64,000 bases of DNA, taken from assembly GCA_964036045.1 (NCBI GenBank), contig OZ038383.1, forward strand, positions 12,726,430 through 12,790,429. The letters are read 5' to 3'. The translations under genes and the position numbers were made by a program. The notes under the pieces were generated by a model. The model saw only the letters and a program-made list of their open reading frames with translations, did not search any database and was not told the DNA's origin. Numbering within the stretch: position 1 is the stretch's first letter; the number at the start of each line of letters is the position of its first letter. This document shows, one piece after another, positions 1 to 64,000 of the stretch. Source of the stretch: Eutreptiella sp. 'Long Island Sound 2002' (taxonomy: Eukaryota > Euglenozoa > Euglenophyceae > Eutreptiales > Eutreptiaceae).

Positions 1-2830
1 CCTTGAGGTAGGGTATGTGAATAGGCCCAAAAAGGCCCAAAAGGGGGGGTATGTAGCGTTTTCCCCTATATACGTGCCTGCGTGGCTTTGATCTAACAAC
101 CTCTATCAGGTGATTTTGCAAACAGGAAAAGCGTCACTAGCAGTGCAGGTTCACTCAACCGAAGCCCTGCCCCCCCTGCACCAACTATGCCACCCCCCCC
201 CCCCCTGTGCCAAATTATGTACCAAATCTCAATCCCCACCCCCTTGCACCAACTGGATCAAACCCACCCATTGCCTTGAGCCAACTGCGCCAACCCCCCA
301 ACCCCCACCTTCTGCCAAACCTCAACCATCCTCTTGTGCAAACAGCAGGTGGCACACGAGGATGGTAGGACTAAGCTACATTCAAACATACATACAAATG
401 CCTTAAATTGACCAACATGACGTGGGGATCATTTTACAGGTACATGTCTTAGGATATCCCTCACCCATAAGGCCTCCGCTCCATCACAGCCCACCACTCT
501 GAGAAAATGGCACACCTTTAGAAGAGCCGGTGCATGCATTCCCCCCCCCCAAAGCCGCAGCTGGTGCAAAGCACACCTTTTTGGGGGTAAAATGGACTTG
601 GGGCAAGTCAACAGAAAACCACATGGTCCAGGCTATTTGCAGCACGAGCCATTGTGCATGTTTGTGGGCTGGTGGATGAAAAATGCACCGACATAATCAT
701 TAAGGTCGTCATTGTACAATGTTCTAGATGTTGCCATGGCGCTCTAAAATGAAAAATGATGGCTTCTTCGGTGGATTTACCAACAGGACCTTCTCGTCAT
801 CTTAGACTGCACCTGTGGGTACAGCTGATGTGTTGGAGGTGCAACAACAAGGGGCAACCATCCTCCTCCTACAAACCACTTTGGGTGTTGCTTGTGTTGG
901 GCAATGCAGGTGCTAGAGAAAAAAGAAAAGAGGGGTAAAGATGAAAGAACAACCACAGCATGCGAGACAAGTCCTACATGCATTGACCTAGATGCCTGAA
1001 TTCGGAACTCCCCCCAAGTCCTTGCACACCCTTGGAAAAATGGGACCTATTATCGTGCCCACAGCACTCACTAGCCAATGTGATCCAAGGATTCCTTATG
1101 AATTTGCCCCTGCTGTTAGCTCTTGCACTGCACTAGCCACAACCCAAGGTTGCTCGAATGCCAACCCAAACCAACTGTCCATGTCTGTGTTTTTGCAAAG
1201 GTAGTGAATTTGTATGCAAAAGACTCGGGAGGACAAAAATGTATGATGAACAATGCAGGTTTGTGTCTTGTTCTCTTTGTGAATCATACTTTTTTTAGGA
1301 TGTATTGTTGCATCATCTCTCAGCCTCATTCATTGTGCGCCAACGCGGCGGGTTTTGGCATTTTCCCGGGTTTTTTCAACTTTTCATCCGATGTGCCAAA
1401 ATATTGTTCCCTGGGGGGGGGGGTATTTTTGGAATCTGTGTGAGAAGGCCATTTCAGAATTGTATGGGTTGGGGGGGGGGATAGGTGAGCATATTTTTGA
1501 GTACCGAGGCCGAACTTTTCGGCGTTTCAGGGTTTTCGGGCCTCAGGCTGCTCCGCTCACACGTGCGGGACACCAACTCACAGGTTTCCCCTGGGTGCTC
1601 TGACATATTGTGGAGTTGGAGCAAAGTGAAAGGACATACGTGGATGCATTTTGACGTGCTGAATCCAAATATTGTGGTCTCATGTCCCAACTTGACAGCC
1701 TGTTTGAGAAATTCTGCCATATTTGATTTCTTGCACTCTAGTGAGCTTGATGCTGCAAGTTTCAGGCAGACTGCACCGCACCCTTACCCCCATTACTCCA
1801 ACATATGGGCATATGAGGGACAAATCATTCGGGTGGATTTGTTGCATTTGATGTGTAGAAGACATGTGCAACATGGGTCCCCTCAAGACCCCAATATGTT
1901 GAAGACTTTGACCAATAACTACCTTGGACACCCGGGTAATGCCTAAACTAGAACAGGCCAAAAAAACCCAACCTGTCACCAGCAACGACCAATTTTTGAA
2001 AAAATATGGTTCTGGACCCCCCCCTCCTAACCCATACATCTCCGAAAAGCCCTTTTCAAGGGCTTTCGGATATACCCCATATACCCCCCCCCCCCCCTAC
2101 GGGACACACAGTGGGCACAAACAAGGCAACAATGACAACAACCAGCGAAAACCCACCGAGTTGGCGCAAAACGCGGTGATGCCGAGAGACATTGCTTCGC
2201 TTGGAAAAAAGGATATAACACCTGTGTTGCACCACTACGGTATACCATATAGGGAAAAGGGGTCACATCACCTATATCCTGACTGAGCTTGAACATCTTG
2301 TGATTGGGTGTTCCGGCAAATTTTCACAATACATTTCTTACAAATTTCTATATGACGAAGTACTGAGTCTATATTGCTCATAGCAACTCTACTTGAAGGC
2401 CCCACAAACAATGCCATGCTGCTCACAAGCTATTGCTCTACAGCATGTGCACGGGTTGTCGTTGTTGGTAGCAGGGAATGGGTGGTGTGGGGGCTTAGGA
2501 TTTAGCGCAATCGGCACAGAACCGGGCTTGGGAGGCACAGAAATGGAGGCAGGGGTTGGCACACTTTTTGTGCCTTGTTGGCGCAAAGGCAGGGGGCGGA
2601 ACGGGGGATGGAAAGTGTGGTGTGCCATTGGCATAAGAGGCCAGGGGATTTGCCACGTGGTTGGCTGATGACCAATCCTTTTTCTGCCAATTGTGCCCCC
2701 CCCCCCCCTTCCCCTTTGGCACCAATGTGGGGCAATATGCCTTTGAATAAGACCGCCACTTACCAAGGGGATTGGACGACCATGGGCTTGACCTACCTCA
2801 ACCCAACCCAATACTCGAGCCAACAACCTT
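1..2830. other. Noncoding DNA with homopolymer runs
   Basis: I see no convincing gene in this stretch. Open frames are short, overlap on both strands and resemble no family I know. The DNA is rich in C and G homopolymers, for example a run of 13 C at 193-205, with further pure runs near 1420, 2090 and 2700. It is probably intergenic or intronic. Confidence 0.5.
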
Positions 2831-2965
2831 GTGGTGTGGTGTGGTGTGGTGTGGTGTGGTGTGGTGTGGTGTGGTGTGGTGTGGTGTGGTGTGGTGTGGT
2901 GTGGTGTGGTGTGGTGTGGTGTGGTGTGGTGTGGTGTGGTGTGGTGTGGTGTGGTGTGGTGTGGT
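2831..2965. repeat. Pentanucleotide microsatellite (GTGGT)27
   Basis: The unit GTGGT repeats without interruption for 135 bases, which is 27 copies. The flanks are unrelated sequence. Because 5 is not a multiple of 3, every forward frame stays open across it and encodes the same Cys-Gly-Val-Val-Trp cycle, so the open frames here are artefacts. Confidence 0.97.
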
Positions 2966-3974
2966 GGATCAGTGAGTCGGGGGAGGTCCAGACAAAATGG
3001 CTTCGAAACCTGTCAAGCAGACAACAACTACATCAATTCAGGCAGGTCAGCACCACAGGGCAGATCAGAGAAAAAGAGGGGGGTTTCGGATTTTTTTTGG
3101 TCAAAAACCTGCCTTTTTCAGACCCCAAGGCCCGGGTCTGTAAACCCCCTTTGTGATGCTGGCTATAGTTCCAGCTATGGTTTCATGCACACTACCTCAA
3201 ATGACTGGGAGCCTCAGACTTCTTTCAAATCTAATCTTAAAACTCCATTGTATCCTTCCCATGCTATTGCAATAAAGAAATGATGAACCCCTTCTATGCT
3301 TTGTTTCGTTTGTTGCACAGTGGCGACCTCATGATGAGGGCAGAAAAAGCGCACAAAATAGAAAGGGCCGCAGAAGATGCAGCAAGTGCTCCCCACCCCT
3401 TGCTGCCCAAATTAATCTTCAGTATACCCCACTGAAACTTTAGTTTAGAGAGGGTGGGGGTAGCCTGAGAGGGCCCTGAGACACACCCAGCTCACGTTGC
3501 AAACTTCTGGATTTGATGGCATCACCACGCAAGCTTCTATCTTTAGTCCAAGCGTTTCCCTTGGAGTCCAAGAAAAATGGTCGATTTGGGCTGCGTGCAC
3601 GTCATCTACAGTGAGAAGTGTTCCACGAAATAGCCGCTTCACATCTGCAGTCGTCATAGGAAGCGGGTATGCATCCTCCATCGCATCTGCAGCATGCTCA
3701 CTTAAATTTTGAGGTGCTTGCGGCAACGCCGGCAGGAGCTTTGTAATGCTCTCTTTGAGGTGGGCATTGCTAGCCAGCATGCTTGTGGGAGCAAGGGCTC
3801 GAAAGACCAATGGAGGGCTGTCATCATGAAAGGCATTGATTGGGAGTTGGTGAAAGCAATCCCGAACATCGACAGTGTGACTATGAATTTGAAGCTTGGG
3901 GAAGTGGAGTTCAATGACAAGGACTCGTACATCCTGCATTTGGAAAGGCCATATCTCTCGTAATGGTCTTTGGG
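2966..3974. other. No clear gene; possible downstream exon of the helicase
   Basis: A 196-codon minus-strand open frame (4035-3445) overlaps the end of the helicase exon in another frame. It could be a downstream exon reached by splicing, but I recognise no domain in it. The remaining sequence shows no coding signal. Confidence 0.25.
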
Positions 3975-5084
3975 TCATACCCCTTGAATGAGGTCTAAGC
4001 AGTGCCCAAGGCAAATGCCGTCGCTTTTGTCGCACAAGGCGAAAGCCGGAAGAAAGAGGCCAAGCACAAACCCCGCGTCTGTTGGTGGCCTGTTGTTCAC
4101 GCAGTTATCACAGCGAGTGCCACAAGGCTCGAACAGCACGTGGTCGGAATGCTGGAACAAATTCTGCCACCGGCAACCTGGGGTGTGCATCAACATGTAC
4201 ATACACATGTAGTCGCTCAAGGTGAGGTGGTAATTTGCATGGGCCTTGACCTTGTCTTTGTGCCAGTTGGCAAGGGTACGCAGGGAGTGCTGGTGGTATA
4301 GAATGTGAACCTCCCCGCGATCTGACTTACCGCGGGCAAGGTGCCGCAATAGCTGAATCAGCTGCGTTATGGAAGATGGCACACTGGTGAAGATGAGTAT
4401 CCGCAAGCCGGGGACATGCCAACCCATTTCCAAAGCAGCAATGCAGTAGACGATATCGATGTGTCCTTGCTCCAAGTCCTTAAGGACGGTCTCACGGGTA
4501 GAAGATGGTGTTGAACCAGTGAAGCTCGCCACTTTAAAATCCTTGTTCTTCAACATATTGACCATGTTCGTGCACTTTTCGACGTTGGTGAAATAGATCA
4601 ATGTCTTGCCCCTTATAAGGGGAATGACCAAGTTCAGGAGCATGACGGCTCTCTGAGGCTTCACCGGTTGAGCGTAGTGGTGAAAATGCATTGATATTTC
4701 CTCTCGGTAGAGAATGCCACGGACCTGCAATGCATTTTGAAGATGTAGGCGGTCGATGATGGCCTGTTGCTCAGGTGTTGTGGCCGTTGCTCTGCATGTG
4801 TACCACGGCACGTTGGGTAGTCTTTGTCGGCAAATCCCAAGCTCCGTCGATTGCCGCCCAAATGTTTTGTCACTTCGGGCGACCTTGTGAGCCTCGTCTG
4901 CAACAAAAGCCACACGTTCCAAATCCACCAACTTGTCTAGGGCGTCGTTGGACAACAAGACCGTCTCAAGAGTGGTGTACACCATAGCTCCACCCGGGGA
5001 GATGTTCGGAAACGGGGTGTTTGCCTCCAACTTATACGCTGCAATCCCTAACCGTTCGGGGAGAGTCCACGGTGGTGGGTCAGG
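3975..5084 (-). CDS. RecQ-like DNA helicase, internal or 3' exon (N-terminal part not found)
   Basis: The open frame extends to 5123, and residue numbers count from there. It covers the second half of a RecQ helicase core. A DEAH box (VADEAHK, 76-79) is followed by motif III (RATATT, 112-117), motif IV (KTLIYFTN), motif V (EMGWHVPG, 232-239) and a degenerate motif VI (near 258-270). A RecQ zinc site follows, with Cys317, Cys334, Cys338 and Cys341 (pattern CGTRCDNC). RecQ enzymes unwind DNA 3' to 5' in repair and recombination. Walker A is missing and would lie in an upstream exon, to the right. I place the exon start at 5084 because the minus strand there has a pyrimidine-rich tract ending CTGCAG; this is inference. 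The frame stops at 3975 without an obvious winged-helix domain. It may be a live gene, a pseudogene or part of a transposon. Confidence 0.7.
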   Translation of the reverse strand, partial: PDPPPWTLPERLGIAAYKLEANTPFPNISPGGAMVYTTLETVLLSNDALDKLVDLERVAFVADEAHKVARSDKTFGRQSTELGICRQRLPNVPWYTCRATATTPEQQAIIDRLHLQNALQVRGILYREEISMHFHHYAQPVKPQRAVMLLNLVIPLIRGKTLIYFTNVEKCTNMVNMLKNKDFKVASFTGSTPSSTRETVLKDLEQGHIDIVYCIAALEMGWHVPGLRILIFTSVPSSITQLIQLLRHLARGKSDRGEVHILYHQHSLRTLANWHKDKVKAHANYHLTLSDYMCMYMLMHTPGCRWQNLFQHSDHVLFEPCGTRCDNCVNNRPPTDAGFVLGLFLPAFALCDKSDGICLGHCLDLIQGV

Positions 5085-5793
5085 CTGCAGAGTGTAGGCC
5101 ACAGACACAGAACGTGTTCCCATGTTTTTGTGCCCGAAAACTTTGAAAATTTTAGGAAATTGTTTTATGCCAATGTGTCAACCCCAGCAATGCCTGGCCC
5201 TTGTGTATGGGCCCCCACCCCTTGGAGATCCCTTGTTCAGGGAGAGTCCAGGGTGGTGGGTCAGGCTGCAAAGTGTAGGCCACAGACACAGACGTGTTCC
5301 CATGTTTTTGTGCCCGAAAACTTTGAAAATTTTAGGAAATTGTTTTATGTCTATATGTCTACCCCAGCAATGCCTGGCCCTTGTGAATGGGCACCCACCC
5401 CTTGGAGATCCCTTGTTCAGGGAGAGTCCAGGGTGGTGGGTCAGGCTGCAGAGTGTAGGCCACAGACACAGAGCGTGTTCCCATGTTTTTGTGCCCTAAA
5501 ACTTTGAAAATTTTAGGAAATTGTTTTATGTCTATATGCCTACCCCAGCAATGCCTGGCCCTTGTGAATGGGCTCCCACCCCCTGGAGATCCCTTGTTCA
5601 GGGAGAGTCCAGGGTGGTGGGTCAGGCTGCAGAGTGTAGGCCACAGACACAGAACGTGTTCCCATGTTTTTTGTGCCCGAAAACTTTGAAAATTTTAGGA
5701 AATTGTTTTATGTCTATATGTCTACCCCAGCAATGCCTGGCCCTTGTGTATGGGCTCCCACCCCCTGGAGATCCCTTGTTCAGGGAGAGTCCA
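5061..5793. repeat. 181-bp tandem repeat, about four units
   Basis: A unit of 180-182 bp repeats from 5061, with matching starts near 5061, 5241, 5421, 5602 and 5784 (GGAGAGTCCA marks each start). The first unit overlaps the beginning of the RecQ-like exon. Each copy therefore repeats the last bases of the upstream intron, the candidate acceptor (TCTGCAG or TTTGCAG on the minus strand) and the first codons. Short open frames across the array simply follow the repeat. Confidence 0.93.
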
Positions 5794-6937
5794 AGACCAA
5801 TTGACACACAGATGCTCCTGCACACCCCTCCATCCCAGGGTGGGGAAATGGACACCCCAAATACGACCTTCAATGCTGCACCTCCACAGCAGGAAGGCTT
5901 AAGGACTTGGGAGGGGTTGTATAGTGACACCTGGAAAAGCGGGCACTGCTGAGCAGCAAAGGGGTAGCATGTAGTTTTGTGGTCTAGGTTTGGGGTGGAG
6001 ACAGCCGCCATCTGGGTGTAAACACTGGGGGCTGGCGGGGCTTGGCCAGGACATTGCTCCGTGCATGGCCAGGTCACTCTCCATCCCACTTAGGTTGCCT
6101 TAGGGGCGCAGTCCAATGATGGTACATGAACCTCCCAGCCATTCTTGGTGGTGATCAGTGGTCTTTCCCTTTCGCTGAGTGTTTGCATGATGAGGCTCAG
6201 GACCGAGGGTCACACAAGTGTCGCCCAGTCCCCCTGCTTCAACGTTTGCCCTGATCTCATGGCATTCGACGGATGAACACTGGGAACACACGGGGGCATG
6301 CACGTCACGCGCACATCCACCCATTGATACGGGCAGATGTAGCCAGCCCACCCACCTCGAGAAGGGGCTGGGGCAAGGGTCAGGGCCAATGTGGGTGGCC
6401 AGGACCTGATGTTGTGTGGCACAAAGGGCAGGGTCCATCAAGCGTTTCCCTGCCTGGCGCCTGCCAACCCTGCTCCTCTCCCTGAAGTCACTCCTTGCAC
6501 GGTGCGTGCACTGCAGAACTGTGTGCAGATTGCACTTGTAAGAGGCCCCGAATGAACTGCCATGCTCCGTTCAGAACCTGGCCATCGCTTCCATCAATGC
6601 CACCCTGAAACCACCAGCATGACGGTGTGCCCTTACCCTTTTCCCTACTGAGCCTTGAAAGCGGGCTGGGACCGCGCTTGATGCTTGGTTTGGGGTGCAG
6701 CAGGGGTGATAAGGGGCTGTCGTCTTTGGCAGCATTTCGTCACGTGTCACGCTTAGCGAAGCGGATACGCCTGTACACGCCCCGATGGCACTCTCCTGCA
6801 AGAGGGCAGGGGGAAAACGGGGGAAAAGAAGGTTTAAAAAACAGCCATCAAAATGCAATGTCTGCTTCTCCTGGCACCCGTTTCGTGGCACTCACCCATA
6901 GGCAGACTGGGTGGCGCAGATATGGTTGGGCGTGGGT
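5794..6937. other. Intergenic; no gene seen
   Basis: This lies between the helicase-linked array and the MOB1 stop codon. No domain or long conserved open frame is visible. Any 3' untranslated region of MOB1 would fall at its right end. Confidence 0.4.
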
Positions 6938-7153
6938 TTAGTTGGCATATCCCGGGCACTCCGTCGCAGCACACAGCTGTGCAACCCAGACCTGAGCATC
7001 AATAAGGTCAAATTCGTAGCAGAACATGTAGAAATGCTTGAAGGCAGTGTTCAAGTGGGCCTCCTCCCCCAACTCACGGATCATTGCAAAATGCGAGTAG
7101 TAGATATGTCCATACACGCGGAAAAGGCGGCGGAATATCCCTTTGACAGTGGT
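6938..7153 (-). CDS. MOB1: MOB1 exon 4
   Basis: Codes for 71 residues and a TAA stop. It starts after a strong CCTTTGCAG acceptor and carries the two zinc histidines. An alternative donor (CAG followed by GTCTGG, at 6992) could lead to a further exon, but I found none, and reading to the TAA gives the family length. Confidence 0.9.
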   Translation of the reverse strand, partial: TTVKGIFRRLFRVYGHIYYSHFAMIRELGEEAHLNTAFKHFYMFCYEFDLIDAQVWVAQLCAATECPGYAN

Positions 7154-10100
7154 CTGCAAAGGCAGAGGAATGGAAAATATGCATCTAGTGTGAAATCAAC
7201 GTACTAGGAAAATGTAATTCCTGATCCTCACAATTCGGGATTTAACACCAAATGAAACTTCTGGCCAGAACTGCTGGCAGTGGTTTAACCGTGTTCCAGA
7301 CCAATTTTCGACAATTGAGGCAAGGTCCCGTGAGACAACCCCGAGATTTAAGCACCACAGAAATGGTCCGTGGTCTGCTTTGGAAATGTTCAAAGGGTGT
7401 GCGGGCAGGGAGTGCAGAAGCCCCACTAGCTTGAAGGACGAAATCTTGGGCCTTGCATGCAGTAACCAGGGCGGTGGCCTTTTTGATGGTGGCAAGGAGA
7501 TACAGAAACATGACAAACTCTTCCGACACGACACGACACGACACGACACGACACGACAACCGTGGGCCGCAATCACTGTTGCGGAGACAAATGCTTGGCA
7601 ATGATCATGCTCCCCCACTACCAAGTGGGCTTTGGGTTGGGGTTTGGGGATCCCTCCCCCCGTAGGAAAAGCTGCCTCGTAGTGCTGGTGCTAGTTATGG
7701 AAAAAAAAGCACATGAACTGCGCAGACAAAAATGAGTAAACATGCGCTTTGAGATGGCTTTAGGGAACCCCCCCCCCCAAAAAAAAACATCGGGAGTGGG
7801 GCTTACAAAAAAAAATAGGGTTTGGAAGGATTGGGAAAAGTAGGGAGGCTGTGCGAGAGAGAAAGCAAATTAGAAATCGTCCCTTGGTGCTGGTACTGGT
7901 CGTAGAAAAATGGGCATTAGCCGCACAAAAATGAGTAAAATCGCCCCATTTCCAGCAAATCCCGGCTTCTAGTGTCCCGAATCCTCTCGAAACACGTTTC
8001 TTCCCCACTCCCCCAGCCCAATCAGGTGGGAAGGGGACCCCAACCCCAAGCCAAAGCCCAAGTAGTGGGGGGCGCGGGGGGGGGGGGGGTTGATGGCCAA
8101 CCAATGCTCCAACTTGACTACTCTTTTTCCTCTTGTACGGTCATGGATGCCAGAGATTCATTAGCGTGATGACCTTCGTGGTTATTATGGCCAAGACAAC
8201 AAGATATTAAATTGACCAGACCGGCCCAATTTCAATTCACTACCAAACATGATGATGCATTGAGAAACCAATGCTTTGGGTTTAGCACTTGTTGCTGGCA
8301 AATTGTGAAACGCCCTTGCACTCAAAAAATGGCAAAATGGACAGAAAACAGAAACACACCACCAGGTGAAAAGAGAGGGGCTAACGCATAAAAGCACCAC
8401 ACGCTGCAAGGGGGGGGGGGGTCTGGAAAGCATCAATTTGTAGATATTTCGCAGACATGGCTGAAATGGCTGTGGCTAGTTTCGCAGGACGTCGCAAATG
8501 CATTGGGGTGTGTGCTGTTGTTCAGCCCAAAATTGAGGGTCACACCCTTCCTCGACAAAAAACTCATTGCTGGCAAGACCCAACGGCCACAGTGTGCCCA
8601 TGATACCATTGGAGAGTTGGCTTGGGTCCTGACAGGTGTTGAACCTAACCCGGGATTCGGCTTGCACAATGGGCACTCCCAACATGGAGCTTCCGGGATG
8701 TGCTCCGCATCTTTTTGGGTTGTGCTGCTTGTCATGTACCCCTAGGTTTTCAATTACATCAACACTCATGCCATTCATTTCTTGAACCATGTTTGTAAAA
8801 GTTGATGGCTGCTGATCTGTGCCATTTTGTCGCCATGAGAAAGCGCATTGGGGTGTGGACGTGTGGGCGGACTCATAGGTTGGCGCCGGCACATCCATGG
8901 ACGTGATGGCCAAGGGGGCATGCGGAGGAAGTTTGTTTTAGTGGCACCACACGACCCCGGGGGTGAAAGTTCACGGACGTCTCGCTACCCCATGGTGGCT
9001 CCGGGGGTTACTAATGAGTGCTATATAAGGAATCCAACAAACTAAATGAACACGTCACGATGTTGTGTAAGCATTTGGAAGCCAATGAAACCCACATAGG
9101 CGTTATCCATGAAGCCACCAAGCAAATTCGCATGGCGCTGCTCTGTGTTTGGTGGGTGTAGATGGCATACATTTAGTACTCGACTTTGTTGCAACGACAT
9201 ACCTCCAGGGTTCGGAAACTCAATGCTTGTGGTGTACAAAGGGCAATTATGTGTCCACACTTGGACACTTCACACATACGGGAGACGAATAGAGAGAGAA
9301 TAGAGAATACGGCTTGAGGTCTGCTATTCATTCCAGATGGTTGCTTTTACTCCTCGTGACTTCCGGATGCTTGCCAGTGATTCTTGGTGCCTTCTAGATG
9401 CTTATTGTTACACTTTTGGATGCCCGCACCACCATTGCTGCACACCTTTGTATCATCCGAAAATTGACCAAACCACATGTTTGCCTTGCTTCTTAGAACA
9501 TAGCTATATCCATTATTGATTGTGCCGATAGAATTCCCATTTGGTAGCACAACAGATCGTCATCGCAATGTATTGATACACTTGTTCCAAATGTAGAGTG
9601 AAGAGCATGGTGATCTCTATGCCAAGCGTTACCTCACAACTCTCCTTTCTTCCTCAACCCATGTAGGATGTCGTTTGGATCGATCAGGGCGTCCGTTCGT
9701 TTGTGGATATGGTAGTGTGTGCTATGCGTGTCCTTCCTCCCTAGCATATCCACGACTAGGAGCCACTAGCATCAAGGCAAGCAGGCAAAGGGCAAGAATG
9801 TGCCCAAGACTACCTGAAAATCCTTAGGAAAGGGTTGATCATCCTCAGTTGGAAATTGAGACTCATCGCTGATTAGCGTGTCGATCCAATTCATGAGCAA
9901 CTCGATGTATTGTGGAGCCGAGACCTATCCGGATGTGACCAAGGTGATAAGGCAGGCGCAAAAGGAGCAACGACAACTCCTTTGTGGGTCACTACATTGA
10001 TCAAAGCAACATTTTAGAATTTGTCGTCGGTATATGCGATGTTTGGCCACACACCACAGCATCTCTTGTACTTGTCAAGTGAAGTGATTCGAATCACCAC

Positions 10101-12985
10101 CCTCCCCATTCAACCACTAATTGATGTTTTTGGTGATGACGTCATGGTCTGCTAACATCATGACATTATTCCAATACCTTATGCATGAATAAACATCAAA
10201 TGATGAATAGTTTTGTTACTTCATAGCCACATTGACTTACAAGAGCATGCTCCGCATGGGGGCTTGGGTTTTGGGTGGTTGAGGTTCACCTTTGGCGACA
10301 AAATTGCATGGGTGCCTCATTGAAGGCCCGAAAGCGAAATTTCATGTTTGTAAATTGGGAATGGGAGTTCCGACACGACGTTGGGCCTCTTAAAACGCTC
10401 TTGCTAGAGGTGTAATGAACAGGGGTGAATCCACACAGGTTAATGAAAGGTTGGATGCATATGTACGATTGGGAGCCACAACACCGAGCAAGGAGAAGGG
10501 AACCTTGATGGGCTTCTTTTTCTTCTCTTCACGCCACAAATACTCAAACTTGGGTCCAGAACTCATGACACGGCATGTCTCATCGGTGCAAAACTCCAGA
10601 ATGGAGCCGTAGAGAACATTGGTGATGTTGTAGAAATCCACAGTTGCGACTGACAACCACGTGTTGAGATCGGCACCCTCAGGCAATGCAATCGCTTGCC
10701 GCAAATCTCCAGACTAGATGTAAAATGCAGTTGCTTGACATGGCCCTTCGAGACGAGTTTCCACATCCTTTGGTAACCATTTGACACTCATGGGATAGAC
10801 GTCGCCACACAAAAATTGGGTGCATTTTCCATTTTGAAGGGTTCATGTTGAAAGACCAAATGAATTTGAGCGTGGGGATGAACGAAACTGTTGTGGGTGG
10901 TGATGTGTTGCGGAGCAGGAAAGCTGGGCGAAACACGAAAAACCATCTTTCTCAAACGGCCATTACCGAAAAAAAATAGACACTCAGGTTAGAACCAATC
11001 ATTGTGGACCTCTAACCATCTAAAACCCTAGCACATTTTGGTGTTTAGTTTAGTTTACGGCACTATGTGCACTCTACTTTCAACCAAGAGTATAGCGAGA
11101 GGTTGGGAGCCCGTTCGTGATGCCACCGTGACAAAGCCCAACCCGCTAACATCACGACTTTGGGGGTCGCATGCAGCGGCAAAAAATCCGCACCCCACGG
11201 GCACATATCTCATTCGCCTGCACTTTATGGGTCCTCCCATGGTCACCCATGCGGGACGAGGCCATAACATATGTCAGGAATCGCGAAACACAAGCAAGCT
11301 CCCCCTTACGCTCAGCAGAGTGTGGCACATTGGTGTTGCCAACCCAAGGCGCCGGGTACCATAGCTTCACCCGACCACTCCACTTAAAAAACAAAAGACA
11401 AAAGACAAAAGAAACTTGCACCGTCCGAGTGAGGGCCGGCGTTCGCACCTGTGCGAGCCGGTCCGAATGAGGGCTGTGCAAGACCCCCACCACAAGGGCG
11501 GGGGTCGGAAAATTCATGAAATTCAAGAAATGAACAAAATTAGTTTGCCACTAAGACTTTCCCAGGAAACAGCATGAACACACGGTGTTTGTCCTGTAGG
11601 GAACATGTTCTTAGCGTACAAATAACATCATTCCAAACCAAGCAAGAAACCTCACAACCGGCTCTCAGAGAGAGCTTACGGGTATCTTGGAGCTCCTGAA
11701 GTGGGGTTCTTCTTGTCGGAACCCAAATATAATACACCACGTCGGAAACACACGACACATCGGAGCTACTGGGCCACTGACCATGCGTCCAGATCTCGCA
11801 ATTTAGTTTACGGCGCTATGTGCACTCTACTTTCAACCAAGAGTATAGCGAGAGGTTGGGAGCCCGTTCGTGATGCCACCGTGACAAAGCCCAACCCGCT
11901 AACATCACGACTTTGGGGGTCGCATGCAGCGGCAAAAAATCCGCACCCCACGGGCACATATCTCATTCGCCTGCACTTTATGGGTCCTCCCATGGTCACC
12001 CATGCGGGACGAGGCCATAACATATGTCAGGAATCGCGAAACACAAGCAAGCTCCCCCTTACGCTCAGCAGAGTGTGGCACATTGGTGTTGCCAACCCAA
12101 GGCGCCGGGTACCATAGCTTCACCCGACCACTCCACTTAAAAAACAAAAGACAAAAGACAAAAGAAACTTGCACCGTCCGAGTGAGGGCCGGCGTTCGCA
12201 CCTGTGCGAGCCGGTCCCAATGAGGCAACGAGGTGACTTGTGATGTTGCCAAAGTGGTGTTTTTGTTTTGATGCATGGCAGCCATGTTGCCAAATTGCTG
12301 TTGCCAAATTGTTGATTGATTGAGGCTCGTGTGCATTGCCAACAAATGTGATTCCAACCTTCTTGTGTGTTCCAATGCAATGTTCCCTCGATGCTACTCG
12401 TTTGCAAGGTTGTTGATCACAAAACATGTGCATGTTGAGCGGGCGTGAGCTCCAACTTGTTCTCACCCTCTCACTTGAAGGAATTTGCATTTGTGCCAAG
12501 GCTCAAAGGCCTCTTCAAGTTGTCAATTTGAGAGGCCCAAGAGCCTTGGCACAAATGCCCCCAAGTAAAGGGAGAGCGGCAAAGCAAGAAAAGAGTGCTA
12601 TGATCAGATGATGGGCTTGCTCCGAACCACTGTGTCACCTTATGCTGGACCGCGCTAGGTTTCAATTGTTGCGAAACCTTGTGCTTCTCTCCCCCCATTC
12701 TCTCCCGAATTCACAAGGTGTAGAGTATACTTTATGGGAAAGTTTTCTAAGAGGGTGTTTTGCTTCAACTCCGAGGCCCAAAACGTGTCAATTTGGAAAC
12801 AAGGTGGTCCATGCGAATAAAATTTGAACTCTCCCATGGTGTAAAGAAAGCGGGGAACAATATGCAGGTGTCGGTACCTGGACTAACGACTTTGCAAACT
12901 TGTGAAGGTTGTATCGATTGGTACCTTTCTTGTACTGCTTTTTCGGCTTGAAGGTCTTGTTCTTATCAAAAAGGCGCTTCAGCAT
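6938..12985 (-). CDS. MOB1: MOB1-type kinase activator, complete four-exon gene
   Basis: Four exons join in phase 0 to give 214 codons, against 216 for human MOB1. The exons are 12985-12878, 10713-10504, 9924-9814 and 7153-6938. All three introns are GT-AG, of 2164, 579 and 2660 bp. MOB1 proteins bind and activate NDR/LATS kinases in Hippo and mitotic-exit signalling. The Cys2His2 zinc ligands are present as Cys78 and Cys83 (FCTDETC) and His159 and His164 (HIYYSH). Family landmarks include FKPKK near the N-terminus, LPEGADLNTWL, GPKFEYLW, KKPIK, RLFRVYGHIY and GEEAHLNTAFKHF. The start is the ATG at 12985, because it gives the family length; a GTG just upstream is not needed. The C-terminal tail after LIDAQ diverges from the family but ends at a TAA at the expected length. 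The introns hold repeats and a hairpin, yet the reading frame is intact, so this is probably a functional host gene. Confidence 0.93.
7154..9813 (-). other. MOB1 intron 3
   Basis: A 2660-bp GT-AG intron with a CGACA microsatellite, C and G runs near 7770 and 8090, and short unrecognised open frames. One 145-codon minus frame (8913-8476) resembles nothing I know. I see no exon. Confidence 0.8.
7524..7558. repeat. Pentanucleotide microsatellite (CGACA)7
   Basis: Seven uninterrupted copies of CGACA inside MOB1 intron 3. Confidence 0.95.
9814..9924 (-). CDS. MOB1: MOB1 exon 3 (short)
   Basis: Codes for 37 residues from VSAPQYIELLMNW to PFPKDFQ, the segment that in MOB1 proteins follows KKPIK. 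The acceptor is GATAG and the donor is CAG followed by GTAGTC. It was found by reading the minus strand between exons 2 and 4; its open frame is too short to stand out by length. Confidence 0.92.
10504..10713 (-). CDS. MOB1: MOB1 exon 2
   Basis: Codes for 70 residues from SGDLRQAIALPEG to KKKKPIK. It carries the two zinc cysteines. The acceptor is ATCTAG and the donor is AAG followed by GTTCCC. Confidence 0.93.
11049..11472. repeat. 424-bp direct repeat, copy 1
   Basis: Nearly identical to 11802-12225 at an offset of 753 bp; I see only a few substitutions. It ends with an A-rich stretch and a GC-rich inverted repeat (GGCCGGCGTTCGCAC ... GTGCGAGCCGG). The 329-bp spacer between copies has no coding signal. 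The termini are not TG...CA, so I do not call these LTRs. Confidence 0.93.
11802..12225. repeat. 424-bp direct repeat, copy 2
   Basis: Second copy of the repeat at 11049-11472, also inside MOB1 intron 1. The near identity implies a recent duplication or gene conversion. Confidence 0.93.
12487..12558. repeat. 72-nt inverted repeat (hairpin) in MOB1 intron 1
   Basis: The left arm GCATTTGTGCCAAGGCTC pairs perfectly with GAGCCTTGGCACAAATGC. A small symmetrical bulge follows, then an inner stem GGCCTCT/AGAGGCC, around a loop of about 16 nt. The whole resembles a microRNA-precursor stem or a tiny foldback element. Confidence 0.85.
12878..12985 (-). CDS. MOB1: MOB1 exon 1
   Basis: Codes for 36 residues beginning MLKRLFDKNKTFKPKK. 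The exon ends at CAG followed by a GTACCG donor. It joins exon 2 without gap or overlap when aligned with human MOB1. Confidence 0.9.
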
Positions 12986-14300
12986 CACTTATAATGGTGC
13001 TGTAGAACAAATGCAATGCAATGCCGGTATTGTGATGAAATCCGAATCTGTCAACGAAACAAGGATTGGACTAAAATCGCTCCTCTGTTGTAGGCTTGGG
13101 TTGGCTTGATTGAGAAGGCAATAAGTTCGGAATTTTCTGATATCACTATGCCGAGGAAAAACGGGCATGCCTTCGGATTAAGAAAATTTGCTTGACAATT
13201 TTTTTTGCTTTCGCCGCGGGCTGGCGTCGTCGCGACCGCTCCCTTACCGGATTGTACCGTTCCACATTCTTCAGTTGCATCTTTTCTGTTCAGTTGTATC
13301 TTTAATTTATCTGCAACACTTGAATTTGATTGCTCAAAATGGCGGAAGTACTCCTAAGAGTATTCCGCTTTGGCCCCCGTTTCGTGCACGCTTACCATTC
13401 GGAGATAGAGGTTTGGGGCACAGGGTACAGTTTTGGTGGTGGGGGGGATGGGGTATATAGAACAGACCCCCGGGAGCGCGCACAGGAGCGCAACTGCAAA
13501 GCAGTAATCAGCCTGGGCTACACCAACTTGCCATCCTGGGAGGTAGAAAGGATAGTCCAATGGATGGAACACACAAACACCCCCTGGCACACAACTGCAA
13601 CTGTTTTTGCAAGCAGTTGGCCAGGTTTTTGGGGCTCAGTGTGCCCCCCTGGGTAAACAGGGCTGCTCGCTGGGCTGCCCCCTTTGCCCCCCTGCTTGTT
13701 GTGGAGGTCGGGGTGGAAACTTGGAACACCAGACGGCAAGGGCGCAGGTCTTCACCCCCACCCCATCCTTTTGGAAGCGTCTCAGTGTGGGCGCTGTGAG
13801 TTCCTTTGACCTTTGCCCTTAACCTAACCTAACCTAGCCTAACCCAGCTAACGGTGGCATGTTCAGCAGTCGCATAGTAGGCTGTTGAGTGCTCACTTTT
13901 GCCTTTGTGCTTGTGTTGTCTGACTTTCGTGTCGTGCGCAACAGGTAGAAGCAGGGATACAAAGAACGAACGGGATGAGAAGTTTGCTTCGTTCCTTTTG
14001 CTTTCACAACTATTGTGTAGCCTGACCTTCTTTGCCCGACCTTCTCGTTCTTTGGTTGTCTGCTGGACGCCCGCGCCGCATGGGAGCAGGACTTCAAGGC
14101 AGTTCAAGTGCAGTTGGAAGTGCAGGCGACGTGGTGAAGCTGAGTCTCCTCGTGATGGACTCGAACGTCAAGGTTCCAAACTCGTCAAGCAACACACCAT
14201 GCACCACAAGATGAGGGAGGTCGGCAAGCCGGGTATCGGATTTGCGGTGCGCAAGGCCAGGAACAAAGATGGCATACTGGTAAGGGACGTTGTGAAGGGG
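12986..14300. other. Region upstream of MOB1; probable promoter within
   Basis: No recognised gene. The MOB1 promoter should lie just right of 12985, but no clear motif stands out. A TTAGG-like tract occurs at 13819-13845. Near 14210-14280 a plus-strand segment (KMREVGKPGIGFAVRKARNK) has a coding look and ends at a GTAAGG donor-like site, but I cannot assign it. Confidence 0.3.
13819..13845. repeat. Short CCTAA (TTAGG) tract
   Basis: About five imperfect copies of CCTAA. It resembles TTAGG-type telomere repeat but is short and internal. Confidence 0.6.
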
Positions 14301-14641
14301 GCGTATGCGCAACTGCACGCCGTTCGTTGTTTGTGTCTCTGTTTCTGGAGAGCTGGACTTCAAGGCCCGTGAGTCGGATTTCGTAGGCAAGAGCGCGGAG
14401 CTTTGGAAGTTTGACACCTTGGAAAAGCCTGCGGCAAAGTCGGTTTTTTGTACCCTGGACAGTACCCGCAAAGTTTGTGGTCCCAGCACTGCGGGACGCC
14501 CGACAACATCGCTTACGGCAACGAGTGTGTGGCCGCCGCAGTGTTGTGTTCACCATCCACAAGGTGAACGAGGCGCGGACAGTGCCGCGTGGCAGGCTGA
14601 ACGAGGCCGGCACACAACAGGAGCTGAGTGTGGTGCAGGGG
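14301..14641. repeat. 341-bp repeat unit, copy 1
   Basis: The unit starts at GCGTATGCGCAACTGC and recurs at 14642 and 16860. The last copy is followed at 17201 by the same start sequence leading into different DNA. Within each unit, sequence near the end reads in one frame as TVPRGRLNEAG. The unit length is not a multiple of 3, so the frame shifts each time. Function unknown. Confidence 0.88.
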
Positions 14642-14864
14642 GCGTATGCGCAACTGCACGCCGTTCGTTGTTTGTGTCTCTGTTTCTGGGGAGCAGGACT
14701 TCAAGGCCCGTGAGTCGGATTTCGTAGGCAAGAGTGCGGAGCTTTGGAAGTTTGACACCTTGGAAAAGCCTGCGGCAAAGTCGTTTCTTTGTACTCTGGA
14801 CAGTACCCGCAAAGTTTGTGGTCCCAGCACTGCGGGACGCCCGACAACATCGCTTACGGCAACA
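14642..14864. repeat. 341-bp repeat unit, copy 2 (truncated)
   Basis: Matches copy 1 up to CTTACGGCAAC and then diverges into unrelated sequence. Confidence 0.88.
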
Positions 14865-16200
14865 AGCGGAGGGGGGCTCCACGAGATGGGGAAGGGCAGT
14901 GTGCGGGCTGTGATCGCCTCCGAAGGGTATCTGTCGGACGACGAATTCAGATTGCACGATATGCACGTGCATGATCACGTATTCATAACAAAGAAAGATG
15001 AGCATGTTGAGTAAATTTCAATGAAGCAATGATACATGATATGTTGCGGAGGGTGTGGAAAAGTAAGGTTAAATGAATCCTTCGTCTTTCGTGCTTGGTG
15101 TGGCTTTTCCTTTGCTGGTGCGAAGCACCATCAAAAGAAAAGCCTTATTACGTTTTTAGCCATTTTCGGGTCACTTTTCTATGTCGGAAACGGAGCCGGG
15201 CGGTGACAAACAAACGCAAAAACACTCCTTTGCCTTATGTTTAAGCTAGCAGCGCAAGGACAGGGAGGGTGCATTGGGCAAGATTAGCGATACAGGGTGC
15301 AAATAGCATAAAATTGACCTATTCATAACTCGGGCCTATTGTATCGGATTTTGACGAAATCAAGGGCAATTTTGGTCAATTTGGGGGTGTTCTTTCCATT
15401 TTCGAGCTTAAAAAGGCGGCTGAGGGCGCTGGAAACCGTCAAATCGAAAAGCGGTACTAAAACAAAACGACGGCGGTTTCCCGATTGAACAGCAACACGA
15501 GGCTTTTAGAATCACTTATAAATCTGGTCTTAGATCGAAATTTAGTGCATTGTAGCCCGATTTCACTTTGGACAGTCAAAATGAAAGATCGCAAATGCCG
15601 GCGACTGCAAAATGCACGCGTGCACAGCAAATAAATAATATGTCAAATAGATTTCTTGAGATTTGGGGCCTGTGGTTTATATATGGTGTTGTTCGGCACC
15701 TCAACTTTGCTGGTGCACCTTTAAATCGCATCCCTAGCTTATATGGAATTAGTGGATGCTGGTAAAGAAGTTAAAACCTTGTAAAGGTCCTAACTTTGCA
15801 AAACAGCCATGATCAATCGAAACAAATATGACGGCGCGGATCAGCTCTTTGAGGCGGTCATTTAGAGGGGCTGCATCGTACACTTTTGGGATATGTTTCG
15901 TTTCGGCGCGCGGATCGTATATAATGGCATAAGGACTGCTTTTAGAGGGGGGCGGGGCCCCATTCCCCGGCCCCCCAATTAAAAGCCCCCCATGGGGGGG
16001 GAGGTGAACGAGCGTGTGGCCGCCGCAGTGTTGTGTTCACCGCCCACAAGGTGAACAAGCGGGGGGAAATTGCACGAGGTGGGGTCGCACGGGTGCTCAG
16101 ATGAGAATGGGGAGGACAAGGAGCACAAAGGCAAAAAGACCATTCAAAGGCGGAGAACGAGAAAACCATGAAAACACGGGAGCAACGGCGCTAGCGCCGG
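14865..16200. other. Noncoding DNA with hairpin and repeat fragments
   Basis: No gene seen. It holds the hairpin at 15102-15144 and, near 16010-16064, a fragment of the 341-bp unit (CCGCCGCAGTGTTGTGTTCA). The rest is unremarkable. Confidence 0.4.
15102..15144. repeat. Hairpin, 43 nt
   Basis: GGCTTTTC...CTGGTGC pairs with GCACCA...GAAAAGCC around a minimal loop, with one small mismatch region. Confidence 0.75.
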
Positions 16201-16252
16201 CCGCTAGGCTCCGTTTTTGTGGGCCAAGCCCCACAAAAACGTAGCCTAGCGG
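16201..16252. repeat. Near-perfect hairpin, 52 nt
   Basis: CCGCTAGGCT-CGTTTTTGTGGG pairs with CCCACAAAAACG-AGCCTAGCGG around a short CCAAGC-type loop, with one C/T mismatch. It could be a foldback element or a hairpin terminator; there is no gene beside it. Confidence 0.88.
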
Positions 16253-16859
16253 GTGCTGCCTCTTGCCTCTTGCACAATATGGTTGCACCATTGGCAAAAC
16301 AGCCTTGCCAGATGGGCAGCAAGTATACATGCCAAATATGGCGAAAAAATTGGCAAAAAACTGCCAAAAAACGCACAAAATTGACCGTAAATCATCGAAA
16401 CGGCACCAGATTTGGCCAATGAGGTTGCTTTTCTGGCGTTTTGGCCCGAGCTGGTCATTTTAAGGGGCTACAACATGATGTAACTTCGCGAGCAGAAGCC
16501 AATACAGAATTCAGCCCAAAATTTGCGGAGACTGTCCGAAAAACTGCTTAAAACGGTCCTAATTCACCAAAACAGCCGTCGTCGGCCAAAAAGAAGAGGA
16601 GTTGCGTTCTTAGAATTCGATTGCGATCATTTTAAGGGGCTGCATTGCAAGGTTTTGAGAAGGGCTGTCTTCCAAGGGGGGGGAGGTCGCGTAACGTGGT
16701 AGTTGGTCACTGCTTCTGGCGCGGGGTCAGGGGCCCCCAACACCCCGACCCCCACAGAAGCCAGCCCCCTGCGGGGGGGATTTGAACGAGGCGCGGACAG
16801 TACCGCGTGGCAGGCTGAACGAGGCCGGCACACAACACAAGCTGAGTGTGGCGCAGGGG

Positions 16860-17200
16860 GCGTATGCGCAACTGCACGCCGTTCGTTGTTTGTGTCTCTG
16901 TTTCTGAGGAGCTGGACTTCAAGGCCCGTGAGTTGGATTTCGTAGGCAAGAGTGCGGAGCTTTGGAAGTTTGACACCTTGGAAAAGCCTGCGGCAAAGTC
17001 GGTTTTTTGTATTCTGGACAGTACCCGCAAAGTTTGTGGTCCCAGCACTGCGGGACGCCCGACAACATCGCTTACGGCAACGACCGTGTGGCCGCCGCAG
17101 TGTTGTGTTCACCGCCCACAAGGTGAACGAGGCGCGGACAGTACCGCGTGGCAGGCTGAACGAGGCCGGCACACAACAGGAGCTAAGTGTGGCGCAGGGG
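16860..17200. repeat. 341-bp repeat unit, copy 3
   Basis: A full-length unit preceded by a partial one (about 16790-16859). After it, the plus strand reads GAYAQLLRACDALSEAEAS in an open frame, which may be a real but unidentified exon. Confidence 0.88.
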
Positions 17201-17469
17201 GCGTATGCGCAATTGCTGCGCGCCTGTGATGCTCTCAGCGAGGCCGAGGCCTCAACCACTGTCGATTTGGCACTACACGGTGAGGATACCTCTCAGACTG
17301 CAGTGTAGCGGGCCTTGGTTTCCGTTTGTGTTGGATCGCTTGGATTACCTTGTGTCCAGGCTTCTGAGATTACTGGTAACTGGTGTAACCAAGTGTTCCG
17401 GTGGCCGTGGTCAGCGGTTGGGTTGCAGTTGTGGTTGTGTTGATTGCCTGGCCGGGGTTGGTTCTGTGC

Positions 17470-17662
17470 TGGTGCGTGGCCCCCCCCCATGGTGGGGCGT
17501 GCTGTGTTGGTGTGTGGCCCCCCCCATGGTGGGGCGTGCTGGGTTGGTGTGTGGCCCCCCCCATGGTGGGGCGCGCTGGGTTGGTTTGTGGCCCCCCTCA
17601 TGGTGGGGTGTGCTGTGTTGGTGCGTGGCCCCCCTCATGGTGGGGCGTGCTCTGTTGGTGCT
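17470..17662. repeat. GC-rich minisatellite, unit about 36-40 bp
   Basis: About five imperfect copies built around CCCCATGGTGGGGC, a short palindrome, joined by TGCTGTGTTGGTG-like linkers. The open frames in it are repeat artefacts. Confidence 0.88.
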
Positions 17663-17757
17663 TGTCCGCCGCGGTGTCGGTGCGTGGTGTGGTGGTGCTT
17701 GGCTTGGGTTGTCGTCGTTTGTGCCGCTTGCCCGCCGGCGTCGTTGGGTTCCGGTGG

Positions 17758-20480
17758 TAAAGAAGGTCCCTACCAGGACCGGCCCCCGCTGTGCCCCTTC
17801 CGCCTGTAATCCCTGCTGACTTGCTCCTGATCAATGTTTGCGTTCCTCAAAATCCAGGGTCCAAAATCCAAAAATATAGAAAATAAAATCCTCCTTCAAC
17901 CCTGAACAGCAACCAGATCCCACAAATACAGCAATAACCCAATTCACACTGCGGGCTTCCGTTCAGCACATCGATGGTCTCACGATGGCGGGCATGTACA
18001 AGAATTGCACCAAGGAAGAAAGCCTTGAAATTGGCATATGAACACAAATAGAGCAAAATTGGGGAAAGAGGTACACATACACAGACTCAGCCATAGACCC
18101 CTCATTCCCTGGACTCAAGACCTTCCCTTGACTCACCAACATGATGCCCTGAACCCAATCAAGTCAGATGGCTAAATGCCATGTGTCCAAAGTCACTACA
18201 CAAACCCCAAAAATGTGTTCACTCCCAAGCCTATAAATCCTAGCCCAATAGGGGAGGCGGCGTGTCATGGCCTAGAGTAGCACTCAGGATCATGCCCTAC
18301 CCTGACATAACCTTGGTTGGACTTGGAGTCGATTGGGCTTGGAGAACTGCCCCATGAAGATGACCTCACAACATGGCAAAATCAGGCAAATCATACCATA
18401 ATGCCCAAAATTCAATTATATACTCAAAAATGCATACGGCAAATATTCAAATGCTCCATGCATGTGTCAAACCGGAAAGTAGTATACAAGGGTGATATAG
18501 ACCAAAGGTCCATGCCCAAGAATATCCCATCATTGGCTCCGAAACCCCTCTGGTTATGTACATGACATGCTTCACAAGTCAGCTCATGAGTTTGAGACCT
18601 AATTTTGTGAGGCCTCGTGTGCCAAGCCAAAGTGACCATGTGATCCGGCATATGGTGAGGTACAACACCGAAGCATATGCCAACATATAAGCAACATACC
18701 ATAGTTCACGGATCTCTAGGCACTTTACTGTTAGCCGACCAGTTGAGCACATAAAACACAAAAATGAGCATAAAATGAGGTCAAAAACATGCAAATAATG
18801 CCAAATTCAAGATAATTACAATAGTATATAACTTCGCTCACCCATGATGTCAACCTATAACTCAAAACACAATTGCTTGGAACCATTTGCAAACAATCCC
18901 CCCACTTGGATCCCCATATGGACGCATAAGGACACCTTCGAACCTACTCCCAACACGCACCATGAAAATGGGAAAATTGATATTGGCGCTTGTGGGTTGC
19001 TCCGTAAGCCCTCCCACATGCACTATGTGAGCGGTAGACTTAGTCTAGCGCTATGGAGTTCACCATTGGGACATGGGCGAAGCCCTTGCCACGTATGACT
19101 CCATATATCTTCCTACAAACGGAGATATATAACATGGGCGTGAGCATATCGAAGCACATACCATGCATATAACACATACCCTCAAAATGTGGCTCCCACC
19201 ATGATATGCCATGCCCCTCCATGGTCATAACTTCACGTTAAAAATACGTAGGAACCCAAGGAAAATATCTATGCAACCCCAACACTCATGCGGTACACTC
19301 GAAAGTCGCAATAAAATATTCGGTTGCACGGTCCAAGAGTTATATATGCCTTTCTACCCTCTTGACCATTATCCCTTGCTACACCGGGCATGTATACACA
19401 ACAAAGGCGTTTGATGCTTCCTAAATCAAGTTGAGACCAAGGCGGTTCCAACCCAATTCTCGGTATTGATATTCCTCGCCGTGAGCCGGAGATATGATTC
19501 TTCAAAGTGGCCTCACGAATCAACTTTGTTTCGCCTATATCTCCAAGCAAAACGAAGGGCATAACAAAAGGAAGGTTGATTCGTGATCGGGGAAAAATGT
19601 AGGACCACTCGAGACTCATCATATCACGTGCGGCGATGTCGAAGTCAAAAATCCGATTCTGAAAGTCTGAAAAAATCGGATTAACTTTGCGAGTATATAA
19701 TATGAAAATTGCGGAAGCAACGAACCCTTTACTGATGAAATCTGACCCTTCATCGGGGTTTCTGCCAAAATATCTGTAAATAACAGTTAACCATTCGGTT
19801 ACCGCAAAATCGCGAGCCAACTGACAGTCGCCGATACATTGACAATCAGAACGAAAGGCGGAAAAATTACGGAAACATTATGATAAAAAAACCCTGTTGA
19901 TTCCTGATATTCTGATATATAAATCTCAGCTGGCGGCGCCTCGGTACTGAATATGGCCGTTCATAGCCGGAATGGCCAAACCTATCACACTATCACATCA
20001 GGTTAGGTCAGGTGGACGGGAGAGTATGATATCAGCCAATGGCGGCTTGCCGGCACATAGATACACACCCCAAGTGACCCCAAGATGGCCACGGGGGTCC
20101 GAACCGGCTTCACCCCCCTTCTCAGAGCGTTGTATCCGCTCGGAAACCATCGAAGAGAGGACGGGAGGACCCCAATGGGCTCCAACCCCCCTCCCCCATG
20201 TCCCAAGGACACATGGAGGCCCCACACACGTCGTAGGCGTCCCCCATGCCCCAAGGGAGGGGTGAGGACACTGATAATCAGTGCCCTACGCCATATCCGG
20301 TCTCCTCTTGATCTACAACATGGACCAAGGGGATCAAAGATAGAGAAACGTCGTCGGTCGACCTAAATAAGTATACCACAATGAAATATATATGTGGAGA
20401 TCGAGTGAAGGGGGTACATGGCCAATCAAGGCCGAAAAATCCCCGGATGAATGCCCTCACCCGACTCCCAAGCACAGAAA
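17758..20480 (-). mobile_element. Element I: 3' LTR (inner boundary not resolved)
   Basis: From 17758 rightward the sequence matches 63731-64000 at an offset of 45973 bp, with about five substitutions in 270 bases by eye. At 63731 the matching copy is followed by the initiator-tRNA primer site, so 17758 is the outer (U5) end of the 3' LTR of this minus-strand element. The right copy leaves the window, so the inner edge is unknown; it must lie before the pol stop at 20507, implying an LTR of up to 2.7 kb. No gene is visible inside. A 183-codon minus open frame (19820-19269) resembles nothing I know. Confidence 0.75.
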
Positions 20481-20506
20481 CAAACAAAAATGCCAAGGGG
20501 GATCCA

Positions 20507-23500
20507 TTACGGTGCTACAGCAGCAACCAAATGGACCAACACGTCCTTGACATCCAAAGAAATATTCTTTTTCTTCAGATAGTCCATCCAGACCGTGGTA
20601 TACCTCGGCACGAAACTGCTCGGAGGCTCCCACGAATCCCTGGATGCGGCGAATCCCTTCCAACGGACTTTGTAAAGCCTCCCCCCAGGCGTGCCCGGGT
20701 CCGGCTTGTCCGCCAGGATCCTCTCAGCGGTGAAGTCGTCGTCCTCACCCTCGTCGTCTGAGTCCACATCGCCGGCCGTGAACTCGAAGGTGACGGGACG
20801 TCCGCTGGGGTCTGGTGCTCGGGGACGAAGCTGGGTATGGTCGCGGTCCAGGATCTTGTTATCCCCCACACGAACCGCATACACATCCTGCCCGACCTTC
20901 CGCACGATTACCCCCGGCACATACCAAGATGCCTGCCGATGCCTGGACAGGACATCCTTGTGGTGCCGCTCCACCCACACGGTGTCTTGGAGAGCATACT
21001 TCTGGACCTTTCCCTGCTTGAAGTACTTGGCCCTCTTGTCATGCTCGTCCTGAAGTGCCTTGCACACCTTGGCCGCCGTGTCGTGCGCCTCAGCCATTAT
21101 AGCGTTCGCCTCCCGGGCCACTTTGCCATGGTTCAACCACGGGAGAGTGCGTGACACTCGATCCCGTAGGAACAGGATACGATGGGGCGACAGTCCAGTG
21201 GGTCCCGGAAGGTCGTGATACGCTTGGAGTACTCTCCACAGCGAATTATACCAATTCCGGCCCGGTTCGTTGATGTGCAGCTGGCGGAACTTCTCGAACA
21301 TCTGCCGCCCGGCCACCTCAGCCCGGCCATTCGACCGGCTGTGGTACGCCACGGTCTTGGCGTGCCGAATACCCATGTGCTTGCACATCGTCTTGAACCA
21401 CGTCCCCACAAATTGACTGCCCCGATCGCTGCAGATGACAGCCGGGACATCAAAAATCGTCAGCCAATGCCTGATCATGGCATTAGCGACGGTCTTGGCC
21501 TGCAGCCCCACTCCATGCTTGTCCTTCTTGTCCTTCTTCTTGGACTTCTTGCCAGGGACCGCCACGATATACCCACTGTGCCTATCCACCGCCAGGATGA
21601 CACAGTCGTAGGTCTCTCCTTCCACGGTGACCTCAGGCATGGCGAATACATCCATGGCCACGGACCGCATAGGGGCCTCCGGTATAGCCGTGTACACCGG
21701 GTTGCCCGCTGTGGAGTGGTTGGGGCTCTTCGTGGCCCGACACACGGCGCAGTCGCTGCAGTACCTATCCAGGATGGCGTAGTACCCCGGAGGGAACTTG
21801 AAACGCCACTCCAGGTCCTGCTGCATCTTGTCTCGGCCAGGGTGCATGAGCTGGGCGCTGTGCCAATGGTCAATGAGCTCCTCCACTCGGTTCTCGGGCA
21901 CCAGCAGCTTGGCCTTGAGGAACAACTTGTCCCCATCCACGGTCAAGCCCTCGGGCCACTCGTCGTCCGACGGGGCGCTCACGGCATTCCAGTACTTGCT
22001 CCAGTGCTCGGATGCCGCGTAGTCATCCGACCAGTCCTCTGTGAGCACCGACCTGACTAGCTCTACAGGGGCCACCATCCATTGCTCGAGGGTTTCCTCT
22101 CGAATACCTTGGACGCGGGCACCCCGGAACTTGGCCAGGTCCGTACGGTTTGCCATCACCACAAAGCACTTGACCCCCTCTTGCTCCATGGCCTTCTCCA
22201 TCTCGATGATGCGCTTGGCCTCCTCGGTTTCCTCGGCGTCCCCATGGCTGGATATGTCCATCCAAGCCTTGCCCGCGGGGTAGGCCCATCGACTGAGGCA
22301 ATCTGCCACAGTGTTGTCCTTCCCCGGGACGTATACGACGCTCAGGTCGAACTTGGCGAACGTCTCGTGCCATCGGGCCCTCCTTGCCGCAGGTCCCGAG
22401 GGGGTGTCGACGTGCTCCTTGTGCCAGCTCTGCAAGGACTGATGGTCCGTGCAAACCACCACCGGTTGCAATCCGATGTGGCCAGACCACTTCCTGAGCG
22501 CACAAACAATGGCGTACGTCTCCTTCTCCCTCGCGGTCCAGGTGCGGCGTTGGCCCTCGGCCAGGATCCGACTCCAAAACGCCACGGGTACGTGTGACCC
22601 GTCGTCCCGAATCTGCTCGAGGACTGCCCCTACAGCATAGTCCGAGGCGTCCGTCCGTAGCACAAATCCCTTGTCCGGGTCCACCAAGAATAGTCCCAGC
22701 TGCCCCAGGAGTCGCTCCTTCAGGCGGCTGAACGCATCTTCGGCCTCAGGGGTCCAGGCAAGCTTCTTCTTGCTCCCCTTCCGGCCATCGAACTTGCCCA
22801 CTTGCAGCATCTTGTGCAGCGGCCCCGACAGTTCTGCATACATTCGGACATAGCCCGAATAGTAGTTGCAGAACCCCATGAAGGATCGGAGTTCGCTTAT
22901 GGTCTGGGGGTTTTCCCAGTGGTGCAGGGACGCCAGCTTCCCAGGCATGGGACGGCGTTGCCCGTGACCAACCACGTGACCCGCGAACTCCACTTCCTTC
23001 ACGAAGAGTGAGGCTTTCGTGGGCTTGCACACCATGTTGTGCTTGTGCAACTCGCTGAGCACTCGGCGCAGATCCCTCTCATGCGCGTCGATGAGCTCGT
23101 CCTCAGTCATGTTCTCCGTGCCGGACCCGATGATGATGTCATCCACGAAGGGATCGGCAAAATCCCGGACAGGACCGAGTAGGTCCTCCATCATGCGCTG
23201 GAAAGCGGCGTTGCCATTCTTGGCGCCCATAGGCACCACTTTCCACTGCATGGGCCCCAGCGGCGTCGACATCGCTGTGCAGGGCCTGGAGTCCGGGTGT
23301 AGCGGCATCTGGTGATAACCGTGTTTCAGGTCCAACACCGTGAAGATCCGCTTTTTCTGTTGTTTTTGGAGGATGGAGTCGATCAGGGGAAGCGAGTACG
23401 AGTCGTGCTCGGTTTGCTCGTTCAAACCCCTGTAATCCACCACCAACCTCCACTCGCCCTTCTCCTTCTTGGGCACGATGAAGGCTGGGCTGGCCCACTC

Positions 23501-25570
23501 ACTGTCGGAGGGTTCGATCCATCCTCGCTCAATGAACTCGGCCAACAACTTCTTCATGGCCTCGGCCCGATCGCCCTGAAGTTGGTACTCCCGATGACGA
23601 TAGATCTTGGGGTTCGGCTTCAGCTTGATCCTCGCTGTGCCAAACCTCCCACGATCTGGAGGGTTCTTATTGGTGAAGCCACTGAATAGCCGCGGATAGG
23701 CATTGATCAGCCTCTCCTTCAGCTCGGCGACCTTCGGGTTCTCCTGGGCCTCTTCAGCCGCTTGCTTCGGTATCGATACAACCGACCGCACTGCGGTGTA
23801 GGCCTCTTCCGGGTCCGAGTCCGACTTCTCCTCGTCCGATATGCCGTCTTCATCGTCGTGGGGCATGCTTCCCACCGATAATCTTCGAAAATTTGCGGCA
23901 TCGGGCTGGTTCTTGTCGCTCTCGGCACCCATTCTTGGAAAATCCCAGGTCGGCGGGTCCGACCCAACCGGACCATCGTATTGGTCCGCGATGTGATCCA
24001 TGACCCTCGCCACGGACTCATCCTTCTCGTACTTGCCGGTGACCAACATCTTGTCATCCCACCAATGCGGAGATGTGACCATGGCCCGCCTCTTCTTGGC
24101 TGCCACACGGTCCTGCATCCCCATCCACATGTAGTTGACGACGTCGTCGATCTCGGCGTGGGACAGGACGTCAATGCCATCAATAGGCTGATCCGTCCCC
24201 TCCTTGGGCTCAAACATGACCTTCATGGGCACCGCCTCCACCCTACCGATGAATGCTTCATCACCCGTGGGCTGGGCTTGCGCCCCATCCACCAGGAAAG
24301 CCTTGGTACCCCACGCTTGACCCGGGGAGGGCATTGATACACCCTTGGCGTCGATGAACAACTCCTCCTCTGGCCCGAATGACATCTCGTTCAGGGTGAT
24401 GGAGTCCAGCGTCGATTTGAGACCCTCCAGCGGACATGGGGTGGATCCTATGCCGGTTATGACCACGATCCCCTTCGCCCCCGCGACGATCTTCTCCACC
24501 GTACGTCTGGTGTTATCCAGGGAGCCATACCAATACATGGGCCCCCACTCCTTCGAACCCCAATGCCTATGCCAGGCTGAGTCTCCTCGATGCCAATGCC
24601 TCCTACACTTCCGCAAAAGTGGGGCATCCCGGGAAGCGAAGACGTCCTTCTCGGGCGCTTCGGCTCCCAGCGTCTGGATCATCCTGGCATACACCTGCGG
24701 CGCCATTCCATACTCCGTGAGCTGAACTCCACGGTCTCCTCTGGACTTGGCACCCACAGCTTGCACCGCTTGGACGATCCGATCCTCTTCCTCAGCATTC
24801 CATTGGGATGATCCGCATGCATAGTCCGTGGACAGCCATGTGAGGCATTCATCATCCTCCCGGACCAGCGTTGCACGATGGGGAAGGGCTCCAATGGCGT
24901 TTGCCACCATGAAGTCATACCCCATGATCATATCCCAATCTGTAATGTCGGCCACATAGAAGTTCCCGGATAGAGTGCTTCTCTTCGCCAGATCAGGGCG
25001 GTTCAAGCGCTCATGTTCCCAGAATTCGGTACTGATAGTGGCCTCATGGGTGCCCCCACCCATGATCTCTCCGTTGGCGACCTTCAGGCGCACCGGTCTC
25101 CGGCTGGGCTGCAGAAGTTCCTCCTTGAACAACCCTCTCCGGACCAGGCTCACCTGGGCACCCGTATCCACCAACACATCCACCACCTTCTCCTCTCGTC
25201 CGCACCGTACTCGCACTTTCAAGTGCAACTGCCGCTCGTCACCATGAGGCGTATGGACGACTCTCACGGCATGCAACTCTAGCACGTCCGGGTGCATCAG
25301 GACTTCAAGGGTATGGTCACGGATGGTGTAGATCTTGGGCTGGTCCTGCCCATCCACGGGGCTCTCCGTGGTCGCTCCTTCCTTCTTGCCATGTCCCGTA
25401 CCCACATGTGCTTCCCTTGGCAGGGCGCTCCAGGGGTTGGGAGTGGCGAAGCTCAGTGGTTTTGGCTCTTTCGGAGCCTTCTTCGGCACCCGATGTGCCT
25501 CTGATTCCTCAGGGATTCCACTGATTTTCGCAGGAGAGACCTCCGAGTTCCCACTCCCGTGGGGGCTCCT
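20507..25570 (-). CDS. Element I pol (copy A): protease, methyltransferase-like domain, RT, RNase H, integrase, chromodomain
   Basis: One intact frame continues directly from the gag UAG. Counting from 25489: an aspartic protease (LVDTGAQVSLV, Asp108); a methyltransferase-like segment (DVFASRDAP, about 260-355); reverse transcriptase about 665-850 (VLDLKHGYH, Asp720; FVDDI, 781-785); and RNase H about 943-1068 (TDASDYAVG, TDHQSL, VADCLSR). The integrase follows, with a zinc site near 1208-1250 and catalytic Asp1280, Asp1355 (CSDRGSQF) and Glu1391. A C-terminal chromodomain (YKVRWKGF, about 1600-1650) ends it. This order and the chromodomain mark a Ty3/gypsy chromovirus. The polyprotein copies element RNA and integrates it, with the chromodomain likely steering integration to chromatin. 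The frame shows no internal stop, but its gag is disrupted, so the copy is probably inactive. The first 539 residues are duplicated at 30842-32529. Confidence 0.95.
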   Translation of the reverse strand, partial: RSPHGSGNSEVSPAKISGIPEESEAHRVPKKAPKEPKPLSFATPNPWSALPREAHVGTGHGKKEGATTESPVDGQDQPKIYTIRDHTLEVLMHPDVLELHAVRVVHTPHGDERQLHLKVRVRCGREEKVVDVLVDTGAQVSLVRRGLFKEELLQPSRRPVRLKVANGEIMGGGTHEATISTEFWEHERLNRPDLAKRSTLSGNFYVADITDWDMIMGYDFMVANAIGALPHRATLVREDDECLTWLSTDYACGSSQWNAEEEDRIVQAVQAVGAKSRGDRGVQLTEYGMAPQVYARMIQTLGAEAPEKDVFASRDAPLLRKCRRHWHRGDSAWHRHWGSKEWGPMYWYGSLDNTRRTVEKIVAGAKGIVVITGIGSTPCPLEGLKSTLDSITLNEMSFGPEEELFIDAKGVSMPSPGQAWGTKAFLVDGAQAQPTGDEAFIGRVEAVPMKVMFEPKEGTDQPIDGIDVLSHAEIDDVVNYMWMGMQDRVAAKKRRAMVTSPHWWDDKMLVTGKYEKDESVARVMDHIADQYDGPVGSDPPTWDFPRMGAESDKNQPDAANFRRLSVGSMPHDDEDGISDEEKSDSDPEEAYTAVRSVVSIPKQAAEEAQENPKVAELKERLINAYPRLFSGFTNKNPPDRGRFGTARIKLKPNPKIYRHREYQLQGDRAEAMKKLLAEFIERGWIEPSDSEWASPAFIVPKKEKGEWRLVVDYRGLNEQTEHDSYSLPLIDSILQKQQKKRIFTVLDLKHGYHQMPLHPDSRPCTAMSTPLGPMQWKVVPMGAKNGNAAFQRMMEDLLGPVRDFADPFVDDIIIGSGTENMTEDELIDAHERDLRRVLSELHKHNMVCKPTKASLFVKEVEFAGHVVGHGQRRPMPGKLASLHHWENPQTISELRSFMGFCNYYSGYVRMYAELSGPLHKMLQVGKFDGRKGSKKKLAWTPEAEDAFSRLKERLLGQLGLFLVDPDKGFVLRTDASDYAVGAVLEQIRDDGSHVPVAFWSRILAEGQRRTWTAREKETYAIVCALRKWSGHIGLQPVVVCTDHQSLQSWHKEHVDTPSGPAARRARWHETFAKFDLSVVYVPGKDNTVADCLSRWAYPAGKAWMDISSHGDAEETEEAKRIIEMEKAMEQEGVKCFVVMANRTDLAKFRGARVQGIREETLEQWMVAPVELVRSVLTEDWSDDYAASEHWSKYWNAVSAPSDDEWPEGLTVDGDKLFLKAKLLVPENRVEELIDHWHSAQLMHPGRDKMQQDLEWRFKFPPGYYAILDRYCSDCAVCRATKSPNHSTAGNPVYTAIPEAPMRSVAMDVFAMPEVTVEGETYDCVILAVDRHSGYIVAVPGKKSKKKDKKDKHGVGLQAKTVANAMIRHWLTIFDVPAVICSDRGSQFVGTWFKTMCKHMGIRHAKTVAYHSRSNGRAEVAGRQMFEKFRQLHINEPGRNWYNSLWRVLQAYHDLPGPTGLSPHRILFLRDRVSRTLPWLNHGKVAREANAIMAEAHDTAAKVCKALQDEHDKRAKYFKQGKVQKYALQDTVWVERHHKDVLSRHRQASWYVPGVIVRKVGQDVYAVRVGDNKILDRDHTQLRPRAPDPSGRPVTFEFTAGDVDSDDEGEDDDFTAERILADKPDPGTPGGRLYKVRWKGFAASRDSWEPPSSFVPRYTTVWMDYLKKKNISLDVKDVLVHLVAAVAP

Positions 25571-25573
25571 CTA
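25571..25573 (-). promoter_or_regulatory. In-frame UAG between gag and pol, element I copy A
   Basis: UAG followed by AGG. The 27 codons between this stop and 25489 contain no further stop, so gag and pol share one frame. The same codon occurs at 32530-32532 in copy B. Programmed readthrough is the likely reading. Confidence 0.75.
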
Positions 25574-26354
25574 GACTTGACTTCCCGCAGCCCCTTCCGG
25601 CTGCGATCCGCCAGGACTTCGTCCACCACGTTGCTGGGCTTTGAGTTCCTCCAACGTCCTCAACATGTCCTCAGCATCCTCCTCGATTGACCTCACTCGT
25701 CGGTCTTGGCCAGGTTCACCACCATAGCCTCTTCCTCCGCCTTTTCCTTGGCCTTTGCCTTGGCGTTTTCCCCCGTCTCCGCCCTTCGCCTTCCAATCGG
25801 AAATCCGCTGCTCCTTGGGCTTCTTCTCGGGGTGGGCGGCGAAGTAGGCCTTCTTGTCCGCCTCATACACCTTGCACTGACGGTGGTCGTGTGCATGGTT
25901 GTTTCCCTTGCCATAACAGACCGAGCACCCGTCGTGCTGAGACCTGTACTCTCGGAACGAGAGCGGTGGGTTCCCGATCCTCCTTGGCTCTTTGCCCTTC
26001 TTGGGTCCCACCCGGCTCCATCTGGACCGTTCCTGCCCATGGTCCCTCACGTTGTGCGCCACAAACGCGAAGAAATGGGCCTCCTCGTGATCCTCCCGGG
26101 ACCAGTGGTCTTGGCCACTTCCACTACCATCCTCCGCGGAGTTGGCCGTGTCCTCCTGGATCTCCCGATGATGGCGGTCTTCTCGGTGGTCTCGTTGTCC
26201 ATGAACTTTTCGATCCTGCACGTGGGCCTCGTTCTTCGCATTGAGCTTTAACTCCACCGTGATGTACTTCACGATCTCGTCCAGGCTCATGCGGGCGAAG
26301 ATGACCTGCATCCTCAGCGGCTCCCCGCGCCTCCACTCCACGTTGTTGAGGCAC
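25571..26354 (-). pseudogene. Element I gag, 3' part (copy A, 5' end lost)
   Basis: The last third of gag: a capsid C-terminal segment (VEWRRGEPLRM), a charged His/Asp-rich stretch, a cysteine/histidine cluster (CSVCYGKGNNHAHDHRQC) that may act as a zinc knuckle, and a Gly/Lys-rich tail. It ends at a single UAG and the same frame runs on into pol. The 5' end is cut at 26354 by the foreign insert. The long open frame to the right of 26354 is not gag. Confidence 0.88.
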
Positions 26355-26383
26355 GAAATTTTGCAGCGGTTTTTCAAGTAGGT

Positions 26384-27819
26384 ACAACCACACCCACGCA
26401 AGAAACGAACCCAACAAGGCGACAGGACCGGACACCACGGCACCACGCGGCAGCACGGCACCAGGGCACGAGGGAAAGAGCACCACAGCGCGCAGACACC
26501 ACCACCGGGCAAAAAACAGCACAGCCAACAAACAGCACAACACAGCACAGCGCGACAGCCCACAGAAGGGCAAAGCAAGCCCCAACAGCACCGCAAAACG
26601 ACAGCAGAGAGCAACAGCACAGCACCACGCGACAGCACAGCACCACAGAACACGACACAGGAAAGCAGGGCACCACAGCAAACCACACCAACCACAGGGA
26701 AGCAGACCACGCGGCCAGACAGGGACACCGACACCGAAACACGCCACCAGCAAACAACCACGGGCCAACAGACCCAGCACCGCACCACGGCACACCACAG
26801 GAAACAGCACAACACACAGCAGCGCACCACAGCGCCAGGCGCCAGCAACGGCACGCACCACACGAACAGCACAACGCGAGCGCACCAGCACAGCGAAGCA
26901 CAGCACCGCGCAGAGCGGTGAGCACAGGGAACGCACAGCATGGCACCCCGGGACACACACAGAACAAAGCAGAGCCGCGAACAACAGCACGCACCACCGC
27001 GCCACGACAAAACACACACAGCACAGAGCACAGGGCCCCAGGGCGACGGGCAGCGCCAGAGGGCACGGCGCAACAAGCAGCGGCACCAAACGAGCGCAAC
27101 ACAGCAAAGGACAGCACACCACCGGGCGACACAACGCGCAGCAGCGCGGCGCAGCGCAGCACCCAGCCACGCACAGCACGACACGGCACGCAGCACCGAG
27201 CGGCGGCGACGGAAACCGTGAGAAACAAAAGGGGGGGGAGGGGGGGGGCAGCAACCACGAGGGAGCAGCCAACAGCCAGGCGGAAAGCACGAAAGAGGAA
27301 CAAGCGCACGGAGAGCCGAGAAGCGGCAGGCCAACAAAGCAAACAACGCAAGCGCCGAGGCCCAAGGCAACCGGAGCCGGAAACCAGAGAAAGCCGGAGA
27401 CAACGGGGGCGCACAGAGAGAGAAGAACGGGAAGAAAAAAAAAAAAAAAAAAAAAAAAAAACAACACCCAGGCACCAAGCGAGGGCGACAAAAACCGCGG
27501 GACACACAAGGGGAGGGGGGCGGGGGAGCAACCACCAACGAGCAGCCAACGGCCAAGCGGGAGACACCAACCAACCAGGCAGCGGGAGGGAAAAAAAAAA
27601 AAAAAAAAAAAAAAAAACAAAGCGCCAGGGCAACGAGGAAAGGCGGCAGCAGCGAGAGAGAGGGGGGCAACCCCAGCCCGGAGGGGGCCAGGCAAAGCAA
27701 AAAGACAAAGCGGCCAAAGGAAAAGGTGAGGCGCACCAGAACGCGCCCGGGAGGCCGGCCCGCCCGACCCGGCCAAGCAGAGCACGCACACGAACACACA
27801 CGCACACCGGAACCCGGGC
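26384..27819. other. T-depleted tract (four T in 1436 bases on the plus strand)
   Basis: The plus strand has T only at 26919, 26941, 27219 and 27727. The first 535 bases (26384-26918) have none. Stop codons need T on the plus strand and A on the minus strand, so nearly all six frames are open. This accounts for the long overlapping open frames on both strands. Two runs of 27 A lie at 27435-27461 and 27591-27617, each at the end of a loosely similar block of about 160 bp or more. Confidence 0.95.
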
Positions 27820-29975
27820 TGCCCGCTCCAGAGGACGGGCGGCCGGGGGAGGGACAGCGCCTGACACCAGGCGCCCCTCACAACGGCGGGAGGCACGCCC
27901 CCCGGGGACGCCCTTCCGCCACCCCCACAGCGAGCAACGCCGGCCCGCAAGGGCGCACGCTGTGGGGCTGGTGCAGGGTCCACACGCCCGCATCGACCGC
28001 ACCCGGGACACACGGGTTGCGGAACCCTGGCGGCCCGCTCCAAAGGACGGGCGGCCGGGGGAGGGACAGCGCCTGACACCAGGCGCCCCTCACAACGGTG
28101 GAAGGAACCCCCCCCGGGGACACCCTTCCGCCACCCCCACAGCGAGCAACGCCGGCCCGCAAGGGCGCACGCTGTGGGGCCGGTGCAGGGTCCACACGCA
28201 CGCATCGACCGCGACCGGGACACACGGGTTGCGGAACCCTGGCTGCCCGCTCCAGAGGACGGGCGGCCGGGGGAGGGACAGCGCCTGACACCAGGTGCCC
28301 CTCACAACGGCGGAAGAGACCCCCCCCCGGGGACGCCCTTCCGCCACCCCCACAGCGAGCAACGCCGGCCCGCAAGGGCGCACGCTGTGGGGCCGGTGCA
28401 GGGTCCACACGCCCGCATCGACCGCACCCGGGACACACGGGTCGCGGAACCCTGGCTGCCCGCTCCAGAGGACGGGCGGCCGGGGGAGGGACAGCGCCTG
28501 ACACCAGGCGCCCCTCACAACGGTGGAAGGCACCCCCCCCGGGGACGCCCTTCCGCCACCCCCACAGCGAGCAACGCCGGCCCGCAAGGGCGCACGCTGT
28601 GGGGCCGGTGCAGGGTCCACACGCCCGCATCGACCGCACCCGGGACACACGGGTTGTGGAACCCTGGCTGCCCGCTCCAGAGGACGGGCGGCCGGGGGAG
28701 GGACAGCGCCTGACACCAGGCGCCCCTCACAACGGTGGAAGGAACCCCCCCCGGGGACGCCCTTCCGCCACCCCCACAGCGAGCAACGCCGGCCCGCAAG
28801 GGCGCACGCTGTGGGGCCGGTGCAGGGTCCACACGCCCGCATCGACCGCACCCGGGACACACGGGTCGCGGAACCCTGGCTGCCCGCTCCAGAGGACGGG
28901 CGGCCGGGGGAGGGACAGCGCCTGACACCAGGCGCCCCTCACAACGGTGGAAGGCACCCCCCCCGGGGACGCCCTTCCACCACCCCCACAGCGAGCAACG
29001 CCGGCCCGCAAGGGCGCACGCAGTGGGGCCGGTGCTGGGTCCACACGCCCACATCGACCGCACCCGGGACACACGGGTTGCGGAACCCTGGCAGCCCGCT
29101 CCAGAGGACGGGCGGTCGGGGGAAGGACAGCGCCTGACACCAGGCGCCCCACACAACGGTGGAAGGCACCCCCCCCGGGGACGCCCTTCCGCCACCCCCA
29201 CAGCGAGCAACGCCGGCCCGCGAGGGCGCACGCTGGGGGGCCGGTGCAGGGTTCACACGCCCGCATCGACCGCACCCGGGACACACGGGTCGCGGAACCC
29301 CGGCCGCCCGCTCCAGAGGACGGGCGGTCGGGGGAGGGACAGCGCCTGACACCAGGCGCCCCTCACAACACGGTGGAAGGCACCCCACCCGGGGACGCCC
29401 TTCCGCCACCCCCACAGGGAGCAACGCCGGCCCGCAAGGGCGCACGCTGTGGGGCCGGTGCTGGGTCCACACGCCCGCATCGACCGCACCCGGGACACAC
29501 GGGTCGCGGAACCCTGGCTGCCCGCTCCAGAGGACGGGCGGCCGGGGGAGGGACAGCGCCTGACACCAGGCGCCCCTCACAACGGTGGAAGGCACCCCCC
29601 CGGGGACGCCCTTCCACCACCCCCACAGCGAGCAACGCCGGCCCGCAAGGGCGCACGCTGGGGGGCCGGTGCTGGGTACACACGCCCGTATCGACCGCAC
29701 CCGGGACACACGGGTCGCGGAACCCTGGCAGCCCGCTCCAGAGGACGGGCGGCCTGGGGAGGGACAGCGCCTGACACCAGGCGCCCCTCACAAAGGTGGA
29801 AAGCACCCCCCCCGGGGACGCCCTTCCGCCACCCCCACAGCGAGCAACACCGGCCCGCGAGGGCTCACGCTGTGGGGCCGGTGCGGAGATCCCACGCCTG
29901 CACCGACCGCACCCAGGACACGCGGGACGCGGAACCCTGGCTGCCCGCTCCAGAGGACGGGCGGCCAGGGGCCGC
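27811..29975. repeat. 212-bp GC-rich satellite, about ten copies
   Basis: The unit starts near GCTGCCCGCTCCAGAGGACG and recurs at 27832, 28044, 28256, 28468, 28680, 28892, 29104 and 29316, then with a 2-bp insertion at about 29530, 29742 and 29954 (positions of the AGGAC word). Copies differ by scattered substitutions. Several frames stay open across it on both strands because the sequence is repetitive and T-poor; I do not regard them as genes. Confidence 0.96.
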
Positions 29976-30841
29976 CGCCCCCGCAACCCCAAGCCAAGGA
30001 GGGGGGAACCGGGACCGGACCGCCCCCCCCCAAGCACGCCAGACGGAGCACGGGACCGGGGCAGGACACGCGGAGGGGCACGGACCAAGTGGAACGGCCC
30101 TACCAGCGCCCAGTGCCGGGACCACGCGAGATGCGCGCGCCACACCACCCAGCGGGGGGGGGAGCGGACACCGCGAGAGCGCGAGCGCACACACACGAAA
30201 AGGACACGCGGGGACTACCGGAAGGGCAACCGGACCGAGCGCGCGGAACGCACAGACCGCATGGAATGGCGTACCAGCGAGCGAGGGTAAGGGACACCCG
30301 GAGGGGACGGCCCGCCACACGCAGCGCGGAACACGCGGGGCGGGAAGGGGGAAAAAGGAGAGACACAACACCAGGTACCGGCCCGAACCCCCCTCGAACC
30401 GGCCGCGAGCGCCGCGCACACACAGACGGGACACTGCACCCGCCAAGGCAGTAGTGGCGCACAGCGCCACGCCCCAACCCCTAGGCTAGGCAGCCTCCGC
30501 GCCAGCCCAAGGGGGTCCCACTGGCCACAAGCCAGTAGCACGGGCCCGGCGGCGCCGGCGCCCCGGGCGACCACGCATTAGGGGGGCGACGCAGTGGGTA
30601 AGCGCCCGCAGCCACGGCTGCGAATTGATGCACTGACCGAGGAGTGGCGAAACGGGGACGCCGGGGAAGGACGGGGCTCCGAGCTCTGTGAACCCGGGGG
30701 ACTTCGCCACCAGGCAGGAGGTGCGTCTTGGAGGGCCCCCCACTAGGACCCGGTGGGGAGGATATCACCTGGCCCGACCAGGTGGCCCCCCGGGGCCGAA
30801 AGGCGTCTAGTACCCGCAAAATCAAACCTCAAACCTCAAAC
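29976..30841. other. GC-rich, T-poor tail of the insert, with a tRNA-like patch
   Basis: Base bias continues to about 30470 and then normal composition resumes. At 30585-30640 the plus strand has an A-box-like GCAGTGGGTAAGCGC followed by a stem CGCAGC/GCTGCG, reminiscent of a tRNA-derived SINE head. No good B box follows, so this is a weak call. Confidence 0.3.
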
Positions 30842-32529
30842 CTTCGAAAATTTGCGGCATCGGGCTGGTTCTTGTCGCTCTCGGCACCCATTCTTGGAAA
30901 ATCCCAGGTCGGCGGGTCCGACCCAACCGGACCATCGTATTGGTCCGCGATGTGATCCATGACCCTCGCCACGAACTCATCCTTCTCGTACTTGCCGGTG
31001 ACCAACATCTTGTCATCCCACCAATGCGGAGATGTGACCATGGCCCGCCTCTTCTTGGCTGCCACACGGTCCTGCATCCCCATCCACATGTAGTTGACGA
31101 CGTCGTCGATCTCGGCGTGGGACAGGACGTCAATGCCATCAATAGGCTGATCCGTCCCCTCCTTGGGCTCAAACATGACCTTCATGGGCACCGCCTCCAC
31201 CCTACCGATGAATGCTTCATCACCCGTGGGCTGGGCTTGCGCCCCATCCACCAGGAAAGCCTTGGTACCCCACGCTTGACCCGGGGAGGGCATTGATACA
31301 CCCTTGGCGTCGATGAACAACTCCTCCTCTGGCCCGAATGACATCTCGTTCAGGGTGATGGAGTCCAGCGTCGATTTGAGACCCTCCAGCGGACATGGGG
31401 TGGATCCTATGCCGGTTATGACCACGATCCCCTTCGCCCCCGCGACGATCTTCTCCACCGTACGTCTGGTGTTATCCAGGGAGCCATACCAATACATGGG
31501 CCCCCACTCCTTCGAACCCCAATGCCTATGCCAGGCTGAGTCTCCTCGATGCCAATGCCTCCTACACTTCCGCAAAAGTGGGGCATCCCGGGAAGCGAAG
31601 ACGTCCTTCTCGGGCGCTTCGGCTCCCAGCGTCTGGATCATCCTGGCATACACCTGCGGCGCCATTCCATACTCCGTGAGCTGAACTCCACGGTCTCCTC
31701 TGGACTTGGCACCCACAGCTTGCACCGCTTGGACGATCCGATCCTCTTCCTCAGCATTCCATTGGGATGATCCGCATGCATAGTCCGTGGACAGCCATGT
31801 GAGGCATTCATCATCCTCCCGGACCAGCGTTGCACGATGGGGAAGGGCTCCAATGGCGTTTGCCACCATGAAGTCATACCCCATGATCATATCCCAATCT
31901 GTAATGTCGGCCACATAGAAGTTCCCGGATAGAGTGCTTCTCTTCGCCAGATCAGGGCGGTTCAAGCGCTCATGTTCCCAGAATTCGGTACTGATAGTGG
32001 CCTCATGGGTGCCCCCACCCATGATCTCTCCGTTGGCGACCTTCAGGCGCACCGGTCTCCGGCTGGGCTGCAGAAGTTCCTCCTTGAACAACCCTCTCCG
32101 GACCAGGCTCACCTGGGCACCCGTATCCACCAACACATCCACCACCTTCTCCTCTCGTCCGCACCGTACTCGCACTTTCAAGTGCAACTGCCGCTCGTCA
32201 CCATGAGGCGTATGGACGACTCTCACGGCATGCAACTCTAGCACGTCCGGGTGCATCAGGACTTCAAGGGTATGGTCACGGATGGTGTAGATCTTGGGCT
32301 GGTCCTGCCCATCCACGGGGCTCTCCGTGGTCGCTCCTTCCTTCTTGCCATGTCCCGTACCCACATGTGCTTCCCTTGGCAGGGCGCTCCAGGGGTTGGG
32401 AGTGGCGAAGCTCAGTGGTTTTGGCTCTTTCGGAGCCTTCTTCGGCACCCGATGTGCCTCTGATTCCTCAGGGATTCCACTGATTTTCGCAGGAGAGACC
32501 TCCGAGTTCCCACTCCCGTGGGGGCTCCT
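30842..32529 (-). pseudogene. Element I pol N-terminal part (copy B, truncated)
   Basis: Codes for the protease (LVDTGAQVSLV) and the methyltransferase-like segment, then stops at residue 539 where the insert begins, well before reverse transcriptase. The sequence is almost identical to copy A; one change is Ser to Phe in KDESVARV. It cannot make a working Pol. Confidence 0.92.
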
Positions 32530-32532
32530 CTA
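32530..32532 (-). promoter_or_regulatory. In-frame UAG between gag and pol, element I copy B
   Basis: Same UAG-AGG context as in copy A, with pol continuing in the same frame. Confidence 0.75.
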
Positions 32533-33708
32533 GACTTGACTTCCCGCAGCCCCTTCCGGCTGCGATCCGCCAGGACTTCGTCCACCACGTTGCTGGGCTT
32601 TGAGTTCCTCCAACGTCCTCAACATGTCCTCAGCATCCTCCTCGATTGACCTCACTCGTCGGTCTTGGCCAGGTTCACCACCATAGCCTCTTCCTCCGCC
32701 TTTTCCTTGGCCTTTGCCTTGGCCTTTTCCCCCGTCTCCGCCCTTCGCCTTCCAATCGGAAATCCGCTGCTCCTTGGGCTTCTTCTCGGGGTGGGCGGCG
32801 AAGTAGGCCTTCTTGTCCGCCTCATACACCTTGCACTGACGGTGGTCGTGTGCATGGTTGTTTCCCTTGCCATAACAGACCGAGCACCCGTCGTGCTGAG
32901 ACCTGTACTTTCGGAACGAGAGCGGTGGGTTCCCGATCCTCCTTGGCTCTTTGCCCTTCTTGGGTCCCACCCGGCTCCATCTGGACCGTTCCTGCCCATG
33001 GTCCCTCACGTTGTGCGCCACAAACGCGAAGAAATGGGCCTCCTCGTGATCCTCCCGGGACCAGTGGTCTTGGCCACTTCCACTACCATCCTCCGCGGAG
33101 TTGGCCGTGTCCTCCTGGATCTCCCGATGATGGCGGTCTTCTCGGTGGTCTCGTTGTCCATGACCTTGTCGATCCTGCACGTGGGCCTCGTTCTTCGCAT
33201 TGAGCTTTAACTCCACCGTGATGTACTTCACGATCTCGTCCAGGCTCATGCGGGCGAAGATGACCTGCATCCTCAGCGGCTCCCCGCGCCTCCACTCCAC
33301 GTTGTTGAGGCACAGTAACCTTTGCCCCATGGAGTCTCCAAATACCTCCACGTACACGGCGTTCTTCAGTCCCAACATCCGGTTGGGCTCGCCCAGGTTC
33401 CTCCTGAAGAACTCCATGATACCCGCATGGGTATCCTCTGCCGCCACGATCCTCACCGCCACCCGCTTCTTGGCTCGCTTCTTCTCCTCGTCCTCCACTC
33501 TCCTCTTCCAGTTGCCGGGGAGGACGTCCTTCAGCAAGTGGCGGATCTCGCTGGCCTCATTCCAGTCCTCCACCAGCTTGAGGCATCTTCGGTACTTTCG
33601 CAGGTACCGGTTCCACTCCCGGACCCGCAACTCACCGCGGTCCAGCGGCAGCGGGATGGACCACAAGTCCTCCAGCTTCTGGTTCGGAGGGTCCATCCGC
33701 TCCTCATC
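32530..33708 (-). CDS. Element I gag, 3' segment (copy B)
   Basis: Continues gag from the intron-like insertion to the UAG. It includes capsid-type helices (LVEDWNEASEIRHLLKDVLP), the stretch shared with copy A, the Cys/His cluster and a basic Gly-rich tail expected to bind RNA. An open frame starts at 33714 (MEDEERMDPP). Gag forms the particle that packages element RNA. It is one of three pieces of a single gag; the others are 33786-34421 and 62547-63561. Confidence 0.85.
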   Translation of the reverse strand, partial: DEERMDPPNQKLEDLWSIPLPLDRGELRVREWNRYLRKYRRCLKLVEDWNEASEIRHLLKDVLPGNWKRRVEDEEKKRAKKRVAVRIVAAEDTHAGIMEFFRRNLGEPNRMLGLKNAVYVEVFGDSMGQRLLCLNNVEWRRGEPLRMQVIFARMSLDEIVKYITVELKLNAKNEAHVQDRQGHGQRDHREDRHHREIQEDTANSAEDGSGSGQDHWSREDHEEAHFFAFVAHNVRDHGQERSRWSRVGPKKGKEPRRIGNPPLSFRKYRSQHDGCSVCYGKGNNHAHDHRQCKVYEADKKAYFAAHPEKKPKEQRISDWKAKGGDGGKGQGKGQGKGGGRGYGGEPGQDRRVRSIEEDAEDMLRTLEELKAQQRGGRSPGGSQPEGAAGSQV

Positions 33709-33785
33709 CTCCAAGGTAGGTAGGTAGGTAGGTATCTTCGGGAGCTCGGGATGCCTCCTTTGACAATGCAGGAAGAAGGTCTTAC
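33709..33785 (-). other. Possible 77-bp intron or tandem-duplication insertion in element I gag
   Basis: A 24-bp direct repeat (33691-33714 and 33795-33818, one mismatch) flanks this segment, and a (TAGG)4-like tract lies inside. On the minus strand it starts GTAAGA and ends TTGGAG. Splicing it out joins the two gag frames in phase. Without removal, gag shifts frame here. Confidence 0.5.
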
Positions 33786-34421
33786 CAAGAATGCGTCCAC
33801 CCGCTCCTCATCCTCCAACCACTGGAGGCAGGCCTGCTCCGTACGGATCAGTCCTTCCCGGATCTGATCCCGCAGCTCCTCCTTCAGGTCCTGCGCCAGC
33901 CGGTGTGGGAATGTCCGGCGTACCCACTTGTCCCGCGGCGCTCCCCGCATCTCACCGACAACCTCCTCGGCAAAGTCCTCCCAATCCACGATGAAGTCAT
34001 CCAGGTTGGAGGGGTTGCAATCGTAGTAGGGGATTTTGATTCCCCTGAGGTCGTCAATCCTGATGGCGTCTCCGACGTCCCCAGCCACCACTCCACCGAG
34101 ACGGATACCACCTGTGGCCGGGGGGTGTGAGTACACTCCCCGTACATCCCTCTCCTCCATGGAGTGCGTTCCAGTTGGGCCTGAACCCATAGGGTTTGGA
34201 ATGCGGGAAGGACTTGCTCCATCGGCCGTCCATATCCCCGTATTGGGGTCCTTCGCCCACAGGTTTCCGCCTGGATGACCTCGACCATGTCCGTCGGCGC
34301 TTCCCATGGTTCGCCCCTGCATGGTCTGGCTCTGGATCTCCTCTTCCGCATAAACTGCATGGGCAGTCGTAGTGATCGGTAGATCCTGGGCCGCGTGGGA
34401 CATCTGTACAGTCAGGTTCCT
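33786..34421 (-). CDS. Element I gag, middle segment
   Basis: Codes for the central Gag region (GIKIPYYDCNPSNLDDFIVD, WVRRTFPHRLAQDLKEEL). At 34421 it is cut by insertion of element II. The frame on this side (AGG AAC CTG) is the same as that on the far side at 62547, so the two pieces were one gene before insertion. Confidence 0.85.
34418..34421. other. Left target-site duplication of element II (TCCT)
   Basis: TCCT lies directly left of the 5' LTR and again at 62547-62550 right of the 3' LTR. Both copies fall in the gag of element I. Confidence 0.8.
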
Positions 34422-35130
34422 GGAGTAAGAAAAAGTCACTGCCATGTCTTTCTTGGAGGGCTTGATCCAGGCTAAGCCCCCCTTAAAACCCTTTGTTGAT
34501 GCTAAGACAAACTTAAGTGTTTTTATCTCTGTTTTCTTGCCTAAAGTACACTTTCTCAAAGTAACTAGGGTTGTGACCCTAGCCCCCCATGAAGTTCACC
34601 CCTACCACTCAACTGAGCGGAGGTACCTTCCTTCATGGAGGATACACCGAAATAAATCAGGCATTACATGCTTTAGGCCTTGGAGGTTAAGCCTAGTGGT
34701 CTCCCACCCCAAGACCCCTATACTCAATTGTTTCTACCACTTATTGTGGTCCTACTTTGTAACTGTTTCTGAATGCAGTTGCTTGGCCAAGTCATTTTCT
34801 GTGTGGTCCTGACATCTATGCCCCTCAGTCCTAACCAGCACCATTGCACCCAAAAGAGTGCACATGAAGTGCCTAATGCAACCTCTGAGGCTAGAGTCTG
34901 ACCAATTTTCATATAAAACCTTTTGTATTATCCATTTGTGATTGAATCTATGTGTATAAACCTGCTTTGTCTATCTGCAGCCCTTCTGTGTTACACTGGA
35001 TTCCGAAACCAATCATTGATTCGATCCACATCCTGTCCTTGCTCTACTTGCTGCTTTGGTTGGGGTTTTCAACTACAAAACCTGCAGGACTACATCAAAA
35101 TATCTAGGGCATAATTCAAGGACATCTTTC
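34422..35130 (+). mobile_element. Element II: 5' LTR (709 bp)
   Basis: Matches 61838-62546 at a constant offset of 27416 with about eight substitutions by eye. It is followed at once by a tRNA-Met primer site. It starts GGAGTAAGAAAAAG and ends ATCTTTC, so it lacks TG...CA ends. A 122-codon open frame inside is shared by both LTR copies but shows no domain. Confidence 0.9.
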
Positions 35131-35142
35131 CGGTAGCAGAGA
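35131..35142 (+). promoter_or_regulatory. Element II primer-binding site
   Basis: CGGTAGCAGAGA directly after the 5' LTR matches, at 10 of 12 positions, the complement of the 3' end of eukaryotic initiator tRNA-Met (TGGTAGCAGAGG). Confidence 0.75.
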
Positions 35143-35212
35143 CAGTCCCTTGTGACCTTTTGAACCTACCCTGAGAAGAAGTGCAGAACAAAAGCTCAAC
35201 AACAAGTTCATC

Positions 35213-37405
35213 ATGTCCACGCCAAGCGTCAGGACCTGGCCTATCCGAACTGTCCAAGTACAAATGGGCAGCATGGCCCACCCAATGAGTGAACCACCTT
35301 ACCGAGCTCCACATCATCTCAGTGGCGCATCTGGGTCCCAAGGAGATCCAGAACGCAGAAGGGCGGAAGAGAATAAAGGCCTTACCACCGAGGCCTTAGC
35401 AGCACACGGTGGAGACAGCTACAGTCACCTCCACAGATGTGTAGCTGCCTCAATATCAAGATCAAACTGTCCAGCTTCATCCTCAACTGCCATTGAAGGA
35501 CCTGAGGAGTATGAGGAGCTGAAGAAGAAGATGGACGAGTACATCCTACATGAGGAGTACTACAAATCCATCCGTGGGGAAGATGGAGAGGAGCCATTGG
35601 CTGTACATGGATCCATACCACGTACAGACCTAGGGTCCTACGTACACTCTGGTCCTCCGTCCACTGCATCCCTGCCAAGACGACTAAGACCTGAGTATCC
35701 AAGACCATGTTGTCCAACCCCAAGGGCTCCCAAAGTGGGCCCAACACGAGTCGAAGAACAACATCATCCAAGGCCAACCTACGGTGCCCTGGATCACACG
35801 GCCGAGCTGTTGGCCAAACTCCTGTCTGGATCAGAAGATCCAGATGTGATGGCCCTATCGGAGGCCATTAAGGCTAAACGGGGTATTGCAGAACCCTTAC
35901 CCAAGCCTGAGTTGCCCTCTCTCTCTCCAGGACTGAGTACCCTGGCCGAAGATCTCAAGAGATCAAGGGTCTCAAGGCTGTTGCCTAAGGTTACCTGCCC
36001 CAGCCGCTTTCACCCCCGTGCCAGGACAGTGCCTATGGCTGATCTACAGGACGTGCCTGTCACAGAGATCGAGAGAAGAGGCCTGTCAGCCCTGGCACCT
36101 CTTGCCGGCGTGTCGCCTTCAGGCCTAACTCCGGGGGGTGGGAAGACGGGCAGACCAATTGCCCAGGCGAACATCCAGCTGGAACTGCCGGAGTTCGACC
36201 CCAAAAATCTGCCTGAATGGGCAGAAGAATTTGCAGAGTTCCTTTTGTTGACTGGCCAATCCCATGTGGATGTGGCCACCAAATGTTCACTACTGAAACG
36301 CTCATGCAAAAAGAAATTTTTGCAAAAACAGGTCAAACAGATTGTGAAAACCTGTTCTACCTGGGCAGAGGTACTCCTGAGGTTAGAGAAAACATTGCCA
36401 GTCTATGAGACTGACCTCAGCGTACGCACACAGATCGAGGAGCTACCTATGCTCCCTGAGTTTCCATCCGCTGCGCGAATTTCTGAGTATGTGTGCGACT
36501 TGGAGTACTTGTTTTCGAGGATGAATGTGGGCTCCTACGGAGCCACTGAGCCCCACCTGTGGCTCATGAGTAAGATTCCCCAGCGTACGTGGGATGATTG
36601 CCGCTCCACCTCTGAGAGGAAGAGCAGGACCCACTCGTACGATGAACTGGTGGATCTCTTGATTGAGCTAGCTCTTGAGAGAGAGAATGACTCCCACATG
36701 GAGAAATTCCTCAAGAAGCATTCGGGACGAGGTGGTACCCCTACCCCTGAACGTGGCGAAGGGAAGGGGCATAAAAATCCCACTAACACCAACCAGGGAG
36801 GTGGTAAAGGGAGGGGCAACCTACGTGCCATGAACGAGGTTCAACCTGATGCAGGCACACCCCCCCTGTTTTACTGCCGACCTGTCAATGACAAGGGGGG
36901 ACCTTGTCATACCTCTGACTGCGATCTCCGCAGTGGCTGTATGCTGCAGATGAAACGTCAGCAGCACACCAAAGATGGGACACAGGTGACCCATCAGAAC
37001 CATTTCAGGTGTACCATCACCTGTGGTTACTGTGGCAAACGTCGTCACTACGAGGACGAATGCCACATCAAGAAACGCGAGAGTGACAAACTCAAGCGTC
37101 AGGAGGCGGAGCGCCAGAAGACCCAGACGCCCGCTAGAAATCCCCCGAACGGGGATAAAGGTGGTAAAGGAGGTGGCAAAGGGGGTGGCAAAACTGGACC
37201 CCCTAACCCCCAGAGGCGCTCATCAGCGCCCGTTGCTACACCCACTCCTGCTGCTACACCCGCTCCCGCAGTAGACCCCAAGAAACGCCCCCAAGGGGAT
37301 AACGCTACCCCTGAGGGGAATAATTCTAAGAAGAGGCGCTTGGCCTGGATGGCCAAGTCCCTCATGGCTGCAGGGGTGGATGTGAAATTCCCTGATGAGG
37401 AATAG
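35213..37405 (+). CDS. Element II Gag (730 codons)
   Basis: Structural protein of the retrotransposon particle. The N-terminal third is polar and proline-rich. A capsid-type helical region (PEWAEEFAEFLL to LLIELALEREND) occupies roughly residues 320-500. A CCHC zinc knuckle (CGYCGKRRHYEDEC, spacing C-x2-C-x4-H-x4-C) follows near residue 605, and a basic Gly/Lys tail ends it. The start is the first ATG after the primer site. It ends at a UAG followed by GGGGGC, and pol continues in the same frame. The frame is intact. Confidence 0.9.
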   Translation: MSTPSVRTWPIRTVQVQMGSMAHPMSEPPYRAPHHLSGASGSQGDPERRRAEENKGLTTEALAAHGGDSYSHLHRCVAASISRSNCPASSSTAIEGPEEYEELKKKMDEYILHEEYYKSIRGEDGEEPLAVHGSIPRTDLGSYVHSGPPSTASLPRRLRPEYPRPCCPTPRAPKVGPTRVEEQHHPRPTYGALDHTAELLAKLLSGSEDPDVMALSEAIKAKRGIAEPLPKPELPSLSPGLSTLAEDLKRSRVSRLLPKVTCPSRFHPRARTVPMADLQDVPVTEIERRGLSALAPLAGVSPSGLTPGGGKTGRPIAQANIQLELPEFDPKNLPEWAEEFAEFLLLTGQSHVDVATKCSLLKRSCKKKFLQKQVKQIVKTCSTWAEVLLRLEKTLPVYETDLSVRTQIEELPMLPEFPSAARISEYVCDLEYLFSRMNVGSYGATEPHLWLMSKIPQRTWDDCRSTSERKSRTHSYDELVDLLIELALERENDSHMEKFLKKHSGRGGTPTPERGEGKGHKNPTNTNQGGGKGRGNLRAMNEVQPDAGTPPLFYCRPVNDKGGPCHTSDCDLRSGCMLQMKRQQHTKDGTQVTHQNHFRCTITCGYCGKRRHYEDECHIKKRESDKLKRQEAERQKTQTPARNPPNGDKGGKGGGKGGGKTGPPNPQRRSSAPVATPTPAATPAPAVDPKKRPQGDNATPEGNNSKKRRLAWMAKSLMAAGVDVKFPDEE
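37403..37405 (+). promoter_or_regulatory. In-frame UAG between gag and pol, element II
   Basis: UAG followed by GGGGGC. The next stop in this frame is at 38740, after protease and the methyltransferase-like domain. The G-rich context after UAG resembles known retroviral readthrough sites. Confidence 0.75.
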
Positions 37406-38740
37406 GGGGGCGGCTCCGAAGAGGAGGACTTGGTTTTCTGGATCCTCGTGAAAATCGGGGATCAGGTTTTTCGAGTGGTGCTTGATACCGGTGCAACACT
37501 TTCCATAGTGGCCCGGCGCCTGCTTAAGACTTTCAGGAAAACTAAGACAGTGGCCATAAGAGTAGGGGATGGGCGTACCATCCATTCCTTGGGGGGGTCC
37601 GATGTGACTATATGTCTGGGCGACGAAACCGTGACCCAACACTGCAGAGTGTTGGACACTGACGCCTTTGACATCGTCATTGGCACCGATTTTCTATGGA
37701 GAAACCCCCAGGTAAAAATGCTGTCCCTACAGCGACCCTATTCTTTGCACTGCGACTTTGGCAGTGGGCTATTCTCCGTTCCTTTGGAGCTGTCAGGACG
37801 AAAAGAGTCTGGGCTGCGCTACGCAGCCAAGACGAACTATCGTACTGAAAACTACCAACTGGCCCGTCACGTTCTTGAAAATGGACTGGCGGCCCTTCAG
37901 GTAAACCTGGATGAGATCCAGGTGGAATTGTTTGCGAGGCAACAACAGCACATCGTGCAGTTGTACTGCTCGAAACAACTGAACAATGCTTCCCGTTTCT
38001 TCTGGAAAGCAATGGGCCTAGCGTATGCTAACCCTCCCTTCTCCCTGCTCGCGAAGGTTCTAACCAAGATCGCTTATGAGGGAGGAAGGGTTGTTATGTG
38101 CACCCCTGACTGGGGTTGCTCTGGTGAACATGCTTACTGGCGCCGTATGCTAGACCGAATGACCGTGGGAAGAGTGCAACTCCCCGACGGCCCCATCTAT
38201 GTGCGTGAGGACTCAGACACAGCTATGCAGGCCCCTGAGTGGGCCAGTTTCCTGTCCATCATCGATGGATCTCTCAATCCTGTACCCCTGTGTGACCTAG
38301 ACCAGGTGCTACTAAAAGAGGTCATGGCCGAAAATCGTGGCCTGACCCTTTATGATCTCAAAAATCGATCTCCTGAGCACCTATCTGCCACAGTTACAGG
38401 GTGTGAGTCTTCTGATGACTACCTGGAACCTGCAGCTGTGAAAGAGGATGCTGACGACCAACTGTCTGAGATCGCCAGCACTATTCCCTCTGTTGATCCC
38501 AGCTGTGTTGACCTAAAACATAGTGCTTTCCTAGCCCAGCTGTTGCTAGAGGAGGTAGATCTAGAGTCAACCTCTGAACCCGCTTCCCCTGTTGGGAAGC
38601 CAGTGCTACACATGCAGCCTGTGCACACAGGTGAACCCGTGGCCCGGAGTACTGATGCTCTGGCGCGGCCTGCTGCTAATAACATGCCATTGTCTGAGCA
38701 TGACACTCAAGAACTTGTACCTGAAGGCCGAAGGTATTGA
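37406..38740 (+). CDS. Element II pol, part 1: protease and methyltransferase-like domain
   Basis: In frame with gag after one UAG; residue numbers count from 37430. An aspartic protease carries VVLDTGATLSIV (Asp19) and a flap-like DIVIGTDFLW. Residues about 163-245 resemble DNA N6-adenine methyltransferases: ELFARQQQHI, then YANPPFSLLAKVLTKI, then GGRVVMCTPDWG. The NPPF at 201-204 is the classic catalytic signature of amino-methyltransferases. The remainder is acidic linker. Its last 149 bases overlap the next open frame, shifted by +1, so a frameshift is needed to reach reverse transcriptase. The methyltransferase assignment is by motif only. Confidence 0.85.
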   Translation, partial: GGGSEEEDLVFWILVKIGDQVFRVVLDTGATLSIVARRLLKTFRKTKTVAIRVGDGRTIHSLGGSDVTICLGDETVTQHCRVLDTDAFDIVIGTDFLWRNPQVKMLSLQRPYSLHCDFGSGLFSVPLELSGRKESGLRYAAKTNYRTENYQLARHVLENGLAALQVNLDEIQVELFARQQQHIVQLYCSKQLNNASRFFWKAMGLAYANPPFSLLAKVLTKIAYEGGRVVMCTPDWGCSGEHAYWRRMLDRMTVGRVQLPDGPIYVREDSDTAMQAPEWASFLSIIDGSLNPVPLCDLDQVLLKEVMAENRGLTLYDLKNRSPEHLSATVTGCESSDDYLEPAAVKEDADDQLSEIASTIPSVDPSCVDLKHSAFLAQLLLEEVDLESTSEPASPVGKPVLHMQPVHTGEPVARSTDALARPAANNMPLSEHDTQELVPEGRRY

Positions 38741-41700
38741 GCGCCAAGAGCGGCTGCAATACCTCAGACAGACCTGGAAATACTCCATCTGGTCTGAGGA
38801 GGACAATGAGTCCTATACGCTGCCTGATCCTGAGATACCTCTAGTGTATTCTCTACACTATGGGCAGCAATGTCCCCCTGAGTGGGACGATGGTATTGTG
38901 CCTGCCGAAACTGCTGATCGGCATAAAAAGAAAGAACATGGAAAAAGCAACCTCCATGCTGGGGAGGATTTCCTTCAGAAACTCGAGAGTCTTAACCTTG
39001 ACCCCCGCCTGAAGAAACTGCTGATAACCTATGAGGAGGTGTTCGGCGCCTTGCCGCCTCCCCTTTCTTGTAAAAAACTGGTCCAGATGGACCTGAAATT
39101 GAAACCAGAATTCGAAAAGACGCGAGTGAGGCGTCGTCCCTATCCCGCTCCACAGGAACAGGTCGAAGAAATCGAGCGCCAGATCCGAGAATGCATTGAT
39201 GCTGGCCTCGTTGAAGAGCATAAACACGGGGACTATCCCCATCACTGCAGTCCCTGTTTCCTTGTTGCTAAACCAGGGTCGACTGCCCTACGTCTTGTTG
39301 TAGACTATGGTGAGGTCAACAAGAAAACCCAGAACCACTCAGGGAGTATTCCTAACATGGAAAACACCCTGGAGCGTATTGCCAAATGCAGGTATAAGAC
39401 CAAAATGGACAAACGCTCTGGTTTCTGGCAGGTTGACCTAACCGCCGCAGCTCAGGAGCTGCTGGCCTTTATAACCCCTAAGGGTCGTGTCTTCAAGTGG
39501 AAGGTTATGCCTTTTGGGGTGGCAAATGCCCCAGCGCTCTTCCAGGAGCTTATGAACAAAATTTTGTACATACTGAGGCGCAGGCCTCTAGTACAAGAGT
39601 TGATTTCTCGGGGTGCAGAAATGGAGGCTCACATCGACGACCTGAGTTTAGGTACTAATACCAAAGAGGACCACGTCCTTCTCCTCCGTGAACTTTTCAC
39701 CGTCTGTCAAGAAAACCATCTCCGAATCAAACTCGAAAAATGTGAGTTTATGAAAGAGGAGATGGAGCATTTGGGTTTCGACGTGGGGTACGGCTGGTGG
39801 AAACCAGCCGCGTCTAAGATGCAGCCCCTACAGGACATGCAGATTCGCGATGACCCTAAGAAGGGTCTACACGATGTGAGGAGTTTTGTGGGCGCCTGTA
39901 ATTTCTATCGGCGTCACATCCACAATTTTACTTACTCCTCTGCACCCCTCACTGACCTGATCAAGAAAACTACTCCCTGGAGATGGACCTCCAGAGAGGA
40001 AGAGTGTTTCCAGGAGTTGAAGAAGAAGATTGCCTCCTCCAACTGCCTGGGAGTGCCCCGCCCTGAGGGCGAGATACTCCTGATCACTGATGCCAGTGAT
40101 GTAGGGGGGGGAGGTACGATCTACCAATGGCAGGAGCTTAACCCCGCTGAACTAACCCACTGCCATTATCGTACTACTGGACTGAACCGTGATGGTTCGT
40201 TGAAACATGACTATCCTACCAGTGAGTGGCGACTGGTGCCACTGGGACACTGGAATTGGAAATGGAACCAAGCGCGTTCCAACTACAGCACCTATGACCA
40301 GGAACTCCTGGCCGGTATGTTGGTGCTATCGTCACAATCCCGACTCCTGGGATCTAACCCTATTGTCTGGCTGTGTGACCAGGAGCCTGTGAAGTCTTTT
40401 CAGAAGGGCCCACCACCAGAAAAAGCAAAGCTAAAACGATGGTGGACTTACCTGAGCCAGTTCAGGCTGACAGTGCATCATATCCCCGGGATTAAGAATG
40501 AACTGTCTGACTATATATCGCGCAACAACTTCGATGCGCTTATTGGTGAGAGCTCTGAGGCGCTCGCCAAAGAGGCTTTCCAGCGTATGGATGTCCAGCT
40601 TGACCTGTCCATGCGCACTGCCGGAATCCTGGAGGGTTGGAGTCTAACCGACTATCAGTCAGAGTATGAAGAAATTCTCCAAACCCTCAGCACTGGTCTC
40701 GAACCCCGTGTCATTGACGGGCACCAGTGGTATAAAAACAATCAGTACCTCTTCTACGAGGACCGAATTGTGGTGCCTGAGGCACGACTGGATGGGTGCC
40801 TACAGTGGTCCCATCTCAGTTCTGGTCACACTGGCGCTAATCGCTCAGTGGACTTCTTCCGTGAGTGTTTCTACTCTAGTCTAACCATGACTGAACTGAG
40901 GTCGCGTATGCAGACCATTGTGGATGCTTGTGGCTGTCATGCCAGCAAGCAGAGCGACAGTAGGGATAGGGGCCTGATCTCCAGCTTACCCATACCCTAT
41001 TGTGCTAACTCTCTTCTCTACGTGGATTACATCCACGGCCTACCAAGCTTTGGCGGCTATGATAGTTGCCTCGTGGTCACCTGTGGTCTATCTCCCTTCA
41101 CCCGTGTGTTCCCTTGCAATAAGAAAATCACAGGTGAGCAGACTGTGAAAATGTTGGTCGAACAATGGTTCGAACCCTATGGAGCACCTAAGCAGGTGCA
41201 CTCTGATGAGGATGTACGCATCCGCAGTGACACTGGGTGGTACAAACGAGTGCTAAATGCCCTCAACGTGGAGGTAACCACAGGTGTGCCCTATACCCAC
41301 ACGTCTAACCCTCTCTGTGAGAGACAGAACCGTGTGGTGGAGCAAAACTTAAGAATCCTGATGAAACAGGAGCGCACCAAGGACTGGGTACGCCTAGTGC
41401 CCTGGGCAGTGCTGTCCATGAACTCACAGCGGAGCTCTTCTACGGGTTTCACCCCCCACGAACTGTTCCATGGAGGACGACCTGCTTGGTTCTTCAAAAC
41501 CCCCTTTCCTGAGGACTTCAAGAGCCCTGTGGGAGATTGGCTGGAACACAAGCAGTCTCTGGCTAACCAGGCTGGGACTAACCTGAGGCACATTCGTGAC
41601 CGTGAACAGAGCCGACGGAACCGCCTACGGCGACCTGCCAGCTTCAAGGTTGGTGACCTTGTTTTGGTACACCATTCACGCCTACCCTCCTGGCCACGTA

Positions 41701-42197
41701 ACTGCCTACAGGACCCTTACTTTGGACCCTATCGTATCATCAGGATAGATGGATCCAGGATCCATGTCAGGTGCAGTCCACGTCTAGGTGGTGAACTGCT
41801 GTGTGCACCTAAGCAGTTGAGGCACTATCACTCCCCTGACGACTTGTCTTGGGATGAGTGGCGCCTCAGCCACAGTGAGATTGAACGTATAGACCTAGAG
41901 AACGCTGCCAGTCCAGAGGAGGCAGACGAACTCGAAGAGATGACTGCCGATGAGATGGCAGTCGATGGTTACTACGTGGTTGCAGGTATTGCTCGCCACG
42001 AGTATAAACAGGGCTGGAAATTCCTTACGCTGTGGGATCGCTATGGGTTTTCTGAGGCGACCTGGGAACCTATGTCAGCCTTCATACAACCAGATGGGAG
42101 TATCAACCCCATCTTCCGCACTTACCTCGTTGAGAACAACGAGGGGCAGCTCCTAACCCGTGCTGAGACTATGTCCCAGCGTAAGAAGCGAAACTAA
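38592..42197 (+). CDS. Element II pol, part 2: RT, RNase H, integrase, chromodomain
   Basis: Reverse transcriptase about residues 150-390 (LVVDYGEVNKKT near 235; HIDDLSLG near 348). RNase H follows (LLITDASDVGGGG near 499; YDQELLAGML; LSDYISR). The integrase zinc site is HLSSGHTG ... CGCHASK near 741-785, with CxC in place of the usual CxxC. The integrase core has VDYIHG, HSDEDVRI and CERQNRVVE as candidate catalytic positions. A C-terminal chromodomain (LWDRYGFSEATWEPMSAF) covers about 1127-1185. This is a second Ty3/gypsy lineage, clearly diverged from elements I and III. The frame is intact to a TAA. The true start is after the frameshift, close to 38700; the first codons before that are out-of-frame sequence. 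Confidence 0.93.
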   Translation: MGSQCYTCSLCTQVNPWPGVLMLWRGLLLITCHCLSMTLKNLYLKAEGIERQERLQYLRQTWKYSIWSEEDNESYTLPDPEIPLVYSLHYGQQCPPEWDDGIVPAETADRHKKKEHGKSNLHAGEDFLQKLESLNLDPRLKKLLITYEEVFGALPPPLSCKKLVQMDLKLKPEFEKTRVRRRPYPAPQEQVEEIERQIRECIDAGLVEEHKHGDYPHHCSPCFLVAKPGSTALRLVVDYGEVNKKTQNHSGSIPNMENTLERIAKCRYKTKMDKRSGFWQVDLTAAAQELLAFITPKGRVFKWKVMPFGVANAPALFQELMNKILYILRRRPLVQELISRGAEMEAHIDDLSLGTNTKEDHVLLLRELFTVCQENHLRIKLEKCEFMKEEMEHLGFDVGYGWWKPAASKMQPLQDMQIRDDPKKGLHDVRSFVGACNFYRRHIHNFTYSSAPLTDLIKKTTPWRWTSREEECFQELKKKIASSNCLGVPRPEGEILLITDASDVGGGGTIYQWQELNPAELTHCHYRTTGLNRDGSLKHDYPTSEWRLVPLGHWNWKWNQARSNYSTYDQELLAGMLVLSSQSRLLGSNPIVWLCDQEPVKSFQKGPPPEKAKLKRWWTYLSQFRLTVHHIPGIKNELSDYISRNNFDALIGESSEALAKEAFQRMDVQLDLSMRTAGILEGWSLTDYQSEYEEILQTLSTGLEPRVIDGHQWYKNNQYLFYEDRIVVPEARLDGCLQWSHLSSGHTGANRSVDFFRECFYSSLTMTELRSRMQTIVDACGCHASKQSDSRDRGLISSLPIPYCANSLLYVDYIHGLPSFGGYDSCLVVTCGLSPFTRVFPCNKKITGEQTVKMLVEQWFEPYGAPKQVHSDEDVRIRSDTGWYKRVLNALNVEVTTGVPYTHTSNPLCERQNRVVEQNLRILMKQERTKDWVRLVPWAVLSMNSQRSSSTGFTPHELFHGGRPAWFFKTPFPEDFKSPVGDWLEHKQSLANQAGTNLRHIRDREQSRRNRLRRPASFKVGDLVLVHHSRLPSWPRNCLQDPYFGPYRIIRIDGSRIHVRCSPRLGGELLCAPKQLRHYHSPDDLSWDEWRLSHSEIERIDLENAASPEEADELEEMTADEMAVDGYYVVAGIARHEYKQGWKFLTLWDRYGFSEATWEPMSAFIQPDGSINPIFRTYLVENNEGQLLTRAETMSQRKKRN

Positions 42198-43808
42198 TCT
42201 CCCTGTGTCAGTTTGTGCCCTGCAGACCCATGCCTATGGTTTCCAGCGTGAGCCAGGTGGCCGCTTATCATGATTGCAGCCACCCAGCGAGTGTGTGCCT
42301 TGTTGACCATGTGTTGCATGGGTACTGCCCTAATGTAATGACCTTGGAGAGCCAACGAAGAACGGTGGCTTACTACACCAGGGGTGAATGACAAGCAAGG
42401 TGTTATGAGGCAAGGTGTGTCTTCCCTCCTTGGGGACAAGCGAGCCCACAGTTAGGACCCCTGACTGGTCCAGACCCATGGGGTTCTATGTAATGAAAAT
42501 GGGCATCCGGGCATCAATTGGCCATTATTGGACCAGAAATTTCATTAAAAAGCATCACAAATCCTCAAATCCCCATTAACAATTGGGGATCGGCATGCCG
42601 CTCCCGACAGTAGGAGCGGCCCCATGACGAATGCCGAGATGTGGACAGAAATTCCCAAATTCTGTCGATTTTTGTACAAGACGGAATACGAATTGTTTTT
42701 TGCATTGAAATGTCGAAAATTCCGTCCTTGATCGCATCGGTCCCAGCCGGTTTCGTCGACACCGCCTTGGACCACAATGATGATTCTCAAGTCGGTTTCA
42801 AGAAGCTGCCTTGATTCCAACGTCGCCGACAACACCACTTGGTTCTCACAACCACGTCGTGTTGTTATCACATTGATTTCCATTTTGCCATGTTTACCAT
42901 GTTGATGAATTTTTGTGTCTCTCATGTTGTTTGCATGATTCATAATTGCTCACAATCAAATTCGAGACACCCCATTTCCATTGAGTATGATCACATGTGA
43001 GTTGCCATGTCAAGAATCCTCAATTCTCCACCATGCATGACTTCACATGTATGCATTTCTATGCACATGCATAATTCATGTTTCATAAATTCATGCATGA
43101 TCATGCTCATTAACTACACATGTGTCAAAGCACATACATGGCATGTGTTCCCCACTCCCCTCAACTTTGGGTCACACCTCCCCATGGGCTTGGATATCAA
43201 TTCAAGCCAAAAGTCACATTTTTTTGCATGAACATGCAATGTTTTGCTTTCATGACCCATGGTGAACATTTTTGACTATGTGTCAAATTTTGGAGTTTTT
43301 GCATGACATGGGTTCAACACTTCACCCATGCTTTCCTCTCTCTCTCTCCCCTTCTCTCTCCCATGATGTGTTGTCTTTTTTGTTCCAAAGCAATTGCTCC
43401 ATATCTCAGGACCTCCTTCTCCTTGTCCAAATTATGTTTCAATCTCAATTCGTCGCAATGCCGTGAATTCATTGATCCACCGAATCAATTCATTCGAATC
43501 ATTGACAAGGAATCAGAATTTGGAGAACTCGTATTGGTGACGTACCGAGGTTTTGAACCACGCATCTTCATTTGTTTGGGTTTCGTCTAGTGTCCTTTTG
43601 TGCTTCAAGGGATTGCTGAATTTTGCATAGTTAGGGTGAGCCCCATTAAAACAAACACCAAGGCATCTCAATCACCACCTTCAACTTCCTAAAGTGCTTC
43701 CTTTAGGTTTTATATTATCTTAAACTTTTTGGATTGCATTTTTCGAAGGATTTTCCTTTTTCAGATTTTTTTACTCTGCTTGGAGAATAAATTTTTATCC
43801 TGCGCTCC
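42198..43808. other. 3' region of element II and 5' region of element III; boundary not resolved
   Basis: No gene seen. The left part should be the 3' untranslated region of element II and the right part the 5' LTR and leader of element III. I could find no matching direct repeat after 58071. At 43532-43557 TGGTGACGTACCGAGG, continuing to GAACCA, reads on the minus strand as a tRNA 3' end with a B box (GGTTCAAAACC) and CCA. This is a possible primer site. Confidence 0.4.
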
Positions 43809-46664
43809 ATGGCTCAAACAACACCACCCGCCATGGATAAGATAATAAGCTCCTCTCCAAGCTTATTACATGGTAGCAGTTCCGGTTCCCCAATCGGGGC
43901 CACATGGGGCGATGTTAAACACTCCAACCTCTCCCCTCAAGCAATGGAAATTGTTGGGAAGCACGCCCCCCGATCAGCCCCGAAGCACAAACTTAAGGTC
44001 CGGTCGTCGTCCTCCCCTCCTACCTCGCGAAGAGTCAGTTATGGCCAAGGTCAGGGTAGTGAGTTAGCTAGCAACACGATGCATCATGAGTTGTACGATG
44101 TAGCAAGTGCTATAGGAGGTATTAGTGTTAAGCGTAGGCGACTGGATGATGGGACCGCCGAGACGGACATAGCTATGCCGTCTTGGGTGATCAATACCCT
44201 TGTGAAAAGAGTGGTTCGGGCCATGCGAGGAAAGCCCAAGAGTGGGGCTTCACAGGGGTCCGATAAGGATGTACCAAATGTACCAATGGACTCCCAACCC
44301 GAACCCCAATCGGAGGATGCCCGTAGTGAGGCAGCGACCGGTGTAGTAGGTGCGGTACTTAGTCAGCTTCGTAGGCAATCGGCGGCACACGGCGAAGAAC
44401 TCCTCCTCTTAAAGGGTGAACATCAGGTGTTAGGGTCCGAGGCCACCAAAGCAATGGAGGTGGCCAGGGAAGCATCCCAAAAGGCCCAATTGGCCTCCGA
44501 GACAGCGGGCCGGAGCGCCGCTACGGCAAAGGGGGCCAACACGCGGACAACCGCGTTGCGCGACAACGTCTCTCACATCAACAAGCGGCTCGACGTGCAC
44601 GAGGCAGCCACACGGGCAGACGGAGAGGCCTTGCGGGGCCGTATACAGGCCTTGGAGGAGGCCAACGCCGCCGGGGGCAGCCACAGCCCGCCGAGCGACG
44701 CCGCCGCCGAGGTCCGGGCGGCCAGGGTGACCATCGAGGCGACCAAGAGAGACGTTGCGGCCATGTCGGCCGACGTCAAGGCTGCGGTTGCCGCTGGGGA
44801 GTTACTCCGGGGCACCAAAGCCGTCCTGGAGGGGCTCCAGGTCGAGGTGCGCTCCGCACGCAGCGGGGGCGCCCAGCACACCAAGGATATCATCGAGATC
44901 ACGGAGACCGTCCGGAACGTCACCGAGACGGCCACCCTCGCCCTGCAGGGCGCAGAGGAGGCAACAGCGGCCATCGACAAGATTAAGAGGGACGCCGCCG
45001 CCACACGGGAAACCGCCATCGCCAACAACAAGTCCATCGACACCACGAGGCGGGACGTTGAGGCCGCGTGGAGCGACATCACCGGTCTCCGCGACGACGT
45101 CAAGAAGATCGAGGCAGCCGCGGAGGTCAGCAACCAAACCCTCCAGCGGCTGCGGCGGGACACGGACGCCAACGTCAAGACCGCCAACAGCGACGCGAAG
45201 GCCGCAAGCCAACGGGCAGCCACAGCCCAAGGCGCCGCCGATGAGGCCAGGACGGACGCAGCTGCCCTGCGCAGGGAGCTGCGGGCAGCCAAGGCCCAGG
45301 TCGAGACCCACGCCGCGGCAGTCCAGACGGCCAAACGGGAAGCGGAGGACGCACGGCAGCAAGCCGCCGCAGCGGGGGACGCCGTCAAGCTCCTCCAGCA
45401 GCGGATCGCCGCCGTCGAACAGGAGAACGAGCGGCGGTACAACGCGCTGCAACGGGCGTCAGACACAGCCCAAGCAGCGCAACAGGCCGAGGCCGAGAGG
45501 GTTAGGGCTCAGTTTCAGGCAGTTCATAGCGCCAAGGAGGATTGGCAAGCCGCCGTCGCCGTAGAGGTAGAGTCTCCTAGAGGTATGCTGGCTGAGCTAG
45601 TAAAAGCACCGGTCGCAAACACCTCCATTGGACAGGCAAGCATGCATGATAGTGCGGGATTTGCTGAATTGGTTCAAGTAGCGCGGAAAGCTGCACTAGC
45701 GGCCAAATCAGAGGCAGATAGAGCCGAGTTGATGCGTTCCAGTGTGGAACAGATGCAAAGTTTGCATCGACCAGCCCAGGAGGACGCAGTGGGGAGGGCT
45801 GAGGCGGCAGCACTCGAGGCTAGGCAAGTTGCTGTTGCTACCCGGGAGGACTGCAATACTTACGTGCAAAATGCACGTAGATTGGCCGGGGACGCGCAAG
45901 CAGCTTATGAGAGACTGGCGCAACAGCCCCCGCCCCCCTCGCCAGGTCCCACGCCGTCTGGGTTGGATGATTTTCAACAAACGGCTCAACGGTGGTTGAA
46001 GGAATGTGAAGCAAGTGCCTCAGTGGCTCGGCAACATGCTGAAAATGCTAGCGAGTTTGCCAAAAGAGCGAATGTGAGTGCTGGCCAAGCAGCAAAACGC
46101 GCGGAGAGCATCAAAGATGCTGCTCATCGTGCAATAGGTGAGTCACCGGGCGGTGCTGGACCACCCCAGCCGTTTGTGACCGAACTGAAGTTTGAAATTG
46201 GACAATTGCAGTCTCAATTTCGAGACTTGAACCAGGAAATAGGCCAAAAAGTCAACGAATTCGTTGATTTGGTGTCCGACGTCAAAATAGACACTTGCAA
46301 TAGGTTGGACGACTTAGATGGCAAATTGGCCAGACACTCAGCCACAGGGTCATCCCCCAAAGGAGGTCCGAGTATGGATGGCCTTGAAGCTGACAGGCAG
46401 CAATTCCGAGATGAGCTGAATGACATTTGGGGACGAATGGAGGCGGACGCCGAGGCATATGATTACTTGGATGAGCGCTTGACGCGGTTGGAAAACAAGA
46501 CGACTCCAAGTCTAGGGGAATTGGGGCCACGGGACAATTCCCGGCCCCCTCGGTTAGACCGCCCCGGTCCCGGACAGCAACCCGCACGTGAAAGAAACGG
46601 TCCCTGGTATGAAGACCGTAGGTCAGAACGGTCTGAGAGGTCTGAAACTAGGGGTAGGGCTTAG
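43809..46664 (+). CDS. Element III Gag, N-terminal coiled-coil part (951 codons)
   Basis: Starts at ATGGCTCAAAC. A Ser/Pro-rich N-terminus is followed by a basic patch (KRRRLDD) that may be a nuclear localisation signal, and then about 500 residues of Ala/Glu/Lys/Arg-rich heptad-like sequence predicted to form coiled coil. From about 44470 to 45490 the DNA is strikingly GC-rich, with G or C at most third positions, unlike the mixed codon use before and after. The frame ends at a UAG (46662-46664), but the same frame stays open beyond it, so this stop is either a C-to-T change from CAG or is read through. The large coiled-coil Gag is unusual for Ty3/gypsy. Confidence 0.75.
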   Translation: MAQTTPPAMDKIISSSPSLLHGSSSGSPIGATWGDVKHSNLSPQAMEIVGKHAPRSAPKHKLKVRSSSSPPTSRRVSYGQGQGSELASNTMHHELYDVASAIGGISVKRRRLDDGTAETDIAMPSWVINTLVKRVVRAMRGKPKSGASQGSDKDVPNVPMDSQPEPQSEDARSEAATGVVGAVLSQLRRQSAAHGEELLLLKGEHQVLGSEATKAMEVAREASQKAQLASETAGRSAATAKGANTRTTALRDNVSHINKRLDVHEAATRADGEALRGRIQALEEANAAGGSHSPPSDAAAEVRAARVTIEATKRDVAAMSADVKAAVAAGELLRGTKAVLEGLQVEVRSARSGGAQHTKDIIEITETVRNVTETATLALQGAEEATAAIDKIKRDAAATRETAIANNKSIDTTRRDVEAAWSDITGLRDDVKKIEAAAEVSNQTLQRLRRDTDANVKTANSDAKAASQRAATAQGAADEARTDAAALRRELRAAKAQVETHAAAVQTAKREAEDARQQAAAAGDAVKLLQQRIAAVEQENERRYNALQRASDTAQAAQQAEAERVRAQFQAVHSAKEDWQAAVAVEVESPRGMLAELVKAPVANTSIGQASMHDSAGFAELVQVARKAALAAKSEADRAELMRSSVEQMQSLHRPAQEDAVGRAEAAALEARQVAVATREDCNTYVQNARRLAGDAQAAYERLAQQPPPPSPGPTPSGLDDFQQTAQRWLKECEASASVARQHAENASEFAKRANVSAGQAAKRAESIKDAAHRAIGESPGGAGPPQPFVTELKFEIGQLQSQFRDLNQEIGQKVNEFVDLVSDVKIDTCNRLDDLDGKLARHSATGSSPKGGPSMDGLEADRQQFRDELNDIWGRMEADAEAYDYLDERLTRLENKTTPSLGELGPRDNSRPPRLDRPGPGQQPARERNGPWYEDRRSERSERSETRGRA

Positions 46665-47459
46665 TATGATCGGCCCGCCGACCGGCATAGGCGTAGCAGT
46701 AGGGATAGCCTACGTAGTGTCCGGTATGGTAGTTACAATCGAACCGAGCGGCGTTATGATCCCCTTGAAGGCTTGCCGGAACCGCCAGGATGGTGGAAAA
46801 GTGGCCCGTATGGACCGCTGCCCGGAGTCTTTGGGGTACACGGAGACATTGGCTGGTTCCAGATTGCCCGCTATTTTCAAGACGGTTACTTCATTCCCGG
46901 AAAGGCATATCGCACAGCTGCACAGCTGAAAAAGGATACCATACAGAAACGGGCTAAAATTCAGCCCACAGGTATTCCCGTAGAAATGGCTTTCAAGGAG
47001 GCCAAGCCTCCATTGAAGTTTAAGTCTTTCACGGACATCCCGCGGAATGCAACGGCGGCATCCGATGAAGGGATGTTTGGGGAGCATAAGAATTCCTGGC
47101 TCGATCCGAGGACAAAGAAGGCCCTTCAAAAAACGGCCGAAGTGCCTGTTTGGGATGGTGAGCCTGCCACTTTGGAGCGTTGGATCCATAGAACGCTTCG
47201 CTGGAGGCGAAATTATGCCAACTGATTTGATCAAGACCAGCAAGCAAAGATCTTAATTGCGGCCATAGAAACTGAGGGTGTAAGGGATAGGATCGAGAAG
47301 GCATATGATCGCGAAGACATGTCGTTGAAGGATCTCTGGTTCTGCATCACCGGGAGAGTGATGGAAAACATCCATCGTCCAGAAGCCGTTTGGCACGCAC
47401 GACACTTACCTAAGGTTGTTTTGACCTCTAGCATTTTGGCGGACTGGATGTCGGACTAG
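46665..47459 (+). pseudogene. Element III Gag, capsid-like middle part broken by stops
   Basis: Same frame as 43809-46664. Capsid-like sequence (PVWDGEPATLERWIHRTL) is interrupted by a TGA at 47223-47225 and a TAG at 47457-47459, with clear in-frame continuation after each (for example KILIAAIETEGVRDRIEKAY). TGA here could derive from CGA and TAG from CAG, each by one C-to-T change. Confidence 0.7.
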
Positions 47460-48428
47460 ATGGAAGAAGGGGCTGATATCCCTGATGGTGTAACAATGCG
47501 GCACGCGACTGCACAGCTGCTTGCTGTTCTTAAACAACACACCAAGGATGTTCCGGCAGACAAGGAAGTTAAGGCAGCATACAACAAGCTTTACTCTTTG
47601 CAGGCAGAGTATGCGGGGGTTGAGTTCAACTACCTGGAAATTTTCCTCATGATGCTGCCTCTCATCCAGGCTCGGGAGTACCAGGAGCAACAGGAGGAGT
47701 ATATGAATAATCCTACCGGCTCCGAAGCACGAAAGGTGCGGGCTTTTGGAAGTAAAGGAGGTGGGACGGGTGACCGGTCTCGCAGTAAAAGTCGCGATGG
47801 CAACCGACATGGAGGAGAGTCCAAGCGCTCTCATTCTCAATCAGGGGCACATCGTGATTTTCGGAATCGCCGGGATAGCGTCACCAGCAATACCTCCCAC
47901 GCATCTTCCTACAGCCAGCGGCGTAAGGAAGAAATCCAGAAGTCCAAGCAACGGTGGAACAATTGCGCCAATTGTGGTCAACCGGGCCACTGGGCACGTC
48001 ACTGTCCCCATCCAAAGGATGACAAAAAGACTATTCCTCAAAAAGGTCCACGGAGCCAGTCCAAATCGCGATCTAGAGCCAAATCAGACGATATATGTAA
48101 TCGTTGTGGCCAAAAGGGTCACTGGGCATCTGAGTGTCCCAACAAGGGCGGCTCACAAGAACGGTCACGGGGATCTCCAGACCGAAAGGGGTCTAAGGAC
48201 CGTGATCATGATACACGGAACCGCCGTCGTTCCCAAGATCGCGGGCAAGGGTCCAAGGACCGAGGACGCGGGTCCCAGGACAAACGCTCAAACTCTCAGG
48301 AGCAGCGTCGTCAAGGTTCAAATTCCAAGGATCGCTCACGGTCTCGCTCATCAGCAAAACCGGATGACATTTGTCGTCGATGTGGTGGTAAGGGGCACCA
48401 CGCCAAGGATTGCCCAACAAAGTTGTAG
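47460..48428 (+). CDS. Element III nucleocapsid with three CCHC zinc knuckles
   Basis: Continues the gag frame. After a helical segment come an Arg/Ser-rich region and three zinc knuckles of the form C-x2-C-x4-H-x4-C: CANCGQPGHWARHC, CNRCGQKGHWASEC and CRRCGGKGHHAKDC. These are separated by RS-rich linkers, which gives the look of an RNA-binding splicing-factor-like protein. It would bind and package element RNA. It ends at a UAG followed by GGGGAT, and pol continues in the same frame. Confidence 0.88.
   Translation: MEEGADIPDGVTMRHATAQLLAVLKQHTKDVPADKEVKAAYNKLYSLQAEYAGVEFNYLEIFLMMLPLIQAREYQEQQEEYMNNPTGSEARKVRAFGSKGGGTGDRSRSKSRDGNRHGGESKRSHSQSGAHRDFRNRRDSVTSNTSHASSYSQRRKEEIQKSKQRWNNCANCGQPGHWARHCPHPKDDKKTIPQKGPRSQSKSRSRAKSDDICNRCGQKGHWASECPNKGGSQERSRGSPDRKGSKDRDHDTRNRRRSQDRGQGSKDRGRGSQDKRSNSQEQRRQGSNSKDRSRSRSSAKPDDICRRCGGKGHHAKDCPTKL
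48426..48428 (+). promoter_or_regulatory. In-frame UAG between gag and pol, element III
   Basis: UAG followed by GGGGAT, directly after the last zinc knuckle. The frame is open from here to 50456. This context matches that of element II. Confidence 0.7.
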
Positions 48429-50456
48429 GGGGATGGCAAGCTTCTAAAGTCGCGTGCTCCACGCGACAGAGGCGCCCGGATGCCACGCCCCAGATTATCG
48501 GCCAATGGCAAGCCCCGCCGACGGCCAGCTCGCACTGCGGATGTTAATAGGGTGCTGTCACGTTATCAGTCGCCGGATATCCACGTGTCTCCAATTCAAC
48601 TGGATGAGGCAGGAACCGAAGTCCTCCGGTTCCCGCTAAAGCCCAAGAATCGAAAGACCAACAAAATGGTTGAACTCGTAGTGTCATCAGGCATTCAGCT
48701 TAGTGATTCCCTCAATTTGCCTGAAATCATGGTTCCGGCTTTGGTTGACACTGGGGCACAAATTGAGGTCTTAGCTGGAGAAGAACTTTTCCCAAGCGCG
48801 GCACTGATCGACGCACCCCATCCAGTACAGTTGGTGACTGTAGGCCGTAAGCCCTTGTCAGGTGGTCGTAAGGGTGTCTTGTCTACCGTACGGGTACCGG
48901 TAGAGACACCTGAAGGGTTACGAGTGTTTAAGTGCGTACAAGTCTTCATACATGTGGCCGCCATAGGACCTCGCCTGATATTGGGGTTTCCCTTCTTGTT
49001 GAGGTATGGGTTAGCAGTAGTGCCTGGAAGGGATGCCCTAGTGAGTCTGGATAGTTTCCAGAGAAGGCAGAAGCCGGCTTATCAACATGGGGGTATGTCT
49101 GAGTATGCGCTGGAGGTGGCAGGAGCACATATTCAGGCTGAATATTCCACGGAGTTAGTTCGGCCGCGGTATTTTAAATGGGTGGCACCTGACATCACGC
49201 TGCAGTCGTGTTTGAGTGGCAAACAACATGTTGATAAACGTACCACCAAAGCCCGTAGGTCTTCAGATGCCACCACGGCACCGACGGTCAGCTTTCTGGA
49301 CAACAAGTTTGAATATTTTCAGTCTGATTGTGTCAACACACGTTGTCACCGCCCAGCGCACCTGGTATGGGACCACATAGGTCAAGTGCCCACAGCAGGC
49401 ATGTGTTTTTGGTGTTTTCAGCGATCCTTCGGGGAGCCTGAGCCAGACTGGACTCCTCAAGGGTTGGCTCAACGTAGGAAGGGGGTATCGTACGAACCCC
49501 GTAGGTCAATCTCAGAGACAAAGGTCATCACGATTCCTTCATTATCACGCAGTCTTGCCAACCTACAAGGGGTGGTGGATCTCTCAGCATACACCAACGA
49601 GCAACGCCCCCCTACCCCCACTCGGCGTCCTCGACGTCCTTCAATCCCCATTCCCCCATCAGCCACAGAATCACCGGCCAATCAACAGTCTTTCGGGCCA
49701 GCTACGGCAGCCCCATCATCAGAGTCAGCCGGTCAAGAAGTTTCTCTTCCTCCCTCCCCTCCTCTCTCCTCTCCGCTCTCCCCCCCATGTATGTCTCCTA
49801 CTCTCGTCGAACTCATTCAAGCTCATATTTCTTCAAATCCTCTTCGGGTCAAACAGGTCAGACCAGAATCCATTTTACCAACAAAGGGTACGCCCGGGTC
49901 CGCAGGCTACGAGTTATACGCCGCGGCCGATATTCTCATTCCCTCCGGAGGACAGCAACGGGTACCCACGGGGTTAGCATTCACTACCCCCGCTCTCACT
50001 TACGGTAAGATTCAGGACAGGTCAGGGAACGCGAGCAAGTTAGCGTTAAGGGTAGGGGCAGGGGTAATCGATCACGATTACACGGGAGAAGTCGATATAT
50101 TATTAAGCAATCAAGCACCTCGGGATCATATGGTGCGGCAAGGAGACAAAGTCGCCCAAATGACCCTCGAACTTCATCTCAATCCTTTAGTTCAACCAGT
50201 CTCCGAATTACAAGCCACGGAACGCGGTTCCGGCGGGTTCGGTAGTACAGACACACCCAAAGGTACGGTACCTCCCTCCCAGGGTAAGCCCCACCCCCCC
50301 TCCCAGGAAGAGGGAGTCCAAATCTCTCCAGTTTCATCAAGCACGCTAACCTTTAACTTCTCCATCTCGCGCACAAGAGTACGTCCTCTTGGTGTGCACA
50401 TATCTTACCCTTTGGGTGGCGGCGCACAGGGCTGGCATGATTCAGGCGGGCAGTGA
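48429..50456 (+). CDS. Element III pol, part 1: protease and dUTPase
   Basis: Residues count from 48480. An aspartic protease has ALVDTGAQIEVLAG (Asp about 90) and RLILGFPFLLRYG. A Pro/Ser-rich linker follows. Residues about 455-595 form a trimeric-type dUTPase with all five motifs in order: PGSAGYELYAAAD, GKIQDRSG, VGAGVIDHDYTGEV, GDKVAQMTLE and ERGSGGFGSTD. The Asp of motif 3 and the Gly-rich motif 5 are kept, so it may be active, hydrolysing dUTP and limiting uracil in element cDNA. dUTPases occur in some retroviruses but are uncommon in LTR retrotransposons. The last 68 bases overlap the next frame, shifted +1. Confidence 0.92.
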   Translation, partial: GDGKLLKSRAPRDRGARMPRPRLSANGKPRRRPARTADVNRVLSRYQSPDIHVSPIQLDEAGTEVLRFPLKPKNRKTNKMVELVVSSGIQLSDSLNLPEIMVPALVDTGAQIEVLAGEELFPSAALIDAPHPVQLVTVGRKPLSGGRKGVLSTVRVPVETPEGLRVFKCVQVFIHVAAIGPRLILGFPFLLRYGLAVVPGRDALVSLDSFQRRQKPAYQHGGMSEYALEVAGAHIQAEYSTELVRPRYFKWVAPDITLQSCLSGKQHVDKRTTKARRSSDATTAPTVSFLDNKFEYFQSDCVNTRCHRPAHLVWDHIGQVPTAGMCFWCFQRSFGEPEPDWTPQGLAQRRKGVSYEPRRSISETKVITIPSLSRSLANLQGVVDLSAYTNEQRPPTPTRRPRRPSIPIPPSATESPANQQSFGPATAAPSSESAGQEVSLPPSPPLSSPLSPPCMSPTLVELIQAHISSNPLRVKQVRPESILPTKGTPGSAGYELYAAADILIPSGGQQRVPTGLAFTTPALTYGKIQDRSGNASKLALRVGAGVIDHDYTGEVDILLSNQAPRDHMVRQGDKVAQMTLELHLNPLVQPVSELQATERGSGGFGSTDTPKGTVPPSQGKPHPPSQEEGVQISPVSSSTLTFNFSISRTRVRPLGVHISYPLGGGAQGWHDSGGQ

Positions 50457-51743
50457 GACCGCTGATCAGGGTTCTGCAGTGAACCAAGCCCTGGGGCTAG
50501 TGCAAGGACTTGTATGTTCTTTGTTGCTGGCCTATTCAGACAGCATCAAGGGTCACAATCATGTAGACCCAGCCAACAGTGGCGATCTGTCGGGTACGGA
50601 GCAGTTTCCTCCGGTACCTACACATAAATCCAAGGCCTTGGTCCCAGTACGACACGCTGGACCTGCAATGGGCGTTGGTCTGCCACACAGGGTGGCAGTT
50701 TTGCTTGCTAACACATTAGCGGAGTTCACTGGTACTGAACCAGAGTTGGTTGTAGAGGAGGCCACAGGTAGCATGGAAACCGAGTTACCGAGTGTCAGTA
50801 ACCGCGCCACGGTAGGCCACCCCGGCGCCAACCCTTCGGGGTGGGGATCGGCCCGTAAAAACTCAGCTCAGGTTACCGAGTTGAGGGCGGTTACATGTGA
50901 AACTCTGGCGTTGACAGAGTTAGATCTGTGGGCGGATTCTGAAAATTCAGATTGCGCGACTGATTCTAGAGTCAGTTCTGACATTGCAGCTAGCGACACC
51001 GGCGGTGGTGGGCCGTCCAAGGTGCTACGAAAGAGCACCAAGGCGGTTAACTCCTCATTCCGTACCCATGAGGGTCGAGGCAATATTCGGCATGTTCAGG
51101 CGGCGGCCAGACGCAAAGCGCGGTACAAATGGCTGCGTCATAGGGATGATTTGGCAGTCCGCCAGGATATTGTCCTTCGCATTGAGCGATGGGCTAAGTC
51201 GCTGGTTGACAAGTGTCATTTCCGGGAATTTACGGATGTATTCAGTAGTAAACGGCTTGCTCGTTTCCCGAAATATTGGGATGAGCAAAAGGACGGGTTG
51301 TCACAGCCATGGGCCGGAGAGAACCTTTGGTTACATCCTCCCGATAGGCTGTGGGAGCAAACCGTTCAAAAGTTGAAGTTTCAGCAAGGCCAAGGTATCG
51401 CTATTGTCCCGACATGTAAGGATAGGGATTGGTGGTGGTCACTGAGCGAGGTGGTAGTAGACTGGGTAGATGTGCCGGTCAGTGAACCTCTTTTTGTAGA
51501 TCATGATCGTAAGGTACGCTCAGCCGATAGGGAGTATCGTATAGTTGTAGTAGATGCGCTAGGATGGACTCCTGAGGAGTCACAGGCGGAACCAGCGGAT
51601 ACCGCCGACAAGCAGCGCGCTGTATGGGACTCGACCCATCCCCGCGGGGATTGTGTCGCCCTACACCCGCACGACTGCACAGTTTCCGCTCCCTTTTCAC
51701 ACACACACCCCAAGCCTTCCTTAGAGTCGCTCATGCATGGTAC
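50389..51743 (+). CDS. Element III pol, part 2: methyltransferase-like domain (cut by element IV)
   Basis: The N-terminal 270 residues are linker. Residues about 281-370 closely resemble phage-type DNA N6-adenine methyltransferases: DVFSSKRLARFPKYWDEQKD, then GLSQPW, LWLHPPDRLW, IAIVPTCKDRDWWW. The catalytic NPPY is replaced by HPPD at 316-319, so activity is doubtful; the fold may serve another role. The frame is cut at 51743 by element IV and resumes in the same frame at 53985, across the GGTAC duplication. Confidence 0.8.
51739..51743. other. Left target-site duplication of element IV (GGTAC)
   Basis: GGTAC precedes the left LTR and recurs at 53980-53984 right after the right LTR. Confidence 0.92.
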
Positions 51744-52337
51744 TGTATAACACTTTTGTTTGTGCTGTACTCGGTCTCTTTCAACTTTTCCAAAACCCAC
51801 AAAATCCACAAAGCGTCATTTTGCCTAAGGCCTTGGCTTGCCCAAATCTTCAAACTCTTTTACCGCTCCTTGGTTCTGCTTGCTGCGTTGACCCCACTGT
51901 GATGTCTCCCTCCTTGTTCACCCTTGCACACTTGCACAACGCTCAACACGTACTTGATTCTGGGTCCTGTTCACTGCCGGTGCACTGCACGGGCCATCAT
52001 GTCCTTGACGCTGGGCTCTGCATGCCAGCTGGCGTCGCATGCAGCATTGTACTTCGACGGCAGCCTTGTTATACCCATATTTACATGGAGAGGGGAACTG
52101 GAAACAAACACAACATCGCAAATGATGCACTCAAGAATGGGATATAACCGCAGCAACAATCAAACACTGCAATCTATATTTAATAATAAAAAACCCAACC
52201 AGACAATCATCGAAATCCACAGACTCACTACAAATCTCGATCTCTGCCACTCTGGCGTTTACCATGGCGACGCGCCAAAGGCGCAATCGCGCCAGGGCCT
52301 GCAGCCCTGTCCTAGTTGCCCAGGCCAGCCTATTACA
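51744..52337. repeat. Element IV left LTR
   Basis: Starts TGTATAACAC and ends CCTATTACA. Identical to the right LTR except for about one base. Confidence 0.95.
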
Positions 52338-53385
52338 CTCCCCTCCTAAGACACGACACGGAGCGTGGAGAGTCTGTAAAACAAGTAAAAACTCAATGGT
52401 TGGCCTGGGCAACAAGACCTACAAAAGGCATAACTAGGGGCGTGGGGGCGGGCTGCGGCTGCATGCTTGCTTGCAGAGCTGCAGTCTAGATAATGGAGTC
52501 TTTGCTGGCCTGGGCACCAAAGGCGTCCGGCTTCTGGGGGATACTTATTGGGGCTGGAGAGGAGCTACTCTTGCTCGACCACGCCCCTTGCATACGTCCT
52601 ACCTGGACCACTTCCCCCACCACCCCTGTCGTAGAGGCTGACCCTTACGCGTACCCACAACCACACACAGCACCCCACCAGCCATGCACTCGCCCGCCAG
52701 TGGGTGGGGCCTCAACTAGGCAATCACACACACACACTGCAGCTTACCACCCGCCCATCTACTTCACACCCAGCCACTGTAAGCACCCTTGCCCTGTTGT
52801 GCTGACGCCTGTGGTACTGAACAAAAAAGGCTCCACAGCGACAAACCAGGGCAAAGGTGCATATATATTCCATGCATACATGCCAAACAGCATACTTTCT
52901 GGCGCTGTCGGCGCGTCAATTACAAACTCAAAATTTACATTCCCATCATTCTAAATGGAGCGCCCTCCATTCGCGCTGGCACTGTTCTTGGCGCCCCCTG
53001 GTGCAGGCTGGTCTTCAGTGCCCTCAGTGGCACGACTCCATAGCGCCTGCGGGCACAAGTCTTCAGCGCCTTCGCTGGCGCATGTACTGCACCCTCACCG
53101 GTGCACTCCTTGACGCGTCCACGCTGTCCCAGCGCGCCCTCACTGGCGCACGCTTTCCCCAATGCTCGCTGGCTTCAGTGCCAGCCCCATAGGTCATCCA
53201 GACGTTCGCTGGCCTCACCGCCAGCACCATAAGACCTCAGGACGCTCGCTGGTGCCGTTCTTGAACGCCCCCTCTGCAGGCTGGCCTTCAGCGCCCTCTG
53301 GCGCGGCGTTATAGCGCCTGCGGGCGCAAGTCTTCAGCGCCGTTGCTGGCGCACTCCTCGCGGCCTTCTTCTTGATTGAAGATTT
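52338..53385. other. Element IV interior
   Basis: No coding signal. The right half has repeated short phrases such as GCGCAAGTCTTCAGCGCC at 53046-53070 and 53320-53345, alternating with GCTGGCGCA. Confidence 0.6.
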
Positions 53386-53979
53386 TGTATAACACTTTTG
53401 TTTGTGCTGTACTCGGTCTCTTTCAACTTTTCCAAAACCCACAAAATCCACAAAGCGTCATTTTGCCTAAGGCCTTGGCTTGCCCAAATCTTCAAACTCT
53501 TTTACCGCTCCTTGGTTCTGCTTGCTGCGTTGACCCCACTGTGATGTCTCCCTCCTTGTTCACCCTTGCACACTTGCACAACGCTCAACACGTACTTGAT
53601 TCTGGGTCCTGTTCACTGCCGGTGCACTGCACGGGCCATCATGTCCTTGACGCTGGGCTCTGCATGCCAGCTGGCGTCGCATGCAGCATTGTACTTCGAC
53701 GGCAGCCTTGTTATACCCATATTTACATGGAGAGGGGAACTGGAAACAAACACAACATCGCAAATGATGCACTCAAGAATGGGATATAACCGCAGCAACA
53801 ATCAAACACTGCAATCTATATTTAATAATAAAAAACCCAACCAGACAATCATCGAAATCCACAGACTCACTACAAATCTCGATCTCTGCCACTCTGGCGT
53901 TTACCATGGCGACGCGCCAAAGGCGCAATCGCGCCAGGCCCTGCAGCCCTGTCCTAGTTGCCCAGGCCAGCCTATTACA
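53386..53979. repeat. Element IV right LTR
   Basis: Starts TGTATAACAC and ends CCTATTACA, then GGTAC. Open frames that appear to run from this LTR into the reverse transcriptase are accidental. Confidence 0.95.
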
Positions 53980-55032
53980 GGTACTTCTAACCATCTAGTA
54001 CAACAGGTTTCGCCCATACAGGTCGAATGCCGCCAGATGCGGCGACGGGCACATCGCGAAGCAACCAAACGGGCCAAGTCAGGGGACATCAGTCAGTCAG
54101 AGTCCGAAGCGTCCCCAGGTCCCGATAACTCCAGTATGGAGGAGTCTGATACCATACATGAGCGGCCATTGGTAACTACACCCCCGGTAATGAATGAGTC
54201 TTGTGTGGATAGGTCTAGTCTGGGTCCTAGGGAGATAAGCCAGCATGATTGGGTACAAGGCTACCGCCGCCACATCCGGTCTGTCATCAAGTCGGATGAG
54301 GACTGGGAGGGATGTGAAAACCTCAAAGCCAAAATTATGGCTCGGTATGAAAAAACCGTTTTTAATCCCATTCGCACTCAGGATGTCACCCCGGAAGCCA
54401 TAAAGGCAAGAGGGCCACATTCTACGCTCCACTTGGAGCTCTTGCCTGAACATGCTGGCCCCAGAGCTGACAAGCCCATACGAGCCGTGGGTGAACGTGA
54501 AAAAGCGTTATGGGATAAAATCGTGAAGTTCAAGGACCGTAGCATGCTACGAGATGCAAAAGGGCAGCCACAATGGGTCGCCAGAGCGTTCTTGGTGCCA
54601 AAGCCAGGAAAAAATGATTGGCGGTTGGTCATTGACTACCGTCATCTTAATTCCTGCTTAAAGGGCAACAGTTTTCCGCTGCCTGTCATTGAGGACCAAA
54701 TTGCCAACCAGGAGGGCAATTTTATCTTCTCCATCATCGATTTGGAGGATGGTTTTCATCAAATGCATCTGGAGGAGAGCAGCAAGCATCTTACTGCCTT
54801 CTGTACTCCATTTGGCATTTTTGAATGGAATGTCCTTCCAATGGGTGTTAAGGTGGGGCCTGCAGCCTACCAACAAATGGTCCAATATGAGACACGCAAT
54901 TGTCCTCAATCCCGACCCTACATTGATGACATTCTATCGTCGTCAGGGCGGAATGTTTTAGAGCCGGACAAGCTCGCAGTTGAGCAAAAACAACAACCGG
55001 GAACGCTCAAGAAATACTTTGAGGCGCATTGA
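53980..55032 (+). CDS. Element III pol, part 3: reverse transcriptase
   Basis: Continues the frame of 50389-51743 after element IV. A linker is followed by reverse transcriptase with VARAFLVPKPG, RLVIDYRHLNSCL, SIIDLEDGFHQMHL, LPMGVKVGPAAYQQ and PYIDDILSSSG (the catalytic YIDD). It ends at a TGA (55030-55032) in the middle of the thumb region. The same frame continues for over 1000 codons after it, so TGA replaces a sense codon, most simply CGA by C-to-T. Confidence 0.92.
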   Translation, partial: GTSNHLVQQVSPIQVECRQMRRRAHREATKRAKSGDISQSESEASPGPDNSSMEESDTIHERPLVTTPPVMNESCVDRSSLGPREISQHDWVQGYRRHIRSVIKSDEDWEGCENLKAKIMARYEKTVFNPIRTQDVTPEAIKARGPHSTLHLELLPEHAGPRADKPIRAVGEREKALWDKIVKFKDRSMLRDAKGQPQWVARAFLVPKPGKNDWRLVIDYRHLNSCLKGNSFPLPVIEDQIANQEGNFIFSIIDLEDGFHQMHLEESSKHLTAFCTPFGIFEWNVLPMGVKVGPAAYQQMVQYETRNCPQSRPYIDDILSSSGRNVLEPDKLAVEQKQQPGTLKKYFEAH

Positions 55033-58000
55033 GAGGACCTGTGCAAGATGTTTGATGCACCGGAGGAGGCTCAGTTAACAGTTAAGCCCTCCAAGGTCCA
55101 TCTATTGAAACGGATTGTCCAGTATGTGGGTCACATCCTTAAAGATGGATGTCGATATCCGAGTCCCACCAAAATCTCAGCAGTAAAAGAATGGAAATGG
55201 GAGGATATCAAAACAGCCAAGCACATGAAGGGATTCCTTGGGCTCGTGGGCTGGTATCAGGTGTATATTGACAAATTCGCCCAAATGGCGGCACCGCTGA
55301 TGAACGCCCTCAAAGGCAAATATCAATATGAGCCCAGGGACCCTAATGCCCCACGTACATCCACTGGAGTGCCTCAAAAGAGGAAGAAAATCAAGTTAAC
55401 ACCTAAGGAAGCCCGAATTCATTGGACCGATGAAATGAAAACCAACTTCGAGGCCCTTAAGAATGTGTTAACCGAGAAAACCAGGCTGTACTTACCCAAG
55501 CCAGGCCTGCCGTGGCGCATCATCACTGATGCGTCCAATTATGCAGTCGGTGGGGTCCTTGAGCAGCAGCAGGAAGATGGTAACTGGCACCCAGTTGCCT
55601 TCTATTCCCGCAAGCTGCAAGGGAACAAGGCCGGCGTCAATGGGAGTACCAAAAACACAGGGCAGTTTGCCTGGACTCCAAGGGAGCAGGAAACATATGC
55701 CATTGTGTGTTGCCTGTTGAAATTTCAGTCATGGATCGGAGGATCTGCAGTTGAGATCCAGACTGATCATTCAGCCATTGTGAAATGGTACAAGGAGGAC
55801 TTGTGTACCATTTCTGGGCCGTTAGGACGGCGGGGACGTTGGCATGAGTGTTTGAGCCGGTTCAACCTTATTATTACTTACCGTCCAGGTGAGGAGAATC
55901 AGGTTGCCGATGCTCTTTCTCGGTTTGCCTATCCAGCAGGGGAGGCCCAAGACACCAACTTCCATGGTGGGGATGATGACCTGGCTGGATGGGAGGAAGC
56001 CAAAAAACAGGAATGGCAGTCTGTGCGTGATTACCTTAAAACAGCGGAGCCCGAAGCCTTTTCCCATGAGCAAGCCATGCTTAACCAGCTACAGGTAGCC
56101 ACAGTGGCTGCACTACAAGCGGTTAAGTCGGTCAACACGGTTGAGGCTGAGGCACCCTACGTCGCAACAGACGGGTCCAAGTTTAGCACTCTGGAGGAGC
56201 TTTTCATCCACTCCGTGGGGGATGAAAGCCTGGCAGGGCCATCAAGCCGCTGTCAGACGCGTCCCCAGATCGTGAATGGTCGAAAATACACCCGTGCTCA
56301 AAAGAAGAGACTGAATTTGGACTCTAAATGCCGACACAAGGCACAATTGGCATCACTGAACATGATTGAGACTATGTCTTCCATGAGTTGGCATATGCCG
56401 GGGGTGGAAACCCTCGTTGTCGGAGACATAGAAGCCATTAAAGTGCCCCCCGCAATCTCTGTCCTTTATGATGACTGGTCCTCCCACTATGAGCTTGACC
56501 CGTTCTTTGCTCCCCACTGGGATGCTTTACGGCAGCACAAGTTCATTGAGGTTGACGGACAGTCATATACACTGCATAACGATAAGGTGCGAAGCAATGG
56601 ACGTGTGTGTGTACCATATGACTTGGTCAAACAAGTCATCAAAGCTTGCCATGAGTATGCACACCCTGGCATCAGAAAAACCCTGGAAATTTTCAACCGG
56701 AAGTATTCTTGTGCATATCAATTGAAAGAACTACACCAAATGGTGCAATCAATTGTCAATAAGTGCAATATTTGCGGCCAAACTAAGGGCCGTAAGGGTT
56801 TACAGCCAGAGTCCAATCATCCCGCACCAGTACCTGAGTACCCGTTTGCATCAGTCTGTGTTGACTTTTGTGACCTCAGCGGAAGTCCTTGTACCGCAAA
56901 CGGCAACATATATGATTATGTTTTGGTCGTCGTTTGCCGTTTAACGGGCTATGTGGTGGCAGTGCCATGCAGTAAGACCCTGACCGCACTTTGTCTAGCG
57001 GATCTATATCTGGAGAGGGTGGTGCCCGTCATGGGTATGCCCCAAGAGATCTTTTCAGACCAGGACCATCTGGTTACGGCCGAGTTCTTCAGCGAACTCT
57101 GTAAACTATCAGGGATCAGCATGGAGCAATCCACCATCAAGAGACCCCAGTCAAACGGGCGTGCGGAACGAGCAGTTCAGGTGGTCGTTGAATCCCTCAG
57201 GCAGTGCCTGGTGAAAACAACTCAGCAAAACTGGGCGCAGTTGTTGCCACTAGCCATCTGGGCTTCCAACGACATCCCTGGCCCGATCAGTCGGTATTCG
57301 CCACACTATCTAGTGTTTGGCCGCAATCCCATTGGATTTGGAGACTGCCCACACATTCTTCCCCAATCTGAGTGTCGGGATGCAGTTGGATTCTTCCAAC
57401 AGTTGGTGCAGGACCGCCGCTACGTACAGGACTCCCTGAATAAGATTCACCGCCGTAAGGCGGAGGAATTCCGAAAGGCGCACCCTCCCCATGTCTATGT
57501 CTTTGGGGAGAAAGTCTGGTACAGGGACTACAAGACTAAGAAAGGTACTGATAAGCTGCATCGGGTCTGGGAAGGACCAGCTGAAGTCCTTCAGCGCCTA
57601 GGCAGCAATACTTACTTGATAGCTACCGACCGAGGCGAAATGGCGCTAGACACTATGCGTCTCAAGCCTTACGTGGCCCCTGAGGAGGGTACTCCTCCTC
57701 TGCACTACTATACGGACCAGGATTTTCTGGTCGAGTCCGACAAGTACGTCATTGAGGACATTGTTTCTCATACGACGGTTGGACGGGGGCGCCGTAAGCA
57801 CATAGAGTGGGAGGTCAAGTACAGGGGGTACCCAGAGACCGAATTTCAGCCCGCTAGTGCATTCATGCACGATATTAATGATCTCTGGACCCAGTACAAC
57901 AAGAAACATAAAATTGACCTGCAACTTAGCGACATTCGCCAAGTGCTGGCCCGTTCGGCACCAAATTCTACATTGGATGCGGAGTTTGAGGCCCGTCTGG

Positions 58001-58071
58001 TTATCCAGACTACGCAACGTACGGCCTGGAGAGCCTTGGTAGCCTCATTTCAGAATGATACACCTTTTTAG
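55033..58071 (+). CDS. Element III pol, part 4: RT thumb, RNase H, integrase, chromodomain
   Basis: In frame with part 3 beyond the TGA; an ATG occurs at 55048. It starts with the RT connection (KPSKVHLLKRIVQYVGH). RNase H follows (IITDASNYAVGGVLEQ; TDHSAIVKW; VADALSRFAYPAG). The integrase has a zinc site (ACHEYAHPG ... CNICGQTKG) and core (CVDFCDLSG; IFSDQDHLV; RPQSNGRAERAV). A chromodomain (WEVKYRGYPETEFQPASAF) closes it near residue 920. Sequence phrases such as GRRGRWHE and RFAYPAG are shared with element I, so I and III are closer relatives than II. It ends at UAG with a second UAG two codons later. Confidence 0.93.
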   Translation, partial: EDLCKMFDAPEEAQLTVKPSKVHLLKRIVQYVGHILKDGCRYPSPTKISAVKEWKWEDIKTAKHMKGFLGLVGWYQVYIDKFAQMAAPLMNALKGKYQYEPRDPNAPRTSTGVPQKRKKIKLTPKEARIHWTDEMKTNFEALKNVLTEKTRLYLPKPGLPWRIITDASNYAVGGVLEQQQEDGNWHPVAFYSRKLQGNKAGVNGSTKNTGQFAWTPREQETYAIVCCLLKFQSWIGGSAVEIQTDHSAIVKWYKEDLCTISGPLGRRGRWHECLSRFNLIITYRPGEENQVADALSRFAYPAGEAQDTNFHGGDDDLAGWEEAKKQEWQSVRDYLKTAEPEAFSHEQAMLNQLQVATVAALQAVKSVNTVEAEAPYVATDGSKFSTLEELFIHSVGDESLAGPSSRCQTRPQIVNGRKYTRAQKKRLNLDSKCRHKAQLASLNMIETMSSMSWHMPGVETLVVGDIEAIKVPPAISVLYDDWSSHYELDPFFAPHWDALRQHKFIEVDGQSYTLHNDKVRSNGRVCVPYDLVKQVIKACHEYAHPGIRKTLEIFNRKYSCAYQLKELHQMVQSIVNKCNICGQTKGRKGLQPESNHPAPVPEYPFASVCVDFCDLSGSPCTANGNIYDYVLVVVCRLTGYVVAVPCSKTLTALCLADLYLERVVPVMGMPQEIFSDQDHLVTAEFFSELCKLSGISMEQSTIKRPQSNGRAERAVQVVVESLRQCLVKTTQQNWAQLLPLAIWASNDIPGPISRYSPHYLVFGRNPIGFGDCPHILPQSECRDAVGFFQQLVQDRRYVQDSLNKIHRRKAEEFRKAHPPHVYVFGEKVWYRDYKTKKGTDKLHRVWEGPAEVLQRLGSNTYLIATDRGEMALDTMRLKPYVAPEEGTPPLHYYTDQDFLVESDKYVIEDIVSHTTVGRGRRKHIEWEVKYRGYPETEFQPASAFMHDINDLWTQYNKKHKIDLQLSDIRQVLARSAPNSTLDAEFEARLVIQTTQRTAWRALVASFQNDTPF

Positions 58072-61000
58072 GAGTAGTTCACTGAAAGAAGGTGTGGTTA
58101 TAGGGTTTTAGCCTACACTTGCGGTCTCAACCCTTCCCGGTAAAGTGTGTAGTGGCATAGTCTAATGATCTCGGCCCTTCCTTCGGGATTGTGAGTCCTG
58201 ATCTCGTCCTATTTGCCAAATTCTGCAGTCAAGAGGGTTGGGACATCGGAATTTCAGGACCAGGCAGAAATTTTGACCCTACATTCTGAATTTCAGGGCC
58301 AATCAGAATTTCTTTTTTGACCTCGCACTGAATTTCTGAGGTATTGCATTGCTACCTTGTGAATCCTTTGCCCGTTCCTTCGGGAGTGCGTGGCCTGGGG
58401 TTTGCCGGGTTCAAGCGGGTAGTTCGACCCCTTGCTTTGAAGCATGAGTGGTCCTGCCGCACCGCTTACGAGTGATGAGGGGCCTCAGCCGCTATTTCCC
58501 TCTCTCCATGTGTTTGGTAGCATGTTAAGTTAGGGTTCATCACATTTGCAAACATGTCATACCCTGCTCTGCACCCTTTCGGCCCGTGTGTCGGAAATGG
58601 GTGGCCCTAGGCGGTGTAGGGCACATTACATTGCTCGAACCCTTCCTTATTAGGTTGTGTGGTCCTGTTTTTGCTTTGGTAGGGTGACAACATTCGTTTT
58701 TGTGCCATCTCTTCTCCATATTTCTCCACCACCCCCTGAAATTGTCCTGAAATGTCCAGCAGTGAAGTACCCCCCTTCCCATGGGTACAGGGGGCCGGTG
58801 TTGGTTACGGGGTGACTAAAACGGGTGGGGATTGGTGCATTGGGTCCCAAGGGGCCACCAGAATTTTACGAAATTCATTTTTGATTCATTTTTGAATTTT
58901 TATAACATTCCTGGTCGGTCCCAGGGGTCCAGCCAGCCAGTCAGTCAAATTCCTCCTGCCCTCCCTTGTTCCCATCCCGATTCCCCTGCTCTTTGTCTTT
59001 CTCTTTGTTTTTGTTCTTTGTGTTCGCCAGCCATCGCCTTCAGGTGTCCAATGCCCGAGGCCGGGGTCCGCGTGGCCGAATTTCAGCTCAATCCTTCCCC
59101 GAAGTCCGAATTTTAATTTTGTAAGTCTATGCCTCAACCCAGCTCCGACAGTTTGCAGTGCGTGCACCGTCTTGTCCACCAACGCCATGTCCGCGTGTAC
59201 GCACGGTAAACCACATGTCTCAGTGCGTGTACCGACTTCGTTGGCATCGCCATGCTCGCGTTAGCGCACGGTAAACAACGAGGGTCAGGGTCAGGGTAGG
59301 GTTCAAGCCCCCTCCCCGAGGCAATTCGGGCGTGAGAGGTGACAGCCCCCCCCCCCCCCACAACCCATAATTCAGGCTGCAGAATTTCTACAGCCCGACA
59401 GGGTCACTTTGGGAGGGTCACAGGGGTCCACAGGCGGTTACAGTGAGCCTGAAATTGTTTCACACGCCTCAATGGGGTCCCAAAGGACTCTTAGAACTTC
59501 ACGAAAACATTTTTCGACACGTTTTCAATTTTTGGCGCGATTCCTGGTCGACATCAGGAAATCAGCCAGCTGTCAGCCAGAATTCTGACAGCCCCCCCCC
59601 CCCCGCGGCTGCAGATTCTTCCTTACTGGGTTTACCATACCGCTAAGTGTGCTACGTATGTCTGTATGTGTCTAACTTCTCTCCCCAGCGGGGCTCCCGG
59701 AGACCGGGCTTCGCTGACGTGGGACCGAAGGTCCTAATCAGGTACTATTACCACTCCTATGGCGCCCAATTTCTGTGCTGGCGCCTATCCTTGGGGTAAG
59801 ACGGCAAAAGCCCTACCTACTAGAGGGGAGGGGTGGCCAAGTGTGCTAAGGGCATACAAAACGCCCATTTTGGCTACAGGCCAAAAGCTAACGCACTCCC
59901 CTGCCCACGAGGAAAAGCACGCGGAACAGGAGACACCACTACACTACACTCACTAACGCCAGCACCGGCCTTCGAAGGCAGGGTGAGCACTCATCACTTG
60001 CTCTCCACTCCTGCCAGGCCTGCTGACCCTAACCCCTACACACGCTACTTGGGGCTGCTGTCCAGGAAGACTCAGGCCCTAGTGGCCCTCCTGTGAAGAG
60101 GACAAGAGAACACAGCGCTCCTAAGCAGCTGTGGCCTAACAGGGGACGCCACAACGCGTTTCCCCTGCTAGGGCTTGGAGGGAAGGGGTGCTCTCGTTGC
60201 GTGCACAGCGCAGATGTCGTTGAAGTCGAACTGCCCTCGCCAGTCCTGGCTGAGGCACAGTCATTTGATTTGTGATCAGCGCCCCTGTTTGCTGGGGCAG
60301 AAAAATGGATAGCCGCCGAAGGCAGCTGCTGCGTGCACCAATCACCCTTAACCTCTCTCACCTGTACAACAGAGGCAAATGAAGGGGCGTTTGCGGCGGA
60401 GGAACCAAGCCACACTCCCCGTATTATACGGTTCTCAGTGTGACCTATAATACACTGTCCGCAAACACGCTGAAGATTCAGCTACCCCTGTCAAGCAAGC
60501 AAGCTTTAAGAAACTCCTCGGGTTCTCTTAAAGAACGTACCGAGGAGCCTCTGGGTAACCTAAACAAGGTTTACGGTGCGCAATTCGCGTGGCCTACCCT
60601 TTAATGCATCATGTGCACGCAGGGAAGGGAGGCTGAACCACTGACTCAACCAGGAGGTGAGCTCCTCCTGGGCTAACCTACCTTACTCACCATGCATCGT
60701 GTGAATGCCGAATTGAAATGAACACAAAACAAGCCTAAGCGTTTTAAGCAACCCTACTTTAACGTCACGGCCGCACACAAACAAACGCTTTCTGTACTTA
60801 CCTGTGAAGAAGAAAACAAGGGTGAATTTGGGATACAGGTAAAGCGTCACAGCGTGTGGATGCCTGGATTAGGCACATGCATCGCGAGCACAGCGCATAT
60901 TCTAACCCTACGTGCGCGCTGCGCGCTCCATTCGCATCACATACCTTTCATTCGTGTTTTTACCTGTGCAGAGCACGAGAGAAGAACACCGGACCCCCCA

Positions 61001-61519
61001 ACGAGCACAGCGTTGACAACCCTAACGTTTTGACGAAACAACCAACACGAACGCAATGCGTGAGTGTGAGGTGACACTGACATACCTGAGAGATGGGTTG
61101 TTGACCTGCTCTGTGGTGTGGGCTGAATTTGAATACTTGACTCTGAAGTTTATACAAATTTTGATGCAACTGTGCAAAAATTTTCTTTGAAACTTTAAAA
61201 ACTACGGCTCATACCTTCTTTTCCAAAAGCCGTTTACGCTTGCGCAACCCTTTTCTTGGAGTCCGCTTCCTTTGCGCTTGTCTGCGACTTTAAGTTATGT
61301 GTAAAAATGACGATTTCCCGCGTGCTTTCGTCGATTTTTAACGATTTCACTTGCTAAATCGCAACCCCTTCCGCTAAACCGCAGGAATCACTCCCTGCTG
61401 GTTACATTTTCTATTTTTTCCAGCTCCTAGGGGTTTGTGTCCTCCATTGGGAGTATTGCTCCGCCCTGGCCTTTGGTCAGGACGTTTACTAAAACGCTGT
61501 TTATACAGCGATGGCCGTC

Positions 61520-61610
61520 CGCATTGGAGCGTTCGACTGTACCCTAGTGGGCAAGCACATGCGCTCTAGGGAGGGAGTCCTGGGTTCAAACCCCACTACC
61601 CCCAAATTTT
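61520..61610 (+). other. tRNA-like or SINE-like sequence
   Basis: An A-box-like TAGTGGGCAAGC at 61545-61556 and a perfect B box GGTTCAAACCC at 61583-61593 have tRNA-like spacing. The acceptor ends do not pair, so this is a tRNA-derived SINE head or a decayed tRNA rather than a working gene. Confidence 0.4.
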
Positions 61611-61830
61611 TTCCGAAAGTTTTCGTCGCACGCCGGCGACTTTTGAGGAATGCCCCATCGGAGGGACATCATTCACGGTACATTACACTGTTTTTCAAGG
61701 GTACCTACAGTGTAATAGGCTTCTATGAAGTGATGAGGATGTTTCTGGTAAGTTTAATGCATTTTCTGAGGTAATTTTGAGAATATTTGAGCCTTTTTCC
61801 TTGGTCCTACTAGCTTGATCAACTAGTACT

Positions 61831-61837
61831 CCAGGGG
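61831..61837 (+). promoter_or_regulatory. Element II polypurine tract
   Basis: CCAGGGGG directly precedes the 3' LTR, while the sequence before the 5' LTR is unrelated (GGTTCCT). This is the expected place for the plus-strand primer. Confidence 0.7.
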
Positions 61838-62546
61838 GGAGTAAGAAAAAGTCACTGCCATGTCTTTCTTGGAGGGCTTGATCCAGGCTAAGCCCCCCTT
61901 AAAACCCTTTGTTGATGCTAAGACAAACTTAAGTGTTTTTATCTCTCTTTTGTTGCCTAAAGTACACTTTCTCAAAGTAACTAGGGTTGTGACCCTAGCC
62001 CCCCATGAAGTTCACCCCTACCACTCAACTGAGCGGAGGTACCTTCCTTCATGGAGGATATACCGAAATAAATCAGGCATTACATGCTTTAGGCCTTGGA
62101 GTTTAAGCCTAGTGGTCTCCCACCCCAAGACCCCTATACTCAATTGTTTCTACCACTTATTGTGGTCCTACTTTGTAACTGTTTCTGAATGCAGTTGCTT
62201 GGCCAAGTCATTTTCTGTGTGGTCCTGACATCTATGCCCCTCAGTCCTAACCAGCACCATTTCACCCAAAAGAGTGCACATGAAGTGCCTAATGCAACCT
62301 CTGAGGCTAGAGTCTGACCAATTTTCATATAAAACCTTTTGTATTACCCATTTGTGATTGAATCTATGTGTATAAACCTGCTTTGTCTATCTGCAGCCCT
62401 TCTGTGTTACACTGGATTCCAAAACCAATCATTGATTCGATCCACATCCTGTGCTTGCTCTACTTGCTGCTTTGGTTGGGGTTTTCAACTACAAAACCTG
62501 CAGGACTACATCAAAATATCTAGGGCATAATTCAAGGACATCTTTC
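61838..62546 (+). mobile_element. Element II: 3' LTR (709 bp)
   Basis: Partner of 34422-35130. It is followed by the TCCT target duplication and then by the interrupted gag of element I. Confidence 0.9.
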
Positions 62547-63561
62547 TCCTCGGGTCCGTGGTTACGTGCCCTTCCCGCATGGACCCAGCCGGTGCCGTGT
62601 GTTCCCCGAGCATTGTGGATTCGCTGAACATGGGAACAAACGGCAGCGCACCCGGGTCAACACGCGGAGGCGCGTAGGGTGCCTCTGCCGGACCGCCCAT
62701 GGGTATATCCATGGCGCTCCGGAGGGTCTTAACCCGCTCCACCAGCTCTGCCGCTGCCGGCGTTGCCGGGGGCTCCGGACCCGAGGCGAGGGGCTGTAGC
62801 TCCTGTAGCCTTTTCAGGCGTCCTGACATGTCCTCCACCAGGTGGAGGAGACTGTCCACCACTCGCTGCTGCTGCTCCAGGGCCAGCTGCAGATTCTCCC
62901 GGTACCGGTCCCGTTCCGCTCGCAGCTCCTCCATGTCTTTCTCCGCGGCCCACTGGTCATCCAGGATCCCGGCGACGTCCTCCTCTAGGCCGTCGTTCGC
63001 GTTGTCCAGGCTGTCAAGGCGGTGCACGATGGCGTCCATCCCCATCTTTGGGTACTTGCCCATGAGGAAGGACACGTGCTCGCAGTTGCACTCAGCTTGC
63101 TTTCCACCTGATCCGGCGCATCCCGCGGTTCCCGGCGCCTCGGACTCATCGCCCATGGGCGTATTGCCCACGGCGTCCATCTCTGGTCCCGTGTGCCGGG
63201 GCACAGGTGCCGTCCTGGCCCTGGCTGGCCTCTCCAAGCCCTCGGCGTCGTGCTTCAGGGCGGGCTCCGGGGCCGTATGCGCCCTGGCGGTCGGCGCGGA
63301 CATCTCCTCCGACTCCGAGGGGAAGCAGGTCCGATAGCCATCGGAGTGCCCCTCGGATTCCCACAGCCTGACCGGGCTGGGGTCCGTATCCATAGCCCCG
63401 GCGTCCCCTGCCGCGGGCTTGGGTGACCCGTGCTTCCGGTAGCGCCGGGCTCGTCCTCCACTGCTGCCTGAATGGCATGCCTCCTCAGAGTCCTCCGCGG
63501 CGGAGCGGAGGTTGCATGCCTTTCGGCAGCGACGCTCGCACATGGAGACCAGGTCCTCCAT
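62547..63561 (-). CDS. Element I gag, N-terminal segment
   Basis: The first ATG after the primer site is at 63561 (MEDLVSMCERR). It has an acidic and Ser/Arg-rich N-terminal half, a segment CAGSGGKQAECNCEHVSFL, then a coiled coil (EKDMEELRAERDRYRENLQL onward). It is cut at 62547 by element II and continues in the same frame at 34421. An open frame extends up to 63816 but runs through the primer site and LTR, so the upstream part is unlikely to be translated. The window shows no stop in this piece. Confidence 0.8.
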
Positions 63562-63718
63562 GTCGAGTCCTGCTCTTCCCGAACGTCGTACTTCTCTTCG
63601 GGCTTCCACTTCCGGCGTGGTCTCCACCGAGTCCACAATACGCACCCGGGGCGTACTTGGGCAGGGCTCATAAGGGCCCAAGTCCCCGGGTCGGCGGTAG
63701 GTAGGGGCAGCAGGTACG

Positions 63719-63730
63719 CCTCTGCTACCA
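63719..63730 (-). promoter_or_regulatory. Element I primer-binding site
   Basis: On the minus strand TGGTAGCAGAGG, exactly complementary to the 3' end of eukaryotic initiator tRNA-Met. It lies directly inside the 5' LTR. Confidence 0.9.
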
Positions 63731-64000
63731 TAAAGAAGGTCCCTACCAGGACCGGCCCCCGCTGTGCCCCTTCCGCCTGTAATCCCTGCTGACTTGCTCC
63801 TGATCAATGCTTGCATTCCTCAAAATCCAGGTTCCAAAATCCAAAAATATAGAAAATAAAATCCTCCTTCAACCCTGAACAGCAACCAGATCCCACAAAT
63901 ACAGCAATAACCCAATTCACACTGCGGGCTTCCGCTCAGCACATCGATGGTCTCACGATGGCGGGCATGTACAAGAATTGCACCAAGGAAGAAAGCCCTG
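63731..64000 (-). mobile_element. Element I: 5' LTR (inner 270 bp; leaves the window)
   Basis: Matches 17758-18027 with about five substitutions. The primer site fixes this as the U5 end. Confidence 0.9.

Follow-up and report, generated by a model that had tools for sequence, protein, structure and literature searches.

A phage Dam-type methyltransferase-like domain between protease and reverse transcriptase in Ty3/gypsy retrotransposon families of the euglenophyte Eutreptiella

The stretch of DNA analyzed here (the window) comprises 64,000 nt of Eutreptiella sp. 'Long Island Sound 2002' (contig OZ038383.1, positions 12,726,430-12,790,429, forward strand) and was taken from assembly GCA_964036045.1, which has a size of 2.28 Gb. 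It contains three retroelements, referred to as elements I, II, and III, each with a region resembling the Dam-type N6-adenine methyltransferases of phages. The RT (reverse transcriptase) regions of the three share ~24-37% identity, in agreement with their original description as three separate Ty3/gypsy families. The following features were assigned to them:

25031..25189, minus strand: element I aspartic protease (Pfam gag-asp_proteas, E 0.00024; 22.0 bits, below the cut-off of 28.2)
24065..24847, minus strand: element I Dam-like domain region, core ~24278-24655 (BLASTP to families V and VIII; profile score 22.1 bits)
24512..24544, minus strand: element I GPMYWYGSLDN in the NPP[YF] position, motif lost (alignments)
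22973..23476, minus strand: element I reverse transcriptase (Pfam RVT_1, 1.2e-27)
31024..31806, minus strand: second copy of the element I Dam-like domain (tblastn)
37448..37699, plus strand: element II aspartic protease (Pfam gag-asp_proteas, 7e-7)
37733..38395, plus strand: element II Dam-like methyltransferase domain region, core ~37856-38275 (Pfam Dam, phage Dam profile, BLASTP)
38030..38041, plus strand: element II NPPF, amino-methyltransferase catalytic motif (sequence)
39267..39782, plus strand: element II reverse transcriptase (Pfam RVT_1, 3.3e-28)
48480..50456, plus strand: open frame of element III containing a protease motif and a dUTPase (Pfam dUTPase, 1.5e-29, residues 464-590; VDTGA motif)
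51046..51648, plus strand: element III Dam-like domain region (phrog_111, phage Dam profile, BLASTP to family IV)
51334..51345, plus strand: element III HPPD in the NPP[YF] position (alignment to phage Dam; HPPD in 7/11 family rows)
51744..53979, plus strand: nested LTR element in element III (594-bp LTRs at 51744-52337 and 53386-53979, TG..CA ends)
54595..54945, plus strand: element III reverse transcriptase (Pfam RVT_1, 5.1e-18)

The motif strings quoted for the three elements in the original prediction are all present in the long open frames named there, with those of element I falling within a 1660-residue ORF at 20507-25489 on the minus strand (P0003), those of element II within ORF 37430-38740 (P0001), and those of element III within ORF 50389-51750 (P0004). 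The proposed location of the domain between protease (PR) and RT is borne out by Pfam in I and II, and in III the domain comes after a frame carrying both a dUTPase and a VDTGA motif, with the RT following behind a nested LTR insertion. Pfam finds no protease match in element III and names the dUTPase alone there, leaving the VDTGA motif as the sole sign of a protease; the dUTPase itself lies at 49869-50249, between the protease motif and the methyltransferase-like domain. The nested element possesses LTRs that are 99.8% identical, a 1,048-bp interior, and a GGTAC duplicated on both flanks, and it splits the element III frame between the methyltransferase-like domain and the RT. Two relatives of III (P0145 and P0153) have the RT and the domain within one protein.

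The Ty3/gypsy order of PR, RT, RNase H (RH), and integrase (INT) is shown by Pfam in element I, and among solved structures a PDB search places the element I ORF nearest to Ty3 Pol (E 5e-64). The III family profile likewise has Ty3 RT or Pol as its closest solved relative in a PDB sequence search. Pfam matches to rve and to the integrase zinc-binding domain occur in I and III, while the INT of element II was recognized only by tblastn to the frame of element III (2.6e-20). No clean pair of flanking LTRs was found for I, II, or III. A tyrosine recombinase (PF00589) was not found by Pfam in any of eight ORFs scanned, and the domain is located before the RT rather than behind RNase H, where a DIRS element would carry its methyltransferase. 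The label of chromovirus, also part of the original prediction, has a borderline Pfam Chromo match in I in its favor (25.0 bits against a cut-off of 25.1) but is not matched by any Pfam chromodomain in II or III.

The 5' part of element I pol, domain included, recurs at 30832-32448 on the minus strand (tblastn, residues 1-539, 99.4% identity), and 2,475 bp of element I occur twice, at 23880-26354 and 30839-33313, on the same strand with 99.8% identity, the duplicates flanking a very G+C-rich 212-bp tandem array (27808-29971). In element II, gag and protease share one frame and are split by a TAG at 37403-37405 with GGGGGC after it; in P0052, a relative, a tyrosine takes the place of the TAG, and both read-through and mutation are possible. 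A 709-bp repeat of 98.9% identity is found just upstream of element II gag (34422-35130) and 27 kb away at 61838-62546, but its ends lack the TG start and CA end, and no LTR pair is evident. Between elements II and III lies an open frame of 951 residues (43809-46664, plus strand) in which Pfam identifies no confident domain. Elsewhere in the window, a helicase C-terminal domain with a weak RecQ zinc-binding match (3975-5123, minus strand) may represent a host gene, and scans of the window for Rfam families (gathering threshold) and tRNAs were empty. A test for the spliced leader of dinoflagellates gave a negative result. Both I and II appear to be abundant in the genome, as one cluster of element I relatives comprises 4,545 member sequences and the apparently very high copy number of element II is indicated by 34,808 first-look candidates, 95 of which were scored.

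The proposed kinship with phage-type N6-adenine methyltransferases is supported by sequence, by way of intermediate families. Within the window, the Pfam Dam family (PF05869) matches element II with 16.4 bits (E 0.0073) and element III with 15.4 bits (E 0.015), both below the 28.1-bit cut-off, and gives no match to element I. A profile built from 16 phage Dam proteins scores 34.6 bits against III and 9.6 bits against II, values reached by 0/2000 shuffles in either case, and only 2.8 bits against I, where 7/2000 shuffles score as high. Among PHROG families, the one holding the phage T1 Dam (phrog_111) matches III at E 3e-6, with no PHROG match to I or II. The alignment of III to phage Dam is in register through D-x-x-S, DGLSQ-W, and W-L-[NH]-PP. 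When 50,697 phage records were searched by tblastn, III gave weak matches to 86 records at E <=10, the best at E 0.01; among the best 20 of these 86, 18 matches lie on genes with a methylase or methyltransferase annotation, one is to a record lacking annotation, and one is to a record labeled hypothetical. The same search with element II returned one irrelevant match only. NCBIfam gave no match to the three window segments but did match P0055, a relative of II, to phage_N6A_met at 0.035. No methyltransferase was among the matches of PDB sequence searches, prokaryote genomes yielded no relatives of the III family, and viral contigs scanned with II, III-family, RT, and II-family queries yielded no relatives. 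AlphaFold2 models of II (25 rows) and I (14 rows) reached a mean pLDDT of 34 and 32, respectively, from alignments of close relatives only, and are uninformative on the predicted Rossmann-type fold.

A Pfam Dam search of the 2.28-Gb genome returned 3816 candidates, of which 150 were scored and 149 matches listed; among the listed matches, 103 exceed the Pfam Dam cut-off directly and six more do so with in-frame neighbors, for a total of 109. Of 14 control genomes subjected to the same search, only E. coli responds. The 30 best loci (L072-L101) all belong to one family, IV, and seven further stretches were read, consisting of two more copies of IV (L102 and L107) and one copy each of five other families, V to IX. 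The Dam scores of IV (40.4 bits in L102, 39.2 in L107), V (36.4, L103), VIII (29.9, L106), and IX (31.3, L108) lie above the 28.1-bit cut-off, and those of VI (25.5, L104) and VII (22.5, L105) lie below it. An RVT_1 match follows the domain in the same ORF in L102-L107, accounting for five of the six families, while none is present in the ORF of L108 (IX). Upstream of the domain, four of the six families show a protease or a stretch derived from one. In VII and IX this is a Pfam protease, and in IV and V it is a stretch like the element III protease frame (5e-16 over 123 residues and 9e-12 over 40 residues, respectively), with the DTG motif not intact in the IV copy read and only the end of the stretch included in the ORF of V; in VI and VIII the ORF starts too near the domain for a protease call. 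The observation originally made in the window is thus confirmed, and the phenomenon is wider than first stated. That sister families with the catalytic motif exist in the same genome is beyond what a reading of the single window could show.

The homology of the three window segments to one another follows from these families, as they link all three. Compared directly by BLASTP and hhalign, I, II, and III give nothing significant: the BLASTP values are weak, at 0.078 for I-III and 0.007 for II-III (as is the 0.044 of III-VI), I-II is not significant, nor is III-VII, and the hhalign score of II-III is equaled by 2/60 shuffled profiles. Run on the II-III pair alone, phmmer gives 0.0007 with a score of 5.4 bits. 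Single BLASTP pairs with the other families are considerably stronger. Element I matches V (1.65e-7), VIII (3.8e-6), IV (7.9e-5), VII (3.9e-4), and VI (8.5e-4); II matches VI (1.6e-32), V (9.6e-13), and VIII (1.6e-9); and III matches IV (2.7e-26), V (9.1e-23), and VIII (2.3e-11). Profiles give a similar picture for element I. A profile of II and III scores -1.2 bits against it (156/2000 shuffles and 15/144 control windows as high), one of Dam and II 2.4 bits (8/2000 and 9/144), and those of Dam and III and of Dam, II, and III 6.2 and 8.2 bits, each with 1/2000 shuffles and 0/144 control windows as high. A profile of II, III, and IV-VII, built without I, reaches 22.1 bits over residues 20-193 of I, while the best of 2000 shuffles reaches 5.1 (0/2000 as high) and the highest score among 144 overlapping control windows cut out of these elements is -0.1. 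In light of this BLASTP chain and the profiles, we regard the segments as almost certainly members of the phage Dam-type PF05869 superfamily, situated between PR and RT.

The unconvincing direct comparison of I, II, and III would be expected if the three were unrelated segments sharing short motifs by chance, an outcome that the original prediction had named as fatal to it, but the links through families IV-IX already refute this, and with the shuffles and control windows also speaking against it, its probability is negligible. The history of the domain can be approached through trees. The RT tree divides the families into {II,VI,VII} and {I,III,IV,V} with support of 100/100. In the domain tree, which took eight of the 16 phage Dams and left out DIRS and bacterial Dams, the seven gypsy domains I-VII stand apart from the phage Dams (100/99) and {II,VI,VII} is regained (100/99). 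The long-branched element I groups with II, VI, and VII in the domain tree (85/89) and with III, IV, and V in the RT tree (100/100); this conflict may be an artefact, because the branch of I is long, or may reflect an exchange in the ancestry of I. One old acquisition followed by inheritance with the RT is the simplest reading of the trees, and the presence of {II,VI,VII} in both agrees with it. Separate gypsy lineages could instead have captured a Dam independently at this one position of pol. The age and divergence of the families, the repeated uptake of cytosine methyltransferases by retrotransposons (PMC5890265), and the shifting position of I would fit such captures, yet the separation of gypsy domains I-VII from the eight phage Dams, in a tree holding no DIRS or bacterial Dam, and the group common to both trees make them improbable. 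A further possibility concerns the relation to DIRS elements, as the domain could have been exchanged or co-inherited with the DIRS methyltransferase and moved from behind RNase H to before the RT. Family VIII carries the stretch IVPNWPRQSWF, which is similar to DIRS domains, and this resemblance would favor such a link. Two papers also favor it, one reporting that the DIRS pol domain is found by the same Pfam family (PMC3783388) and the other that DIRS RT/RH is near Ty3/gypsy (PMC3266345). We consider a connection with DIRS a serious candidate, although its chances fall somewhat short of even.

The state of the catalytic motif differs between families. NPP[FW] is kept in II, V, VI, VII, VIII, and IX and is not found in I, III, and IV, though these are conserved. 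That II alone among the window elements keeps NPPF, as first noted, is correct, and the altered motifs of I and III are conserved within their families. NPPF is present in 94/121 aligned rows of element II relatives, in which ELFAS (82 rows) is commoner than the ELFAR (5 rows) of the window copy. In the element I family, MYW[YH]GS occupies this position in 13/14 rows and PP is absent; the alignments left out 2/15 relatives of I and 3/13 of III that were too short. Family IV has NAPF in 29/30 loci and NTPF in 1/30. NPPF occurs in V, VII, VIII, and IX and NPPW in VI, in the one copy read of each, and the families with NPP[FW] include domains with <40% mutual identity; the share of six families in nine is biased upwards, as IV-IX were found with the Dam profile, which favors motif keepers.

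Measures of selection are available for several families. Between the window copy of II and VII, dN/dS is 0.10 for the domain, 0.10 for the protease, and 0.21 for the linker, with dS at 1.3-1.8, near saturation, and VII found by its Dam score. Among 29 further copies of II (28 distinct, with the window copy left out and loci from both strands used, 30/30), pN/pS is 0.05 for the domain, 0.03 for the protease, and 0.10 for the linker with no stops, ratios that are lowered by the picking of copies by protein score. The domain of the II lineage is constrained like the protease. For family IV, where 18/30 loci could be used on both strands and 12 were too short, the 18 copies picked in the same way give pN/pS values of 0.27 for the domain, 0.72 for the linker, and 0.48 upstream, and hold 7, 1, and 3 stops in these parts, respectively (11 in 380 codons compared). 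Pairwise identity in the III family is 0.79-0.84 in the core blocks (region residues 81-140) versus 0.50-0.51 in the first and last blocks of 20. Families I and II show uniform conservation over the whole region (0.83-0.95), which is of little weight.

These data bear on whether the domain acts as an enzyme at all. It might have no enzymatic role in any gypsy family, being an old Dam-derived fold that serves as an RNA/DNA-binding part or spacer near the RT, with NPPF a trace of incomplete decay. Three of the nine families (I, III, and IV) have an altered motif and are still conserved, and the DIRS version has no known function according to PMC3266345, both of which would suit such a role. It appears rather unlikely to us, however, given that NPP[FW] is present in the copies read of six of the nine families, though the Dam profile chose them, and that the domain of the II lineage has the same dN/dS as the protease. 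Catalysis in the NPP[FW] families is about an even bet. In I, III, and IV the domain may serve pol without catalysis, as a nucleic-acid binder or a structural part, because the catalytic asparagine or its neighbors have changed yet the rest of the domain is conserved; for I and III, the odds of a non-catalytic role are likewise balanced. For the complete reading, in which a Dam-type domain built into Pol and inherited in at least nine families is catalytic in some of them and non-catalytic in I, III, and IV, we lean slightly in favor.

A comparison of this domain with known systems shows both likenesses and differences. The phage Dam proteins (PF05869, TIGR01712; T1 Dam, phrog_111) share the D-x-[FA][AS]-S strand, the W-x-NPP[YF] motif, and the hydrophobic strand that follows, and Pfam Dam matches families II-IX, above its cut-off in IV, V, VIII, and IX. 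The sequences described here differ from phage Dam in belonging to a retrotransposon polyprotein and, in I, III, and IV, in having no intact NPP[YFW]; in addition, it is chiefly the first half of the Pfam Dam model that is covered by the best profile matches. DIRS1-like retrotransposons have the same Pfam family inside a retroelement pol, where it lies behind RNase H and its function is given as unknown (PMC3266345, PMC3783388). DIRS elements run RT-RH-MT, carry a tyrosine recombinase, and have neither protease nor integrase, in contrast to PR-MT-RT-RH-INT here. DNA methyltransferases carried by retrotransposons have also been described as KnitGypsy-Dnmt3 in Klebsormidium, the one gypsy family among them, and as SymbioDIRS-Dnmt3 and SymbioLINE-Dnmt, from DIRS and LINE elements of dinoflagellates. 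These are presented as cytosine C5 enzymes that derive from eukaryotic genes and have no structural relation to Dam, and the DIRS adenine enzymes are named as a possible analogue (PMC5890265). Orchid Ty3/gypsy elements are reported to carry an extra domain related to N6-adenine as well, but this is an m6A RNA demethylase (PMC9289625). The fungal chromoviruses PosPlaTy3-5 have a dUTPase between PR and RT, as does element III (PMC2864245); the word methyltransferase is absent from that paper.

The position of the domain in Ty3/gypsy pol was regarded as unfamiliar in the original prediction. A Dam-type domain between PR and RT of Ty3/gypsy was not found in open-access titles and the starts of abstracts (the best 20 of up to 383 per query). 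One sentence is ambiguous: PMC6338049 places DAM in DIRS and DCM in both gypsy and DIRS, and later speaks of elements from the two clades that encode DAM and DCM as one set, which is readable as Dam in gypsy.

A mechanism can be proposed. The Dam-type domain would be translated with PR and RT and then packaged with the template, and it may be released, or kept with the RT, in the virus-like particle, where it would act on the product of reverse transcription. In the NPP[FW] families it could methylate adenines of the cDNA, which would then be marked or protected prior to integration, in parallel to what has been proposed for the cytosine enzymes in PMC5890265.

Taken together, these observations extend Dam-type domains from the DIRS order to Ty3/gypsy and to a new position in pol. 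In its most far-reaching form, which we put forward as a tentative and rather doubtful proposal, a whole branch of Ty3/gypsy would have its own working N6-adenine methyltransferase beside the RT, placing 6mA on cDNA before integration; it would share a common stock with DIRS, and in some lineages the dead enzyme would have become a structural cofactor of the RT. The families look very abundant, and the occurrence of families with and without the catalytic motif in one genome provides a natural test of the function of retroelement adenine methyltransferases. If active, these domains would be a source of 6mA in a eukaryotic genome other than the host's own enzyme.
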